Below, in pieces: positions 1 to 43,614 of a stretch of DNA of 43,614 nt; position 1 is the first letter of the stretch, and every line of letters begins with the position of its first letter. Location: positions 1-43,614 of IMG/VR virus record IMGVR_UViG_3300020442_002649, one strand, 5' to 3'. The stretch comes from a virus. The position numbers and the translations under genes are program-made. The notes beneath the pieces were generated by a model that searched no databases, had not been told where the DNA came from, and worked only from the letters and a program-made list of their open reading frames with translations.

Positions 1-460
1 GAAAATAGTGTGTATTATTTTCATATGGAGGGAAAGGTTTTCTGTGGTCAAAGCCTTTTAATTTTCTTAGGTCTTCTATTCTATCTATAATTTTTTTATT
101 AAAAGGAAATCTAATTCCAAGCAATGGCTGATCCTGATAATCCAAAACTTTAATCCAATGAGATCTATCAATCTTTCTTAATGGATATTGTAGATTTTCT
201 ATACTCTGTAAAATATCAATACCATCATTTTTAAACTGCTTATCATATGCAACTAATTTACGTTTTACTAATGCATGTTGTCTATCGGTCATAGGAGTAC
301 CTTTGCTGACCTGTTTAGCAATACTTTTTAAGATTCCTGCATCTTCTCTTTTTAAAACATAACCAAAATCTTTTTCTCTAGCAAAAGCTGGTCTTGGTAT
401 TTCTATACCTGTGAGAAGAGAAAGACATTGCTCGCATGTTTTGAAATCATCTTTGTCCAT
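1..460 (-). CDS. Partial phage protein, possibly N-terminus of a DNA helicase
   Basis: An open frame runs from an ATG at 460 to the left edge of the window with no stop, giving 153 codons of a longer protein. It begins MDKDDFKTCEQCL. Its second half has the pattern PLRKIDRSHWIKV, then IRFPFNKKIIDRIEDL, then an aromatic-rich stretch. I associate this with the accessory domain in front of some SF2/SNF2-type helicases, but no helicase motif lies inside the window, so the assignment is weak. In T4, uvsW helicase lies near uvsY, which would fit this place on the far side of the glycan island. A consensus sigma70-type promoter sits directly upstream and would leave almost no leader. Confidence 0.5.
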   Translation of the reverse strand, partial: MDKDDFKTCEQCLSLLTGIEIPRPAFAREKDFGYVLKREDAGILKSIAKQVSKGTPMTDRQHALVKRKLVAYDKQFKNDGIDILQSIENLQYPLRKIDRSHWIKVLDYQDQPLLGIRFPFNKKIIDRIEDLRKLKGFDHRKPFPPYENNTHYF

Positions 461-466
461 GTTTAT

Positions 467-495
467 ATTATACTTGATTATAGCTTAGATGTCAA
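467..495 (-). promoter_or_regulatory. Consensus sigma70-type promoter (early promoter candidate)
   Basis: On the minus strand TTGACA (490-495) is followed by a 17-base spacer and TATAAT (467-472): both hexamers match the bacterial consensus exactly. The -35 box is preceded by AAAACGC, as upstream of gene 32. Only six bases separate the -10 box from the ATG at 460, so the transcript would be leaderless or nearly so. The -35 box lies inside the last codons of the preceding gene. Confidence 0.75.
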
Positions 496-1326
496 GCGTT
501 TTATGGGAAAACCTGTAGATATTTCTTCAATTGTCCATTCAGTATAGACAATATCGTTAAGCCACTGTGTCCTATCTGGCTTTGCAGGATTGTTTATTTT
601 TGTGAGATCTGTGTTACCTACGTCATATGCAAGGCTGTCAGGTCCTACAAATACTGGCACTCCTTGTATCACAGCATGGGTGGCAGGGTTACTTGACCAA
701 TTGACTACAGCATAAGCATTTGTACAATCAAAGTCAAAGTCATCATAGGTACCTGTTACGTGTTGTGGGTGTTGTATTTTGACATTTGAAAATTCATATT
801 CCATACCTGGCACAGGACATCTAGGATGAGGTCTAACAATTATCTGTCTATCTGTATGTTGTCTTATAGTATCTATTGTTTCGAATACCCAGGTTTGCAC
901 AGATTTTTGATTTCGCCATTGATGACTTTTATTATGCTGACAAGCAATTATTATAGGCCCGTCTTGATTATTAGTCCATGGTTTTAAAAATAACCCAAGA
1001 GCATCAGCACGAGAACTATTATTATGAAGTCCACCAAAATCAGCGTCGCGATTAATTCCATTGATGCCTACCTTCCAAGTGGATCCGCGTTTAATACCTC
1101 CGACTTCGAGAACAATACAGGCTCTATTTTCTTTCTTGGCTCTTTCAAAGATTTCCTTGTTTGAAGCCATTCTTCCGTGCCACAGTACACTCCAAATAAC
1201 ATCAACATCACCATGTGTATCATTATATACACAGGTATGCCCAAGATTATGAGCACCAGTAGCAAAGGCATCAAACACAGGTTTCGAATTAAGGGCACCG
1301 TTTCTAGTCCAAAGATTAAATTTCAT
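478..1326 (-). CDS. GT-B-like glycosyltransferase (paralogue 1 of 4)
   Basis: This 282-aa protein belongs to a four-member family in this window (others end at 2152, 3080 and 13986). Shared signatures are a central IIACQHN...QIIVRPHPR block, resembling the donor-site region of capsule-type GT-B enzymes, and a C-terminal NWSSNPATHAVIQGVPVFV block followed by a VGNTDL...W...W.IEEISTG tail. The RPHP and S-S-x-x-x-x-A-x-x-G-x-P patterns are typical of surface polysaccharide or CDP-glycerol-type transferases. The exact sugar cannot be read. No signal peptide or membrane segment is seen, so it should act in the cytoplasm. Its ATG lies inside the last codons of the upstream gene (11-base overlap), implying translational coupling. 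It is the last gene of the island. Confidence 0.7.
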   Translation of the reverse strand: MKFNLWTRNGALNSKPVFDAFATGAHNLGHTCVYNDTHGDVDVIWSVLWHGRMASNKEIFERAKKENRACIVLEVGGIKRGSTWKVGINGINRDADFGGLHNNSSRADALGLFLKPWTNNQDGPIIIACQHNKSHQWRNQKSVQTWVFETIDTIRQHTDRQIIVRPHPRCPVPGMEYEFSNVKIQHPQHVTGTYDDFDFDCTNAYAVVNWSSNPATHAVIQGVPVFVGPDSLAYDVGNTDLTKINNPAKPDRTQWLNDIVYTEWTIEEISTGFPIKRLTSKL

Positions 1327-2164
1327 TCCAATATGCTTCTGTCCTATTTACCATTAGATCCTTAGGCAAACTTTTCTTTGTGTTTTTTCTATCGCCCTTC
1401 ATATGATCTATCCATGTACCTAATACAGAATTTATTAGAGGATGTCCTCCACCTCCTGTTTTAGCAGTGCGTATATACATTTCTGCACTGTAATCTAAAA
1501 CTTCAGGATAATAATCTTTCATTGCATTTAAAATGCTACCAAACACAAAAGAGTCGTGCCATTCTTCCAATTTGAAAATACCGTTCTCTGCATCTTCATA
1601 TACACGCTCAAACTCTTTTAAGAAGTCTTTGCAAATTGCATCTTTTAAATTTAAGCCATAGAACCCACACTCTGGCCACGTCTGTGAACCTTTACCTCTG
1701 CCTACATAAGTTAACCATTTGTCGTTTGGTAACAAGTTTTTAAACTGATCATAAGTCCAGTTACTATGTACAAAAGTATCTGCATCCATCCATACACACC
1801 AATGTGAACTACGTTCACATGCATCAAACACTGCATATACTTTGTTAGCAAACCGTATCGCGTCCCACTTGAATCTCTTATGATGATCTCTTGGACGCCT
1901 TATTCTAATTTCTTCAGGCGGTATTCCGTTAGCCCTAGGGTCATTAGCCCAACGAGCTTTAAAGGCATTTAATTTTGGTAATGCATCTTTTGCATTTATA
2001 ATGGTTATTTGATTTGCATCAGGATTGTTAGGATTACAATCTTCTGCATAAACTAATAAATTAATACGTTTATCAACCTTTTCTGCAAAGCTATCTATAA
2101 ACCTTTGTCCGTATAAGTCCATTCCCGGTTTATGGAATGTTGTACAAACTGTTATTCCGTCCAT
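1316..2164 (-). CDS. GT-A-type glycosyltransferase
   Basis: The protein has a WMDADTFV segment (DAD at residues 127-129 from the chosen start), a DxD metal/nucleotide-sugar motif at the end of a hydrophobic strand. Downstream are a glycine-rich stretch and WPECGFYGLNL, as in GT-A transferases that read a nucleotide-sugar donor. The frame is open further upstream to an ATG at 2191, but that start would overlap the preceding gene by 40 bases. The ATG at 2164 has GAGG eight bases upstream and gives 282 aa, so I prefer it. Acceptor and sugar are unknown. It is flanked by GT-B paralogues in the same operon. Confidence 0.7.
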   Translation of the reverse strand: MDGITVCTTFHKPGMDLYGQRFIDSFAEKVDKRINLLVYAEDCNPNNPDANQITIINAKDALPKLNAFKARWANDPRANGIPPEEIRIRRPRDHHKRFKWDAIRFANKVYAVFDACERSSHWCVWMDADTFVHSNWTYDQFKNLLPNDKWLTYVGRGKGSQTWPECGFYGLNLKDAICKDFLKEFERVYEDAENGIFKLEEWHDSFVFGSILNAMKDYYPEVLDYSAEMYIRTAKTGGGGHPLINSVLGTWIDHMKGDRKNTKKSLPKDLMVNRTEAYWNEI

Positions 2165-3096
2165 GCCCATTTCCTCATGTGTTGCCAACAATCACCTGAA
2201 GCAAGTTCGTCAAGTCTCCAATGCATCATTGCCAATCTACGTAACCATGATTCTCTGTCGAACTCATAGTTCGGTCTTTCTAAATTTGCAAGATTAGTAT
2301 TTGCTACTTCTGCCGCTTGACTTCTCTGTGGATCTAACACAAAAATTGGTACGCCTTCAATTGCACTTACTACACCAGGACTACTGTTATAACTGATTAC
2401 ACAATACGCATCATGTAAATCCTTCAATAAACTAACACTTGGAGAACTGTATCTTACCTTATGTCCTATAGCTCTTAACTGCATCATATGTTTGTGATTG
2501 CTTTTATCTCCAGGATGAAATCTAATCTGTATAGGCCTATCACTATACTTTCTAATGTTTTGTATCAACGGATGTAACCATTGTATCACAGGTAATCCGT
2601 CCATGCTCCAGCCAGTATCTCTTTGACAAGTTATTAAAATGTAATCACCATGTTTCTTCCAAGGTTTAGTTTGTATGCTTAATCTTCTTTGTAACTCTTG
2701 CCATCTGCTTGGATCTATTCTTGAATCACAATATTCTCCTGAGTTGGGAAATATACCATCATAGCTATATCTAAGATATGTATTTTTATTGCCCGGGTCG
2801 TAAGCTAAAAATAAATTTGCATCTGCAATAATTGTTCTTCTTTTTATTTCAGCTTGTCCTGATAGCACTGCTCTTCTAAGGTTAAGATGTGGAACATGTT
2901 TACTTCCTGGGTGAACATAGCCTTGTAAAACACCCACGTCTGAAGGTTCATATGTAAATGATGTAATCAACATACCTTTGTCGCCTACTTTGTTTACACC
3001 TTGGATAAAATTTTGTAATAGCTTTGGCTTTTCTGGATTTTTATTACCTGGTGGTATTGCATTCATGTATGCATAAACTTTAAGCGGGGTTGTCAT
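2152..3096 (-). CDS. GT-B-like glycosyltransferase (paralogue 2 of 4)
   Basis: This 314-aa protein aligns by eye with the neighbours ending at 478 and 3080. It has ILITCQRDTGWSMDG, then a PIQIRFHPGDK donor-site-like block, then SYNSSPGVVSAIEGVPIFV and a C-terminal VANTNLANLE...W...HWRLDELASG tail. Such blocks occur in capsule- or LPS-type transferases of GT-B fold. Two tryptophan/aspartate positions near WSMDG resemble those of paralogue 1. No membrane segment is visible. It overlaps the gene upstream by 17 bases and the one downstream by 13 bases. Substrate unknown; family assignment moderately sure, function inferred. Confidence 0.7.
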   Translation of the reverse strand: MTTPLKVYAYMNAIPPGNKNPEKPKLLQNFIQGVNKVGDKGMLITSFTYEPSDVGVLQGYVHPGSKHVPHLNLRRAVLSGQAEIKRRTIIADANLFLAYDPGNKNTYLRYSYDGIFPNSGEYCDSRIDPSRWQELQRRLSIQTKPWKKHGDYILITCQRDTGWSMDGLPVIQWLHPLIQNIRKYSDRPIQIRFHPGDKSNHKHMMQLRAIGHKVRYSSPSVSLLKDLHDAYCVISYNSSPGVVSAIEGVPIFVLDPQRSQAAEVANTNLANLERPNYEFDRESWLRRLAMMHWRLDELASGDCWQHMRKWAWTE

Positions 3097-3946
3097 ATAA
3101 TTTCATCCCTTCTATCATGTTGTATGCTACACCTTTACTCATTTCTTCTAAAGTATATTGACAATGTGCTATGTAATGAAGCACGTTCATAAACTCTTCT
3201 CTTGAAGGATATTTAGGATCTTCTATTGCCGCTAAATCAGTATTAGCAACTGATTGAACACAATTAGGCGCCATTGTAAAAGCTGGAATGCCGTAGTGCA
3301 TTGCTTCTAGTGCGGCCATGCTTTGATACGTAACTAATGCCCATACATCATCTCTAAAACATTGTGCGGCAACAGAGTTATCTTTAATCCTTTCAGATCT
3401 TTTTACACCGTCTTTGTGTCTTATTATAATTTCTCTGGCGGTGTATTTTCTCAATTCCTTTACAGTATTTGTTACCCATTCATTCCTATTTATGTTATAA
3501 AAATTACAAGGCTTTTCTGAAGGTGTCACAAGTAAGATTGGTCCTTTCTTTAACCTATCGCCTCTTGGAGTTTTGAATCCTCCATAAGTCAAGTAAGGTG
3601 CTGTCCTACACATTTCTTGAAATCTATCACCAGGCATGTTTGGTCTAATTTGTGTATGTTGGACATTGTTTTTGACAATCCTATACCAAATCTTTTTCTT
3701 CATAAGATTACCCATGTAACCGTTATCTACATAATAGAATGGACGCCCTGTTTCCCAACACTTATAAATTTCCTTACGTTTTGTCATGCTTCTAAAGGAT
3801 ACAGGAATATCATTAGGCCATGGTGACTCATTTATCTTGCTTGATATTTCTTTCCTATCAATTACAAGGGCATGTGTACCATGTTGCCAATGCTTGAGAA
3901 TTTGATCTGTTCCGTCAAGCATTAACATCTGTGGTTTATTTTGCAT
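3080..3946 (-). CDS. GT-B-like glycosyltransferase (paralogue 3 of 4)
   Basis: This 288-aa protein shows the family pattern in a more diverged form: GPILLVTPSEKPCNFYN, then REIIIRHKDG in place of R-x-HP, then TYQSMAALEAMHYGIPAF and VANTDLAAIEDPKYPSREEF with a YTLEEMSKG end. The N-terminal half has FYYVDNGYMGN, closely matched in the fourth paralogue (FFHIDNGYIGN), so these two form a subgroup. Loss of the histidine in the RxHP block may mean a different donor. It overlaps its upstream neighbour by 11 bases. No signal peptide. A cytoplasmic transferase of the glycan island; acceptor not identifiable. Confidence 0.65.
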   Translation of the reverse strand: MQNKPQMLMLDGTDQILKHWQHGTHALVIDRKEISSKINESPWPNDIPVSFRSMTKRKEIYKCWETGRPFYYVDNGYMGNLMKKKIWYRIVKNNVQHTQIRPNMPGDRFQEMCRTAPYLTYGGFKTPRGDRLKKGPILLVTPSEKPCNFYNINRNEWVTNTVKELRKYTAREIIIRHKDGVKRSERIKDNSVAAQCFRDDVWALVTYQSMAALEAMHYGIPAFTMAPNCVQSVANTDLAAIEDPKYPSREEFMNVLHYIAHCQYTLEEMSKGVAYNMIEGMKLYDNPA

Positions 3947-4646
3947 TATTGTCCCCGTGCATCATGTTGTGTAATTCATTTTTCCACAGTTGATGATATG
4001 TGCAATATCTATAATTTTCAAACCAAGGACCACCTTCTGTATAGTGTATTGCTTTTGGTGTCCCGTCCTCTGGCTCGTTATACCAATCTACTAACCAATT
4101 CCATTCATGGCTTACTTGGCCAACTTCTGAATCATCTAGCCAAGCAAATCTATGCAGATACTTTCCTGTTGTTTCAGGATCATTAACAAGTTCTGTAGTT
4201 ACTGCTTTATTTTTTTCATGTCCGCAATTCCATAGTACCATGGAGCTCCAATTTTTCCTTGGATATAATGTCTGTTGTTGACCGTCCATTTTTGTTCCAG
4301 GCTTCGGTGTATGATCATGATGAGCACACATGACGGCATATTTGTCATCTGCTAAATCAAATAATTTTTGTACATCTTCTAAAAAGATAAAATCGCAATC
4401 ACAAAACAAAGCCCAACCACTAAAGTTTGTAAGTTCAGGAATTAAAAATCTACTGAATGTAAATTCTGTAGATCCTAGCTTATCAGTATCTCTTCTATAC
4501 CAACCTTGTTCTCTCAAATCTGTAAGTTTCAAAGGGATAACTTCTACATTTTTATTTCGTGCTTCGAGACTATGTTTGCAAACTTGCCATGCAACATCTT
4601 CTCTTGTATCATAACCAACAAATACTTTTAAATTATTTTCGCTCAA
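3936..4646 (-). CDS. GT-A (GT8-like) glycosyltransferase with a TTG start
   Basis: The core FSGWALFCDCDFIFLEDV carries a DCD metal-binding motif, and a later AIHYTEGGPWF resembles the C-terminal His/Gly motif of GT8-like retaining transferases. An ATG at 4673 is in frame but has no ribosome-binding site and would overlap the upstream gene by 41 bases. The TTG at 4646 has GGAGG six bases upstream and starts SENNLKVFVGYDT, the natural beginning of the fold, so I call a 236-aa product from TTG. The overlap with the upstream fusion gene is then 14 bases. Donor and acceptor are not determined. Confidence 0.7.
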   Translation of the reverse strand: MSENNLKVFVGYDTREDVAWQVCKHSLEARNKNVEVIPLKLTDLREQGWYRRDTDKLGSTEFTFSRFLIPELTNFSGWALFCDCDFIFLEDVQKLFDLADDKYAVMCAHHDHTPKPGTKMDGQQQTLYPRKNWSSMVLWNCGHEKNKAVTTELVNDPETTGKYLHRFAWLDDSEVGQVSHEWNWLVDWYNEPEDGTPKAIHYTEGGPWFENYRYCTYHQLWKNELHNMMHGDNNAK

Positions 4647-5403
4647 TATCTTCCTCCACACAGTTCTCGCCATACTGTATCTCTACAACCTTTAACGGCT
4701 TGTCTGTCTCATTTGCAAGCATGTGCCATTGGTCTTTTCTTATGTGTAAGGATTGATGCTTTTTGTATTTTTCAAGCGTGATATCTGTTGCTACGTCCAA
4801 ACCGTAAACAGATGCCTCTCCTTCTGATACAAACCAATGTTCTGCTCTTTGTTGATGTCGTTGCATACTTAACCTTTTTCCTGGATCAACAGTAAGCTCT
4901 TTAACTTTAACATGTGGACCATATTCATGCAACACTCTGTAATATCCCCATTGTCTTTCCGTCTTAGGTTCTTTCCATTCTCGTAATATCCAGCTAGAAG
5001 AATTTTTCTTAAAAGCACCTCCTATGCCGTATTCAAACATTACATTAGGATCCTCACCATAAATTCTAACTTCAGGAGTATTATCCTTACCTCTATCTCC
5101 GCCGTTTGCAAATACTATTGTCTTGTTATATCCGCTTGTAGCCTTCAACTTAAATATTGCACCACAAGCACTTCCATCTGAATCGTCCCAAGAAAGTGTT
5201 TCGTCTACCATAGACAAATTACTTACAATCGTATTGCGTTCTTCAAAAGGCATAAACGCTTGTCCTTTTTTCTCAACTAACCAATCATCAGAATTAATTC
5301 CAACAACAAGTTTGTCTCCAAGTTGTTTAGCTTCTTTGAACAATTCTATGTGTCCAGAGTGCAGTGGATCGAACCCACCAGTGACTAAAACAATGCGTTC
5401 CAT
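4633..5403 (-). CDS. Nucleotidyltransferase-cupin fusion protein
   Basis: Residues 1-140 form a cytidylyl/adenylyltransferase-like domain with GFDPLHSGH (10-18), the HxGH nucleotide-binding motif, and a later NGGDRGKDNTPE and KKNSSSWIL. It is closely related to the C-terminal half of HldE encoded at 39109-40359. Residues 150-256 are a separate cupin like the C-terminus of type II mannose-6-phosphate isomerases: QWGYY, PGKRLSMQRH, RAEHWFV and QWHML, with probable metal ligands among His183, His189 and His227. The protein may activate a phosphosugar and isomerise or bind a related sugar; this is inference. It sits amid glycosyltransferases in the island. A CATAAATA motif lies five bases before the ATG. 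Confidence 0.75.
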   Translation of the reverse strand: MERIVLVTGGFDPLHSGHIELFKEAKQLGDKLVVGINSDDWLVEKKGQAFMPFEERNTIVSNLSMVDETLSWDDSDGSACGAIFKLKATSGYNKTIVFANGGDRGKDNTPEVRIYGEDPNVMFEYGIGGAFKKNSSSWILREWKEPKTERQWGYYRVLHEYGPHVKVKELTVDPGKRLSMQRHQQRAEHWFVSEGEASVYGLDVATDITLEKYKKHQSLHIRKDQWHMLANETDKPLKVVEIQYGENCVEEDIERK

Positions 5404-5408
5404 GTAGA

Positions 5409-5416
5409 TATTTATG
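5409..5416 (-). promoter_or_regulatory. Late-promoter-like motif (CATAAATA) inside the glycan island
   Basis: CATAAATA on the minus strand lies in the 21-base gap before the nucleotidyltransferase-cupin gene, one of only two gaps of this size in the island. It matches the NATAAATA form of T4-type late promoters but ends only five bases before the ATG, so a transcript would be leaderless. It could be chance in AT-rich DNA. Confidence 0.3.
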
Positions 5417-5424
5417 TTAGCAGT

Positions 5425-6096
5425 TTATTGGGGCTTGGTGAAATGGTAAGTGTAGCTATTCCATCCTAGTATTGGCTTACCAAATGCATTCATTATTTCT
5501 TGTTGCAATTTACCGATACGCGGAGGTTTATTAAATTTTAGGTTTGTTTTTAAAAGGATTTGTCCACCTGGATTCAAGAATTCAAACATGTTATCACGCC
5601 AATAAAGCCAATCCTTTTCATAAAATTCTATTCCTCTTATGTCATTGAACTGTGTTCTAAAAGCTGTTATGACATCATATGTTTTTGGTAGTTGTATATG
5701 TTTGCTTTTTAAAACTTTTAATTCAAACAAATCTAAATTGTAATGCTGATGAATTTTATATACAGGATCGTCTAAGCGTTTTTGTACTTCTGTGCCTTGT
5801 GTATCATGTCCTATTGTGTTACACAATTTTAAAAATTGTCCTGCTCCTGTTCCTATATCTAAAATAGATTTTTTGTTACTGTTTTTTAAATTTAAGTAAT
5901 TTATAAACGAAACTTTTTCTGCGGTCTTTCTATCTTTTGGTGGAAAGTATCCTTCCATTGCATAAACTGTGTCTGCATGTTCATCACACCAATCAGATGT
6001 AAAGTCGTCAAACAAAATAGATCTAGCCCAATCTAGTTCCCTACCAGAGCAACTGTGTTGGCTTCTATCACTTCTATATTTTGCTATATCTATCAT
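5425..6096 (-). CDS. Class I SAM-dependent methyltransferase
   Basis: This 223-aa protein has the SAM-binding motif I as ILDIGTGAGQF (residues 78-88), then an acidic post-I position in QGTEVQK, then TYDVITAFR and a FLNPGGQILLKTN segment corresponding to motifs II-III. The N-terminal 70 residues (DFTSDWCDEHADTVYAMEGYFPP) resemble the region ahead of the fold in sugar- or small-molecule methyltransferases such as Methyltransf_11/23 types. Start and upstream stop share ATGA with the gene ending at 6093, so the two are probably coupled. In context it would methylate a sugar or a glycan precursor; substrate unproven. Confidence 0.75.
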   Translation of the reverse strand: MIDIAKYRSDRSQHSCSGRELDWARSILFDDFTSDWCDEHADTVYAMEGYFPPKDRKTAEKVSFINYLNLKNSNKKSILDIGTGAGQFLKLCNTIGHDTQGTEVQKRLDDPVYKIHQHYNLDLFELKVLKSKHIQLPKTYDVITAFRTQFNDIRGIEFYEKDWLYWRDNMFEFLNPGGQILLKTNLKFNKPPRIGKLQQEIMNAFGKPILGWNSYTYHFTKPQ

Positions 6097-6767
6097 TCTT
6101 TGCTCGTTGTTGATTTAATACCTTGGCACTTTGTGAAGTAAGGTTTGTAAGCTCTTATCCATGGACATAGTTGTCTACACATAATTGCATCATTAGGCCA
6201 CCAACCTATATCTTCTTGTAATTGCATTACCTCTCTTGCCGCTTCTGGGTAAATTATATAAGCACTATGACCAGGTAAGCCTTGAGGTACATCATTGCCT
6301 GTAAGCCAAGGTACTTCATTTATACCATTGTGTAATTTTCTATCATATTCTTTTGCGGAGAATGTAGCACCTATTGGATCGTTAATGCTTATTGCTCCGT
6401 TGTCTGGAAACCATTCTAGCACACTTAAATCAAACTTTCTTGTGAATATTGCATCGTGTTCTAATATCATAATCGGTTGATTAAGCGTAACACATTTTCG
6501 CCATAACATGTAATGACTTTGTGCGGCCGCAATTCTTTTATCATTATCATATGTTTTATATGCAGAAAGCAACAGTCCCGTTTTTGGACAGGTTATCTTT
6601 TTTCTTAAAGGCCATGTGTAGTTTACCTTCCACATGTTTTCAGGAGTGATTGCAGGAAACTTTTCTACATCTAAATGAGACTCTGTTTCAATAATGCTAC
6701 GTACACAACGATCAGAATGTTTTTCACTATCTTCATGATTTTGTATGTAAATTACAAAGGCTTGCAT
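6093..6767 (-). CDS. Glycosyltransferase family 25-like protein
   Basis: This 224-aa protein opens with MQAFVIYIQNH and contains RIAAAQSHYMLWRKC followed by IMILEHDAIF (EHD at 103-105), then GHSAYIIYPEAAREV and WWPNDAIMC. The order A-x-x-x-S-H-x-x-L-W, ExD, G-x-x-A-Y-x-I and P-x-D is the usual layout of GT25 (LPS galactosyltransferase) proteins. A second, shorter GT25-like protein lies at 11902-12471. Length is slightly short for the family. It overlaps its upstream methyltransferase gene by 16 bases. Predicted to add a hexose to a lipopolysaccharide-like acceptor in the cytoplasm. Confidence 0.75.
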   Translation of the reverse strand: MQAFVIYIQNHEDSEKHSDRCVRSIIETESHLDVEKFPAITPENMWKVNYTWPLRKKITCPKTGLLLSAYKTYDNDKRIAAAQSHYMLWRKCVTLNQPIMILEHDAIFTRKFDLSVLEWFPDNGAISINDPIGATFSAKEYDRKLHNGINEVPWLTGNDVPQGLPGHSAYIIYPEAAREVMQLQEDIGWWPNDAIMCRQLCPWIRAYKPYFTKCQGIKSTTSKE

Positions 6768-7345
6768 ATCTTTAAAATATAACTATCCTGTTTCTTTTTA
6801 CTACGCCAATCATGGTGCGTAACTTTATAATTTCCTATAGAATCTAATAGCTTATGCCATTTTTCTAATTTAAAATCTTCTGCATGGCTTTTGATCCATG
6901 GATGGTTCATGTTTACCTTGTCTAGGTTCCAAACATCTTCTATGTAATATGTGTCTGTAAATTCTATTAGGTTTTCAAATGTTTTACGCTGTCCATCTGG
7001 TGTATGTAAACCGTCGTCTATAATAAAATCAAACTTAACACCAAGTTGTTTAAAGTAATCGTTACATTCTTTTGCTGTGCTATCAAGTTTTGCATATTTT
7101 ACTCTTACATTGTTAAGCATTGGAAGAGCTTCAGGAGCAACCCTTTCAAACGTGTCAATGGTATAGATGTTTGCATTTGTAAAATATTCTAGCCATACAT
7201 TGATGCTTTCACCTCTAAAGGTTCCAACTTCTAAAATGTTAATTTGCTTTTGACGTAGTTGTTCAAAATCTGCTTCGTACAATTCGTTGTAGCTGTGCCA
7301 AATTTTTTCACAACTATACTTCTTAAACAATTCTAACATGTTCAT
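6752..7345 (-). CDS. Class I SAM methyltransferase (small, CmcI/Methyltransf_24-like)
   Basis: The 197-aa product shows motif I as INILEVGTFRGES (residues 35-47), an acidic end of strand 2 in YTIDTF, and DFIIDDGLHTPDGQRKTFENL, the acidic DDG-H pattern seen in cephalosporin-hydroxylase-like and Methyltransf_24 proteins. Such proteins are common in polysaccharide clusters, where they methylate sugars. The next gene upstream (7342-7914) has the same fold, and the two share a four-base stop/start overlap, so they may be a pair acting on one glycan. Catalytic specificity cannot be read. Confidence 0.7.
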   Translation of the reverse strand: MNMLELFKKYSCEKIWHSYNELYEADFEQLRQKQINILEVGTFRGESINVWLEYFTNANIYTIDTFERVAPEALPMLNNVRVKYAKLDSTAKECNDYFKQLGVKFDFIIDDGLHTPDGQRKTFENLIEFTDTYYIEDVWNLDKVNMNHPWIKSHAEDFKLEKWHKLLDSIGNYKVTHHDWRSKKKQDSYILKICKPL

Positions 7346-7914
7346 ACTCTTACCTCAAACTGATCAGAATGGAAGTTATTTAATTTTAATCCCGTGTTGC
7401 TTATGAATTTGTCAACTGCTTTTTTTACACCAGGCTTTTTATCTCCGTAATCATCTCCGAACAAAATTCCTCCAGGTTTAATTACTTCCAATGCTCTAGT
7501 CAAATCATGCAAGCAACCTTCATATGAATGGCTTGCATCAACGTAAATCCAATCAAGTGGTTCAGTGAAAGTATCAAACCATTCTGCTGTGGACATCCTG
7601 TGTATAGTTACTGGACGGCCAAAGAATCTTACCTTTACGCCTTCGTATATACGATTGTAATACTTTACAAAGTCTGCAGGATCTCTTGACTTAACTAACT
7701 TTGAATATCTATCAAGATATGCTTCATAGTCGCCGTGCTCATCAGATTCTTCATACACTACTGGCGACCAACTGTCTACTAAATGCACATGCCTTGCACG
7801 TTTTAAAAACTTTTCGGAACTATTGCCCTGCCAAACGCCAAGTTCAGCACCTACACTTCCTTCTGGTATCCTTTTCCAGGTTTCATCTGTGCCTGGATTT
7901 TTGCCGAACATCAT
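7342..7914 (-). CDS. Class I SAM methyltransferase (Methyltransf_24-like)
   Basis: This 190-aa protein has GAELGVWQGNSS (about 22-33) as motif I, HLVDSW at the end of strand 2, and LDWIYVDASHSYEGCLHDL then VIKPGGILFGDDYG. This is the D-x-S-H-x-Y pattern of Methyltransf_24 enzymes. AAGGA lies eight bases before the ATG at 7914; the second codon is also ATG, so the start is uncertain by one residue. A 22-base gap separates it from the upstream gene, unusually loose for this operon, but no convincing promoter is seen there. Probable sugar methyltransferase. Confidence 0.75.
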   Translation of the reverse strand: MMFGKNPGTDETWKRIPEGSVGAELGVWQGNSSEKFLKRARHVHLVDSWSPVVYEESDEHGDYEAYLDRYSKLVKSRDPADFVKYYNRIYEGVKVRFFGRPVTIHRMSTAEWFDTFTEPLDWIYVDASHSYEGCLHDLTRALEVIKPGGILFGDDYGDKKPGVKKAVDKFISNTGLKLNNFHSDQFEVRV

Positions 7915-7936
7915 AATTTTAATCCTTCATACATAC

Positions 7937-8623
7937 TTATTTGATTTTTTCTGCGAAACCATGAACACTGGTATGAATGTCATTGAAAGGTTTACTCAGT
8001 ATCTGATACCAGCCCCATTCATTTGGTAACAGTTTATGTTCTTTTACTAATTTTCTAACCAAAGCATGATCAAAATGTTTCCTATGATGAATAATAAAAT
8101 TACTTGGCAAATAATGGAACCAATCATCATTAGGATCATTCTTATTAACTTCGGCCCACGTGCCTGAACCAAATTTAGGTCCTCTGTTTTCTCGACACAT
8201 GAAACCAACCGGTCCTTTTTCGTATGCTCTTCTAAGCCAGTGATGCATGTCTACCTGTCTGTCGATCTGTGTGTTCCAATCACACCTTATTATTAAATCA
8301 AATCTAACAGGAATCTTTTTTAACAAATCACTATATTGTAAAATAGGTACTATACCATAATATAAATCGTCCCAATGCAGTTTCTTATCTAAGTAATTTT
8401 TAAACTTTCCGTGTTTACATTCAACCTTGGCTTGCATTGGATGGTAATGCCATTTAGGATAGTGCATAGTAGATAATCTATCATGATACTTGGCAGGCAC
8501 AAGATTAGTTTTGTTAGTAAAGGAATGAAAATAAAAATTTGAACCTGGAAACTTTTGATCCAACAATTCTACTATGTTTGAGCCTTTATCATTTACTCCT
8601 GTTATACAAATTGCAACTTGCAT
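7937..8623 (-). CDS. Glycosyltransferase-like protein of unknown specificity
   Basis: I do not recognise this 228-aa protein with confidence. It begins with a hydrophobic strand (MQVAICITGV) and has RFDLIIRCDWNTQID in the middle, a D-x-I-x-R-x-D pattern found in wave/capsule-type glycosyltransferase-like proteins. WFHYLPSNFIIHHRKHFDH and NEWGWYQILSK follow, as in proteins where a late W/H-rich segment closes the active site. No signal peptide or membrane helix. It shares a stop/start TAATG with the upstream SGNH-like gene. Position among sugar-modifying enzymes suggests a role in glycan assembly. Confidence 0.5.
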   Translation of the reverse strand: MQVAICITGVNDKGSNIVELLDQKFPGSNFYFHSFTNKTNLVPAKYHDRLSTMHYPKWHYHPMQAKVECKHGKFKNYLDKKLHWDDLYYGIVPILQYSDLLKKIPVRFDLIIRCDWNTQIDRQVDMHHWLRRAYEKGPVGFMCRENRGPKFGSGTWAEVNKNDPNDDWFHYLPSNFIIHHRKHFDHALVRKLVKEHKLLPNEWGWYQILSKPFNDIHTSVHGFAEKIK

Positions 8624-9336
8624 TATTCAAAAAACCACCTATAGATATTTGTTGCAAGTAAATGATGACTTTTCATTCCAGGATGTGGATGAGGTTGATC
8701 CAATGCATCATCAATAAAAAAGTCAGTCTTCCAATCAAATGTTTTTAGTCTTATATCATTAATCATCATTTTATTAAAATATTTTTTATGCTCTTCGGGA
8801 ATACTATGATTAGAATATAAGTGATAGCTTCTAACATTTTTACTTTTTAAGTAAGCATGAGCATAATTTATAAAGCTAACATTGTTAAAGCAAACATCAA
8901 AATCATAATGAAATGTTCCATAATGTTGATCTAATATTTTCAAGTATTCTTTTTCGTTTGCCGCTCCGTGATATTCATACCAAGTATCGTCTAGGTTATG
9001 CGACATGTCTGGCCTTAGCGGAATAATGTGTAATTTATTTTTTGGATCCTTCCAAATAGTTTGTCTGTCAAAATTAGTCCATAATATAACTACAATATCT
9101 TTTTCAGTGTAATCATGTTCTAATATACGTTTCAAAATTGTTTTATTAGATATACCTGGTTTAGAAAGATTATATAATTTTTTAAATCCACATATTCCTT
9201 TTAGATGATTTGGCCAAGCCATGCTAGATGGACTAAATCCATGGGTCATCATGTCTTCTTGGATGCAGTCTGCGAGTCCGTGGCCGTACGTAAAACTGCA
9301 ACCAAATGTTTTTAGGTTGTAACTTTGTACGCCCAT
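8623..9336 (-). CDS. SGNH/GDSL-hydrolase-like protein
   Basis: The 237-aa product has FGCSFTYGHGL at residues 11-21, which fits block I of SGNH hydrolases with the nucleophile serine in G-C-S-F. WPNHL, IVVILWTNFDRQ and a C-terminal DALDQPHPHPGMKSHH, resembling the D-x-x-H block, follow in the expected order. Such proteins can remove or transfer acetyl groups on polysaccharides; many phage relatives are uncharacterised. There is no signal peptide, so it should act inside the cell on glycan precursors. It overlaps the upstream sulfotransferase gene by 25 bases. Confidence 0.65.
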   Translation of the reverse strand: MGVQSYNLKTFGCSFTYGHGLADCIQEDMMTHGFSPSSMAWPNHLKGICGFKKLYNLSKPGISNKTILKRILEHDYTEKDIVVILWTNFDRQTIWKDPKNKLHIIPLRPDMSHNLDDTWYEYHGAANEKEYLKILDQHYGTFHYDFDVCFNNVSFINYAHAYLKSKNVRSYHLYSNHSIPEEHKKYFNKMMINDIRLKTFDWKTDFFIDDALDQPHPHPGMKSHHLLATNIYRWFFE

Positions 9337-9989
9337 GTGTTTCTCCTTGCTGAGGTATCAAAATCAAATCCCCAATGCTCTATATCTTTCTTATACCATT
9401 CAGCAATTATGTTAATTGTTCTATCATTATATAGATTTTTGTAATCTTCTTTGATGCTTGTTACGTTTCTTGCTCGCGGCATTTCACCTATTTGAAAGTA
9501 ATCTAGTGCTTCAACATTTAGATGTTCTAAACGTAAGATATCGCAACGCACTGTTCCGTCAGTATCAGTCACATGATCCAACTGCGGATACCATCCCCGT
9601 ATGGCTCTATACCATGCCAGATCTCTGTTGCCCCAAACATGCCGTTCTTCTATAAAGTGTTCTAATGATCTAGTATCAGCATAAGATGGCTTTATTAAAC
9701 CTCTATCAACTGCTTGTTTTGCAAATAGATATCTACTTACTACCTTGCTCCAAGGGTTTCGTATGATAGCAAAACACTTTACGCCATTTGTTGTATTTGG
9801 ATTTACGTCTCTCCATCTAGCATGTTCTACGCCCTTTGTATCACGTTCTCCATACTCTTTCATAGTGTCTCGAAAACGTTTGTAATCAGAAATCATATTT
9901 CTATTGACTGCAAGTATTCTCTTTTTGAATACTTCGCTTTCTCTGATAGTCATGCCTCCATTTTTTGGTATGTGAATAAAAAGTTTCAT
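9312..9989 (-). CDS. Sulfotransferase family protein
   Basis: The N-terminus MKLFIHIPKNGGMTIRE is the 5'-phosphosulfate-binding loop of PAPS-dependent carbohydrate sulfotransferases (Sulfotransfer_2-like). CFAIIRNPWSKVVSRYLFA matches the 3'-phosphate-binding R-x-P-x-x-R-x-x-S-x-Y segment. At 225 aa it is about the usual length for bacterial and phage members. It would transfer sulfate from PAPS to a sugar hydroxyl; PAPS would have to come from the host, as no APS kinase is in the window. GGAGT lies five bases before the ATG. It is coupled to the DUF6165-like gene by a four-base overlap. Confidence 0.8.
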   Translation of the reverse strand: MKLFIHIPKNGGMTIRESEVFKKRILAVNRNMISDYKRFRDTMKEYGERDTKGVEHARWRDVNPNTTNGVKCFAIIRNPWSKVVSRYLFAKQAVDRGLIKPSYADTRSLEHFIEERHVWGNRDLAWYRAIRGWYPQLDHVTDTDGTVRCDILRLEHLNVEALDYFQIGEMPRARNVTSIKEDYKNLYNDRTINIIAEWYKKDIEHWGFDFDTSARRNTWAYKVTT

Positions 9990-10366
9990 TCGTACTCCGT
10001 ATACTCCTTTTCTTCTACAACATCTGAATCTGTATGAATGTTTATTTTTCTTTTTATTTCTGCTCGTTTATCATTGTACAAATAAACATCTCTAGCTAAT
10101 TGTATAAATCCCCAACCAAAATTATTTTCTGCTTCGCAACGTCTTTTACTGTTTTCTATATCCCATAGTCTTGAATTAATTTCAAATAATTCTTTTGTAA
10201 GATTTTCTACAACAGGATCGTTATTTAAAACTTTATTTTCTAAGTAGTCTAATTCTTTAATTACATTTTGTAACTTATTAGAGTCAGTTACACGTTCTTT
10301 TTTTATTCTAAGAATTGTAATTTTATCATAGAGTTCACCTATTGAAACTTCTATTTCAACTTTCAT
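9986..10366 (-). CDS. DUF6165-like protein
   Basis: This 126-aa charged protein begins MKVEIEVSIGELYDKITIL, followed by RIKKERVTDSNKLQNVIKEL. I recognise this pattern from DUF6165 proteins, small proteins found beside O-antigen and other glycan genes in marine bacteria and phages. The rest is probably two or three helices with heptad-like leucines and lysines (about 20-65) and ends in an acidic tail. No catalytic motif is evident. It overlaps the GT9-like gene upstream by 11 bases. Function unknown; the association with glycosyltransferases is the only clue. Confidence 0.55.
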   Translation of the reverse strand: MKVEIEVSIGELYDKITILRIKKERVTDSNKLQNVIKELDYLENKVLNNDPVVENLTKELFEINSRLWDIENSKRRCEAENNFGWGFIQLARDVYLYNDKRAEIKRKINIHTDSDVVEEKEYTEYE

Positions 10367-11123
10367 GATATATCCTTATACCGTTATCTTTTGCTCTATG
10401 CATATGGTGACTCCATTTTCCTGAATGACTTGTTGTATATATGTGTATGTTTTCAGGATGGAAATATACCTGAGATAAATGTAAAAATCCACTGTCTATG
10501 CCTACGTGTAATTTTGCTTTTGTCATTGCGTATGCTATGTGTTTTAAACTGTTCTTCAAATAATTATTTTGCGATTCTCCACCAACAACGACTACATCAT
10601 AGTCATTATACTTGTTTAGAATTTTTTGTTGCATACCACTGTTAATACTACGCCTACGTGAAGTACTATCCCACTGAACTGTAATAAACTTGTCAGGTAG
10701 AGACAAGTCGTTACTACAGTCTTCGGCTTTTAATTGCGGAAAATATTGCAAACAACTTGTTAGGTCAACACCTTCGCTAGGTTCAAATCTCTGAGGATAG
10801 TCTTTGTATATTTGTGCTTTTGCATTGTAATATCCTTGTGATCTGACATAATTTACAAAGTCAGAATTACTCCTAGGTTCAAACTCTAAATGTGGGATTA
10901 TGTTAACTTTGTTATCTGGAAAAAGATCTAAAATCTCTGCCCAGCTTTCTGGTTTATTTCTATTCCAATGATGTTTGGTCAAATGTAAATTAACACTATC
11001 ATCATTTGCAAGTGCATAGTTATAAGATAATAATACACTATGTACCCTATCTCCTAAACCTGGTGCTCCGTAAATAAAGTTTTTCTTAACCGTGCTAAAC
11101 GCTCGCATCACTAAATTTATCAA
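10356..11123 (-). CDS. GT9-like glycosyltransferase (heptosyltransferase-type), TTG start
   Basis: This 255-aa protein has an N-terminal GAPGLGDRVHSVLLSYNYA glycine-rich loop and a C-terminal half with YDVVVVGGES and LHVGIDSGFLHLSQVY. The last is the G-x-D-S/T-G-x-x-H-x-x motif of GT9 (ADP-heptose:LPS heptosyltransferase-like) enzymes. It is shorter than typical heptosyltransferases (about 320-350 aa). The first codon is TTG at 11123: GGAGG lies seven bases upstream and the start shares TTGA with the previous stop. The in-frame ATG at 11108 has no ribosome-binding site. It could use ADP-heptose made by the HldE/HldD genes at 39109-41608; that link is inference. Confidence 0.65.
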   Translation of the reverse strand: MINLVMRAFSTVKKNFIYGAPGLGDRVHSVLLSYNYALANDDSVNLHLTKHHWNRNKPESWAEILDLFPDNKVNIIPHLEFEPRSNSDFVNYVRSQGYYNAKAQIYKDYPQRFEPSEGVDLTSCLQYFPQLKAEDCSNDLSLPDKFITVQWDSTSRRRSINSGMQQKILNKYNDYDVVVVGGESQNNYLKNSLKHIAYAMTKAKLHVGIDSGFLHLSQVYFHPENIHIYTTSHSGKWSHHMHRAKDNGIRIYHES

Positions 11124-11905
11124 CCAATTGCCTCCATTAACTTTGTAACATTTTCTCCGTGTTCTGGTAAAAGGTCTTTTAAGAAAAAATGTATAAAACG
11201 TGCTTCGGGCAAATGTTTATCATCTATGCCCTTGAACAATCCATTCCAACGCCAATTCATGTTAAGCGTAGGAATGTTTTCTTTCTTTACCCAATAATTT
11301 AACAGCATTTGATCTGTTGACCATTTACGATAACCAATACCGTCAACAAAGTCTTTGAACTCAGGTCTGCGTATAAACTGTTCTGCTGTTTGTCCTTTAA
11401 GATATGGTAAAAACTTTTTACTGTTAATGACCATCATTCCCATGTTATAGAATTCAGCACCAAGTTCATTCCATTTCCAATCTACGTCTTTAATATTTTC
11501 AAATGCGGCTTTGCTATATTTTCTTATCTTGCTTTTATATTTTTTTGAACAAGGAAGCTCTCTTTCTGCTACGGCACCAAAGGCATATTCATCAGTTAGG
11601 TCCCAAAATATATTAGGTGCTTCTTGTCTTATGTAAATGTCGCTATCTATGATTGCTACTTGTTCGTATTCATTTAGATATGTAAATGCATTTTCTTTCT
11701 CGTATATAGGCATATAACCAAGACGTTCAACTGCTTCTTTGCTACGTCCTGTGACAGCCATATCTGGTCTAATTTTTAATATTGGCTCACGTTGAACTAT
11801 GTGTGTCATATTATATTTGTTACAATAGTCTGCAACGCTTTGTATACAATGCTCATACAGATTGCTTTGTTTTCCAACAGCAACCTGATAAATCATTCTT
11901 TTCAT
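11120..11905 (-). CDS. GT-A-type glycosyltransferase
   Basis: The 261-aa protein carries EQVAIIDSDIYI with a DSD motif at 87-89, preceded by a long loop rich in charged residues. Later come FYNMGMMVINSKKF, which resembles the (F/L)N(S/T)G(V/M)(M/L) motif of GT8-like enzymes, and W-S-T-D-Q-M-L-L, the expected acidic position before the C-terminal W-N-G and a histidine in ARFIHFF. This order fits a nucleotide-sugar-dependent GT-A transferase. Stop/start ATGA-type coupling joins it to the GT25-like gene upstream. Sugar specificity unknown. Confidence 0.75.
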   Translation of the reverse strand: MKRMIYQVAVGKQSNLYEHCIQSVADYCNKYNMTHIVQREPILKIRPDMAVTGRSKEAVERLGYMPIYEKENAFTYLNEYEQVAIIDSDIYIRQEAPNIFWDLTDEYAFGAVAERELPCSKKYKSKIRKYSKAAFENIKDVDWKWNELGAEFYNMGMMVINSKKFLPYLKGQTAEQFIRRPEFKDFVDGIGYRKWSTDQMLLNYWVKKENIPTLNMNWRWNGLFKGIDDKHLPEARFIHFFLKDLLPEHGENVTKLMEAIG

Positions 11906-12471
11906 TTTAAGTCCTTTGTAAAACTCATTTTATCTGATTTATATGTAACCTTTTCTTCCATATCAAATTCCATATCTACTATACCATCACAAAGCATCCA
12001 GTCAGCAGGCATTGCTCCATTGTTATGCACCCAATCTAAAAGTTTTTTTGCACCTACTGGACGCAGAAGATATGCTCTTGCTCCTTCATACCAAGTACCT
12101 GCTGGAATAGGTTTTGCTTTTTTAAATCCTTCAAATTTATAAACGTCTGTTTGAATAATTGATCCCATTGGTTTTTTAAAAATTACATCATGTTCAAATA
12201 CACATATAGATTGTTGTTCTAGAAAACATCTTTGCCATAAAAGATATTGGCTTAAAAAGCAACCTTGTACTCCTGGAGATTCCATTAGTCTTTTACATTT
12301 TTTATTTTGTTTATATGCAAAAAGATTATGATCTGATAAGTTTTCTTTTGTGCCGTCGACACCAGGAAATAAAGATACGTCCCAACCATGAAACCTTCCT
12401 GTTTCTAATGCACGAATGGCCATGTTTACACTGTTTTCATATTTTGGCAAGTATACTATGTAACCTTTCAT
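11902..12471 (-). CDS. Short GT25-like glycosyltransferase
   Basis: This 189-aa protein has FPGVDGT, then GCFLSQYLLWQRC and ICVFEHDVIF (EHD 93-95), GARAYLLRPVGAKKL and MPADWMLCD. This is the same motif order as the GT25-like protein at 6093-6767 (S-x-Y-x-L-W, ExD, Y-x-L/I, P-x-D). It is shorter, lacking part of the middle loop, so it is a distinct family member and not a recent duplicate. It overlaps both neighbours by four bases. Likely adds a sugar to a surface glycan. Confidence 0.7.
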   Translation of the reverse strand: MKGYIVYLPKYENSVNMAIRALETGRFHGWDVSLFPGVDGTKENLSDHNLFAYKQNKKCKRLMESPGVQGCFLSQYLLWQRCFLEQQSICVFEHDVIFKKPMGSIIQTDVYKFEGFKKAKPIPAGTWYEGARAYLLRPVGAKKLLDWVHNNGAMPADWMLCDGIVDMEFDMEEKVTYKSDKMSFTKDLK

Positions 12472-13316
12472 GGTAGATCTCTTATTTCTTTAAGTATTTT
12501 TTGATACCAGTGTTCTGGTAGCCATTTTACTTGTGCTGATTTAAATCTTTTATCTTCTTTTTTACTTCCTTTTCCTGTGCTAAAAATTTCATCTCTTTTC
12601 ATGCCCCATGCATTCCATTTGTAAGGAATTTTTTCCCAATGTTTGTTTAGCTTGGCCCATTCTGCTATAACTGCTTTTAAGACATCTTGATCAACGTACC
12701 AATATATGCCTTTTTCAAATGCTTCTATCATTCTTGTGCTAAACAAATCTCTAAATTGCATTCCATCATCATCTATTCCTAAACACAATGCACTTGCAAT
12801 AAAAACACCAGGATCTTTTGGCTTGGGCATTACTGCAACGTATTTTGTTAAGTGCCTAAAATCATTTGTATGAAATCCGTTACGCAAAATTGTATCGCAA
12901 TCAATTTGAAAGATATGTTGATGTGGATTTTTAAACAATTGATTCAATCTCATAAATCTTACACTTGCTAGATATGTCCGCCTTGCAATATAATCCAAGT
13001 CATCTGTTTTAAAAATATGTCTACCTTCTTTCATTCGTTGATGATTTTTATCTAAGTTTGCATAAAAGTCTTTTGTTACTGTTTCGTATGTATAGGTAAA
13101 TTTATAATTATTTTGTAATTGATCTAAAACGTTTTTATTCATATTACCTTCATTGATAATATGACAATGTACATGCACCCATCCTACAGTTCTATTAATA
13201 CTTTGTTGCAAAGCATATCCATGCCTATCAAAGTAGTCATAGTCGCAACTAAAAAATACAATGTCCTTGCAATCTTCTGGTACACATCTTCCTTCTAATG
13301 GTGGTAATCTAAACAT
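12468..13316 (-). CDS. GT-A-type glycosyltransferase-like protein
   Basis: The 282-aa product has DIVFFSCDYDYF near the N-terminus, ARRTYLASVRFMRLNQLF (about 111-128) and HIFQIDCDTIL with a DCD motif at 139-141. GVFIASALCLGI and WYVDQDVLKAVI, containing the D-Q-D acidic pair before the C-terminus, follow. R-x-x-x-L..DxD..DQ is the arrangement of GT8-like and other retaining GT-A enzymes. It ends with a lysine-rich tail. It overlaps the FkbM gene upstream by eight bases. Donor and acceptor unknown. Confidence 0.7.
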   Translation of the reverse strand: MFRLPPLEGRCVPEDCKDIVFFSCDYDYFDRHGYALQQSINRTVGWVHVHCHIINEGNMNKNVLDQLQNNYKFTYTYETVTKDFYANLDKNHQRMKEGRHIFKTDDLDYIARRTYLASVRFMRLNQLFKNPHQHIFQIDCDTILRNGFHTNDFRHLTKYVAVMPKPKDPGVFIASALCLGIDDDGMQFRDLFSTRMIEAFEKGIYWYVDQDVLKAVIAEWAKLNKHWEKIPYKWNAWGMKRDEIFSTGKGSKKEDKRFKSAQVKWLPEHWYQKILKEIRDLP

Positions 13317-13989
13317 CTGGACTTATTCCCGGTCTATGGCCAAGCACTGCATTCTTTTCGCCTTTGCCTAGTTTTCTTATCATTCTATACCCTAATGGCA
13401 TTAGAATATCTCTTATACTATCTCGCTTATATCCATAACGTTCAGGATGATCTTTTCGTTCGTATAAGATAATTGGTTTATACTTTTCAATTGTTTTTAA
13501 TGCACCTTTTATAACTAAAGGTTCATAACCTTCTGCGTCTATTTTTATAAAATCAACATTTTGTATTTCAAAACTATCTAAAGTTTTAATTTTGTATTTT
13601 CCTGTTTTCTTATCAGGATCTACATGAGTACCAAAACTTTTGTTTGTTGTTTTTATGTCAACATCTTTTTCTACATCACCTATACCAACAGGATGAGTTG
13701 TACAGTTGTGAACACCTTTCATGTTTAAGTTATGATGTAGACAAGGAAGTAAATTTGTGTTTACTTCAAAAGCATGTACATGTTCAAATGACTGGCTCAA
13801 TCTAAATGCTGTAATTCCAACATGAGCTCCTATATCAACAGCGATACGTAGTTTTGCACAATGAGATATTGCTGTCTGTAATTCAATGTTTTGATATTCT
13901 TCTATTTTTCCCATGCCCTGTTTCTTGGCACTTTTCAAACAAATATCGTCTTTAATGGTTTGCCAACCATCTAATGTAATATAATTCAT
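13309..13989 (-). CDS. FkbM-family SAM methyltransferase
   Basis: This 226-aa protein has AVDIGAHVGIT at residues 50-60 (motif I), HAFEVNTNLLPCLHHNL (motif II; acidic residue binding the SAM ribose) and VDFIKIDAEGYEPLVIKGA, the hallmark D-x-E-G-x-E block of FkbM methyltransferases. FkbM enzymes O-methylate sugars and other hydroxyls and occur often in O-antigen and capsule clusters and in marine phages. Length is normal. It starts in a four-base overlap with the GT-B gene upstream. The assignment is firm, the substrate not known. Confidence 0.88.
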   Translation of the reverse strand: MNYITLDGWQTIKDDICLKSAKKQGMGKIEEYQNIELQTAISHCAKLRIAVDIGAHVGITAFRLSQSFEHVHAFEVNTNLLPCLHHNLNMKGVHNCTTHPVGIGDVEKDVDIKTTNKSFGTHVDPDKKTGKYKIKTLDSFEIQNVDFIKIDAEGYEPLVIKGALKTIEKYKPIILYERKDHPERYGYKRDSIRDILMPLGYRMIRKLGKGEKNAVLGHRPGISPDV

Positions 13990-14756
13990 CTCTTTACCTG
14001 ATACTTAAATGTACAACGCCATGCGGTTCCGTCTTCATAGTCGTCTCTACTAAACTGACTCCAAGCGATATGTTCTAACATTGCCATTCTGTCAAAACCA
14101 AATTGATTGTTCCAATGTTGCACAGCACTTTGGCCTAGTATTTCTATAGGTTTGCCCAAGCACAGAGATTCGACTGCGGCCATGCTGTGATAGGTTATAA
14201 CTTTTTTTGCTTTTTTTATCATAGGAAGAATTTCCTGCCACCTTTGCTTTCTTTTTCCTATTTTTTCTCTTATTACTAAAGGACCTTGTCCTTCATAGTA
14301 TTTAATAGTTTTGGTTCTCCACGAATCGTAATCTTGTCCCATATATCTAAATATATTACTTTGATTAGGCATGACCAATAGATTATAATCGCCATCTGCA
14401 TTCCATTCGCCCCACAGGCTATCGTCAAGTTCAAGAAGCTTTCTTCTACTTTCTTTTACTGGACGTACAACAGTATTTTGTAATGAATTGTAACTTATTC
14501 TATAGTGCATAGGTCTTTTGTGCTTATGGTTGCCTATGTAACCATTGTCAATATGAAAAAAATTTATTGACTTGTCTTTAGTAATTGCATCAAACACCCA
14601 ATCATCAAATGGATGACTAAATGCTAGATATCTATCTTTTTCTATTTCTTCTGATTTTGTGATTGTCTTTACATCACAGTGTTTGTAAAGAAAACTGAAT
14701 ATTTGTCCACGTAATAATTTGCTATTTTCTGGTACCTGAAACTTATAGTGTTGCAT
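13986..14756 (-). CDS. GT-B-like glycosyltransferase (paralogue 4 of 4)
   Basis: The 256-aa protein is the shortest of the four paralogues. It shares FFHIDNGYIGN with the one at 3080-3946, has NLLVMPNQSNIF and LVIREKIGKRK where others have RPHP, and ends with VITYHSMAAVESLCLGKPIE and LEHIAWSQFSRDDYEDG. It lacks the ANTDL element before the tail. It is the first gene of the island and overlaps uvsY by 14 bases, so the island joins the recombination operon without a gap. Predicted cytoplasmic transferase; sugar unknown. Confidence 0.65.
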   Translation of the reverse strand: MQHYKFQVPENSKLLRGQIFSFLYKHCDVKTITKSEEIEKDRYLAFSHPFDDWVFDAITKDKSINFFHIDNGYIGNHKHKRPMHYRISYNSLQNTVVRPVKESRRKLLELDDSLWGEWNADGDYNLLVMPNQSNIFRYMGQDYDSWRTKTIKYYEGQGPLVIREKIGKRKQRWQEILPMIKKAKKVITYHSMAAVESLCLGKPIEILGQSAVQHWNNQFGFDRMAMLEHIAWSQFSRDDYEDGTAWRCTFKYQVKR

Positions 14757-15198
14757 CTTCCATGCCTGCTACTCTTAACTTGACTACATTGGTTATTTGC
14801 CACTGTTTTTGGTCAAGTCCTTTAAGCAAGCCGAGCCACTTGTTTCTTAATAGTGCAAATTCGTTTATGATTTTTTCATAGTCAACTACATCTGCTTCAC
14901 CGTCAACGTACTTCTCAACGTCTCTACTAGACAAAGCTCTTTGATAATTTTCAAGATATTTTTTAAAAAATGTGCTACGCAATCTGCGTAACTCGATATT
15001 TAGATAATTTAGGATTGCTTCTATTTCTTGTAGCTGATGGAATCTGTGTTCAACGATGCCGGGCATTTCTGCCGCGGCACGTTCAACATTACCTTTTAAC
15101 TTAACTTCGTTTCTTGCCTGTGTTAATTCAGCTTCGAAATGATTAATTGCATCAGGAATCTTGTTTATGTCTCTAGCTACTTCAGAGTACCAACCCAT
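14743..15198 (-). CDS. uvsY: UvsY-like recombination mediator
   Basis: This 151-aa helical protein (T4 UvsY is 137 aa) has the segment RRLRSTFFKKYLENYQRAL followed by SSRDVEKYVDGEADVVDYE and a C-terminal QWQITNVVKLRVAGMEDATL. I recognise these as UvsY of marine T4-like phages. UvsY loads UvsX onto gp32-covered single-stranded DNA. Location two genes after uvsX in the same operon matches that partnership. Its ATG overlaps the stop of the acidic 76-aa gene by one base (TAATG). The next gene downstream begins the glycan island. Confidence 0.85.
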   Translation of the reverse strand: MGWYSEVARDINKIPDAINHFEAELTQARNEVKLKGNVERAAAEMPGIVEHRFHQLQEIEAILNYLNIELRRLRSTFFKKYLENYQRALSSRDVEKYVDGEADVVDYEKIINEFALLRNKWLGLLKGLDQKQWQITNVVKLRVAGMEDATL

Positions 15199-15428
15199 TA
15201 GTCATCCCATTCATCATCTTCAGCATCGTTAACTTCGTCGATGTCCAAATAATAATTTATTGCAGTATCAAGAAAATCACAACTACCAATTGCTTCTCTA
15301 AAGTCCGAATCTTGTGCTCCATAGTCAGCACAAGTATCTACAAAACTTTCAGCAACAATTTCTATTTGTTTTTTATCAATACTATCTTTAAATGTGTTCC
15401 AAAGGTCAACAATAAGACTGCTTTCCAT
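15198..15428 (-). CDS. Small acidic conserved phage protein between uvsX and uvsY
   Basis: A 76-aa protein with a strongly acidic C-terminus (DIDEVNDAEDDEWDD) and a helical N-terminal part containing cysteines at about 33 and 50. GGAGT lies seven bases before the ATG, and only five bases separate it from the uvsX stop, so it is a real translated member of the recombination operon. I cannot name a family. The acidic tail and position between uvsX and uvsY suggest an accessory of the presynaptic complex or a DNA mimic; both ideas are inference. Confidence 0.7.
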   Translation of the reverse strand: MESSLIVDLWNTFKDSIDKKQIEIVAESFVDTCADYGAQDSDFREAIGSCDFLDTAINYYLDIDEVNDAEDDEWDD

Positions 15429-15433
15429 TAAGT

Positions 15434-16498
15434 TTACTCCTGTTCTGGTTCTGTTGGTTCTGCAACCTCGATATTTACCTCTGAGGATTGATTATTAATG
15501 TAATCTGACATAACCATGTTTAACAGTTCTCCAGACCAGTTTTTACGATATTCTTTAGTTTCTTCGCCTGCAGAATTAACGTACTTGAGTCTATTACCAT
15601 CTTTAACGAGCAAGCCTTGTTTTTCAAACATGTCAACAAGTCCACTGTATGGATCCATACCAGTTTCATATGGAATCTTAACCTGCACACCTTCAAAAGG
15701 TTTTGCATATCTTGTTTTCATAACCTTACAGCCTGCACGAATACCACGTACATCACTTACCTTGTTACCATCTTCATCTTCTTTAAGTTTCAACTTCTTC
15801 ATTGCAACTACAATACTTGATGCATAGATAAAACCTTGACCGCCTGATATCTTATCATCTGGATCAAACATATCTTGAGATGCATAAGTGTGGTTTGTAC
15901 ATACCATACCTACGTTATGACTACCAAACATGTTTACACAGTTTCTTACAAGTGCAGTAAGTGCCTTAGGTTTACGACCCATGTCACCTTTCATATCACC
16001 CTTGTTAAACTGATCAACATCAGTAGGAGTTAACAACATGCCTAACGAGTCAACTACAAACAATACCTTTGGTCTTTCTTCTTCGGGCATTGCTTTGTAA
16101 TCATTCATGAATACACTAATTGTCTTAGCAACATCATCAATCATTGACATGTTTAGTTTTAGTAGTTTGCTTTCGCTTGTGTCTACATCTAGTCTTTGTA
16201 ACCAGTCTTCATCAAGTGCATTTTCACTGTCTACCAAAACTACAAATATACCTTGTTCTTGTGCCGCCTTTACAATGTTACCAGCACAGAAATAAGATTT
16301 ACCTGAACCTGATTCACCTGCAAATACAGTTACCTTTCCTAACGGAATACCTTTATGGAAATCACCTGATACAAGATAATTGAGTGCATAGTTACCTGTT
16401 GAAATCCAATCAGTGGGATCATTAAATCCTGCACTCATTCCTGTAATGGATTTTGTTAATTGTGTCCTAAACTTTGTAGGATCAAACGCCTTTGCCAT
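15434..16498 (-). CDS. uvsX: UvsX RecA-like recombinase
   Basis: This 354-aa protein (T4 UvsX 391) has Walker A GESGSGKS at 61-68, Walker B KVLFVVDSLG around 144-153 and the sequence MVCTNHTYASQDMFDPDDKISGG in the region of the mobile DNA-binding loops. It catalyses ATP-dependent strand exchange on gp32-coated single-stranded DNA during recombination-dependent replication. GGAGG lies four to five bases before the ATG. It follows gene 32 with a 52-base spacer containing a stable hairpin. The C-terminus is short and acidic (EVAEPTEPEQE), as often seen in RecA-type regulators of DNA binding. Confidence 0.97.
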   Translation of the reverse strand: MAKAFDPTKFRTQLTKSITGMSAGFNDPTDWISTGNYALNYLVSGDFHKGIPLGKVTVFAGESGSGKSYFCAGNIVKAAQEQGIFVVLVDSENALDEDWLQRLDVDTSESKLLKLNMSMIDDVAKTISVFMNDYKAMPEEERPKVLFVVDSLGMLLTPTDVDQFNKGDMKGDMGRKPKALTALVRNCVNMFGSHNVGMVCTNHTYASQDMFDPDDKISGGQGFIYASSIVVAMKKLKLKEDEDGNKVSDVRGIRAGCKVMKTRYAKPFEGVQVKIPYETGMDPYSGLVDMFEKQGLLVKDGNRLKYVNSAGEETKEYRKNWSGELLNMVMSDYINNQSSEVNIEVAEPTEPEQE

Positions 16499-16520
16499 TT
16501 TACCTCCTTAATAAGCCTTA

Positions 16521-16538
16521 TGGGGGATTTCTCCCCCA
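16521..16538 (-). other. GNRA-capped hairpin between gene 32 and uvsX
   Basis: On the minus strand TGGGGGA and TCCCCCA form a perfect 7-bp stem around a GAAA tetraloop. It is not followed by a T-run in the direction of the operon, so it is not a canonical terminator. It lies between the gene 32 stop and the strong uvsX ribosome-binding site and could protect the 3' end of gene 32 mRNA or direct processing. Confidence 0.6.
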
Positions 16539-16550
16539 CAATATATATTT

Positions 16551-17534
16551 TTATTGATTTTGTCTCGCACGGATCATGGAAAGGATGTCTTCAGCCTTAC
16601 CACTTGTTGCCGGTGCTGGCTCTTCAGCCTTTGGAGTTTCTACTGCCGGAGTTTCTACTGCCGGAGTTTCTACGGCTGTAGTTTCCTGCTTTGGGGCAGT
16701 ATCCACCTTTTGACTATTAGCTTTTACAGGATCACCTGTTCTAGCCGCCATACCTGCTGGACGAAAGTACTGTCCAAAACGATCCATATCGTATGCTTCA
16801 CCATCAACTGATGCTTCAAACATTTCTTTCATCACTTTAACTTCTACGTCCGTTGGCTTTTTAGGAAGAAAGTCATTAAGATTAAACAATCCGTGAGTTT
16901 CGATTGCTTTCATCTCTGCATCTGCTAAAGGACGCTCTCTTCTAGCCCAACTTGATGTTGAGTAGTCTGCGTATCCGCCTTTTGAACTTTTAGTTAGACG
17001 GAAGTCTACACCAGCAGTATAATCTGTTGGCAGTTCTTCCATATCAGGATCCATAAGAGCCTGTTTGATAATTTGGAAAATTTGTGGACCAATTATAAAA
17101 CGTCTAATTGGGTTTTCTGGACTTGAATCCTCACTAAGAGCATTCTCGGTTACGAAACCTTGGAAGATATATGATCTTTTCTTCCAATATTTACGACCCA
17201 TGTCTTCAAGACTAGGATCTTTAAACCAACCGCGAACTTCGTTAAGAATATCACAGCTCTCTCCATACATTTCCATGCACGGAACCTGTACTTGTACAGG
17301 ACGTGAATCAGTGTCACCTTTAACACCTGCGAAAGGCAGTTTGATCATCAAACGTTCTTTCCAAAAAAATGTGTTGGATTCGTCACCGTCTGGAAGAAAT
17401 CTAACTGTAGTAGTTTGACCTTCCTGCATATTCCAGAATGGAAAAATTGCATTATCGCCACCGGATGATTGATTACCCCCTGAGCGATTTTCTTGTTCTT
17501 TGAGCTTTGCTCGGATTTCTGCTAATGTTGCCAT
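16551..17534 (-). CDS. gp32: gp32 single-stranded DNA-binding protein
   Basis: From the ATG at 17534 (AAGGAGG eight bases upstream) the product is 327 aa, MATLAEIRAKLKEQENR onward; T4 gp32 has 301. The core follows gp32 of marine T4-like phages: a basic LAST-like N-terminus, FPFWNMQEGQTTTVRFLPDG, then an OB-type fold with WKKRSYIFQGFV and FIIGPQIFQIIKQ. The T4 zinc module appears incomplete: one Cys pair (VPCMEMYGESCDIL) is visible, without the CPVC pair or upstream His. The acidic C-terminus contains three AVETP repeats. gp32 coats single-stranded DNA and recruits UvsX/UvsY encoded downstream. Confidence 0.92.
   Translation of the reverse strand: MATLAEIRAKLKEQENRSGGNQSSGGDNAIFPFWNMQEGQTTTVRFLPDGDESNTFFWKERLMIKLPFAGVKGDTDSRPVQVQVPCMEMYGESCDILNEVRGWFKDPSLEDMGRKYWKKRSYIFQGFVTENALSEDSSPENPIRRFIIGPQIFQIIKQALMDPDMEELPTDYTAGVDFRLTKSSKGGYADYSTSSWARRERPLADAEMKAIETHGLFNLNDFLPKKPTDVEVKVMKEMFEASVDGEAYDMDRFGQYFRPAGMAARTGDPVKANSQKVDTAPKQETTAVETPAVETPAVETPKAEEPAPATSGKAEDILSMIRARQNQ
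16633..16677 (-). repeat. Three tandem 15-bp repeats in gene 32 encoding AVETP
   Basis: The unit GGAGTTTCTACTGCC (plus strand) occurs at 16633-16647 and 16648-16662 identically and at 16663-16677 with two changes. It encodes three AVETP units in the flexible acidic linker before the gp32 C-terminus. Repeat length is a multiple of three, so copy number can vary without a frameshift. Confidence 0.9.
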
Positions 17535-17598
17535 AATATAAGCCTCCTTTAATTGTTTTGCCTTATAGCTTTGTGCCTGAACATGCACAATAATTAAC

Positions 17599-17627
17599 AT
17601 TGTACATGATATTATTTATAAAGTCAA
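17599..17627 (-). promoter_or_regulatory. Sigma70-like promoter of gene 32 with embedded late-promoter motif
   Basis: On the minus strand TTGACT (17622-17627), a 17-base spacer and TACAAT (17599-17604) form a near-consensus host-type promoter, preceded by AAAACGC as at 490. A perfect TATAAATA T4-type late motif (17613-17620) sits within the spacer. Gene 32 could therefore be read early by the host enzyme and later by the modified one. The leader before the ATG would be about 58 bases. Confidence 0.7.
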
Positions 17628-17658
17628 GCGTTTTCTTTGACTTTTTTTGAAGTTTTGG

Positions 17659-20175
17659 CTATCTTAGTCCCGCTAGGTGCTGAATTCTAGCCATTTCTTC
17701 GTCTTGCCCACGTAATAATTCTGCAATTATCTGTTGGGCTTCATCAACATGCTCTTCGCCATAGTCTTTTTCTACTGCTGTAAGCACTGCTGTTTCTCCT
17801 TTTGGAAAAGCGTTTTGCGTGTAATCATACATGCTTTTGATAAACTCTTCCAATGGAATCTCGTTCTTTTGTTTAATTTCGTCGTGTTTGCCTTTTGGAC
17901 TCACATCAATTGTTACATCCTTTTCATCTTCTTGTGGCTTTTCTTCCGACTTATCTAATGCTTTGTCAATTAATTTGTATCCGCCATATGCAACTATAAC
18001 TGCAACACTGGCAGGTAAAGCATATTTCGCCGCCATTCTTGCAATGGCCGCCGCACCCGGAATGTCTGGGAGGTATTCCATAATGCTCTCAACACTGTCA
18101 ACGATAAAGTCTTTAAAATCATTTAACTTGTCAACTGCATAAACTCCTCCAGCACCAACAGCTACCTTGCCTGGATTTTTTGCCGCTGTCTTAGCCGCTT
18201 GTTTGGTTACTTTAGCGGTTCCCTTTGCCGCTTGTTTAGCCATACCTTTTACAGCTTCTTTTGCACCTTTTTTGGCAAGTCCTTTGGCTATAGCACCTAC
18301 AGCCATTCTGCCAATCATTGCTATTGCCGGAATTGCTAACGGAGCAAGTTCGTCTGTTCTTTCATCTTCGTCAGTCTTCTTCTTATTGTGTTGGTCTTTT
18401 ATTTTTCCAATCTCTTCAGCACTTGCACCTTTACCTGCGGCACTTTGAATTTTCTTCATTCCATCTTTACCATACTTCTTTACACCCGCATGGTACATGA
18501 TGCCACTTTCTTCTAATTCATCTTCAGTCCAAAATTCTAAGATATCCATACCAGCGTCTTCAATAGCAGACTCTAAAGTATGTTCTTCACCGTCTGATGT
18601 TTTGAATTTTGTTCCAGGTTTTGCGCCTTTTGCTTTTAGTTCTCTAACCTTTTGTGCAAACTCATTACCTTCATATGCTAATGGTTCTCTGTTAAATTCT
18701 GCTCCGTCTACAATTTCATTCGCAAGTTCTTCGAAGCCGTATGTTTCGGATGCCATCGGATCGGATCCTTTGATACGCTTGAGATCTTGTGGAATTTCAT
18801 TTCTGTCTTTTAAGGCTTGTACAATCTTTTCAATGTGTCCTGGATGTGCGTCATCAATATCTTTATAACGCTTTTTTATAGCATCAATGTTGTGTCCTTT
18901 GCCAAGCATTTTTCCAATCTTTTGGTAAAGAGCATTACGAGTGACACCTTCGGGTACTGTATCTTCGTAACCATATTTTTCTTTATCTTTTCTCGCAATG
19001 TATTCATCAACATCATCAGGATCAAAACCATAATGGTTAACTGCATGATCTTGTGCATCTTCTGGTTCCATTCCTTTGTCTACTAACTCAGCTTTCATCT
19101 TAAAGATTAACGGTAAGTGCTTTTCCATATCTGCTGAATGTGCATCCATATCGGAACTTCGTTTCATTCGGGCTGAACGATACTCATCTTCTGGATCGCC
19201 TTCGCCTAATAAATCTTCTGGACCGAGATCTTTTACTTTGTTAGCTTCACTTACAAGTTTGTAAATGTACGGAAAGACACCTTTGAGCTCTTCGTTGAAC
19301 TGTTTGATTGTAAGTTCGTCAATCCAACTATTTGAAACATCTTCTGGAACTTCTTCTAGCACGGTTGTTTCGAAGTTCTCGAATGCTTCTTTATAGTGTG
19401 AAGCTGACTGTAACGCATGTGCCGTTTTCTTTACGGCTTCAATTCTTTCATTAACAACATCTAAGTATCCTGCTAAACTTTCAGCCATTACACTTGAGCG
19501 ATTCATGTAAGTTTTGAATTTTCTTAGCTTGGATAGTTCTTCTGAAAGACCAATAATGTGTTTACCAAAATCATCATATGGATTGCCACCTTCAGCAACG
19601 TGTCTTGCCATTGCTCTTGCACCATTAAGATGTTTCATTGGATACTTAAATCTTTCTCCATTTTCACTTTCAATATAAATTCCAGCAATGTCTCTTGTTC
19701 TACCTGCTGGTTGTTCATGATTGATTGGCCCTGTGTGCTTCACAATCATTTTAGCGGAACCAATATCTTGAAAACTGGTTCTACTTGTTCCATATAGTTT
19801 AGATTCGCTCATTTGTTTCTCCGTGCTTAGATATTCATAATCTCTTTTGTCTAAGTTTGATTTAGTTATATCCCTTGTATCAAAGTTTAACATTCTCTTT
19901 TTAGCAAACTGCCTTAATTCTTTCAAAAATTCAAACCAGTTGCTTTTAATACTTTCTTGATCACTGTCAAACAAATCTTGGCTATACATAATAACAAGAT
20001 CTGAATCGTCCAAACTAATGCTTACTTTTTTGTCTTTTGCAAAGTCAAATTCAAAAAATCTTGCATCTTTTGGTGTGTTAGTAATTGTTGCATCAGAATC
20101 ACCAACAGTGATAGATGGATATCTACCCCTAATTTTGTTAAAAAGCTCATTTGCTACTGTGTCAAGGTTTTTCAT
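17659..20175 (-). CDS. Large conserved virion-associated protein (838 aa)
   Basis: I cannot assign a T4 homologue. The N-terminal half is mixed and charged, with a GTSRTSFQDIGSAKMIVKHTG segment around 130-150 and long predicted helices after 210. The middle is acidic and helical. Residues about 615-700 are very rich in Ala, Lys and Gly, and a hydrophobic stretch (YALPASVAVIVAYGGYKLI, about 715-733) could span a membrane. An acidic tail ends with a short helix. Similar large proteins next to terminase genes are known in oceanic T4-like phages as structural or unknown. Membrane-active internal or ejected protein is my inference. GATAAATA lies five bases before the ATG. Confidence 0.6.
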   Translation of the reverse strand: MKNLDTVANELFNKIRGRYPSITVGDSDATITNTPKDARFFEFDFAKDKKVSISLDDSDLVIMYSQDLFDSDQESIKSNWFEFLKELRQFAKKRMLNFDTRDITKSNLDKRDYEYLSTEKQMSESKLYGTSRTSFQDIGSAKMIVKHTGPINHEQPAGRTRDIAGIYIESENGERFKYPMKHLNGARAMARHVAEGGNPYDDFGKHIIGLSEELSKLRKFKTYMNRSSVMAESLAGYLDVVNERIEAVKKTAHALQSASHYKEAFENFETTVLEEVPEDVSNSWIDELTIKQFNEELKGVFPYIYKLVSEANKVKDLGPEDLLGEGDPEDEYRSARMKRSSDMDAHSADMEKHLPLIFKMKAELVDKGMEPEDAQDHAVNHYGFDPDDVDEYIARKDKEKYGYEDTVPEGVTRNALYQKIGKMLGKGHNIDAIKKRYKDIDDAHPGHIEKIVQALKDRNEIPQDLKRIKGSDPMASETYGFEELANEIVDGAEFNREPLAYEGNEFAQKVRELKAKGAKPGTKFKTSDGEEHTLESAIEDAGMDILEFWTEDELEESGIMYHAGVKKYGKDGMKKIQSAAGKGASAEEIGKIKDQHNKKKTDEDERTDELAPLAIPAIAMIGRMAVGAIAKGLAKKGAKEAVKGMAKQAAKGTAKVTKQAAKTAAKNPGKVAVGAGGVYAVDKLNDFKDFIVDSVESIMEYLPDIPGAAAIARMAAKYALPASVAVIVAYGGYKLIDKALDKSEEKPQEDEKDVTIDVSPKGKHDEIKQKNEIPLEEFIKSMYDYTQNAFPKGETAVLTAVEKDYGEEHVDEAQQIIAELLRGQDEEMARIQHLAGLR

Positions 20176-20180
20176 AATAA

Positions 20181-20188
20181 TATTTATC
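20181..20188 (-). promoter_or_regulatory. Late-promoter-like motif (GATAAATA) before the 838-aa gene
   Basis: GATAAATA on the minus strand directly abuts the gp17 stop and ends five bases before the ATG at 20175. It matches the T4-type late consensus form. If active, the mRNA would be leaderless; read-through from gp17 is an alternative. Confidence 0.4.
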
Positions 20189-21769
20189 CTAATAGCCGCC
20201 TGTTACGAATATAGGCATGGGCGGTTGCATGGGCTCTTCACCCTCAGCTTGTGTGAAAGTATTGTAAATTCTAGGATCCCAATCACGCAAAACTGTCATC
20301 ATTCTAAGTGCCAATAGTGTTGCACTTATCAAGTCGTCTGTTTCTCCAAGTTTAGCTTTATAACTTGTACCTGTTGCAACAAATGATTTAAGCTCGCCTA
20401 TCAAAGGCTTACTATAAATTTGTAATTTATCATTTTCTACCATTGTTTTTAATCTGCTACATGCTGTAATTTTTGTTCCGTGTGTAGTATTAAATCCTTT
20501 GCGAAACTTTCTTACATGACCTTTACGTATTGGTTCACTTATAAAGAGACCAGGTATGTTTTCTTCCCCCATATCATTTATAACAATAAGTGCCGCTTCA
20601 CCAATACTGTTGTTTTCAACACTCCAGTATATGTTATTTGCATTACCGCATTTTTGTTGTATGTATGTAGTAATATCTTTCAAAATTCTAATCTGAGCTG
20701 GTATAGGAGTTTCATTGTGTCTCCATTCTGCAACTTGTTTATAACTAGGTAATTCATAAACTTCTATTGCGGCAAAATCACCTCCAGTTCCCATACTTGG
20801 ATCCAATGCTACAACATAACTTTCTGTTGACTTTGGATCATCATACCAACGAGTTTGTCCCATATTTAATTTTGGTTCTGTGCCGTCTAGTGTTGAGAGC
20901 TTGATAGAATTAATAAGAGTTTCGTCGTAAACTAAAAACTCACAGCCATATTCACGTCTAAATCTTTCTTCACCAATTCTTCCTAGTTCAGCTTCTTTCC
21001 ATTCTTCATCTCTATCAGGGTGTTCATCCCAAGTAGCTGTAAATCCATGAAATCCGTTTATTCCAACTTCTTGTTCATTACCGTTTGCGTCAAATTTATT
21101 TTGTGATTCTTTCCATATAGTTGCAAAAGTATCTTCGTCTGAGTTTGGTGTCGATGTTATAATTGCACGACCACCTGTTGCTAGAGTAGGAGATATAGAA
21201 GTCCAAAATTCCGTTGCTATCCCTGGATTAACAAATGCAAACTCATCACAGTATAGAAGTGATATTGACATACCTCTACCAGTATTGCCCGTTGTTGTTG
21301 CACTGACTATTCTACTGCCATTTTCAAATTCCATTGATCCTTTGTTATAGTTTACAACTCCAGCTCTAACATAGTCTGGGCAAAGTTCATAACCGTATCT
21401 AATACGTTGCATGATTTCCTGTGCGCCTGTGTATTTGTGTGCGGCAATTAGTATTGTTTGATCTGGATGAAACATAGCATACCATAACAAATAACCCGCG
21501 GCAGTTGTTGTTTTTCCGCTTTGTCTAGGTAACATGTTGATATTAAATCTATGTGTATGATAGCTTCCTAATAATCTTTCTTGATATTGAAAAGGATCAA
21601 ATAGCATTTTACCTTCCACAGGATGTTGGATATTAAAAAAGTGTTTACAGAAATGTAAGTATCCTGTGTCTGGATCCATACATGCTTGTAAATCAGCTAT
21701 TTGTTCTTCTGTGAACGTTTCACGTTGATTTGCTTTTTTGGTTAATACACCATCTAAACTCTTGCTCAT
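20189..21769 (-). CDS. gp17: Terminase large subunit (gp17)
   Basis: The 526-aa protein has the packaging ATPase Walker A loop LPRQSGKTTTA (about 80-90), Walker B SLLYCDEFAFV (170-180) and a coupling motif IITSTPN (204-210). The RNase-H-like nuclease domain begins YVVALDPSMGTGGDFAAIEV (Asp323) and ends with DDLISATLLALRM. It cuts concatemeric DNA and pumps it into the prohead through the portal. T4 gp17 is 610 aa; the difference is mainly at the termini. The gene follows an intrinsic terminator and has only a GTTAAATA motif near its start. gp16 is encoded three genes upstream. Confidence 0.96.
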   Translation of the reverse strand: MSKSLDGVLTKKANQRETFTEEQIADLQACMDPDTGYLHFCKHFFNIQHPVEGKMLFDPFQYQERLLGSYHTHRFNINMLPRQSGKTTTAAGYLLWYAMFHPDQTILIAAHKYTGAQEIMQRIRYGYELCPDYVRAGVVNYNKGSMEFENGSRIVSATTTGNTGRGMSISLLYCDEFAFVNPGIATEFWTSISPTLATGGRAIITSTPNSDEDTFATIWKESQNKFDANGNEQEVGINGFHGFTATWDEHPDRDEEWKEAELGRIGEERFRREYGCEFLVYDETLINSIKLSTLDGTEPKLNMGQTRWYDDPKSTESYVVALDPSMGTGGDFAAIEVYELPSYKQVAEWRHNETPIPAQIRILKDITTYIQQKCGNANNIYWSVENNSIGEAALIVINDMGEENIPGLFISEPIRKGHVRKFRKGFNTTHGTKITACSRLKTMVENDKLQIYSKPLIGELKSFVATGTSYKAKLGETDDLISATLLALRMMTVLRDWDPRIYNTFTQAEGEEPMQPPMPIFVTGGY

Positions 21770-21783
21770 ATGAGTATTTAACC

Positions 21784-21811
21784 AAAAAAATAGGCTCCGA
21801 AGAGCCTATTT
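21784..21811 (-). terminator. Intrinsic terminator with TTCG loop
   Basis: On the minus strand AAATAGGCTC and GAGCCTATTT form a 10-bp stem around a TTCG tetraloop, followed by a T-run (complement of the A-run at 21784-21790). It lies between the Gly/Ala-rich gene ending at 21834 and the gp17 start, so it separates two late transcription units. Confidence 0.9.
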
Positions 21812-21833
21812 GAATCGCAAAGTTTGGGGGGAA

Positions 21834-22595
21834 TTACTTGTACTCTTTGTACAATGAGTTTAATTCTTCTTTAATTCTACTTGCAAGTGCCATTGGATTA
21901 TCTCCGCCTGCAACTTTTGGATAAGATTTCTTAGGTCTATTAAGGTCATCTCCACCTTTTACCATATCTGAATATGGTGCATATTCTTCGTCTGGAGAGT
22001 TTGCATAATCGCCTTCAACAGCTTCTTTGTCTGTTAGTTTGTCACCAACAGCCGCGCCTGCAACACTTGGAATAGCTTTTCCAACTGCACTACCTATTTT
22101 TGCACCTTTTGTTGCTCCGCTTAAAGCGCCTGCTGTTTTTGCGGCAAGTCCTGCACCTGCTGTTTTAGCACCTAGTGCCGCTCCAGCTTTTGTACCTAGT
22201 GCCGCGCCTTTGGCCGCTAATGCACCTGTAGCACCTGTTGCAGATCCTAACGCTGTGCCACCTAATGCTCCTAAGGCCGCGCCAATTAATCCTGCTTTAA
22301 GATCTTGGTCTCCTGGCACATCATCTTTTCCTGGAATGCTTGGATCATCGTCATGTGCTCCTACTATTCCTCTAAACTTATCAATGTCTTTTCTCATTGG
22401 TAACGGCATGTCCCCGCCTACTGGCTTTGGATCCATTCCTGCGTTACGCATCATGTTCATTAACTGTCCTACTTGACCAGCATCGTCAGCTGTCATAGAA
22501 ATGTTCATTGAAGCCGCTTCATTGATTTGTTGTTTTTTTGATTTTTCTTCAGACTCGATGTCAGTCATCTTCTGAATCATATCTTTCATTATCAT
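21834..22595 (-). CDS. Gly/Ala-rich conserved phage protein
   Basis: A 253-aa protein with three parts. A charged N-terminus contains ASMNISMTADDAGQVGQLM (about 28-46), recognisable from marine T4-like phage proteins. A long low-complexity Gly/Ala region (about 98-185), with repeats of the type GAALGxKxGAA, could form membrane-associated helices. The polar C-terminus ends in ALASRIKEELNSLYKEYK. GGGAG lies eight bases before the ATG. The name is unknown; the composition recalls internal or ejected virion proteins and the 838-aa product two genes downstream. Confidence 0.6.
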   Translation of the reverse strand: MIMKDMIQKMTDIESEEKSKKQQINEAASMNISMTADDAGQVGQLMNMMRNAGMDPKPVGGDMPLPMRKDIDKFRGIVGAHDDDPSIPGKDDVPGDQDLKAGLIGAALGALGGTALGSATGATGALAAKGAALGTKAGAALGAKTAGAGLAAKTAGALSGATKGAKIGSAVGKAIPSVAGAAVGDKLTDKEAVEGDYANSPDEEYAPYSDMVKGGDDLNRPKKSYPKVAGGDNPMALASRIKEELNSLYKEYK

Positions 22596-22596
22596 G

Positions 22597-23151
22597 TTAC
22601 TTACTCCCTATTGGTGATATTGTTCCAACGTTGTCGCTGATATCTTTTGAATCACCTGGTTTAACATCTGCGATTGGATCATTTTCTTTTTCTTTACGAG
22701 CTGTTTCTAATTCTTTTAAAAGACCCATTACTCTTGCTCCGCCAACATCTTCTTGTGCTGACTCGCCTCCCATGTCTTCTTGTGTTAACTTTGTCTCGTA
22801 TGGACCTTCGTCTTTTTTCTCTTGGTATTCCATACCAGGATCGTTTTTACTTCTAACTAAAATTAATCCTCTGTCACATTCGCAACATTGTGAAATATAC
22901 TCATGTAAAACTTGTGGAGTAGTTGGGTAATTTAAGCCTACTTCGTAATACGTAACTTCACAGTTAGATAGTTGTGGAAAATCTAAAGGGCGTTCTTGAA
23001 TAGGTGTTTTCTTACCAGCACCCATTGATGCAACGCTATAACGCTTTAGGCATGTTTCCAACGAATCTTCAAACCCTTCTGGTAGTTCGCCTGCAACTCC
23101 AATCGAAAATTCATATATTTTTTTAGCTTCAGTTAGATATTTTTCAAACAT
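22597..23151 (-). CDS. Conserved marine T4-like phage protein, unknown function
   Basis: The 184-aa protein starts MFEKYLTEAKKIYEFSIGVAGELPEGF and continues with TPIQERPLDFPQLSNCEVTYYEV and YPTTPQVLHEYISQ. This is a folded N-terminal domain of about 110 residues that I recall as conserved beside terminase genes in oceanic T4-like phages. The C-terminal 70 residues are acidic and flexible. No enzyme motif is visible. AAGGA lies seven bases before the ATG, and a late-promoter motif lies 18 bases before it. A scaffold, capsid-associated or packaging role is possible but unproven. Confidence 0.6.
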   Translation of the reverse strand: MFEKYLTEAKKIYEFSIGVAGELPEGFEDSLETCLKRYSVASMGAGKKTPIQERPLDFPQLSNCEVTYYEVGLNYPTTPQVLHEYISQCCECDRGLILVRSKNDPGMEYQEKKDEGPYETKLTQEDMGGESAQEDVGGARVMGLLKELETARKEKENDPIADVKPGDSKDISDNVGTISPIGSK

Positions 23152-23168
23152 GTTTTCGTCCTTATAAA

Positions 23169-23657
23169 TTATTTATCCATATTCTTTAGTTTTTCAAGCA
23201 AACTATTGCGGTCTGTTACTATATATCCTTCACCTTGAACGATCGATTCACCGTCAACCTTGCCATCTTTATCTAGTTTTTCTTTCTTTAATTGTAGTTC
23301 AACCATCTTGAGTTTCTTATCTAGTTTGGCTACTTTAGCATCTAGATTGGTTTTAAGCATTTGTCCTGCAACTTCAAACACCCTACCACTGTATCTTGAT
23401 TCAACGTTCATGCCAAGATCCATAAGATCTTCATATGCCTCCATTGCTTTATCAGCAACTTCTCCTAATTCGTTGTCTGCTAACTCACCCAGTCCTTTTA
23501 CTTGTGGCAAAGCGGCGCTGATCTTATCCATTTCAGCTATATCACGCAAGGTATCGTTTTGCTGAGACATTACTTCTTGTTTACCCTTTTCTTTTTCTTT
23601 TTTTATAATTTCTTTAGAATCAGGTAAATCTAATAATTCTTCTAATTTTTTACTCAT
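23169..23657 (-). CDS. gp16: Terminase small subunit-like protein (gp16)
   Basis: The 162-aa protein is almost entirely helical with a coiled-coil stretch (VAKLDKKLKMVELQLKKEKLD, about 108-128) after a central domain RVFEVAGQMLKTNLDAK. In T4 gp16 (164 aa) the equivalent central region, with EVxxxLMxxxxxxNKxxL, forms the oligomerising hairpin. Length, charge, coiled coil and position near gp4 and gp17 support a small terminase that binds DNA ends and stimulates gp17. Sequence identity to T4 is low, so the name rests on family resemblance. A GATAAATA late motif lies 26 bases upstream. Confidence 0.7.
   Translation of the reverse strand: MSKKLEELLDLPDSKEIIKKEKEKGKQEVMSQQNDTLRDIAEMDKISAALPQVKGLGELADNELGEVADKAMEAYEDLMDLGMNVESRYSGRVFEVAGQMLKTNLDAKVAKLDKKLKMVELQLKKEKLDKDGKVDGESIVQGEGYIVTDRNSLLEKLKNMDK
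23170..23177 (-). promoter_or_regulatory. Late-promoter motif (GATAAATA)
   Basis: GATAAATA on the minus strand, overlapping the end of the gp16 gene, ends 18 bases before the ATG of the 184-aa gene. The AAGGA ribosome-binding site follows, the usual arrangement of the late units here. Confidence 0.6.
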
Positions 23658-23683
23658 AACGTTGACCCATTATATGCTACTAT

Positions 23684-23691
23684 TATTTATC
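23684..23691 (-). promoter_or_regulatory. Late-promoter motif (GATAAATA) of the gp16 gene
   Basis: GATAAATA on the minus strand in the 42-base gap between the gp4 stop and the gp16 start, ending 26 bases before the ATG. It matches the T4-type late -10 element found before other structural genes here. Confidence 0.6.
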
Positions 23692-23699
23692 CTAACGTG

Positions 23700-24137
23700 T
23701 TAACCACGCCTGCCCTGATGAAATAGCTCTTTTTCTGTGATTACCCTAAATCCTATGCCTTTGGATTTTGCATACTTACCTGCGGCTTCCCATTTAGCCA
23801 TATTTAATACATATGAAGCTTGATTTTGTTTATTTTTTCCTAGATTTTCTCTTATTGCTTGTGTGCTTGGTTTTATTTCTATAAGTTCTACCTTATGTCT
23901 ACCTTTTTTATCTTTATATTGTATAAAAAAGTCTGGCACATATACAGTGGGCTTTCCAGTCAACGGACTTCTGTATGGAATCTTAATAGCTTCACTGGCC
24001 CAAGCCGCAATAGCTGGATTCTCATCACAAAATTTCATAAAATGAAATTCCCAACTTGATCTGTATGTTGGTGTTTTTTTACCTACATATTTTGCAGGAT
24101 TTTTACAATTATATTTGCCTTGGGCCCAACGCTTCAT
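23700..24137 (-). CDS. gp4: Head completion nuclease-like protein (gp4)
   Basis: This 145-aa protein (T4 gp4 150 aa) has CKNPAKYVGKKTPTYRSSWEF, then FMKFCDENPAIAAWASEAIKIPY, the typical opening of gp4/gp50 head completion proteins. VYVPDFFIQYKDKKG and ELIEIKPSTQ follow, giving a PD...E-x-K arrangement of the PD-(D/E)XK nuclease fold. NMAKWEAAGKYAKSKGIGFRVIT closes the domain. gp4 acts after packaging, stabilising filled heads before tail joining. Its ATG is close behind the stop of the 123-aa gene, so the two are likely co-translated. Confidence 0.88.
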   Translation of the reverse strand: MKRWAQGKYNCKNPAKYVGKKTPTYRSSWEFHFMKFCDENPAIAAWASEAIKIPYRSPLTGKPTVYVPDFFIQYKDKKGRHKVELIEIKPSTQAIRENLGKNKQNQASYVLNMAKWEAAGKYAKSKGIGFRVITEKELFHQGRRG

Positions 24138-24140
24138 TGG

Positions 24141-24512
24141 TTACCCCATAATGTTTCTTGACTCTAACGGTTTTTGTTCTTGTTTTACCCTAAATCCTAA
24201 AGTGCTTATTTTTTGTCTGTTGAAGTTTAGTATTTGTGCTACAACAACGCTCAGTTGTACTCGTTCTAAACCCTTTAGCGTGTCTAATAATTCAAAAACT
24301 TTTACTCCGTCAATTTTAGCCTGTTGCAATAATATAGATCCTGTGGATTTTGCCGCTGATTTATCAAATCCTTTGTTTTCTAAAAATCCTACAACTGCAT
24401 CTACATCATTGCTAGGAAATTCTAACTGATAACCGTAGTATGAATTGAAATATCTTTTGACAGGATCTGCACTGTCTGTATCTGGTTTTGTTGGTAAATT
24501 AATTTGGGCCAT
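24141..24512 (-). CDS. Conserved phage protein, unknown function
   Basis: The 123-aa protein begins MAQINLPTKPD and has PVKRYFNSYYGYQLEFPSND, VGFLENKGFDKSAAKSTGS and FELLDTLKGLERVQLSVVV. It is a compact helical domain that I recall from marine T4-like genomes without an assigned role. GAGGAG lies five bases before the ATG. It sits between a tail-tube-like protein and gp4 in a late unit, so it is probably structural or an assembly factor. No catalytic residues are apparent. Confidence 0.6.
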   Translation of the reverse strand: MAQINLPTKPDTDSADPVKRYFNSYYGYQLEFPSNDVDAVVGFLENKGFDKSAAKSTGSILLQQAKIDGVKVFELLDTLKGLERVQLSVVVAQILNFNRQKISTLGFRVKQEQKPLESRNIMG

Positions 24513-24514
24513 TT

Positions 24515-25696
24515 TTACTCCTCTGGGAACGGTCCATCTGCTGTGTTTGCACTTGAAGCTGATGAGCTTGAAGTAGATGCACCACTGCCTCCAGCATTAC
24601 TTAACAAACTTGCTCCACCTACCAAAGCCGCCGCGGCCGCTATTGTGCTTGCACCACCGCCACCACCGCCTTTTGGAAATGCAACTCCTGCAACTCCACT
24701 AACATCTATGCCTGTTGTTTGTCCAATAGCATCAACAGCTGAACCTAAGAGTTCGCCGCCGATTCCCGATGATGTCAAAGCACCTCCGTTTTTCAAAACG
24801 TTTGCCGCATTTAAAACTGTACCAAAACTTACATTACCTCCGGATATGTCATCTAACACTCCCATACCACCTGCAAGTACTCCACCAACTCCTAATAGAC
24901 TTGCGGCACCACCACCTGATATTGAAATTGGACTAGGCGTTTTATCATAATGCTCAACACCAAATCCTTTTGGACTTCCATTTTTAATAGGCCCTCTACT
25001 GTAGTGTACCGTTTCGTATTCTAAAGTCATTAAGTTTGCAACAGGATCACTTGCTGAATTATCCATGGTGTCATGTTGCCAACTTGCAATTATAGGATTT
25101 ACAAGTGTCATTGACGTGTATCTTTTTCTTGACATTTGACTGATTGTAATACTGTTAAAAAACGGAGCAAAGCTGTCGTTGTCAAAACCATATCTATATT
25201 GTTTGGCTCCAAACTGTGTGCCTCTGTTATAAGCATATTGTTTTATTGTAGGATCAACACTGCCATCTGGTTGTACTTTTGTATAGTTTCCGTCTCTATA
25301 ATAATATCTATAATATGCTTCCCACATTGCTGTTGTAACACCGTAGGAATCATCATGAAATTGAATAGTTACAGGATTGTAATCAATCCTTTTTTGCACA
25401 ATTCTTTTCCTATTGTACTGATGCTTTACATCAGTTTGAATATTAAATTGTGGTAAAGTAACAGATTTAACTAACATGTTTAATTCGTTAATATGCTTTT
25501 GTGCAAGTTGAGGTATTACAGCAGAAGCACCAGAATTAATGTTAAAAGAAACGTGATAAAGAAATTTTACTTTAGGAGATAATCTATGACTGTCGTCAAC
25601 ATATAGTCTAGCACCGTGTTGATAGTCAGCAAGATTCCCTTTTGGATTCAATGCACCTGATGCTAAATTATCTAAAAAGCCATTTAAGAAACTCAT
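24515..25696 (-). CDS. Tail-tube/baseplate-like structural protein
   Basis: The 393-aa protein has an N-terminal domain of about 250 residues with VKSVTLPQFNIQTDVKHQYN, VTIQFHDDSYGVTTAMWEAYY and YTSMTLVNPIIASWQHDTM. The P-x-F/Y, beta-strand, W-x-x-Y-Y-R-Y-Y and final strand pattern is that of tail-tube-fold proteins (gp19, gp48 and gp54 types). The C-terminal 140 residues are Gly/Ala/Ser-rich and end with a serine-rich tail, as in T4 gp54. A tube initiator or cap at the baseplate is likely, but which T4 protein it replaces is not clear. AGGAG six bases before the ATG; late motif 19 bases before it. Confidence 0.6.
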   Translation of the reverse strand: MSFLNGFLDNLASGALNPKGNLADYQHGARLYVDDSHRLSPKVKFLYHVSFNINSGASAVIPQLAQKHINELNMLVKSVTLPQFNIQTDVKHQYNRKRIVQKRIDYNPVTIQFHDDSYGVTTAMWEAYYRYYYRDGNYTKVQPDGSVDPTIKQYAYNRGTQFGAKQYRYGFDNDSFAPFFNSITISQMSRKRYTSMTLVNPIIASWQHDTMDNSASDPVANLMTLEYETVHYSRGPIKNGSPKGFGVEHYDKTPSPISISGGGAASLLGVGGVLAGGMGVLDDISGGNVSFGTVLNAANVLKNGGALTSSGIGGELLGSAVDAIGQTTGIDVSGVAGVAFPKGGGGGGASTIAAAAALVGGASLLSNAGGSGASTSSSSASSANTADGPFPEE

Positions 25697-25715
25697 ACGT
25701 ATCTCCTATATACAG

Positions 25716-25723
25716 TATTTATC
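25716..25723 (-). promoter_or_regulatory. Late-promoter motif (GATAAATA)
   Basis: GATAAATA on the minus strand ends 19 bases before the ATG of the tail-tube-like gene, with AGGAG in between. It directly follows an intrinsic terminator, so the tail-tube-like gene begins a new transcription unit. Confidence 0.7.
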
Positions 25724-25757
25724 TTATAGAATTAAGTGGGTATATTATTAAAGCCAT

Positions 25758-25780
25758 AAAAAAAGGGCCCGTAGGCCCTT
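25758..25780 (-). terminator. Intrinsic terminator after gp19
   Basis: On the minus strand AAGGGCC and GGCCCTT form a 7-bp stem with a TACG tetraloop, followed by seven T (complement of the A-run at 25758-25764). It lies about 20 bases after the gp19 stop and would end the gp18-gp19 transcript. Confidence 0.9.
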
Positions 25781-25799
25781 AATTTAATTTTGTTTCTGA

Positions 25800-26429
25800 T
25801 TAAGTAGATCCGCCGCCAGTAATTGCAGTGTTTATAGTTCTGCCAATTGCTGTACCTATTCCAGTTCCTTGTGGAGTCTGGATTGCGTTATCGTATCTAA
25901 TAGATAATGTTGTTGTTACAACTTCTGATGTTGCGTAGTTTAATGAATTGTAGTTTGCATTTTCTACGTAACAGCCATATAGTTCAAAAGTTTCTAGTAC
26001 ACCTGGAGTATTAGCACCGTTACCACCATCAAGAATTTCAATTCTAGTTACAAACTTGTAATCACTTCCAGATGCCGCACCGGACATTTCAAAGAAATCA
26101 AATTGTTTCTGTAACTGCTCACCAACAAGTTTTTGCACGTTGTTGCTAACATCTTCACGTAGGTTAAGCGTAATTGGCTCCCAAGTATGTTTACCTGCAA
26201 GAAATACTCTCGAGTTGTAAATGTCAACAGTCATTTGATCGAACGATACGTTTGGTCTTGTAACATCCATAACCTGTTTTGTAAGTTCAGTTGTTGGACT
26301 TGATACTCCGAAGTTTTCCAGCGATACCCTAAAACGGTATTGCAGTTTGGGCATCAACAGACCTTGATTTGATGCACTTGCATTACTATCTAGCGGTACT
26401 GTTAATCTTGAAAGTGTTGAAATTGCCAT
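25800..26429 (-). CDS. gp19: Tail tube protein (gp19)
   Basis: The 209-aa protein (T4 gp19 163 aa) has KLQYRFRVSLENFG, TKQVMDVTRPNVSFDQMTVD, WEPITLNLREDVSNNVQKLV and YVENANYNSLNYATSEVVTTTLSIRYDNA. This is the order of strands seen in T4-like tail tubes. It polymerises inside the contractile sheath and forms the DNA channel. A glycine-rich C-terminus is added relative to T4. AGGAG lies six bases before the ATG, and a late motif 19 bases before it. The gene directly follows the sheath gene as in T4. Confidence 0.93.
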   Translation of the reverse strand: MAISTLSRLTVPLDSNASASNQGLLMPKLQYRFRVSLENFGVSSPTTELTKQVMDVTRPNVSFDQMTVDIYNSRVFLAGKHTWEPITLNLREDVSNNVQKLVGEQLQKQFDFFEMSGAASGSDYKFVTRIEILDGGNGANTPGVLETFELYGCYVENANYNSLNYATSEVVTTTLSIRYDNAIQTPQGTGIGTAIGRTINTAITGGGST

Positions 26430-26448
26430 TCTATGCTCCTATTACTTT

Positions 26449-26456
26449 TATTTATC
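26449..26456 (-). promoter_or_regulatory. Late-promoter motif (GATAAATA) of gp19
   Basis: GATAAATA on the minus strand in the 30-base gap after gp18 ends 19 bases before the gp19 ATG, the same spacing as upstream of the tail-tube-like gene. It would give extra gp19 transcripts, useful for a protein needed in many copies. Confidence 0.7.
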
Positions 26457-26459
26457 CGT

Positions 26460-29400
26460 TTATAGTCCCGCTATCTCTCCAGTGTTTTTAAGTCTCAGTG
26501 GAATGTAAATAAATTCCACAGCCTTCACTGGCTCAATCGCGATATCAACGTATAGTTCATTTCTGTCTATTCTAGCTGGTGTGTTATTTGATTCATCACA
26601 AACAACTAGGAAGTCATATAATGCTCTTTGTGAAACAAGTTCAAGCATTAAGCTATCAACCTGTGCCTTGATTTCATCACGAGTGATTTTATCATTTGGT
26701 TCAAAGATATATGGTTTCGCAAGTTTCTTAAGTTGTGATCTCAAGTAAATTACCAAACGTGCCACGTTAATTCTATCCAAAGCACTTGCATTTCTTGCTC
26801 TAGTCTTTTGACCAAAGTTAACAAGACCTGCACCTGTTAAGAATGTAATTGGGTTAACATTAAGTGAATAAAGTGTATCACGTTGTCCTTCATTTAACGC
26901 AATTGATTTAAATTCACCTTCTGCATCAACAAATCCTGAAGCACTTGCATTTGTAATACCACCACGTCTTGTTCCTGCTGGTGCAAACCATGGAAACGAA
27001 ACTTGATCGCTTAATGCTAATGTTCTAAGAATACCGTGACTTGGTGGAACAACTACATTGTTACCTGCATTGTCGCTTGTAAACAAGCTCGGATAAAACA
27101 CACCTAAGTACTCATCTCTAGAAACAAGTCCTCTGTCGTTATCTTCAACTGCAAGGTTAACGTTGTTACCCCAGTCATTAATTGTTGTTGCATCTGATTT
27201 CAATCTAACCGGTGAATCTCCAACGATAAATGCAGTTAAGCCTCTATCATTGTTAAGTGCAATCATTTCACCAATTAATTCAGGATAACTTGGACACGCC
27301 ATAACGTTGAACAGTCTTGATTCGTCATCTCTAATATCTTGGTTACTGTTAACCATTGCTTGTAGAGCTTGAACAATTACTTTACGTTGAGCTTTACGTC
27401 CAAAGCTACCTGCGCCATCTGGCTGGTTAGCTGATTCAGTTACCCATCTGTGTGGATAATATGTTGCTTGGCTTTCGTCCATTCTAACGTTTGTTGCAGT
27501 AAGATCTACATGATTACGTACAAATTTCTTAACGTTAAATCCAGAACGTCTTAAGTTCCATAATAACATGCCTTTTGGATATAATGCTGGATCTGGAGCG
27601 TCAGTATCTAAATGATCACTTACTAATAATTCAGCAATAGTTCCACTTGGTGCCGCTGTTGCAGTACCACCACTTGTACCAAATCTAGCATCAGCAAATA
27701 AAATACCATCTTCAGTAGTTTGATCTGCTTCATCTAATGCAATCCATTTTGCAAGGTCTGCATTGTATTTGTGTACTTGTGGATAATTTTCCAAGTCAGC
27801 AGTTGAAATCCAAAGGTCACCTGTTACCAAAGGAGTTGTATCTGATTGCTGTGTAGGCTCAGTAGCACTTACAATCGGTCCTGCTGGATCAGCGGATGCA
27901 TATACGTTTGCGTAACCTTTCCATGTAGTTCCGTTGTGTACCATGATGTCTACTTCATCAACAATTGAGCTGTACCATAATCTACCATCTGTTGTTAATG
28001 CAGTTGGAGCATTTGGTCCTGCTGTGTATGTTAAGATCTTCCAGTTTGAAGCATGGAAGTCTGAAGCAGTATCACCTGCTGGTGCTGTGTAAAGGTTTGC
28101 AGTTCCTAGTTTTGTAGTATAGTTATATGCCGCAAATCCTGCGTTAGCAAAACCATTACTTGTATCTTTAATACGGATTTCTCCACCATCATTATGTGAA
28201 ATAACAACTCTGTTGCTTGCATCAACACTTGCAACAATGTTAGTAAATCCGTGTGCATTGATTGAATTTGCCATTGCATCAGCATCGCTTGCCGCTCCTG
28301 TTGCAACAAATGATAACGATACATGAGCGTCCATAGCCGCCTGTCCAACTTTGCTTTCTGCCATTGTATAGTTAAATGTGCCTGACGCAAAAGTACTTGC
28401 TGTAATTGCACTTGATGTAATTGTAGTAGCACCCGAAGCGTTTCTTGCAAAAATTGTAAAATCAAACTCTTCATTTTCTGCTAATGAAGTGTGTGCTTGA
28501 ATGTATAAAGAACCAACTGCAAGATTAATTCCGCCACCGGACTTATCTAAATTGTAAAGTGCCTCATGATGTGATCTGTAAACCGGTGCTGGTTTATCTT
28601 CCCAAAGTTTAGTAGTTGAGTTCCAAACTTTAGCTTTGTAATTTGCACCTAAGTTTGCATCTGTAGTTTTAAACCAAACAGAACCTGAAGGTCTTGATTT
28701 TGTATCTGCTGTTTTAAACTCAGGTACGCTTGTGTGCGGTTTAATTTCTAATGCCGGAGCATAATAAGTACCAGCTGTGATACCAATATCAGCTAACAAT
28801 GTACCTGATGCACCTGCTGAAATAGCAATAGCACCGTCATCGTCTGTTGATCCATCTGTAGTTGAACTTCCGTCACTATAAATGTAAATCTTACCATCAA
28901 CAACACCCGCTGTTACACCTGTAATGCCAGCATCATTAATTGATGTTGCCAAATTAGCCATTGTTGTTCCAGATAAAGTAACAGTAGTTTGGTTAATGAC
29001 TATTGTATGTCCGTTTGTTAAGGTTGCGTTTGCAGTTGAACCTTGGATAGTTGGCCAACTTTTTACCCAGTCAGCTGTTCCTACTTTTACCCAAGCACCG
29101 CTTGTGTTCTTGTAAAATACCTTGTTTAACGTAGTAGTTGTTACTACAGCATAATCGCCTACCTGCCCTACGGATCCTTTTGGTAATCCTGAGCTTGTTT
29201 CACCTACCTGTTGTGAAACGTTTGATATTACTAATGGAACTTTATTAGTGAATGACTGTCCACCAGTAACAGTTGCCGCGTTTCCGTTCCATTCAAATAT
29301 ACCAAATTTTGTTAATGCTGTATCAAACCAATACGTACCGTTTGCTGGAGCCGCCGCCGGAGCACTTGAACTTGGCTCAATTTCGCCTAAGTCTATATCT

Positions 29401-29735
29401 GCTCTTGCTACGAATGCTCTGTTACTTACGCCTAAATATGAGTAAGCCGCTTGTAAACCATATTCGTTAAGCTCTCCTCCGTTAACCGGATTGTTGTTGA
29501 CATCTGTTTGGAAAATTGGATCTCCAAATGTGTCTGATAAATCTCTTTGTGATGTAATTAAGAAAGGTACACCTGCGTTTGCTTTTGTTGTCCCTCTTGC
29601 TGTTCCTGTTCCCGCCGCGTTTGTTTTGTCTTGTTTAGACGCAACAAATATCATAGGCGTAGTACCCGGTTCAGCTGGTGTGTAAAAACTTTCGTCGATT
29701 ACACTAACCTGTACTCCTGGTGATATTAATGCCAT
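26460..29735 (-). CDS. gp18: Oversized contractile tail sheath protein (gp18)
   Basis: From the ATG at 29735 (AGGAG eight bases upstream) the product is 1091 aa against 659 in T4. The N-terminus MALISPGVQVSVIDESFYTP and the C-terminal about 390 residues (FNVKKFVRN..., YLGVFYPSLF, NPITFLTGAGLVNFGQKTR, FLVVCDESNNTPARIDRNEL) are conserved sheath sequence. Between them lie about 580 residues of beta-rich insertion. It holds four G-x-x-W-F/Y/I-x-T/S motifs (near 135, 352, 583 and 640), each followed by an N/D-G-x-x-W-type element, and stretches resembling surface-exposed Ig-like domains. The frame is open 30 codons upstream to an ATG at 29825, but that part is promoter and leader. Confidence 0.93.
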   Translation of the reverse strand: MALISPGVQVSVIDESFYTPAEPGTTPMIFVASKQDKTNAAGTGTARGTTKANAGVPFLITSQRDLSDTFGDPIFQTDVNNNPVNGGELNEYGLQAAYSYLGVSNRAFVARADIDLGEIEPSSSAPAAAPANGTYWFDTALTKFGIFEWNGNAATVTGGQSFTNKVPLVISNVSQQVGETSSGLPKGSVGQVGDYAVVTTTTLNKVFYKNTSGAWVKVGTADWVKSWPTIQGSTANATLTNGHTIVINQTTVTLSGTTMANLATSINDAGITGVTAGVVDGKIYIYSDGSSTTDGSTDDDGAIAISAGASGTLLADIGITAGTYYAPALEIKPHTSVPEFKTADTKSRPSGSVWFKTTDANLGANYKAKVWNSTTKLWEDKPAPVYRSHHEALYNLDKSGGGINLAVGSLYIQAHTSLAENEEFDFTIFARNASGATTITSSAITASTFASGTFNYTMAESKVGQAAMDAHVSLSFVATGAASDADAMANSINAHGFTNIVASVDASNRVVISHNDGGEIRIKDTSNGFANAGFAAYNYTTKLGTANLYTAPAGDTASDFHASNWKILTYTAGPNAPTALTTDGRLWYSSIVDEVDIMVHNGTTWKGYANVYASADPAGPIVSATEPTQQSDTTPLVTGDLWISTADLENYPQVHKYNADLAKWIALDEADQTTEDGILFADARFGTSGGTATAAPSGTIAELLVSDHLDTDAPDPALYPKGMLLWNLRRSGFNVKKFVRNHVDLTATNVRMDESQATYYPHRWVTESANQPDGAGSFGRKAQRKVIVQALQAMVNSNQDIRDDESRLFNVMACPSYPELIGEMIALNNDRGLTAFIVGDSPVRLKSDATTINDWGNNVNLAVEDNDRGLVSRDEYLGVFYPSLFTSDNAGNNVVVPPSHGILRTLALSDQVSFPWFAPAGTRRGGITNASASGFVDAEGEFKSIALNEGQRDTLYSLNVNPITFLTGAGLVNFGQKTRARNASALDRINVARLVIYLRSQLKKLAKPYIFEPNDKITRDEIKAQVDSLMLELVSQRALYDFLVVCDESNNTPARIDRNELYVDIAIEPVKAVEFIYIPLRLKNTGEIAGL

Positions 29736-29770
29736 TTTAAGTTCTCCTGTAATATAACAACTGTTAAAAG

Positions 29771-29778
29771 TATTTATA
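29771..29778 (-). promoter_or_regulatory. Late-promoter motif (TATAAATA) of gp18
   Basis: A perfect TATAAATA on the minus strand ends 35 bases before the gp18 ATG, leaving a leader of about 28 bases with AGGAG. It is one of two exact T4 late consensus matches noted in the window and starts the sheath-tube unit ended by the terminator at 25758. Confidence 0.8.
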
Positions 29779-29845
29779 CGAAATTTGAAAAATCTCCCTG
29801 GAAAACACCTAAGAAAAGGGGGCAAAAAGGTATGCTAAATACCAT

Positions 29846-30181
29846 ATGCGTCCGTTATGTGATTATTGTAAGCAAAGACCTGCCGCTGTTAATTATAAAA
29901 AAGGCGGAAAGGTATACTATCGCAAACAATGCGAAACTTGTTTGCACAACGGTAAAGGACATGGAATACCTAGTTGGTTTAAAGCTGGTTATCGCATGAA
30001 ACAAGAATGTGATAAGTGTGGCTTTAAGGGTACCAAGGAACAGTTTAATGTCTACCATATAGATGGACACTTAAAAAATGTTCACATATCTAATCTTAAA
30101 ACAATTTGTGCTAACTGCCAACGTGTTTTGCAGAAGCAAGGCGTAAAGTGGAAGCAAGGCGACCTTGTACCTGACTTTTAA
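29846..30181 (+). CDS. HNH-type zinc-binding protein
   Basis: The 111-aa protein has two CxxC pairs early (CDYC and CETC), a third pair in CDKCGF, then YHIDGHLKNVHISNLKTICANCQ. That is the H-x-D-G...N-L-x-x-x-C-x-x-C layout of small HNH nuclease folds with structural zinc. HNH proteins beside terminase or structural genes often assist packaging; free-standing homing enzymes are the alternative. It is the only plus-strand gene between 478 and 31560. Its last 71 bases overlap the 3' end of the oppositely oriented dNMP kinase gene. No ribosome-binding site is clear; GCTAAATA lies four bases before the ATG. Confidence 0.75.
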   Translation: MRPLCDYCKQRPAAVNYKKGGKVYYRKQCETCLHNGKGHGIPSWFKAGYRMKQECDKCGFKGTKEQFNVYHIDGHLKNVHISNLKTICANCQRVLQKQGVKWKQGDLVPDF

Positions 30182-30737
30182 GATCTTCAATAGTTCCTTC
30201 ATTGTATATGTTATGATCAAACGAAACTTTAGCCCAACGCCATTCGCTTGGATGAACATCTGTAGGCTCAATATCTAGATCTACATATTGTCTAAACCAT
30301 AAAGGATCTGGACCTCTTTTTACACACCAAACTTTTCCGTTCATTCCCTTTAAAATATCAGCTTCATTTGTAAAGCGAACATCAGGAATAACAAAATTTG
30401 TGTCTGGATTATCAATTATCTTCTTTTTAACAAAGCTAACCCACACGCCATCAAAAAAACCATTACGCATACAGTCAGTACCAAACTCTTGTAAAACCAA
30501 TCTAGGAGTTATTTTGCGTCCTGTTTCTTTGCTCCAGAAAGTATCTTCTTGTTCTCTCCAAAATCTGCTTTCTGATGTTTCACCTTCTAGCATTTCTCTG
30601 TCCCAATCAAACAGAACAGAAACAGCGTCTTTCAATTTATCTGCAAAACTTATTTTTTGAAATCCATGTTCATCAACCAGAACATCTGCCACAGTACCTT
30701 TACCACTACCAATTAGTCCACAAATACCAATGATCAT
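30111..30737 (-). CDS. gp1: Deoxynucleoside monophosphate kinase (T4 gp1-like)
   Basis: The 208-aa protein has a P-loop IGICGLIGSGKGTVADVL at residues 3-20, then FQKISFADKLKDAVSVLFDWDREML, RLVLQEFGTDCMR and FVIPDVRFTNEADIL. This is the order of T4 gp1 (241 aa) dNMP kinases, which phosphorylate dNMPs released from host DNA for phage replication. AAGGA lies six bases before the ATG, and a strong sigma70-like promoter precedes it. The last 24 codons are antisense to the HNH gene, so the C-terminus may be a late extension beyond the usual end of the fold. Confidence 0.88.
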   Translation of the reverse strand: MIIGICGLIGSGKGTVADVLVDEHGFQKISFADKLKDAVSVLFDWDREMLEGETSESRFWREQEDTFWSKETGRKITPRLVLQEFGTDCMRNGFFDGVWVSFVKKKIIDNPDTNFVIPDVRFTNEADILKGMNGKVWCVKRGPDPLWFRQYVDLDIEPTDVHPSEWRWAKVSFDHNIYNEGTIEDLKSQVQGRLASTLRLASAKHVGS

Positions 30738-30762
30738 AATGAATCCTTATATGCTATTAATT

Positions 30763-30791
30763 AGTATACAAGATTATTTTGTGTTTGTCAA
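30763..30791 (-). promoter_or_regulatory. Sigma70-like promoter of the dNMP kinase gene
   Basis: On the minus strand TTGACA (30786-30791), a 17-base spacer and TATACT (30763-30768) match the bacterial consensus with one mismatch. It shares CTTGACA with the promoter at 467-495. The leader is about 20 bases and contains AAGGA before the ATG at 30737. An early nucleotide-metabolism gene is a sensible target. Confidence 0.75.
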
Positions 30792-30798
30792 GTGGATT

Positions 30799-31560
30799 TT
30801 AGCCAATTGTGAAGCCGTAGCCTTGACCGCCTGAAACATTTGTTTGTACATCTGCTTCTAGTTTATCAATTTCTGCTTGTGCTTCTGCTTTGAGTGCATC
30901 ACCATTTAAACTGGATCCGCCCTGGGGACCTGCTATAGTTGCAAATTTGGATCTTGCTTCGCCTAGCATATACTTACACTTTGCGAGTGTATAATCTTTG
31001 ATCCATTGTTTTGCAAGATAATCATTTAGTAGCTCACTGTCTGGTCTATAATTATAACACATCAATAGTAAATCTTCTTCTGCTCTAATCCTTTGTAAGA
31101 CGGTAAGTTTTTTAGTTGCTGTGTTCCATGTAAATTCAATAAATGATCCAAACATTCGTCCTACTAATTCTTGATAACTTGCAAACATATTGTACGTTGC
31201 AAGCCCTCCCATATTTGAACTTGCTAAAAGATATGTGTTCGTGTAAGCTAAATTAAATGGTTCAAAGAGTGTACCACCATCACCTCCGCCTGTACGTGAT
31301 CCTATTGATCTACGGAAAATTTTACGAACTTCTATTATTTCTGAAGGTAATGTATATTCGTTTTGATCAATTACCGTTGGCAGAGTTACATATGATTCTT
31401 CTACTGCGTTATCTGAACGCTGTCTAAACTTGTTTAATGCTGTATCTAAAGCAGTTTCATAATGCATAGGATCAAGCTCGACATCAATCATGCCTCCGCC
31501 TAGCATTGCTTCTACGTATTTGTAAACTTCTTGTTTTTGTGTGTTTAGATTTGTAGCCAT
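30799..31560 (-). CDS. gp13: Neck protein (gp13-like)
   Basis: The 253-aa protein opens MATNLNTQKQEVYKYVEAML and has GGMIDVELDPMHYETALDTAL, EESYVTLPTVIDQNEYTLP and YNYRPDSELLNDYLAKQWIKDYTLAKCKYMLG. I recognise this as the gp13-type head-closure protein of marine T4-like phages (T4 gp13 309 aa). It caps the filled head and binds gp14. AAGGA lies eight bases before the ATG. It is divergent from gp14, whose start is 48 bases away, whereas in T4 both are in one operon. The C-terminus is glycine-rich. Confidence 0.75.
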   Translation of the reverse strand: MATNLNTQKQEVYKYVEAMLGGGMIDVELDPMHYETALDTALNKFRQRSDNAVEESYVTLPTVIDQNEYTLPSEIIEVRKIFRRSIGSRTGGGDGGTLFEPFNLAYTNTYLLASSNMGGLATYNMFASYQELVGRMFGSFIEFTWNTATKKLTVLQRIRAEEDLLLMCYNYRPDSELLNDYLAKQWIKDYTLAKCKYMLGEARSKFATIAGPQGGSSLNGDALKAEAQAEIDKLEADVQTNVSGGQGYGFTIG

Positions 31561-31580
31561 ATGTTTGTTCCTTGCTATAC

Positions 31581-31600
31581 TATTTATGCTCTGATAAATA
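31581..31600. promoter_or_regulatory. Divergent pair of late-promoter motifs between gp13 and gp14
   Basis: CATAAATA on the minus strand (31581-31588) points to gp13 and ends 20 bases before its ATG. GATAAATA on the plus strand (31593-31600) points to gp14 and ends eight bases before its ATG. The motifs are four bases apart, so the two promoters would compete for the same polymerase footprint. The plus-strand one is the only promoter candidate seen for the 10-kb unit that includes the halogenases. Confidence 0.65.
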
Positions 31601-31608
31601 CTTACGTT

Positions 31609-32766
31609 ATGCCGAGACTCAGTTTATATAAACCCGAAAAGGGAAAAGATTACGAATTTTTAGACAAAACCATTACAGAAATGTTCACTGTAGGTGGTAC
31701 AGATGTGTATGTACACAAGTTTTTAGGACCTAAAAATCCTGCTACTGGTACAGCTACAGCAGGCACTCCAGAATATGATGCTGTAAAAGAAACTAACATA
31801 CAGGACCTGGTTTTCCTTGAAAATAGAGATAGGAAATATGATCCAGACGTCTTTACTATGCGTGGAATATACAATGTTGCTGACATTGATTTTGATTTAA
31901 GTCAGTTTGGATTATTTTTAGCACAGGATATTTTATTTCTTACAGTGCCAATTAATTCATGTATAAAAACGTTAGGTAGAAGAATTATTCCTGGTGATGT
32001 TATTGAGTTGCCTCACCTAAAAGACGATCATGCATTTAACCAATTTGATTTTGCTCTAAAAAGATTTTATGTAGTAGAAGATGTAAACAGAGCAAGTGAA
32101 GGATTTTCACAAACTTGGTATCCACACTTATATAGATTAAAATTAAAACAGATTTACGATACACAAGAATATAAAGATATACTTGATCAAAAAGCAAGCG
32201 AAGGTTCTGACACAACTCTAAGAGATTTGATGTCAACTTACAATAAAGAAATTGAAATAAATGATGCTGTTGTAAAACAAGCTGAAGCTGATGCAGGTAA
32301 ATCAGGTTACGAAACAAGTCATTTATACACACTACAAGTTGATGAAAAAGGTGTCACTGAACTTGTAACTACAGATACAAGTGAATTAGATGCAAGCACA
32401 CAAAATGAGTTAGCAGATAGAATACATCAAACTCCTGAAAGAGAAGGATATGAAGGTTATTTAATTGGTGACGGTATAGCACCAAATGGAGAAGCATTTG
32501 GAAGTGGTATTGGATTTCCAAGCTCTAGTGCAAAAGGTGATTATTTCCTACGTACAGATTTGTTTCCAAACAGACTTTTTAGATATGATGGAAAGAGATG
32601 GGTCAAAATGGAAGATAATATTAGAGTTAACCTAAGCAATTCAGATACTAAACAGACGCAAAAAGGAACTTTTGTTAATAATACAAAATCTTCAAGCATC
32701 GGCGGAGACACTGTACAAGAAAGACAGAGCCTATCGCAAGCACTTAAACCTAAGGCAGACAATTAA
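31609..32766 (+). CDS. gp14: Neck protein (gp14-like)
   Basis: The 385-aa protein (T4 gp14 256 aa) begins MPRLSLYKPEKGKDYEF and has TEMFTVGGTDVYVHKFLG, ETNIQDLVFLENRDRKYD and IPGDVIELPHLKDDH. The N-terminal 200 residues are the conserved gp14 part; the order E-x-x-I-Q-D-L-x-F-L-E-N-R matches T4-like neck proteins. The extra C-terminal region includes GDYFLRTDLFPNRLFRYDGKRW (about 310-332), a module also found in gp15 and gp18. The ATG at 31609 is chosen for the conserved MPR start although no ribosome-binding site is present; a longer frame from 31561 runs through the promoter. Confidence 0.8.
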   Translation: MPRLSLYKPEKGKDYEFLDKTITEMFTVGGTDVYVHKFLGPKNPATGTATAGTPEYDAVKETNIQDLVFLENRDRKYDPDVFTMRGIYNVADIDFDLSQFGLFLAQDILFLTVPINSCIKTLGRRIIPGDVIELPHLKDDHAFNQFDFALKRFYVVEDVNRASEGFSQTWYPHLYRLKLKQIYDTQEYKDILDQKASEGSDTTLRDLMSTYNKEIEINDAVVKQAEADAGKSGYETSHLYTLQVDEKGVTELVTTDTSELDASTQNELADRIHQTPEREGYEGYLIGDGIAPNGEAFGSGIGFPSSSAKGDYFLRTDLFPNRLFRYDGKRWVKMEDNIRVNLSNSDTKQTQKGTFVNNTKSSSIGGDTVQERQSLSQALKPKADN

Positions 32767-34223
32767 TGCAACACTTTTATGATGGACAAATACGAAGATA
32801 CATTACACAGCTGATCCGCTTGTTTAGTAATTTTAAATATAAGGATGGCGAAGGTAAGGAAGTAAAAATTCCTGTACTTTATGGCGATTTGTCTAGACAG
32901 GTTGCAAGTATTGTAAGAGATCAAAGCGAAAACAAATTACCATCTGCTCCAAGAATGGCCTTGTACATCACACAACTTGAACAGGATAGAACTAGAACTT
33001 CAGATTCTAGCTTTACGAGCAAGGTTCATATTAGAGAAAGAGCGTTTGATGAAGCAGGCAATGAATATTTGAATACACAAGGAAAGAATTATACAGTTGA
33101 GCGTTTGATGCCTACACCGTATAACTTATCCGTCAATCTTGATATTTGGTCAACAAACACAGATATGAAGTTGCAAATTATGGAACAACTATTAATGTTG
33201 TTCAATCCAAGTTTGGAGATACAAACGACAGACAATTACGTTGATTGGACCAGCTTGACAAGTGTTGAATTGACAAACATTAACTTTACAAATAGAAGTA
33301 TACCGGCAGGAACAGATAGTGAAATAGACATAGCACAGCTAGGATTTATCACACCAATATATTTAAACATGCCTGCAAAAGTTAAAAAGTTAGGAGTCAT
33401 AACAAATGTTGTTATGAGTATTTTTGACGAAACTAAAGGCACAATAGATTTAAAAACATCAATGCCAGAGTTACAAGCATACAGTGATTCAGAAAACAAT
33501 CAACCTAAAACAGATTTACAAACTGGATTAGTTGAAAAAGATGGCATAAAAATAATGACAGGAAATTACCAAGACTATGATGTATTGGTAATGGGTAACA
33601 TTGCACAGGTAGTTGATAGAGGTAAGGTCGGTACAATAGATTGGATCAAAGTATTAGATCCTCATCCAGGTGAATATAGAGCTGGATTATCTCAAATAAT
33701 GTTGAGAAGAAAACTGATCGAAGGCGAATCTGGTAGTATTAGTATCAACGGAACTATAACAATTAACGAATTAGACAGAACACAATTACTAATTACATGG
33801 GATCAAGATACTATTCCAACAAACACTAACCTTACAACACCAAGTGGAAGAAACAATCAAGGTTCAGTAGATTTTATTATTGATCCAGGTAAGTTTAATC
33901 CTACTACTGCAAAAACAGCCGGTTTAAGGTTATTGCTTTTAGGAGCTATTAATACAAGTAAAAATGTAAATGAAGCAAGTTACGATGGTCCAGATGCATG
34001 GAAAAATGTGGACGGAACAGAGTTTGTGGCAGGAGAAAATGATATTGTGGAATGGGACGGAACACAATGGCATGTTGTTTTTGATGCCAGCACAGACGAC
34101 GGTAGCACAACCAAGTATATTACCAACCTAAATACAGGTGTTCAATATAGATGGACAGGTACAGAATGGATATTAAGCTGGGAAGGCGAATATCAAAAAG
34201 GTACTTGGCGCCTAGCACTTTAA
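32766..34223 (+). CDS. gp15: Proximal tail sheath stabilisation protein (gp15-like)
   Basis: The 485-aa protein opens MQHFYDGQIRRYITQLIRLFSNF. It continues with EVKIPVLYGDLSRQVA and RLMPTPYNLSVNLDIWSTN with MKLQIMEQLLMLFNPSLEI, matching the T4 gp15 layout (272 aa: YFYNSSFRRY, IPITYASKE, PIKMIYELSIFTR, QIVEQILPYFQP). gp15 caps the finished tail and joins it to the neck. The added C-terminal 200 residues carry two tryptophan modules (W-D-G-T-Q-W near 430 and W-T-G-T-E-W near 462). Stop and start overlap with gp14 as TAATG. Confidence 0.88.
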   Translation: MQHFYDGQIRRYITQLIRLFSNFKYKDGEGKEVKIPVLYGDLSRQVASIVRDQSENKLPSAPRMALYITQLEQDRTRTSDSSFTSKVHIRERAFDEAGNEYLNTQGKNYTVERLMPTPYNLSVNLDIWSTNTDMKLQIMEQLLMLFNPSLEIQTTDNYVDWTSLTSVELTNINFTNRSIPAGTDSEIDIAQLGFITPIYLNMPAKVKKLGVITNVVMSIFDETKGTIDLKTSMPELQAYSDSENNQPKTDLQTGLVEKDGIKIMTGNYQDYDVLVMGNIAQVVDRGKVGTIDWIKVLDPHPGEYRAGLSQIMLRRKLIEGESGSISINGTITINELDRTQLLITWDQDTIPTNTNLTTPSGRNNQGSVDFIIDPGKFNPTTAKTAGLRLLLLGAINTSKNVNEASYDGPDAWKNVDGTEFVAGENDIVEWDGTQWHVVFDASTDDGSTTKYITNLNTGVQYRWTGTEWILSWEGEYQKGTWRLAL

Positions 34224-34236
34224 GATAATTATTACT

Positions 34237-34677
34237 ATGAGCCAGGATATTATATGTAGTGGCGCTCTCTTCTATTCTCTAGAAAGCAAGAGGTTTTTGT
34301 TACTGCACAGAACACAAAGTAAACAGAAAAATGTTTGGGGATTAGTAGGTGGTACTAATGGTAAAAATGAATCACCGTGGCCGGCACTACAACGTGAGAT
34401 TCAAGAAGAAATAGGATCTGCACCTGACATTAAAAAGACTATTCCTTTAGAAACGTTTGTAAGCACAGATAGTAAGTTTCAATTTCATACGTATTTGTGT
34501 GTAATAGAAAATGAATTTATTCCAAAATTAAACGACGAACATGATGGATATGCTTGGGTTAGTTTTGGTAAATGGCCGAAACCTTTACATCTTGGATTAA
34601 GAAATACTTTACAAAATAAAACCAATCAAACAAAACTAAAAACAGTATTTGATTTGATAACACTATTGGAGAAGTAA
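34237..34677 (+). CDS. NUDIX hydrolase
   Basis: The 146-aa protein contains a complete NUDIX box, GGTNGKNE followed by seven residues and REIQEEIGS (G-x5-E-x7-REUxEExG), with WGLVGGT before it as usual. NUDIX enzymes cleave nucleoside diphosphates linked to another group, such as nucleotide sugars, NAD(P)H or oxidised dNTPs; the specificity is not readable. It lies between gp15 and the halogenases and ends one base before the next ATG. In this setting a nucleotide-sugar or flavin/NAD-related substrate is possible but speculative. Confidence 0.92.
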   Translation: MSQDIICSGALFYSLESKRFLLLHRTQSKQKNVWGLVGGTNGKNESPWPALQREIQEEIGSAPDIKKTIPLETFVSTDSKFQFHTYLCVIENEFIPKLNDEHDGYAWVSFGKWPKPLHLGLRNTLQNKTNQTKLKTVFDLITLLEK

Positions 34678-36189
34678 ATGAAAAAGATAAAAAACATTAC
34701 CATAGTGGGAGGTGGATCAGCGGCCTGGCTTGCGGCTACATATCTTCAAAATAATTTTTGGGACTTGCCGGTCACAGTTATAGACAAAGAAGTAGGAAAT
34801 CCAATTGGTGTTGGTGAAGCAACAGTTTTGACATTTCCGCATTTTCTTAGAAAATGTGGTATAAATTTACCTGAATGGTTTAAGAATATTGATGCTACAT
34901 ATAAAGCAGGCATAGAATTTCCGCATTGGAAGAATCCAAACAACACCGTATGGCATCCTTTTTACCTAAATAGAAGTTATATGGTAGATGCGTGTACGCA
35001 ATATGATATATGGGCAAATAATCAACATTTAGATTTTAAAAAAACTGCACTACCTACGTATGATGTAAACATGGCAAATAAATTAGATATGTGGGGATCA
35101 TTCGAAACCTTAGCATATCACATTGATGCAGGGAAATTAGTAAAAGAATTACAAAGGATATGCCACACAACGGTCAAAACTATTAAGAGCGATGTAGTCA
35201 AAGTAAACAAAGATTATGAGGGAAACATAATCAGTTTAGAATTAAAGAATGGAATGACTCATCACAGTGACTTTTATATAGATTGTACTGGCTTTGCAAG
35301 TATTTTAAAAGAAGCAAAACGTGTTGAACTATTAGGTAACGGTAGACTGTTTACCAATGCCGCTGTTGCTGGACACGTTCCATATGAAGACTTTGAAAAA
35401 GAGTGTGTGCCATATGTAAAATGTCCTGCTGTAGATCACGGATGGATTTGGAAGATTCCTGTGCAATCACGCATAGGTTCAGGATTGGTATTTAACAAAG
35501 ACATTACTGATCCCGAAGAAGCAAAACGTTACTTTTGTGAACATTGGGATAACAGAATTAAACCTGAAGATTTAAAATTAATTGACTGGGTACCTTACTA
35601 CAGTAAGAACTTCTGGGAAAATAATGTAGTATCCATTGGGTTAAGTGGTGGATTTATAGAACCTTTAGAGTCAACTGGTCTTGCAAGTATGACTACTGGT
35701 GTAGAAAAACTAATGGACATGATTCCACAGTATGCATATAATGAAGCTAACATAGAAACATACAACAGGGAAATGGAATTTTGGTATAATGATGCTGTTG
35801 ATTTTGTAAACAGTCATTATGCGGATACTGAATGGAGTACACCTTTTTGGAATTTTGTAAAGGAAACGCATGTCAAATCCGAAAAACATTTATGGTATGA
35901 GGACTGGTTGAAGGATTCAGACAGAAAATTTTATACCCCTGTGCAATCTAGAACATTATTTCATCCACCAAACTGGCATCTATGGTTAATACAAATGGGA
36001 TATCCAGTTAATGTTGATCTAAGTTACATGCCGCCAGGCAAACAAGAATTTTTATTGAATGATTTTCAAAAGGCAGAAGAAGTACGTATGCATACAAGTA
36101 TAAAACATATCGATGCTATCAAGTCAACAAATCTTGGATTAGATTGGTTTGCGTTATCAATTGCAAGAGGAGATAGAGGCCAATTATGA
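34678..36189 (+). CDS. Flavin-dependent (tryptophan-type) halogenase 1
   Basis: The 503-aa protein has the FAD loop IVGGGSAAWLAA (9-20), GNPIGVGEAT (40-49), a catalytic-type lysine at 76 in ATYKAGIEFPHW, the halogenase signature WIWKIP (256-261) and EPLESTGL (328-335) with the expected glutamate. All sequence hallmarks of FADH2-dependent tryptophan halogenases (PrnA/RebH type, about 510-540 aa) are present. They form HOCl-derived lysine chloramine or bromamine to halogenate an aromatic substrate. Substrate is unknown and no flavin reductase is encoded here. It is immediately behind NUDIX and overlaps halogenase 2 by four bases. Confidence 0.92.
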   Translation: MKKIKNITIVGGGSAAWLAATYLQNNFWDLPVTVIDKEVGNPIGVGEATVLTFPHFLRKCGINLPEWFKNIDATYKAGIEFPHWKNPNNTVWHPFYLNRSYMVDACTQYDIWANNQHLDFKKTALPTYDVNMANKLDMWGSFETLAYHIDAGKLVKELQRICHTTVKTIKSDVVKVNKDYEGNIISLELKNGMTHHSDFYIDCTGFASILKEAKRVELLGNGRLFTNAAVAGHVPYEDFEKECVPYVKCPAVDHGWIWKIPVQSRIGSGLVFNKDITDPEEAKRYFCEHWDNRIKPEDLKLIDWVPYYSKNFWENNVVSIGLSGGFIEPLESTGLASMTTGVEKLMDMIPQYAYNEANIETYNREMEFWYNDAVDFVNSHYADTEWSTPFWNFVKETHVKSEKHLWYEDWLKDSDRKFYTPVQSRTLFHPPNWHLWLIQMGYPVNVDLSYMPPGKQEFLLNDFQKAEEVRMHTSIKHIDAIKSTNLGLDWFALSIARGDRGQL

Positions 36190-37643
36190 AGATAGTTGTA
36201 GTAGGTGGAGGAAGTGCTGGTTGGATGACAGCCGCATATTTAAAAAACAAATTACCCAAGCATAATATTACAGTTGTTGATAAAGAACACGGAAATCCAG
36301 TAGGAGTAGGTGAAGCTACAATAATTGACTTTGCACAATATATGGAAGAAGCAGGATTTGACAGAGATGAATGGATTCCTGCATGTAGAGCTACAATTAA
36401 AGCAGGCATACTGTTTCCTAACTGGTTAAGAAAAGGATTAGAAGTTTGGCATCCTTTCTTTATAAATTTTTATGACATGCAAAATGATGCCGACATTTGG
36501 GATTATTGGTCAGCAAATAAAAAATATCCTTACAAAGATTATGCAATAATGATGTATGACAGTGCCGTAAGACACAACAAAATTGATCCTAATGATCTAA
36601 GCAGTTATGCTTATCATGTTGATTGTGGAGCAATGGTGCAATATATCCAGCAAAAAATCAGCTCTCATATACATCTAATAAAACAAGATGTAATTCATGT
36701 TGAAAAACAAGGACAAGAAATACAACACCTATTGTTAAAAAATGGACAAATGGTACATGCTGATTTATTCATAGATTGTACTGGCTTTAAAAGTTTACTA
36801 AAAAAACAAGATAGAGTGGATTTATCCAAGAGATTATTCTGTGATACAGCCGTTGCTGGTAGAGTAGAATACAAGGATGAAAGCGAATTTGTACCTTATG
36901 TTGTTTGTGATGCAGTTGATCACGGTTGGATTTGGAAAATACCAACACAGGATAGAATGGGCTCTGGTTTGGTATTTAAAAGAAGCATTACTGATCCAGT
37001 AGAAGCAGTAGCTTATTTTTGCAGGTATTGGGATGACAGAATAAAACCTGATCAAACAAAAGTGATAGATTGGACACCTTACTATAGTAGAAATTTCTGG
37101 GAAGGTAATGTAGTATCAATAGGACTCAGCGGAGGATTTATTGAACCTTTAGAATCAACAGGTTTGAGTTGCATGATCAAAGGTATCAAACATTTGGAAG
37201 AAAGAATAAGAATAGGTTACACAGATCAGAATGATAGAAATTACTATAACACAAGACTTGGCTGTTATTATGAAAATGCAATAGATTTTGTTAATATGCA
37301 TTATTCTAAAACAGAACTATCTAGTAAGTTTTGGGATTATGTAAAAGAAAATCACACTCCTAGTGATTATCAACTTTGGATGGAAGATGTGATGCGTGAT
37401 CCTGGCTTTAGAAATCACGTTGCTGTTCAAACACAGAACACAAATACAATTTTCCATCCATCGAGTTGGTTTGCTTGGATGGCACAGTTTGAATTTGAAT
37501 TTAATCCTGAGAAGCATTCATTTAAAACTGAAATAGCTGAATCAAAATTGCTTGATTTTTATGCAGAAGAACAATCTCGTAAAGATAGATGTGTGGATCA
37601 TAAAGCATATATAGAATCGTTTGGAGGACTCAAATGGAAATAG
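36186..37643 (+). CDS. Flavin-dependent (tryptophan-type) halogenase 2
   Basis: The 485-aa protein is the closest relative of halogenase 1 in this window: VVGGGSAGWMTAAYL, GNPVGVGEAT, ATIKAGILFPNW (lysine 72), VDHGWIWKIPTQDRMGSG and GFIEPLESTGLSCM. The shared VDHGWIWKIP and SGGFIEPLESTGL blocks show that the pair arose by duplication and then diverged throughout. Its N-terminus lacks the short extension of halogenase 1. All catalytic positions remain, so it should be active on its own substrate or position. Overlaps: four bases upstream, ten bases with halogenase 3. Confidence 0.92.
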   Translation: MKIVVVGGGSAGWMTAAYLKNKLPKHNITVVDKEHGNPVGVGEATIIDFAQYMEEAGFDRDEWIPACRATIKAGILFPNWLRKGLEVWHPFFINFYDMQNDADIWDYWSANKKYPYKDYAIMMYDSAVRHNKIDPNDLSSYAYHVDCGAMVQYIQQKISSHIHLIKQDVIHVEKQGQEIQHLLLKNGQMVHADLFIDCTGFKSLLKKQDRVDLSKRLFCDTAVAGRVEYKDESEFVPYVVCDAVDHGWIWKIPTQDRMGSGLVFKRSITDPVEAVAYFCRYWDDRIKPDQTKVIDWTPYYSRNFWEGNVVSIGLSGGFIEPLESTGLSCMIKGIKHLEERIRIGYTDQNDRNYYNTRLGCYYENAIDFVNMHYSKTELSSKFWDYVKENHTPSDYQLWMEDVMRDPGFRNHVAVQTQNTNTIFHPSSWFAWMAQFEFEFNPEKHSFKTEIAESKLLDFYAEEQSRKDRCVDHKAYIESFGGLKWK

Positions 37644-39112
37644 TGGTAGTAGGTGGAGGTACTGCTGGCTGGCTTGCCGCTTTGATGATATCTAAAATCA
37701 AACCAGAGCATACTGTCACAGTAATCGAAAGTTCTAAAATAGGAATAATCGGAGCAGGAGAAGGAAGCACAGGTTCACTAACAACTATTGTACAAAACGA
37801 AATGTATAATCTAGGTTGTGTCGAACAAGATTTTGTGAAAGAATGTGATGCTACACTTAAACTTGGGATCAAACATATTAATTGGAACAAGGATGTGTCT
37901 GGTCATTACATTGCTCCTATAGACGGATCTCCTACTTCTAATGATCGTTGTGATATTGTATTTCAACATGCACTAGGATATAGAGATCAAAATTTATTAC
38001 ATCTAGCAACTGAACTAGGATATAAAATACACCACAACAAAAATAGTTTTGTAGAAAAAGATGGTAATCATGCATATCATTTTGATGCACATAAGGTAGG
38101 AAAATATTTTAAAAAAATTAGCAATACTGCACACATTGACAGTGAAGTAGAAAACGTAGTTTTAAATTCAGAAACAGGTTGGATAGAGAAACTAAAATTA
38201 AGTAACGGACAAACGATCCAAGGTGATATGTTTATTGATGCAAGTGGATTTAATCAAATCCTAATGAAAGCTGTAGGAGGTAAATGGAAAAGTTACAAAA
38301 AGAACTTACCTGTGAACAGTGCATTACCATTTTTGTTACCTTACGAAGAAGATGAAATAATAGAACCTGTAACAAACGCTTGGGCTCAAAACAACGGATG
38401 GTGTTGGCAAATTCCAACATTGCATAGACGAGGTTGTGGTTATGTGTTTTGTGATGATTTTGTTACACCTGAACAAGCACAAGATGAATTAGAAAAAACA
38501 ATTGGTAAAAAGGTAGATCCTATACGATTACTGAAATTTGAAAGTGGCCGACAAGAGAAACTTTGGATTAAAAATGTTTTATCAGTAGGCTTGTGTGCGG
38601 CTTTTGCAGAACCATTAGAAGCAACAAGTATTCATACAACTATCATGCAATTAAAACATTTTGTTTTTGGTTGTCTGAGTAATACAGCTGAAATTACTTG
38701 TAACGATGCACAGATAGATTCATATAATAACATCAATGGACATCTTTACGATACTGTCAAGGACTTTTTAGTTGCTCATTATACCTGCGGTAGAAATGAT
38801 ACTGAATTTTGGAAATACATAGATAGTGGTGCTACTATTACTCCGTTTGTAGAAGATATTCATGCAATGTGTAAACACAGAGTGCCAAATGCAACTTTAT
38901 TTCCTAGACAAGAAGGTAGTGCAGGATGGCCGTTATGGAGTTATGTGCTTGCAGGTACAGGTAAGTTAAGCGACGAAGTTTGTAGAAAAGAAATAATTTA
39001 CAATAACGATGAACTTGTTGGAAATGCTTCATACATTGATTTCGTTGACAAATTTGATTTAATGGCAAATCATCTGCCAGACAATACAGAGTATATCAGG
39101 AACATGCAGTGA
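37634..39112 (+). CDS. Flavin-dependent (tryptophan-type) halogenase 3, divergent
   Basis: The 492-aa protein keeps the fold signatures but in a different flavour: VVGGGTAGWLAALMI, IGAGEGSTGSLT in place of GVGEAT, ATLKLGIKHINW (lysine 76), WCWQIPTLHRRGCGYVF and FAEPLEATSIHTT. Thus WxWxIP and the catalytic lysine and glutamate are present, while the flavin-loop and substrate-side residues differ from halogenases 1 and 2, implying a distinct substrate. It may come from an older duplication or separate acquisition. It ends in a GTGA overlap with hldE. Confidence 0.9.
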   Translation: MEIVVVGGGTAGWLAALMISKIKPEHTVTVIESSKIGIIGAGEGSTGSLTTIVQNEMYNLGCVEQDFVKECDATLKLGIKHINWNKDVSGHYIAPIDGSPTSNDRCDIVFQHALGYRDQNLLHLATELGYKIHHNKNSFVEKDGNHAYHFDAHKVGKYFKKISNTAHIDSEVENVVLNSETGWIEKLKLSNGQTIQGDMFIDASGFNQILMKAVGGKWKSYKKNLPVNSALPFLLPYEEDEIIEPVTNAWAQNNGWCWQIPTLHRRGCGYVFCDDFVTPEQAQDELEKTIGKKVDPIRLLKFESGRQEKLWIKNVLSVGLCAAFAEPLEATSIHTTIMQLKHFVFGCLSNTAEITCNDAQIDSYNNINGHLYDTVKDFLVAHYTCGRNDTEFWKYIDSGATITPFVEDIHAMCKHRVPNATLFPRQEGSAGWPLWSYVLAGTGKLSDEVCRKEIIYNNDELVGNASYIDFVDKFDLMANHLPDNTEYIRNMQ

Positions 39113-40359
39113 TAAAAATATACGGTGATATCATGTTAGATCGATGGGTCTATGGTACTTGTGATCGCGTGAGTCCAGAAGCACCCATACTTGTGATGAA
39201 GGAAGATGAATACACATACAGTATTGGTGGTGCAGGCAATTTAGCAACCAATTTAGCAAGTATAAGTGATAATGTACAACTCTATAGTTGCGTTGCTAAG
39301 GACAAAGAAGGAAATAAACTGCAAGAATTATTGAATAAAACAAATATCAATTGCTATATAGAAGACGATGCCGAAATGACTACTACCAAGACAAGGTTTG
39401 TTGGTCAAGGAGGGCAACAGGTTATGCGTTGGGACAGAGAACGCTTGTATACCGAAGATACTATCATTGAAAAACTTATTGATCAATTAGGATCAAACGA
39501 TATTGTTTGCATAAGTGATTATGCAAAAGGAACTGTAAAAGTCAATACCGTAAGTCAGTTATTTCGTAGAGCTAAAGTTTTAGTAGATCCAAAACAATCT
39601 GAATATTTTTATGACGGAGCATATCTTGTTAAACCTAATATGAAAGAATATGTGGAATGGTTTGGAGAATTTGACGAAATAGATGCTGGAAATATTATGA
39701 GAAAACATAATTGGCAGTGGTTAGTAGTTACGGACGGTGCGAATGGTATGCATGTTCTTTGTGAAGATACAAGATATAGACATTTCAAAGAACCTACCAA
39801 TCAGATAGTAGATGTTACAGGTGCAGGTGATACTGTGTTAGCAGTAATAGCACACTGTTTAGACTTAGGAAAAGATGTGTTTGAAGCATGTGAAACTGCC
39901 TGTTATGCATCTGCTAGAGCTGTAGAAAGACAAGGAACCACAGTAATATCAAAAAAAGATTTAAAAAGAAAAACCACAGTTTGGACAAATGGTGTGTTTG
40001 ATGTGCTACACAAAGGACATTTTGAATTACTAAAATATGCAAGTAAACAGGGCGATAAACTTATTGTAGGCATTAATAATGATGCAAGTGTTAAGCGCCT
40101 AAAAGGAGAAACTAGACCCATTAATGATGTAAATGAAAGAAAAGCTCAATTAGAAACACTACCATGGGTGGACCAGGTTGTAGTGTTTGAAGAAGATACA
40201 CCGTTAAATAAAATAAAAGAATACCAACCTGATATCATTGTCAAAGGGGGCGACTATAGTTTTGAAACAGTGGTAGGAAACGGTCTTGCAGAGGTAAAGA
40301 TCTTTCCAACAGTAGAAGGTGTCAGTACTACAAAAACAATAGGAAAGATTCAACAATGA
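39109..40359 (+). CDS. hldE: Bifunctional heptose-7-phosphate kinase / heptose-1-phosphate adenylyltransferase
   Basis: Residues 1-275 are a PfkB-type kinase: GDIMLDRWVYGTCDRVSPEAP, GGAGNLATNLA and DVTGAGDTVLA. Residues about 285-416 are the RfaE-type nucleotidyltransferase with TNGVFDVLHKGHFELL and GGDYSFETVVG. The two halves phosphorylate D-glycero-D-manno-heptose-7-phosphate and adenylylate the 1-phosphate. At 416 aa it is shorter than the E. coli enzyme (477), with a compact kinase. It starts at GTG (39109) overlapping the halogenase stop. GmhA and GmhB are not in the window, so the host would supply them. Confidence 0.93.
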   Translation: MIKIYGDIMLDRWVYGTCDRVSPEAPILVMKEDEYTYSIGGAGNLATNLASISDNVQLYSCVAKDKEGNKLQELLNKTNINCYIEDDAEMTTTKTRFVGQGGQQVMRWDRERLYTEDTIIEKLIDQLGSNDIVCISDYAKGTVKVNTVSQLFRRAKVLVDPKQSEYFYDGAYLVKPNMKEYVEWFGEFDEIDAGNIMRKHNWQWLVVTDGANGMHVLCEDTRYRHFKEPTNQIVDVTGAGDTVLAVIAHCLDLGKDVFEACETACYASARAVERQGTTVISKKDLKRKTTVWTNGVFDVLHKGHFELLKYASKQGDKLIVGINNDASVKRLKGETRPINDVNERKAQLETLPWVDQVVVFEEDTPLNKIKEYQPDIIVKGGDYSFETVVGNGLAEVKIFPTVEGVSTTKTIGKIQQ

Positions 40360-40766
40360 CGTTACTAGAAAAAATTACTAATAGAATTCCAGAATTTTGT
40401 TTAAGCCATTGGCTGTTTAGAATACCACTTGCTATTATTTTTATTCAGCAAGGTTTAGATAAAATTCCTGTTGATCCTGACACGGCCGCCGACTTTGGAT
40501 TACCTGTCCTGGTTTGGTGGGTAGTGGCTTACGGAGAACTAGGCAGTGGCTTAGGATTAATTGTTGGAGGATTGCTTGCAAGATGGTGGGAAGAAATAGG
40601 CGATCTGATAACAAGGTTTAGTGGCATTACTATTTGCTCAATAATGACCGGAGTCATATGGGTAGGTGAGCCAGAAAGTTTAATGGATGTGATACTTTAT
40701 GATAACCTACATGTTTTGTTATGGGTAGGCGGATTGTTTTTTGCTTTGAGAGGAAACAGAAGATAA
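40356..40766 (+). CDS. DoxX-family membrane protein
   Basis: The 136-aa protein has about four hydrophobic segments (near 19-37, 49-73, 90-104 and 113-131) and the DoxX-like opening WLFRIPLAIIFIQQGLDKI, with an arginine and a glycine-x-x-K-hydrophobic pattern. DoxX proteins are small inner-membrane proteins, sometimes linked to thiosulfate:quinone reduction or redox stress; many are uncharacterised. Here it separates hldE from the hldD-like gene with four-base and one-base overlaps, so it is translated with them. Its role in a heptose/halogenase operon is not known. Confidence 0.7.
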   Translation: MTLLEKITNRIPEFCLSHWLFRIPLAIIFIQQGLDKIPVDPDTAADFGLPVLVWWVVAYGELGSGLGLIVGGLLARWWEEIGDLITRFSGITICSIMTGVIWVGEPESLMDVILYDNLHVLLWVGGLFFALRGNRR

Positions 40767-41608
40767 TGAAAATATTGGTTACAGGACACAAAGGTTTTAT
40801 TGGTAGCCATATGGCTCAATATCTTGTACATAAAGGCCACGAAGTAGAAGGGTTTGATTACGTAGAAAACGTTGTTCCTGCTGTAGATCAGTATGATTGG
40901 GTAATACACCTAGGAGCAATATCAGACACCACAGAACGAGATGTCAACAAAGTTTGGAAACACAACTATGAATTTACCCTTAGATTATTGCAGGTTTGTG
41001 ATCATTACAGTACCAACATACAGTTAGCCAGCACAGCCGCAGTGTACGGCCCTAATACTGCGTTTAACGAGCAAGATCCCGTGTATCCACAAACACCTTA
41101 TGCATGGAGCAAATACCTAATTGACAAGTTTTTACTTGATAATGGTATTGATCAGTTCAATGCACTTGTGCAATCATACAGATATTTTAATGTTTATGGA
41201 CCTGGTGAAGGACACAAAGGTGACCAAATGAGTATGGTTAGTAAATTTCAAAGACAAGCATCGGAAGATGGTAAAATTAAGCTATTCAAAAATAGTAAAA
41301 ACTACAAAAGAGACCTTGTATGTGTTTACGATGTGGTAAGAATACATGAAGAAATGTTACATCAAGATACAAGTGGCTTGTATAATTTAGGGACAGCAAA
41401 AGCTGTAGATATAGAATCTGTAGCAAAAAGTATTGCAGAAAATACTGGTGCTGAAATAGAATATATTGATATGCCTGACAAGCTAAAAAATCAATATCAA
41501 GAATATACTTGTGCAGATAATGCCAAGCTACATAATACTATACCAATTAGACATTGGATTACTGTAGAAGAATATTTAAAGGATATAGTTCATGACAGAA
41601 CGACTTGA
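40766..41608 (+). CDS. hldD: NAD-dependent epimerase, HldD-like (ADP-heptose 6-epimerase)
   Basis: The 280-aa extended-SDR protein has MKILVTGHKGFIGSHMA (TGxxGxxG), STAAVYGP, YAWSKYLIDKFL (YxxxK) and SYRYFNVYGPGEGHKGDQMSMV. The R-Y-F-N-V-Y-G-P-x-E-x-H-K-G block is characteristic of HldD, the ADP-L-glycero-D-manno-heptose-6-epimerase (about 310 aa). Adjacent hldE supports this: both complete the ADP-heptose route. The ATG at 40766 overlaps the DoxX stop by one base; an in-frame upstream ATG at 40721 is inside DoxX and unlikely. Another nucleotide-sugar epimerase remains possible. Confidence 0.8.
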   Translation: MKILVTGHKGFIGSHMAQYLVHKGHEVEGFDYVENVVPAVDQYDWVIHLGAISDTTERDVNKVWKHNYEFTLRLLQVCDHYSTNIQLASTAAVYGPNTAFNEQDPVYPQTPYAWSKYLIDKFLLDNGIDQFNALVQSYRYFNVYGPGEGHKGDQMSMVSKFQRQASEDGKIKLFKNSKNYKRDLVCVYDVVRIHEEMLHQDTSGLYNLGTAKAVDIESVAKSIAENTGAEIEYIDMPDKLKNQYQEYTCADNAKLHNTIPIRHWITVEEYLKDIVHDRTT

Positions 41609-41987
41609 AGGTAAAGTAGAAAAAGGTTGGGGATACGAACTCATATGGGCAACCAACGACAAATACTGTGGGAAAATTATGGTATTTGAAAAAGTTGGTG
41701 CTAAATTTTCAATGCATTTTCACAGAGAAAAAGATGAAACTTGGTTTGTAAATAACGGAAAATTTCTTTTAAAATACATAGACACCAAAACATCACAGCT
41801 ACATGAACAAGAATTAACCGCTGGAATGACTTGGCATAATCCGCCATTACAACCTCATCAATTGATTTGCTTAGAGGCAAATAGTTCATTAACTGAGGTA
41901 AGCACTCCTGATTCAGTTGAAGATAATTATAGAATTGCTCCTGGCGATAGCCAAAAAGAACCTAAGCCTGAGCCTCGCCCCACTTAA
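41592..41987 (+). CDS. Single-domain cupin (mannose-6-phosphate isomerase-like)
   Basis: The 131-aa protein has KGWGYELIWA, then FSMHFHREKDETWFV (H42, H44, E49) and TWHNPPLQPHQLICLEA. This is a metal-binding cupin like the C-terminus of type II phosphomannose isomerases. It resembles the cupin half of the fusion at 4633-5403 but stands alone. It may isomerise or bind a phosphosugar. The ATG overlaps the hldD-like gene by 17 bases. The last 26 bases overlap the oppositely oriented virion protein gene; the C-terminus is proline-rich (KEPKPEPRPT) and probably disordered. Confidence 0.75.
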   Translation: MTERLEGKVEKGWGYELIWATNDKYCGKIMVFEKVGAKFSMHFHREKDETWFVNNGKFLLKYIDTKTSQLHEQELTAGMTWHNPPLQPHQLICLEANSSLTEVSTPDSVEDNYRIAPGDSQKEPKPEPRPT

Positions 41988-43614
41988 CAATTACGTTAGC
42001 AGGAGTTGTTGTTCCTGAAGTTTTATAAATGTTAATAGCCAACACGTCTGGTCCATTCGGGAACGTACCTCTACCACCTAGTGTAGTATTTGTAAGTTCT
42101 TTCAACAGTCCAAGATCCAATGTTGATCTTTCACCTGGCTGTGCAATAAATGAAAATACTGTTTCGCCCGGCTGTGCGTAAGGTGGTTGCTGGAACGTAA
42201 AGTTAATCAAATCTCCAGGACTTACAGTTCCGTTAAAGGCATTATTGAAAGTGACCTTAAAGTACTCTACGCCTGTTGTGCTTTGATCACCAAATAGCAA
42301 TGGTCCTTGTATATTAGATACATAAGATCCCGCTGGTAGTGTAATGTCGCCTTGGTTGGTTGGGTCACCGCTGGCATCACCAATCTCTGTACCGTTCTTT
42401 GCTCCACCTGAGTCCCAAACATTCTTTAGGAAAAGCAGTTGGTTTGGATTAACACTGTCGCCGCCTTTTTGGAATGTTTGTGTAGCACCGTTACTTGAGT
42501 TTGAATTTGACCTTTGTGAGAAATAAACCAAATATCTTCCGTAAATTGTTTGATCAACAATACTTTGAATTGTTGTACCTGCTGGGAAGTATTCGTTTCC
42601 TCCACCATCTGCATTAACCTCGTCACCAACAAGTAGGTTAGCTGTTTCCCAACTTGTTGCATCAAAGTATGCATAGTTTCTATTTGTTCTAAATGACCAC
42701 CATGGCATAAGTTGTGCTGTTGTTGTAACCTGTGTCATAACTGCCGCAGTTGTATATGTTGCAGTGTCACCTGAGTTCCAATTAACAGATGCACCAGATG
42801 CTACCTGTGCAAAACTTGGCTGACCTCCTTGAGCAAGACCTGACAGTCCTGTCCAACCTATATCATTTGGGTTGAGAGGATAGTTTTGCGGATTAAGTAT
42901 GCCCTCAATAACAATACCACCTGTAATTGGTGCATTCGAGTTTTGAGGATCAACTCCGTCTGAAGTAACCTCTAGTCCTTGCATTAGCAACTGAGCTCTG
43001 TTTAACAGTTCTCTGTCTCCTAAATCACCAACAATAGCATTTGAAACACTAGGTGCTAGGCGTAATAAGAAAGCTGTTTGTCGTGTTGTACTAACACTTA
43101 TACCAGATTCTGTATATGAGAAGATGTAACCTCTATCTTCATCAAACATACCATCTGTGATAAACGCTGAACCCCAGTGTGATATAAGCGGTGTAATAGT
43201 ATTACTAACAAGTATAACACCAGTTCGTGCTTGGTGTGCTGACGCAGGTCCTGCACTGTACTGTCTTGTAGCACCAGCTTGGAAATTGTTAAGAGTTGTA
43301 CCTCTAGTACAGTTTGTCAAAGTTTTTGTTGTATGATCAATAGTGGTGTAGGTAATCAATTCGTTATCAATGTAAACTGTACCTGAATCTGGGAAAAACT
43401 TAGATTCTTTAATTTGTATACTTGTTTGTGAATCAGTGATATCTGATTCAAGTTGACTAAATGCACCTTCGTTGGTTACTTCATAACGCACAGGTAAGTT
43501 ACCTGATCTCATAAACGCTTCTGTGTTTACGTTTGAATTACGCATTCTGTGACAGAATACAAAGTTACCATCAGCACCACGTGCCATCCAGTCAATGAAA
43601 CCAGCACCATACCA
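41962..43614 (-). CDS. Large virion structural protein, C-terminal part
   Basis: The frame is open to the right window edge; 550 codons are present, so this is the C-terminal part of a longer protein. It has YGAGFIDWMARGADGNFVFCHRM and NTEAFMRSGNLPVRYEV, a block I recall from large structural proteins of oceanic T4-like phages. VYIDNELITYTTID with NCTRGT, a beta-rich module seen in fibre/baseplate proteins, follows. The remaining residues are beta-rich with Ser/Thr/Asn/Gly. Baseplate- or fibre-associated function is likely; no T4 number can be given. It converges on the cupin gene with a 26-base overlap. Confidence 0.75.
   Translation of the reverse strand, partial: WYGAGFIDWMARGADGNFVFCHRMRNSNVNTEAFMRSGNLPVRYEVTNEGAFSQLESDITDSQTSIQIKESKFFPDSGTVYIDNELITYTTIDHTTKTLTNCTRGTTLNNFQAGATRQYSAGPASAHQARTGVILVSNTITPLISHWGSAFITDGMFDEDRGYIFSYTESGISVSTTRQTAFLLRLAPSVSNAIVGDLGDRELLNRAQLLMQGLEVTSDGVDPQNSNAPITGGIVIEGILNPQNYPLNPNDIGWTGLSGLAQGGQPSFAQVASGASVNWNSGDTATYTTAAVMTQVTTTAQLMPWWSFRTNRNYAYFDATSWETANLLVGDEVNADGGGNEYFPAGTTIQSIVDQTIYGRYLVYFSQRSNSNSSNGATQTFQKGGDSVNPNQLLFLKNVWDSGGAKNGTEIGDASGDPTNQGDITLPAGSYVSNIQGPLLFGDQSTTGVEYFKVTFNNAFNGTVSPGDLINFTFQQPPYAQPGETVFSFIAQPGERSTLDLGLLKELTNTTLGGRGTFPNGPDVLAINIYKTSGTTTPANVIVKWGEAQA

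Follow-up and report, generated by a model that had tools for sequence, protein, structure and literature searches.

Three flavin-dependent halogenase genes behind a predicted late promoter of a probable jumbo phage, with hints of late chemical decoration

Why would a phage carry three flavin-dependent halogenase genes in a row among its late structural genes, and what might their products halogenate? The question was raised by a stretch of 43,614 nucleotides (the whole of the DNA analysed, IMG/VR record IMGVR_UViG_3300020442_002649, hereafter the window), in which a sequence-only reading had described three consecutive, overlapping halogenase ORFs. Halogenases have been annotated in phages for a long time with no natural substrate known for them, and none was found in the literature searched.

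The halogenase locus, its predicted promoter and its phage lineage

The three ORFs were borne out at 34678-39112. All were found to be complete, with an overlap of 4 bases between Hal1 and Hal2 and of 10 bases between Hal2 and Hal3, and the heptose gene said to adjoin them was found directly after Hal3. The features of the window were as follows.

3936..14756, minus strand: glycan-type cluster with GT8, two GT25, FkbM and other methyltransferases
31593..31600, plus strand: late promoter motif GATAAATA, 8 nt 5′ of the likely gp14 start (ATG at 31609)
31609..32766, plus strand: gp14-position virion gene (PHROG 11591, virion structural protein)
32766..34223, plus strand: gp15, tail sheath stabiliser (PF16724, E 1.8e-25; PHROG 11196)
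34237..34677, plus strand: NUDIX hydrolase (PF00293, E 6.8e-15)
34678..36189, plus strand: Hal1, flavin-dependent halogenase of clade A (PF04820, E 1.3e-85)
36186..37643, plus strand: Hal2, flavin-dependent halogenase of clade A, accessory (PF04820, E 5e-89)
37634..39112, plus strand: Hal3, flavin-dependent halogenase of a separate deep phage clade (PF04820, E 1.4e-91)
39109..40359, plus strand: HldE-like heptose kinase/adenylyltransferase (PF00294, PF01467)
40356..40766, plus strand: DoxX-like membrane protein, variable (PF07681, E 1.2e-07)
40721..41608, plus strand: nucleotide-sugar epimerase (PF01370, E 5.9e-35; PHROG 540), true start probably at 40766
41592..41987, plus strand: cupin / cysteine-dioxygenase-like protein (PHROG 7851, E 2e-36)
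41962..43587, minus strand: C-terminal part of a virion structural protein, truncated at the window end (PHROG 5838, E 1.3e-92)

The gp14-position ORF was listed from 31561, and homology in the relatives places its start at 31609. The HldE-like gene was found to match PRK11316 at E 1e-102, yet its 344 bits lie below the cut-off of 521 bits; the cupin gene scored slightly under the cut-off of Pfam Cupin_2. The virion protein at the window end reaches about 1980 aa at full length in relatives. The DoxX-like gene was seen in the window and in one further contig group (L026) and was missing from most relatives. The glycan-type cluster was also found to contain a nucleotidyltransferase/mannose-P isomerase fusion and several unknowns, and this minus-strand run holds about 15 genes, many of which matched nothing in Pfam or PHROG.

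A single late-type promoter before gp14, gp15, the NUDIX gene and the halogenases had been proposed, and the motif was found at the place given above and kept in relatives. The exact T4 late motif TATAAATA was absent upstream of gp14, where GATAAATA was present instead. The window has eight G/TATAAATA sites, each 5-35 nt upstream of the ATG of a same-strand gene, with G commoner than T at the first position (6 of 8), and this placing is far above chance because the 40-nt zones before first starts make up only about 2% of strand positions. Upstream of gp14, 24 of 27 distinct sequences contained GATAAATA, two contained CATAAATA and one contained none. Since the gp14 motif is conserved and no further G/TATAAATA site was found from gp14 to Hal3 in the window, the sequence supports one predicted late promoter from which Hal1-3 would be read together with gp14-gp15-NUDIX. 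Scans of sigma-70 promoters and terminators gave no excess over chance. An inverted copy of the motif (GCATAAATA on the minus strand) was seen beside the gp14 site in many relatives, as would be expected if gp13 and gp14 were read from divergent late promoters.

The marine T4-like, cyanophage-type setting that had been implied was not upheld. The terminase (terL) was found to be closest to PA5oct/Wroclawvirus jumbo phages (54.6% identity) and gp15 to Agrobacterium phage Atu_ph07, Phosso and PA5oct-type phages, and the order gp14-gp15-NUDIX was the same in the PA5oct-type Pseudomonas phage Cassandra. Cyanophages as nearest kin were ruled out by the terminase and gp15, and no psbA-type gene was found in the long relatives G001, G002 and G004. 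Positions 20000-43614 of the window gave no near DNA match to named phages. The source is probably an uncultured, PA5oct-related jumbo phage, the marine origin of which we infer.

Halogenase family, paralogues and relatives

Two of the checks suggested earlier, an HMM search against PF04820 and structure prediction, favoured the family assignment. Hal1-3 were found to match PF04820 with 288-308 bits over the full length (curated cut-off 21, E 1e-85 to 1e-91) and PHROG 2928 at E 1e-101 to 1e-109. The AlphaFold models of Hal1 (pLDDT 92.1) and Hal3 (pLDDT 90.4) resembled solved flavin halogenases, with PyrH as the top match, at TM 0.82-0.89. Displacement of the catalytic Lys or Glu had been named as the finding that would count against halogenases; in the alignment of 113 proteins the Lys (K76 of Hal1) was conserved in 113 and the Glu (E331 of Hal1) in 112, with both residues in place in Hal1-3. 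The intact FAD loop and WxWxIP motif described for all three were confirmed as well. The GxGxxG-type loop reads GGGSAAW in Hal1 (with A at the last G), GGGSAGW in Hal2 and GGGTAGW in Hal3, and WxWxIP reads WIWKIP, WIWKIP and WCWQIP, respectively. The changed flavin loop reported for Hal3 was likewise seen (GAGEGS against GVGEAT).

The tunnel motif of flavin halogenases is Fx.Px.Sx.G (PMC8407142). It was matched by FIEPLESTG in Hal1 and Hal2, whereas FAEPLEATS of Hal3 falls outside it at two places and fits FX[DE]PX[EFL]. WHPF, with the HPF motif of indole halogenases, was found in Hal1 and Hal2, and Hal3 was without HPF. The activity of Hal3 is less certain because the tunnel-motif Ser and Gly and the HPF are missing. 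The dN/dS values against relatives were 0.04-0.14 for Hal1, 0.01-0.09 for Hal2 and 0.03-0.10 for Hal3 (0.012-0.144 overall), which indicates strong purifying selection and therefore genes that are maintained. Hal1-3 are apparently working PF04820 halogenases, intact as judged from their sequences.

In a tree of 113 rows, Hal1 and Hal2 were placed in a phage-only clade (clade A) with S-SSM7, Hal3 in another clade with a gene of S-RIM44, the Hal4 of relatives in a further clade with P-SSM2, and VirX1-like proteins made up a fourth; the bacterial rows mostly clustered by themselves, and RebH and PyrH stood apart. The relations among deep clades are unsure because this tree was a quick LG+G4 search with a long-branch warning; a mixture-model tree was made on clade A only. 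In the latter, the Hal1 orthologues formed a clade at 100/100 with Hal2 outside, and these orthologues shared 66-91% or more identity with the Hal1 of the window. The earlier description of Hal1 and Hal2 as recent-looking duplicates was thus overturned, being ruled out by their 45.7% identity and by the deep split from a Hal1 clade without Hal2. As Hal2 falls outside the Hal1 clade and Hal3 belongs to a deep phage clade separate from clade A, the triplet is, on the evidence of these trees, an assembly of old paralogues and not the product of a recent triplication.

The relatives from IMG/VR formed 70 contig groups when grouped by exact 500-base matches. Hal1 was followed directly by Hal3 in 44 of the 70, mostly with gp15-NUDIX upstream and, where the contig reaches, with HldE-epimerase-cupin downstream, while Hal2 came after Hal1 in about five groups (the window, L009, L010, L112 and L051). 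From this gene order, the conserved unit is the Hal1-Hal3 pair, with Hal2 read as an insertion between them. A divergent halogenase triplet was found in L052. The segment 4546-7905 of L051 was seen to share 66% (Hal1), 80% (Hal2) and 88% (partial Hal3) identity with the window, and these unequal values suggest segment exchange between phages at the locus.

The closest relative, G022 with 23.6 kb, was found to carry a fourth halogenase gene, Hal4, which is encoded on the minus strand some 12.5 kb past Hal3, at a place that lies beyond the window end. The Hal4 motifs were FVEPLEASS (A in place of the tunnel Ser and S in place of the Gly) and WMFRIP, with no HPF. In G001, Hal4 was surrounded by a gp10-like baseplate/tail-fibre connector, HAD, two 2OG-Fe(II) oxygenases, DUF6445 and a carbamoyltransferase. 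Six long records (G001, G002, G004, G009, G021 and G025) had both an oxygenase and a carbamoyltransferase gene close to Hal4. With split matches of one ORF counted once, four halogenases each were found in G003, G013, G016, G017 and G018 and five each in G014 and G015; among these uncultured phages, G015, G013, G003 and G014 correspond to contig groups L096, L098, L101 and L154, respectively. Genes of 2OG-Fe(II) oxygenases were also seen between or beside halogenases in L101, G014 and G015.

Candidate substrates and roles

The Trp lid, which holds the amino-acid moiety of tryptophan, is YYHGFETYS in PyrH and includes Y454, Y455 and E461 in RebH (PMC5945002, PMC8269204). This segment was not conserved in Hal1-3, and its absence means that they are probably not tryptophan halogenases, as far as sequence can tell. 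The lid is also absent from BrvH, which has a more open site (PMC5945002), and the active site of VirX1 is described as large and accessible (PMC8407142, review). The claim that no flavin reductase is visible agreed with searches for three reductase families, which gave no match: PF01613 was sought in 21 records related to the window, one of them a 262-kb contig, and PF00175 and PF03358 were sought in the window together with seven relatives.

The reading tentatively favoured here, with a chance somewhat short of even, is that a surface glycan or a virion protein is tailored late, with activity, halide, substrate and target all being predicted. Hal1-3 would be made late in infection alongside neck and tail proteins. 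If they work as known members of the family do, a host reductase would supply FADH2, which would react with O2 to give C4a-hydroperoxyflavin, from which Br-, Cl- or I- would yield hypohalous acid; this would travel along the tunnel and reach the catalytic Lys and Glu, where an electron-rich aromatic group would be halogenated. The substrate would be bulky and held in an open site rather than free tryptophan, and the aromatic group attacked would belong to a surface glycan, to a precursor of it, or to a protein of the virion or tail. The heptose, epimerase, cupin, carbamoyltransferase and 2OG-oxygenase genes may supply or co-modify the halogenated product.

Such late tailoring is supported by the family, the catalytic residues, the fold, the purifying selection, the late-promoter position, the missing Trp lid and the conservation of the neighbouring genes. 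A clade A halogenase adjoins HldE-like genes both in the group of the window and in S-SSM7-type phages, and the GT8, GT25, FkbM and other methyltransferase genes of the window itself count for glycan tailoring. Halogenases were found beside tail-fibre genes in the cultured phages P-TIM40, P-RSM6, S-RIM44, P-SSM2 and S-SRM01, and shortly past gp14-gp15, with a 2OG oxygenase, in HTVC008M. Against this stand the third halogenase of S-RIM44 and the halogenase of S-PM2, which lie near hli genes and not near tail-fibre genes, and the co-location with tail genes may be a mere insertion hot-spot of late operons. The dN/dS of HldE (0.21-0.26) was higher than that of the halogenases, a faster evolution that gives no support to a tight coupling of the two. 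A bolder form, that the lineage keeps as many as four divergent halogenase paralogues specific to phages, expressed late alongside the virion genes, to halogenate its own tail or virion proteins or the glycans attached to them, is unlikely; if true, it would be a halogen-based decoration of virus particles, so far undescribed.

The statement that the halogenases have no agreed function was correct, although a halogenated sugar- or amino-acid-derived product or a capsule decoration had already been proposed for the S-SSM6a cyanophage cluster (PMC7824862). A small halogenated secondary metabolite of this kind, or decoration of the host capsule, that helps the infected cell or excludes rivals would account for the related S-SSM6a/S-SSM7 cluster with its carbamoyltransferases, 2OG oxygenase, HldE-like genes and cupin (PMC7824862), for the same gene types around Hal4, and for one divergent triplet after which a 2OG oxygenase and a carbamoyltransferase come. 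However, the genes scanned showed no enzyme that would build a scaffold (NRPS, PKS, indole or phenol synthesis), and a late virion promoter is late timing for a metabolite that helps infection; this role is possible, if on the unlikely side. Still less probable is that the phage halogenates the free tryptophan or indole of its host through auxiliary metabolic genes, as the PHROG and Pfam family name, tryptophan halogenase, and the HPF of Hal1 and Hal2 might suggest, for all three proteins are without the lid (PMC5945002, PMC8269204), and this is very doubtful.

Loss of halogenation in one or more copies, Hal3 foremost, in favour of flavin monooxygenation or another flavin function would fit the replacement of the tunnel Ser by A and of the Gly by S and the lack of HPF in Hal3 and Hal4, as well as WMFRIP in Hal4. 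Yet Hal3 retains the Lys found in every aligned protein, the Glu and WxWxIP, a motif thought to block monooxygenation, and is under purifying selection, which leaves such a loss quite improbable, though less so than action on free tryptophan. That hypohalous acid serves as a diffuse weapon or defence (superinfection exclusion, or killing of competing phage) seems highly improbable: the acid is formed as an intermediate by these enzymes and several copies are present, but the family channels it inside the enzyme, and Hal1/2, Hal3 and Hal4 differ in their substrate-side motifs, which speaks for specific substrates. Taken with the fourth gene of the relatives, the three halogenases hint at a late chemical decoration of a surface molecule or of the phage's own particles. 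The conserved Hal1-Hal3 pair, the optional Hal2 and the fourth gene in long-enough relatives, kept by a whole lineage under strong selection and behind a late promoter motif, point to late, polymer-type targets, and they offer four enzyme subtypes to assay and more enzymes without the tryptophan lid, useful in biocatalysis.

Comparison with known systems

The PA5oct/Wroclawvirus phages (Arenbergviridae) resemble the window in terL and in the order of the gp14-position gene, gp15 and NUDIX but gave no halogenase match. VirX1 of cyanophage Syn10 (PDB 6QGM, the best PDB sequence match of Hal2) and its syn9 homologue share with Hal1-3 the phage PF04820 family, the fold, the catalytic residues and the missing Trp lid, and syn9 also carries two halogenases in tandem; they differ in forming a clade separate from clade A and from the Hal3 clade, at about 25-32% identity, and in that the VirX1 phage is a cyanophage whereas that of the window is of the PA5oct-type jumbo kind. 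A preference for iodide would be a further mark of the VirX1 type.

Bacterial arrays in Sphingomonadales, Caulobacterales and Alteromonadales likewise contain 2-4 PF04820 genes, but these are cellular, occupy a separate part of the tree and lie in several cases near TonB-dependent receptors and glycoside hydrolases; such arrays were seen in the bacterial genomes L177, L186, L197, L201, L202 and L237. The tandem pairs of P-TIM40, P-RSM6, S-RIM44 and syn9 have adjacent, overlapping halogenase ORFs as in the window, yet they are pairs, belong to other clades and lie mostly by tail-fibre and 2OG oxygenase genes. The S-SSM6a/S-SSM7 cluster (PMC7824862) contains a clade A halogenase of about 40% identity to Hal1 and Hal2, together with HldE-like genes, an epimerase and a cysteine-dioxygenase-like cupin near gp13/gp14. 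S-SSM7 has a single halogenase there, whereas the window has three in a gp14-gp15-NUDIX operon, and carbamoyltransferase and 2OG genes were found in relatives of the window with Hal4, past the window end. Phage halogenases (VirX1), tandem pairs and the halogenase/heptose/carbamoyl cluster of S-SSM6a are thus already known, and the locus is a well-conserved, enlarged version of known phage halogenase loci.
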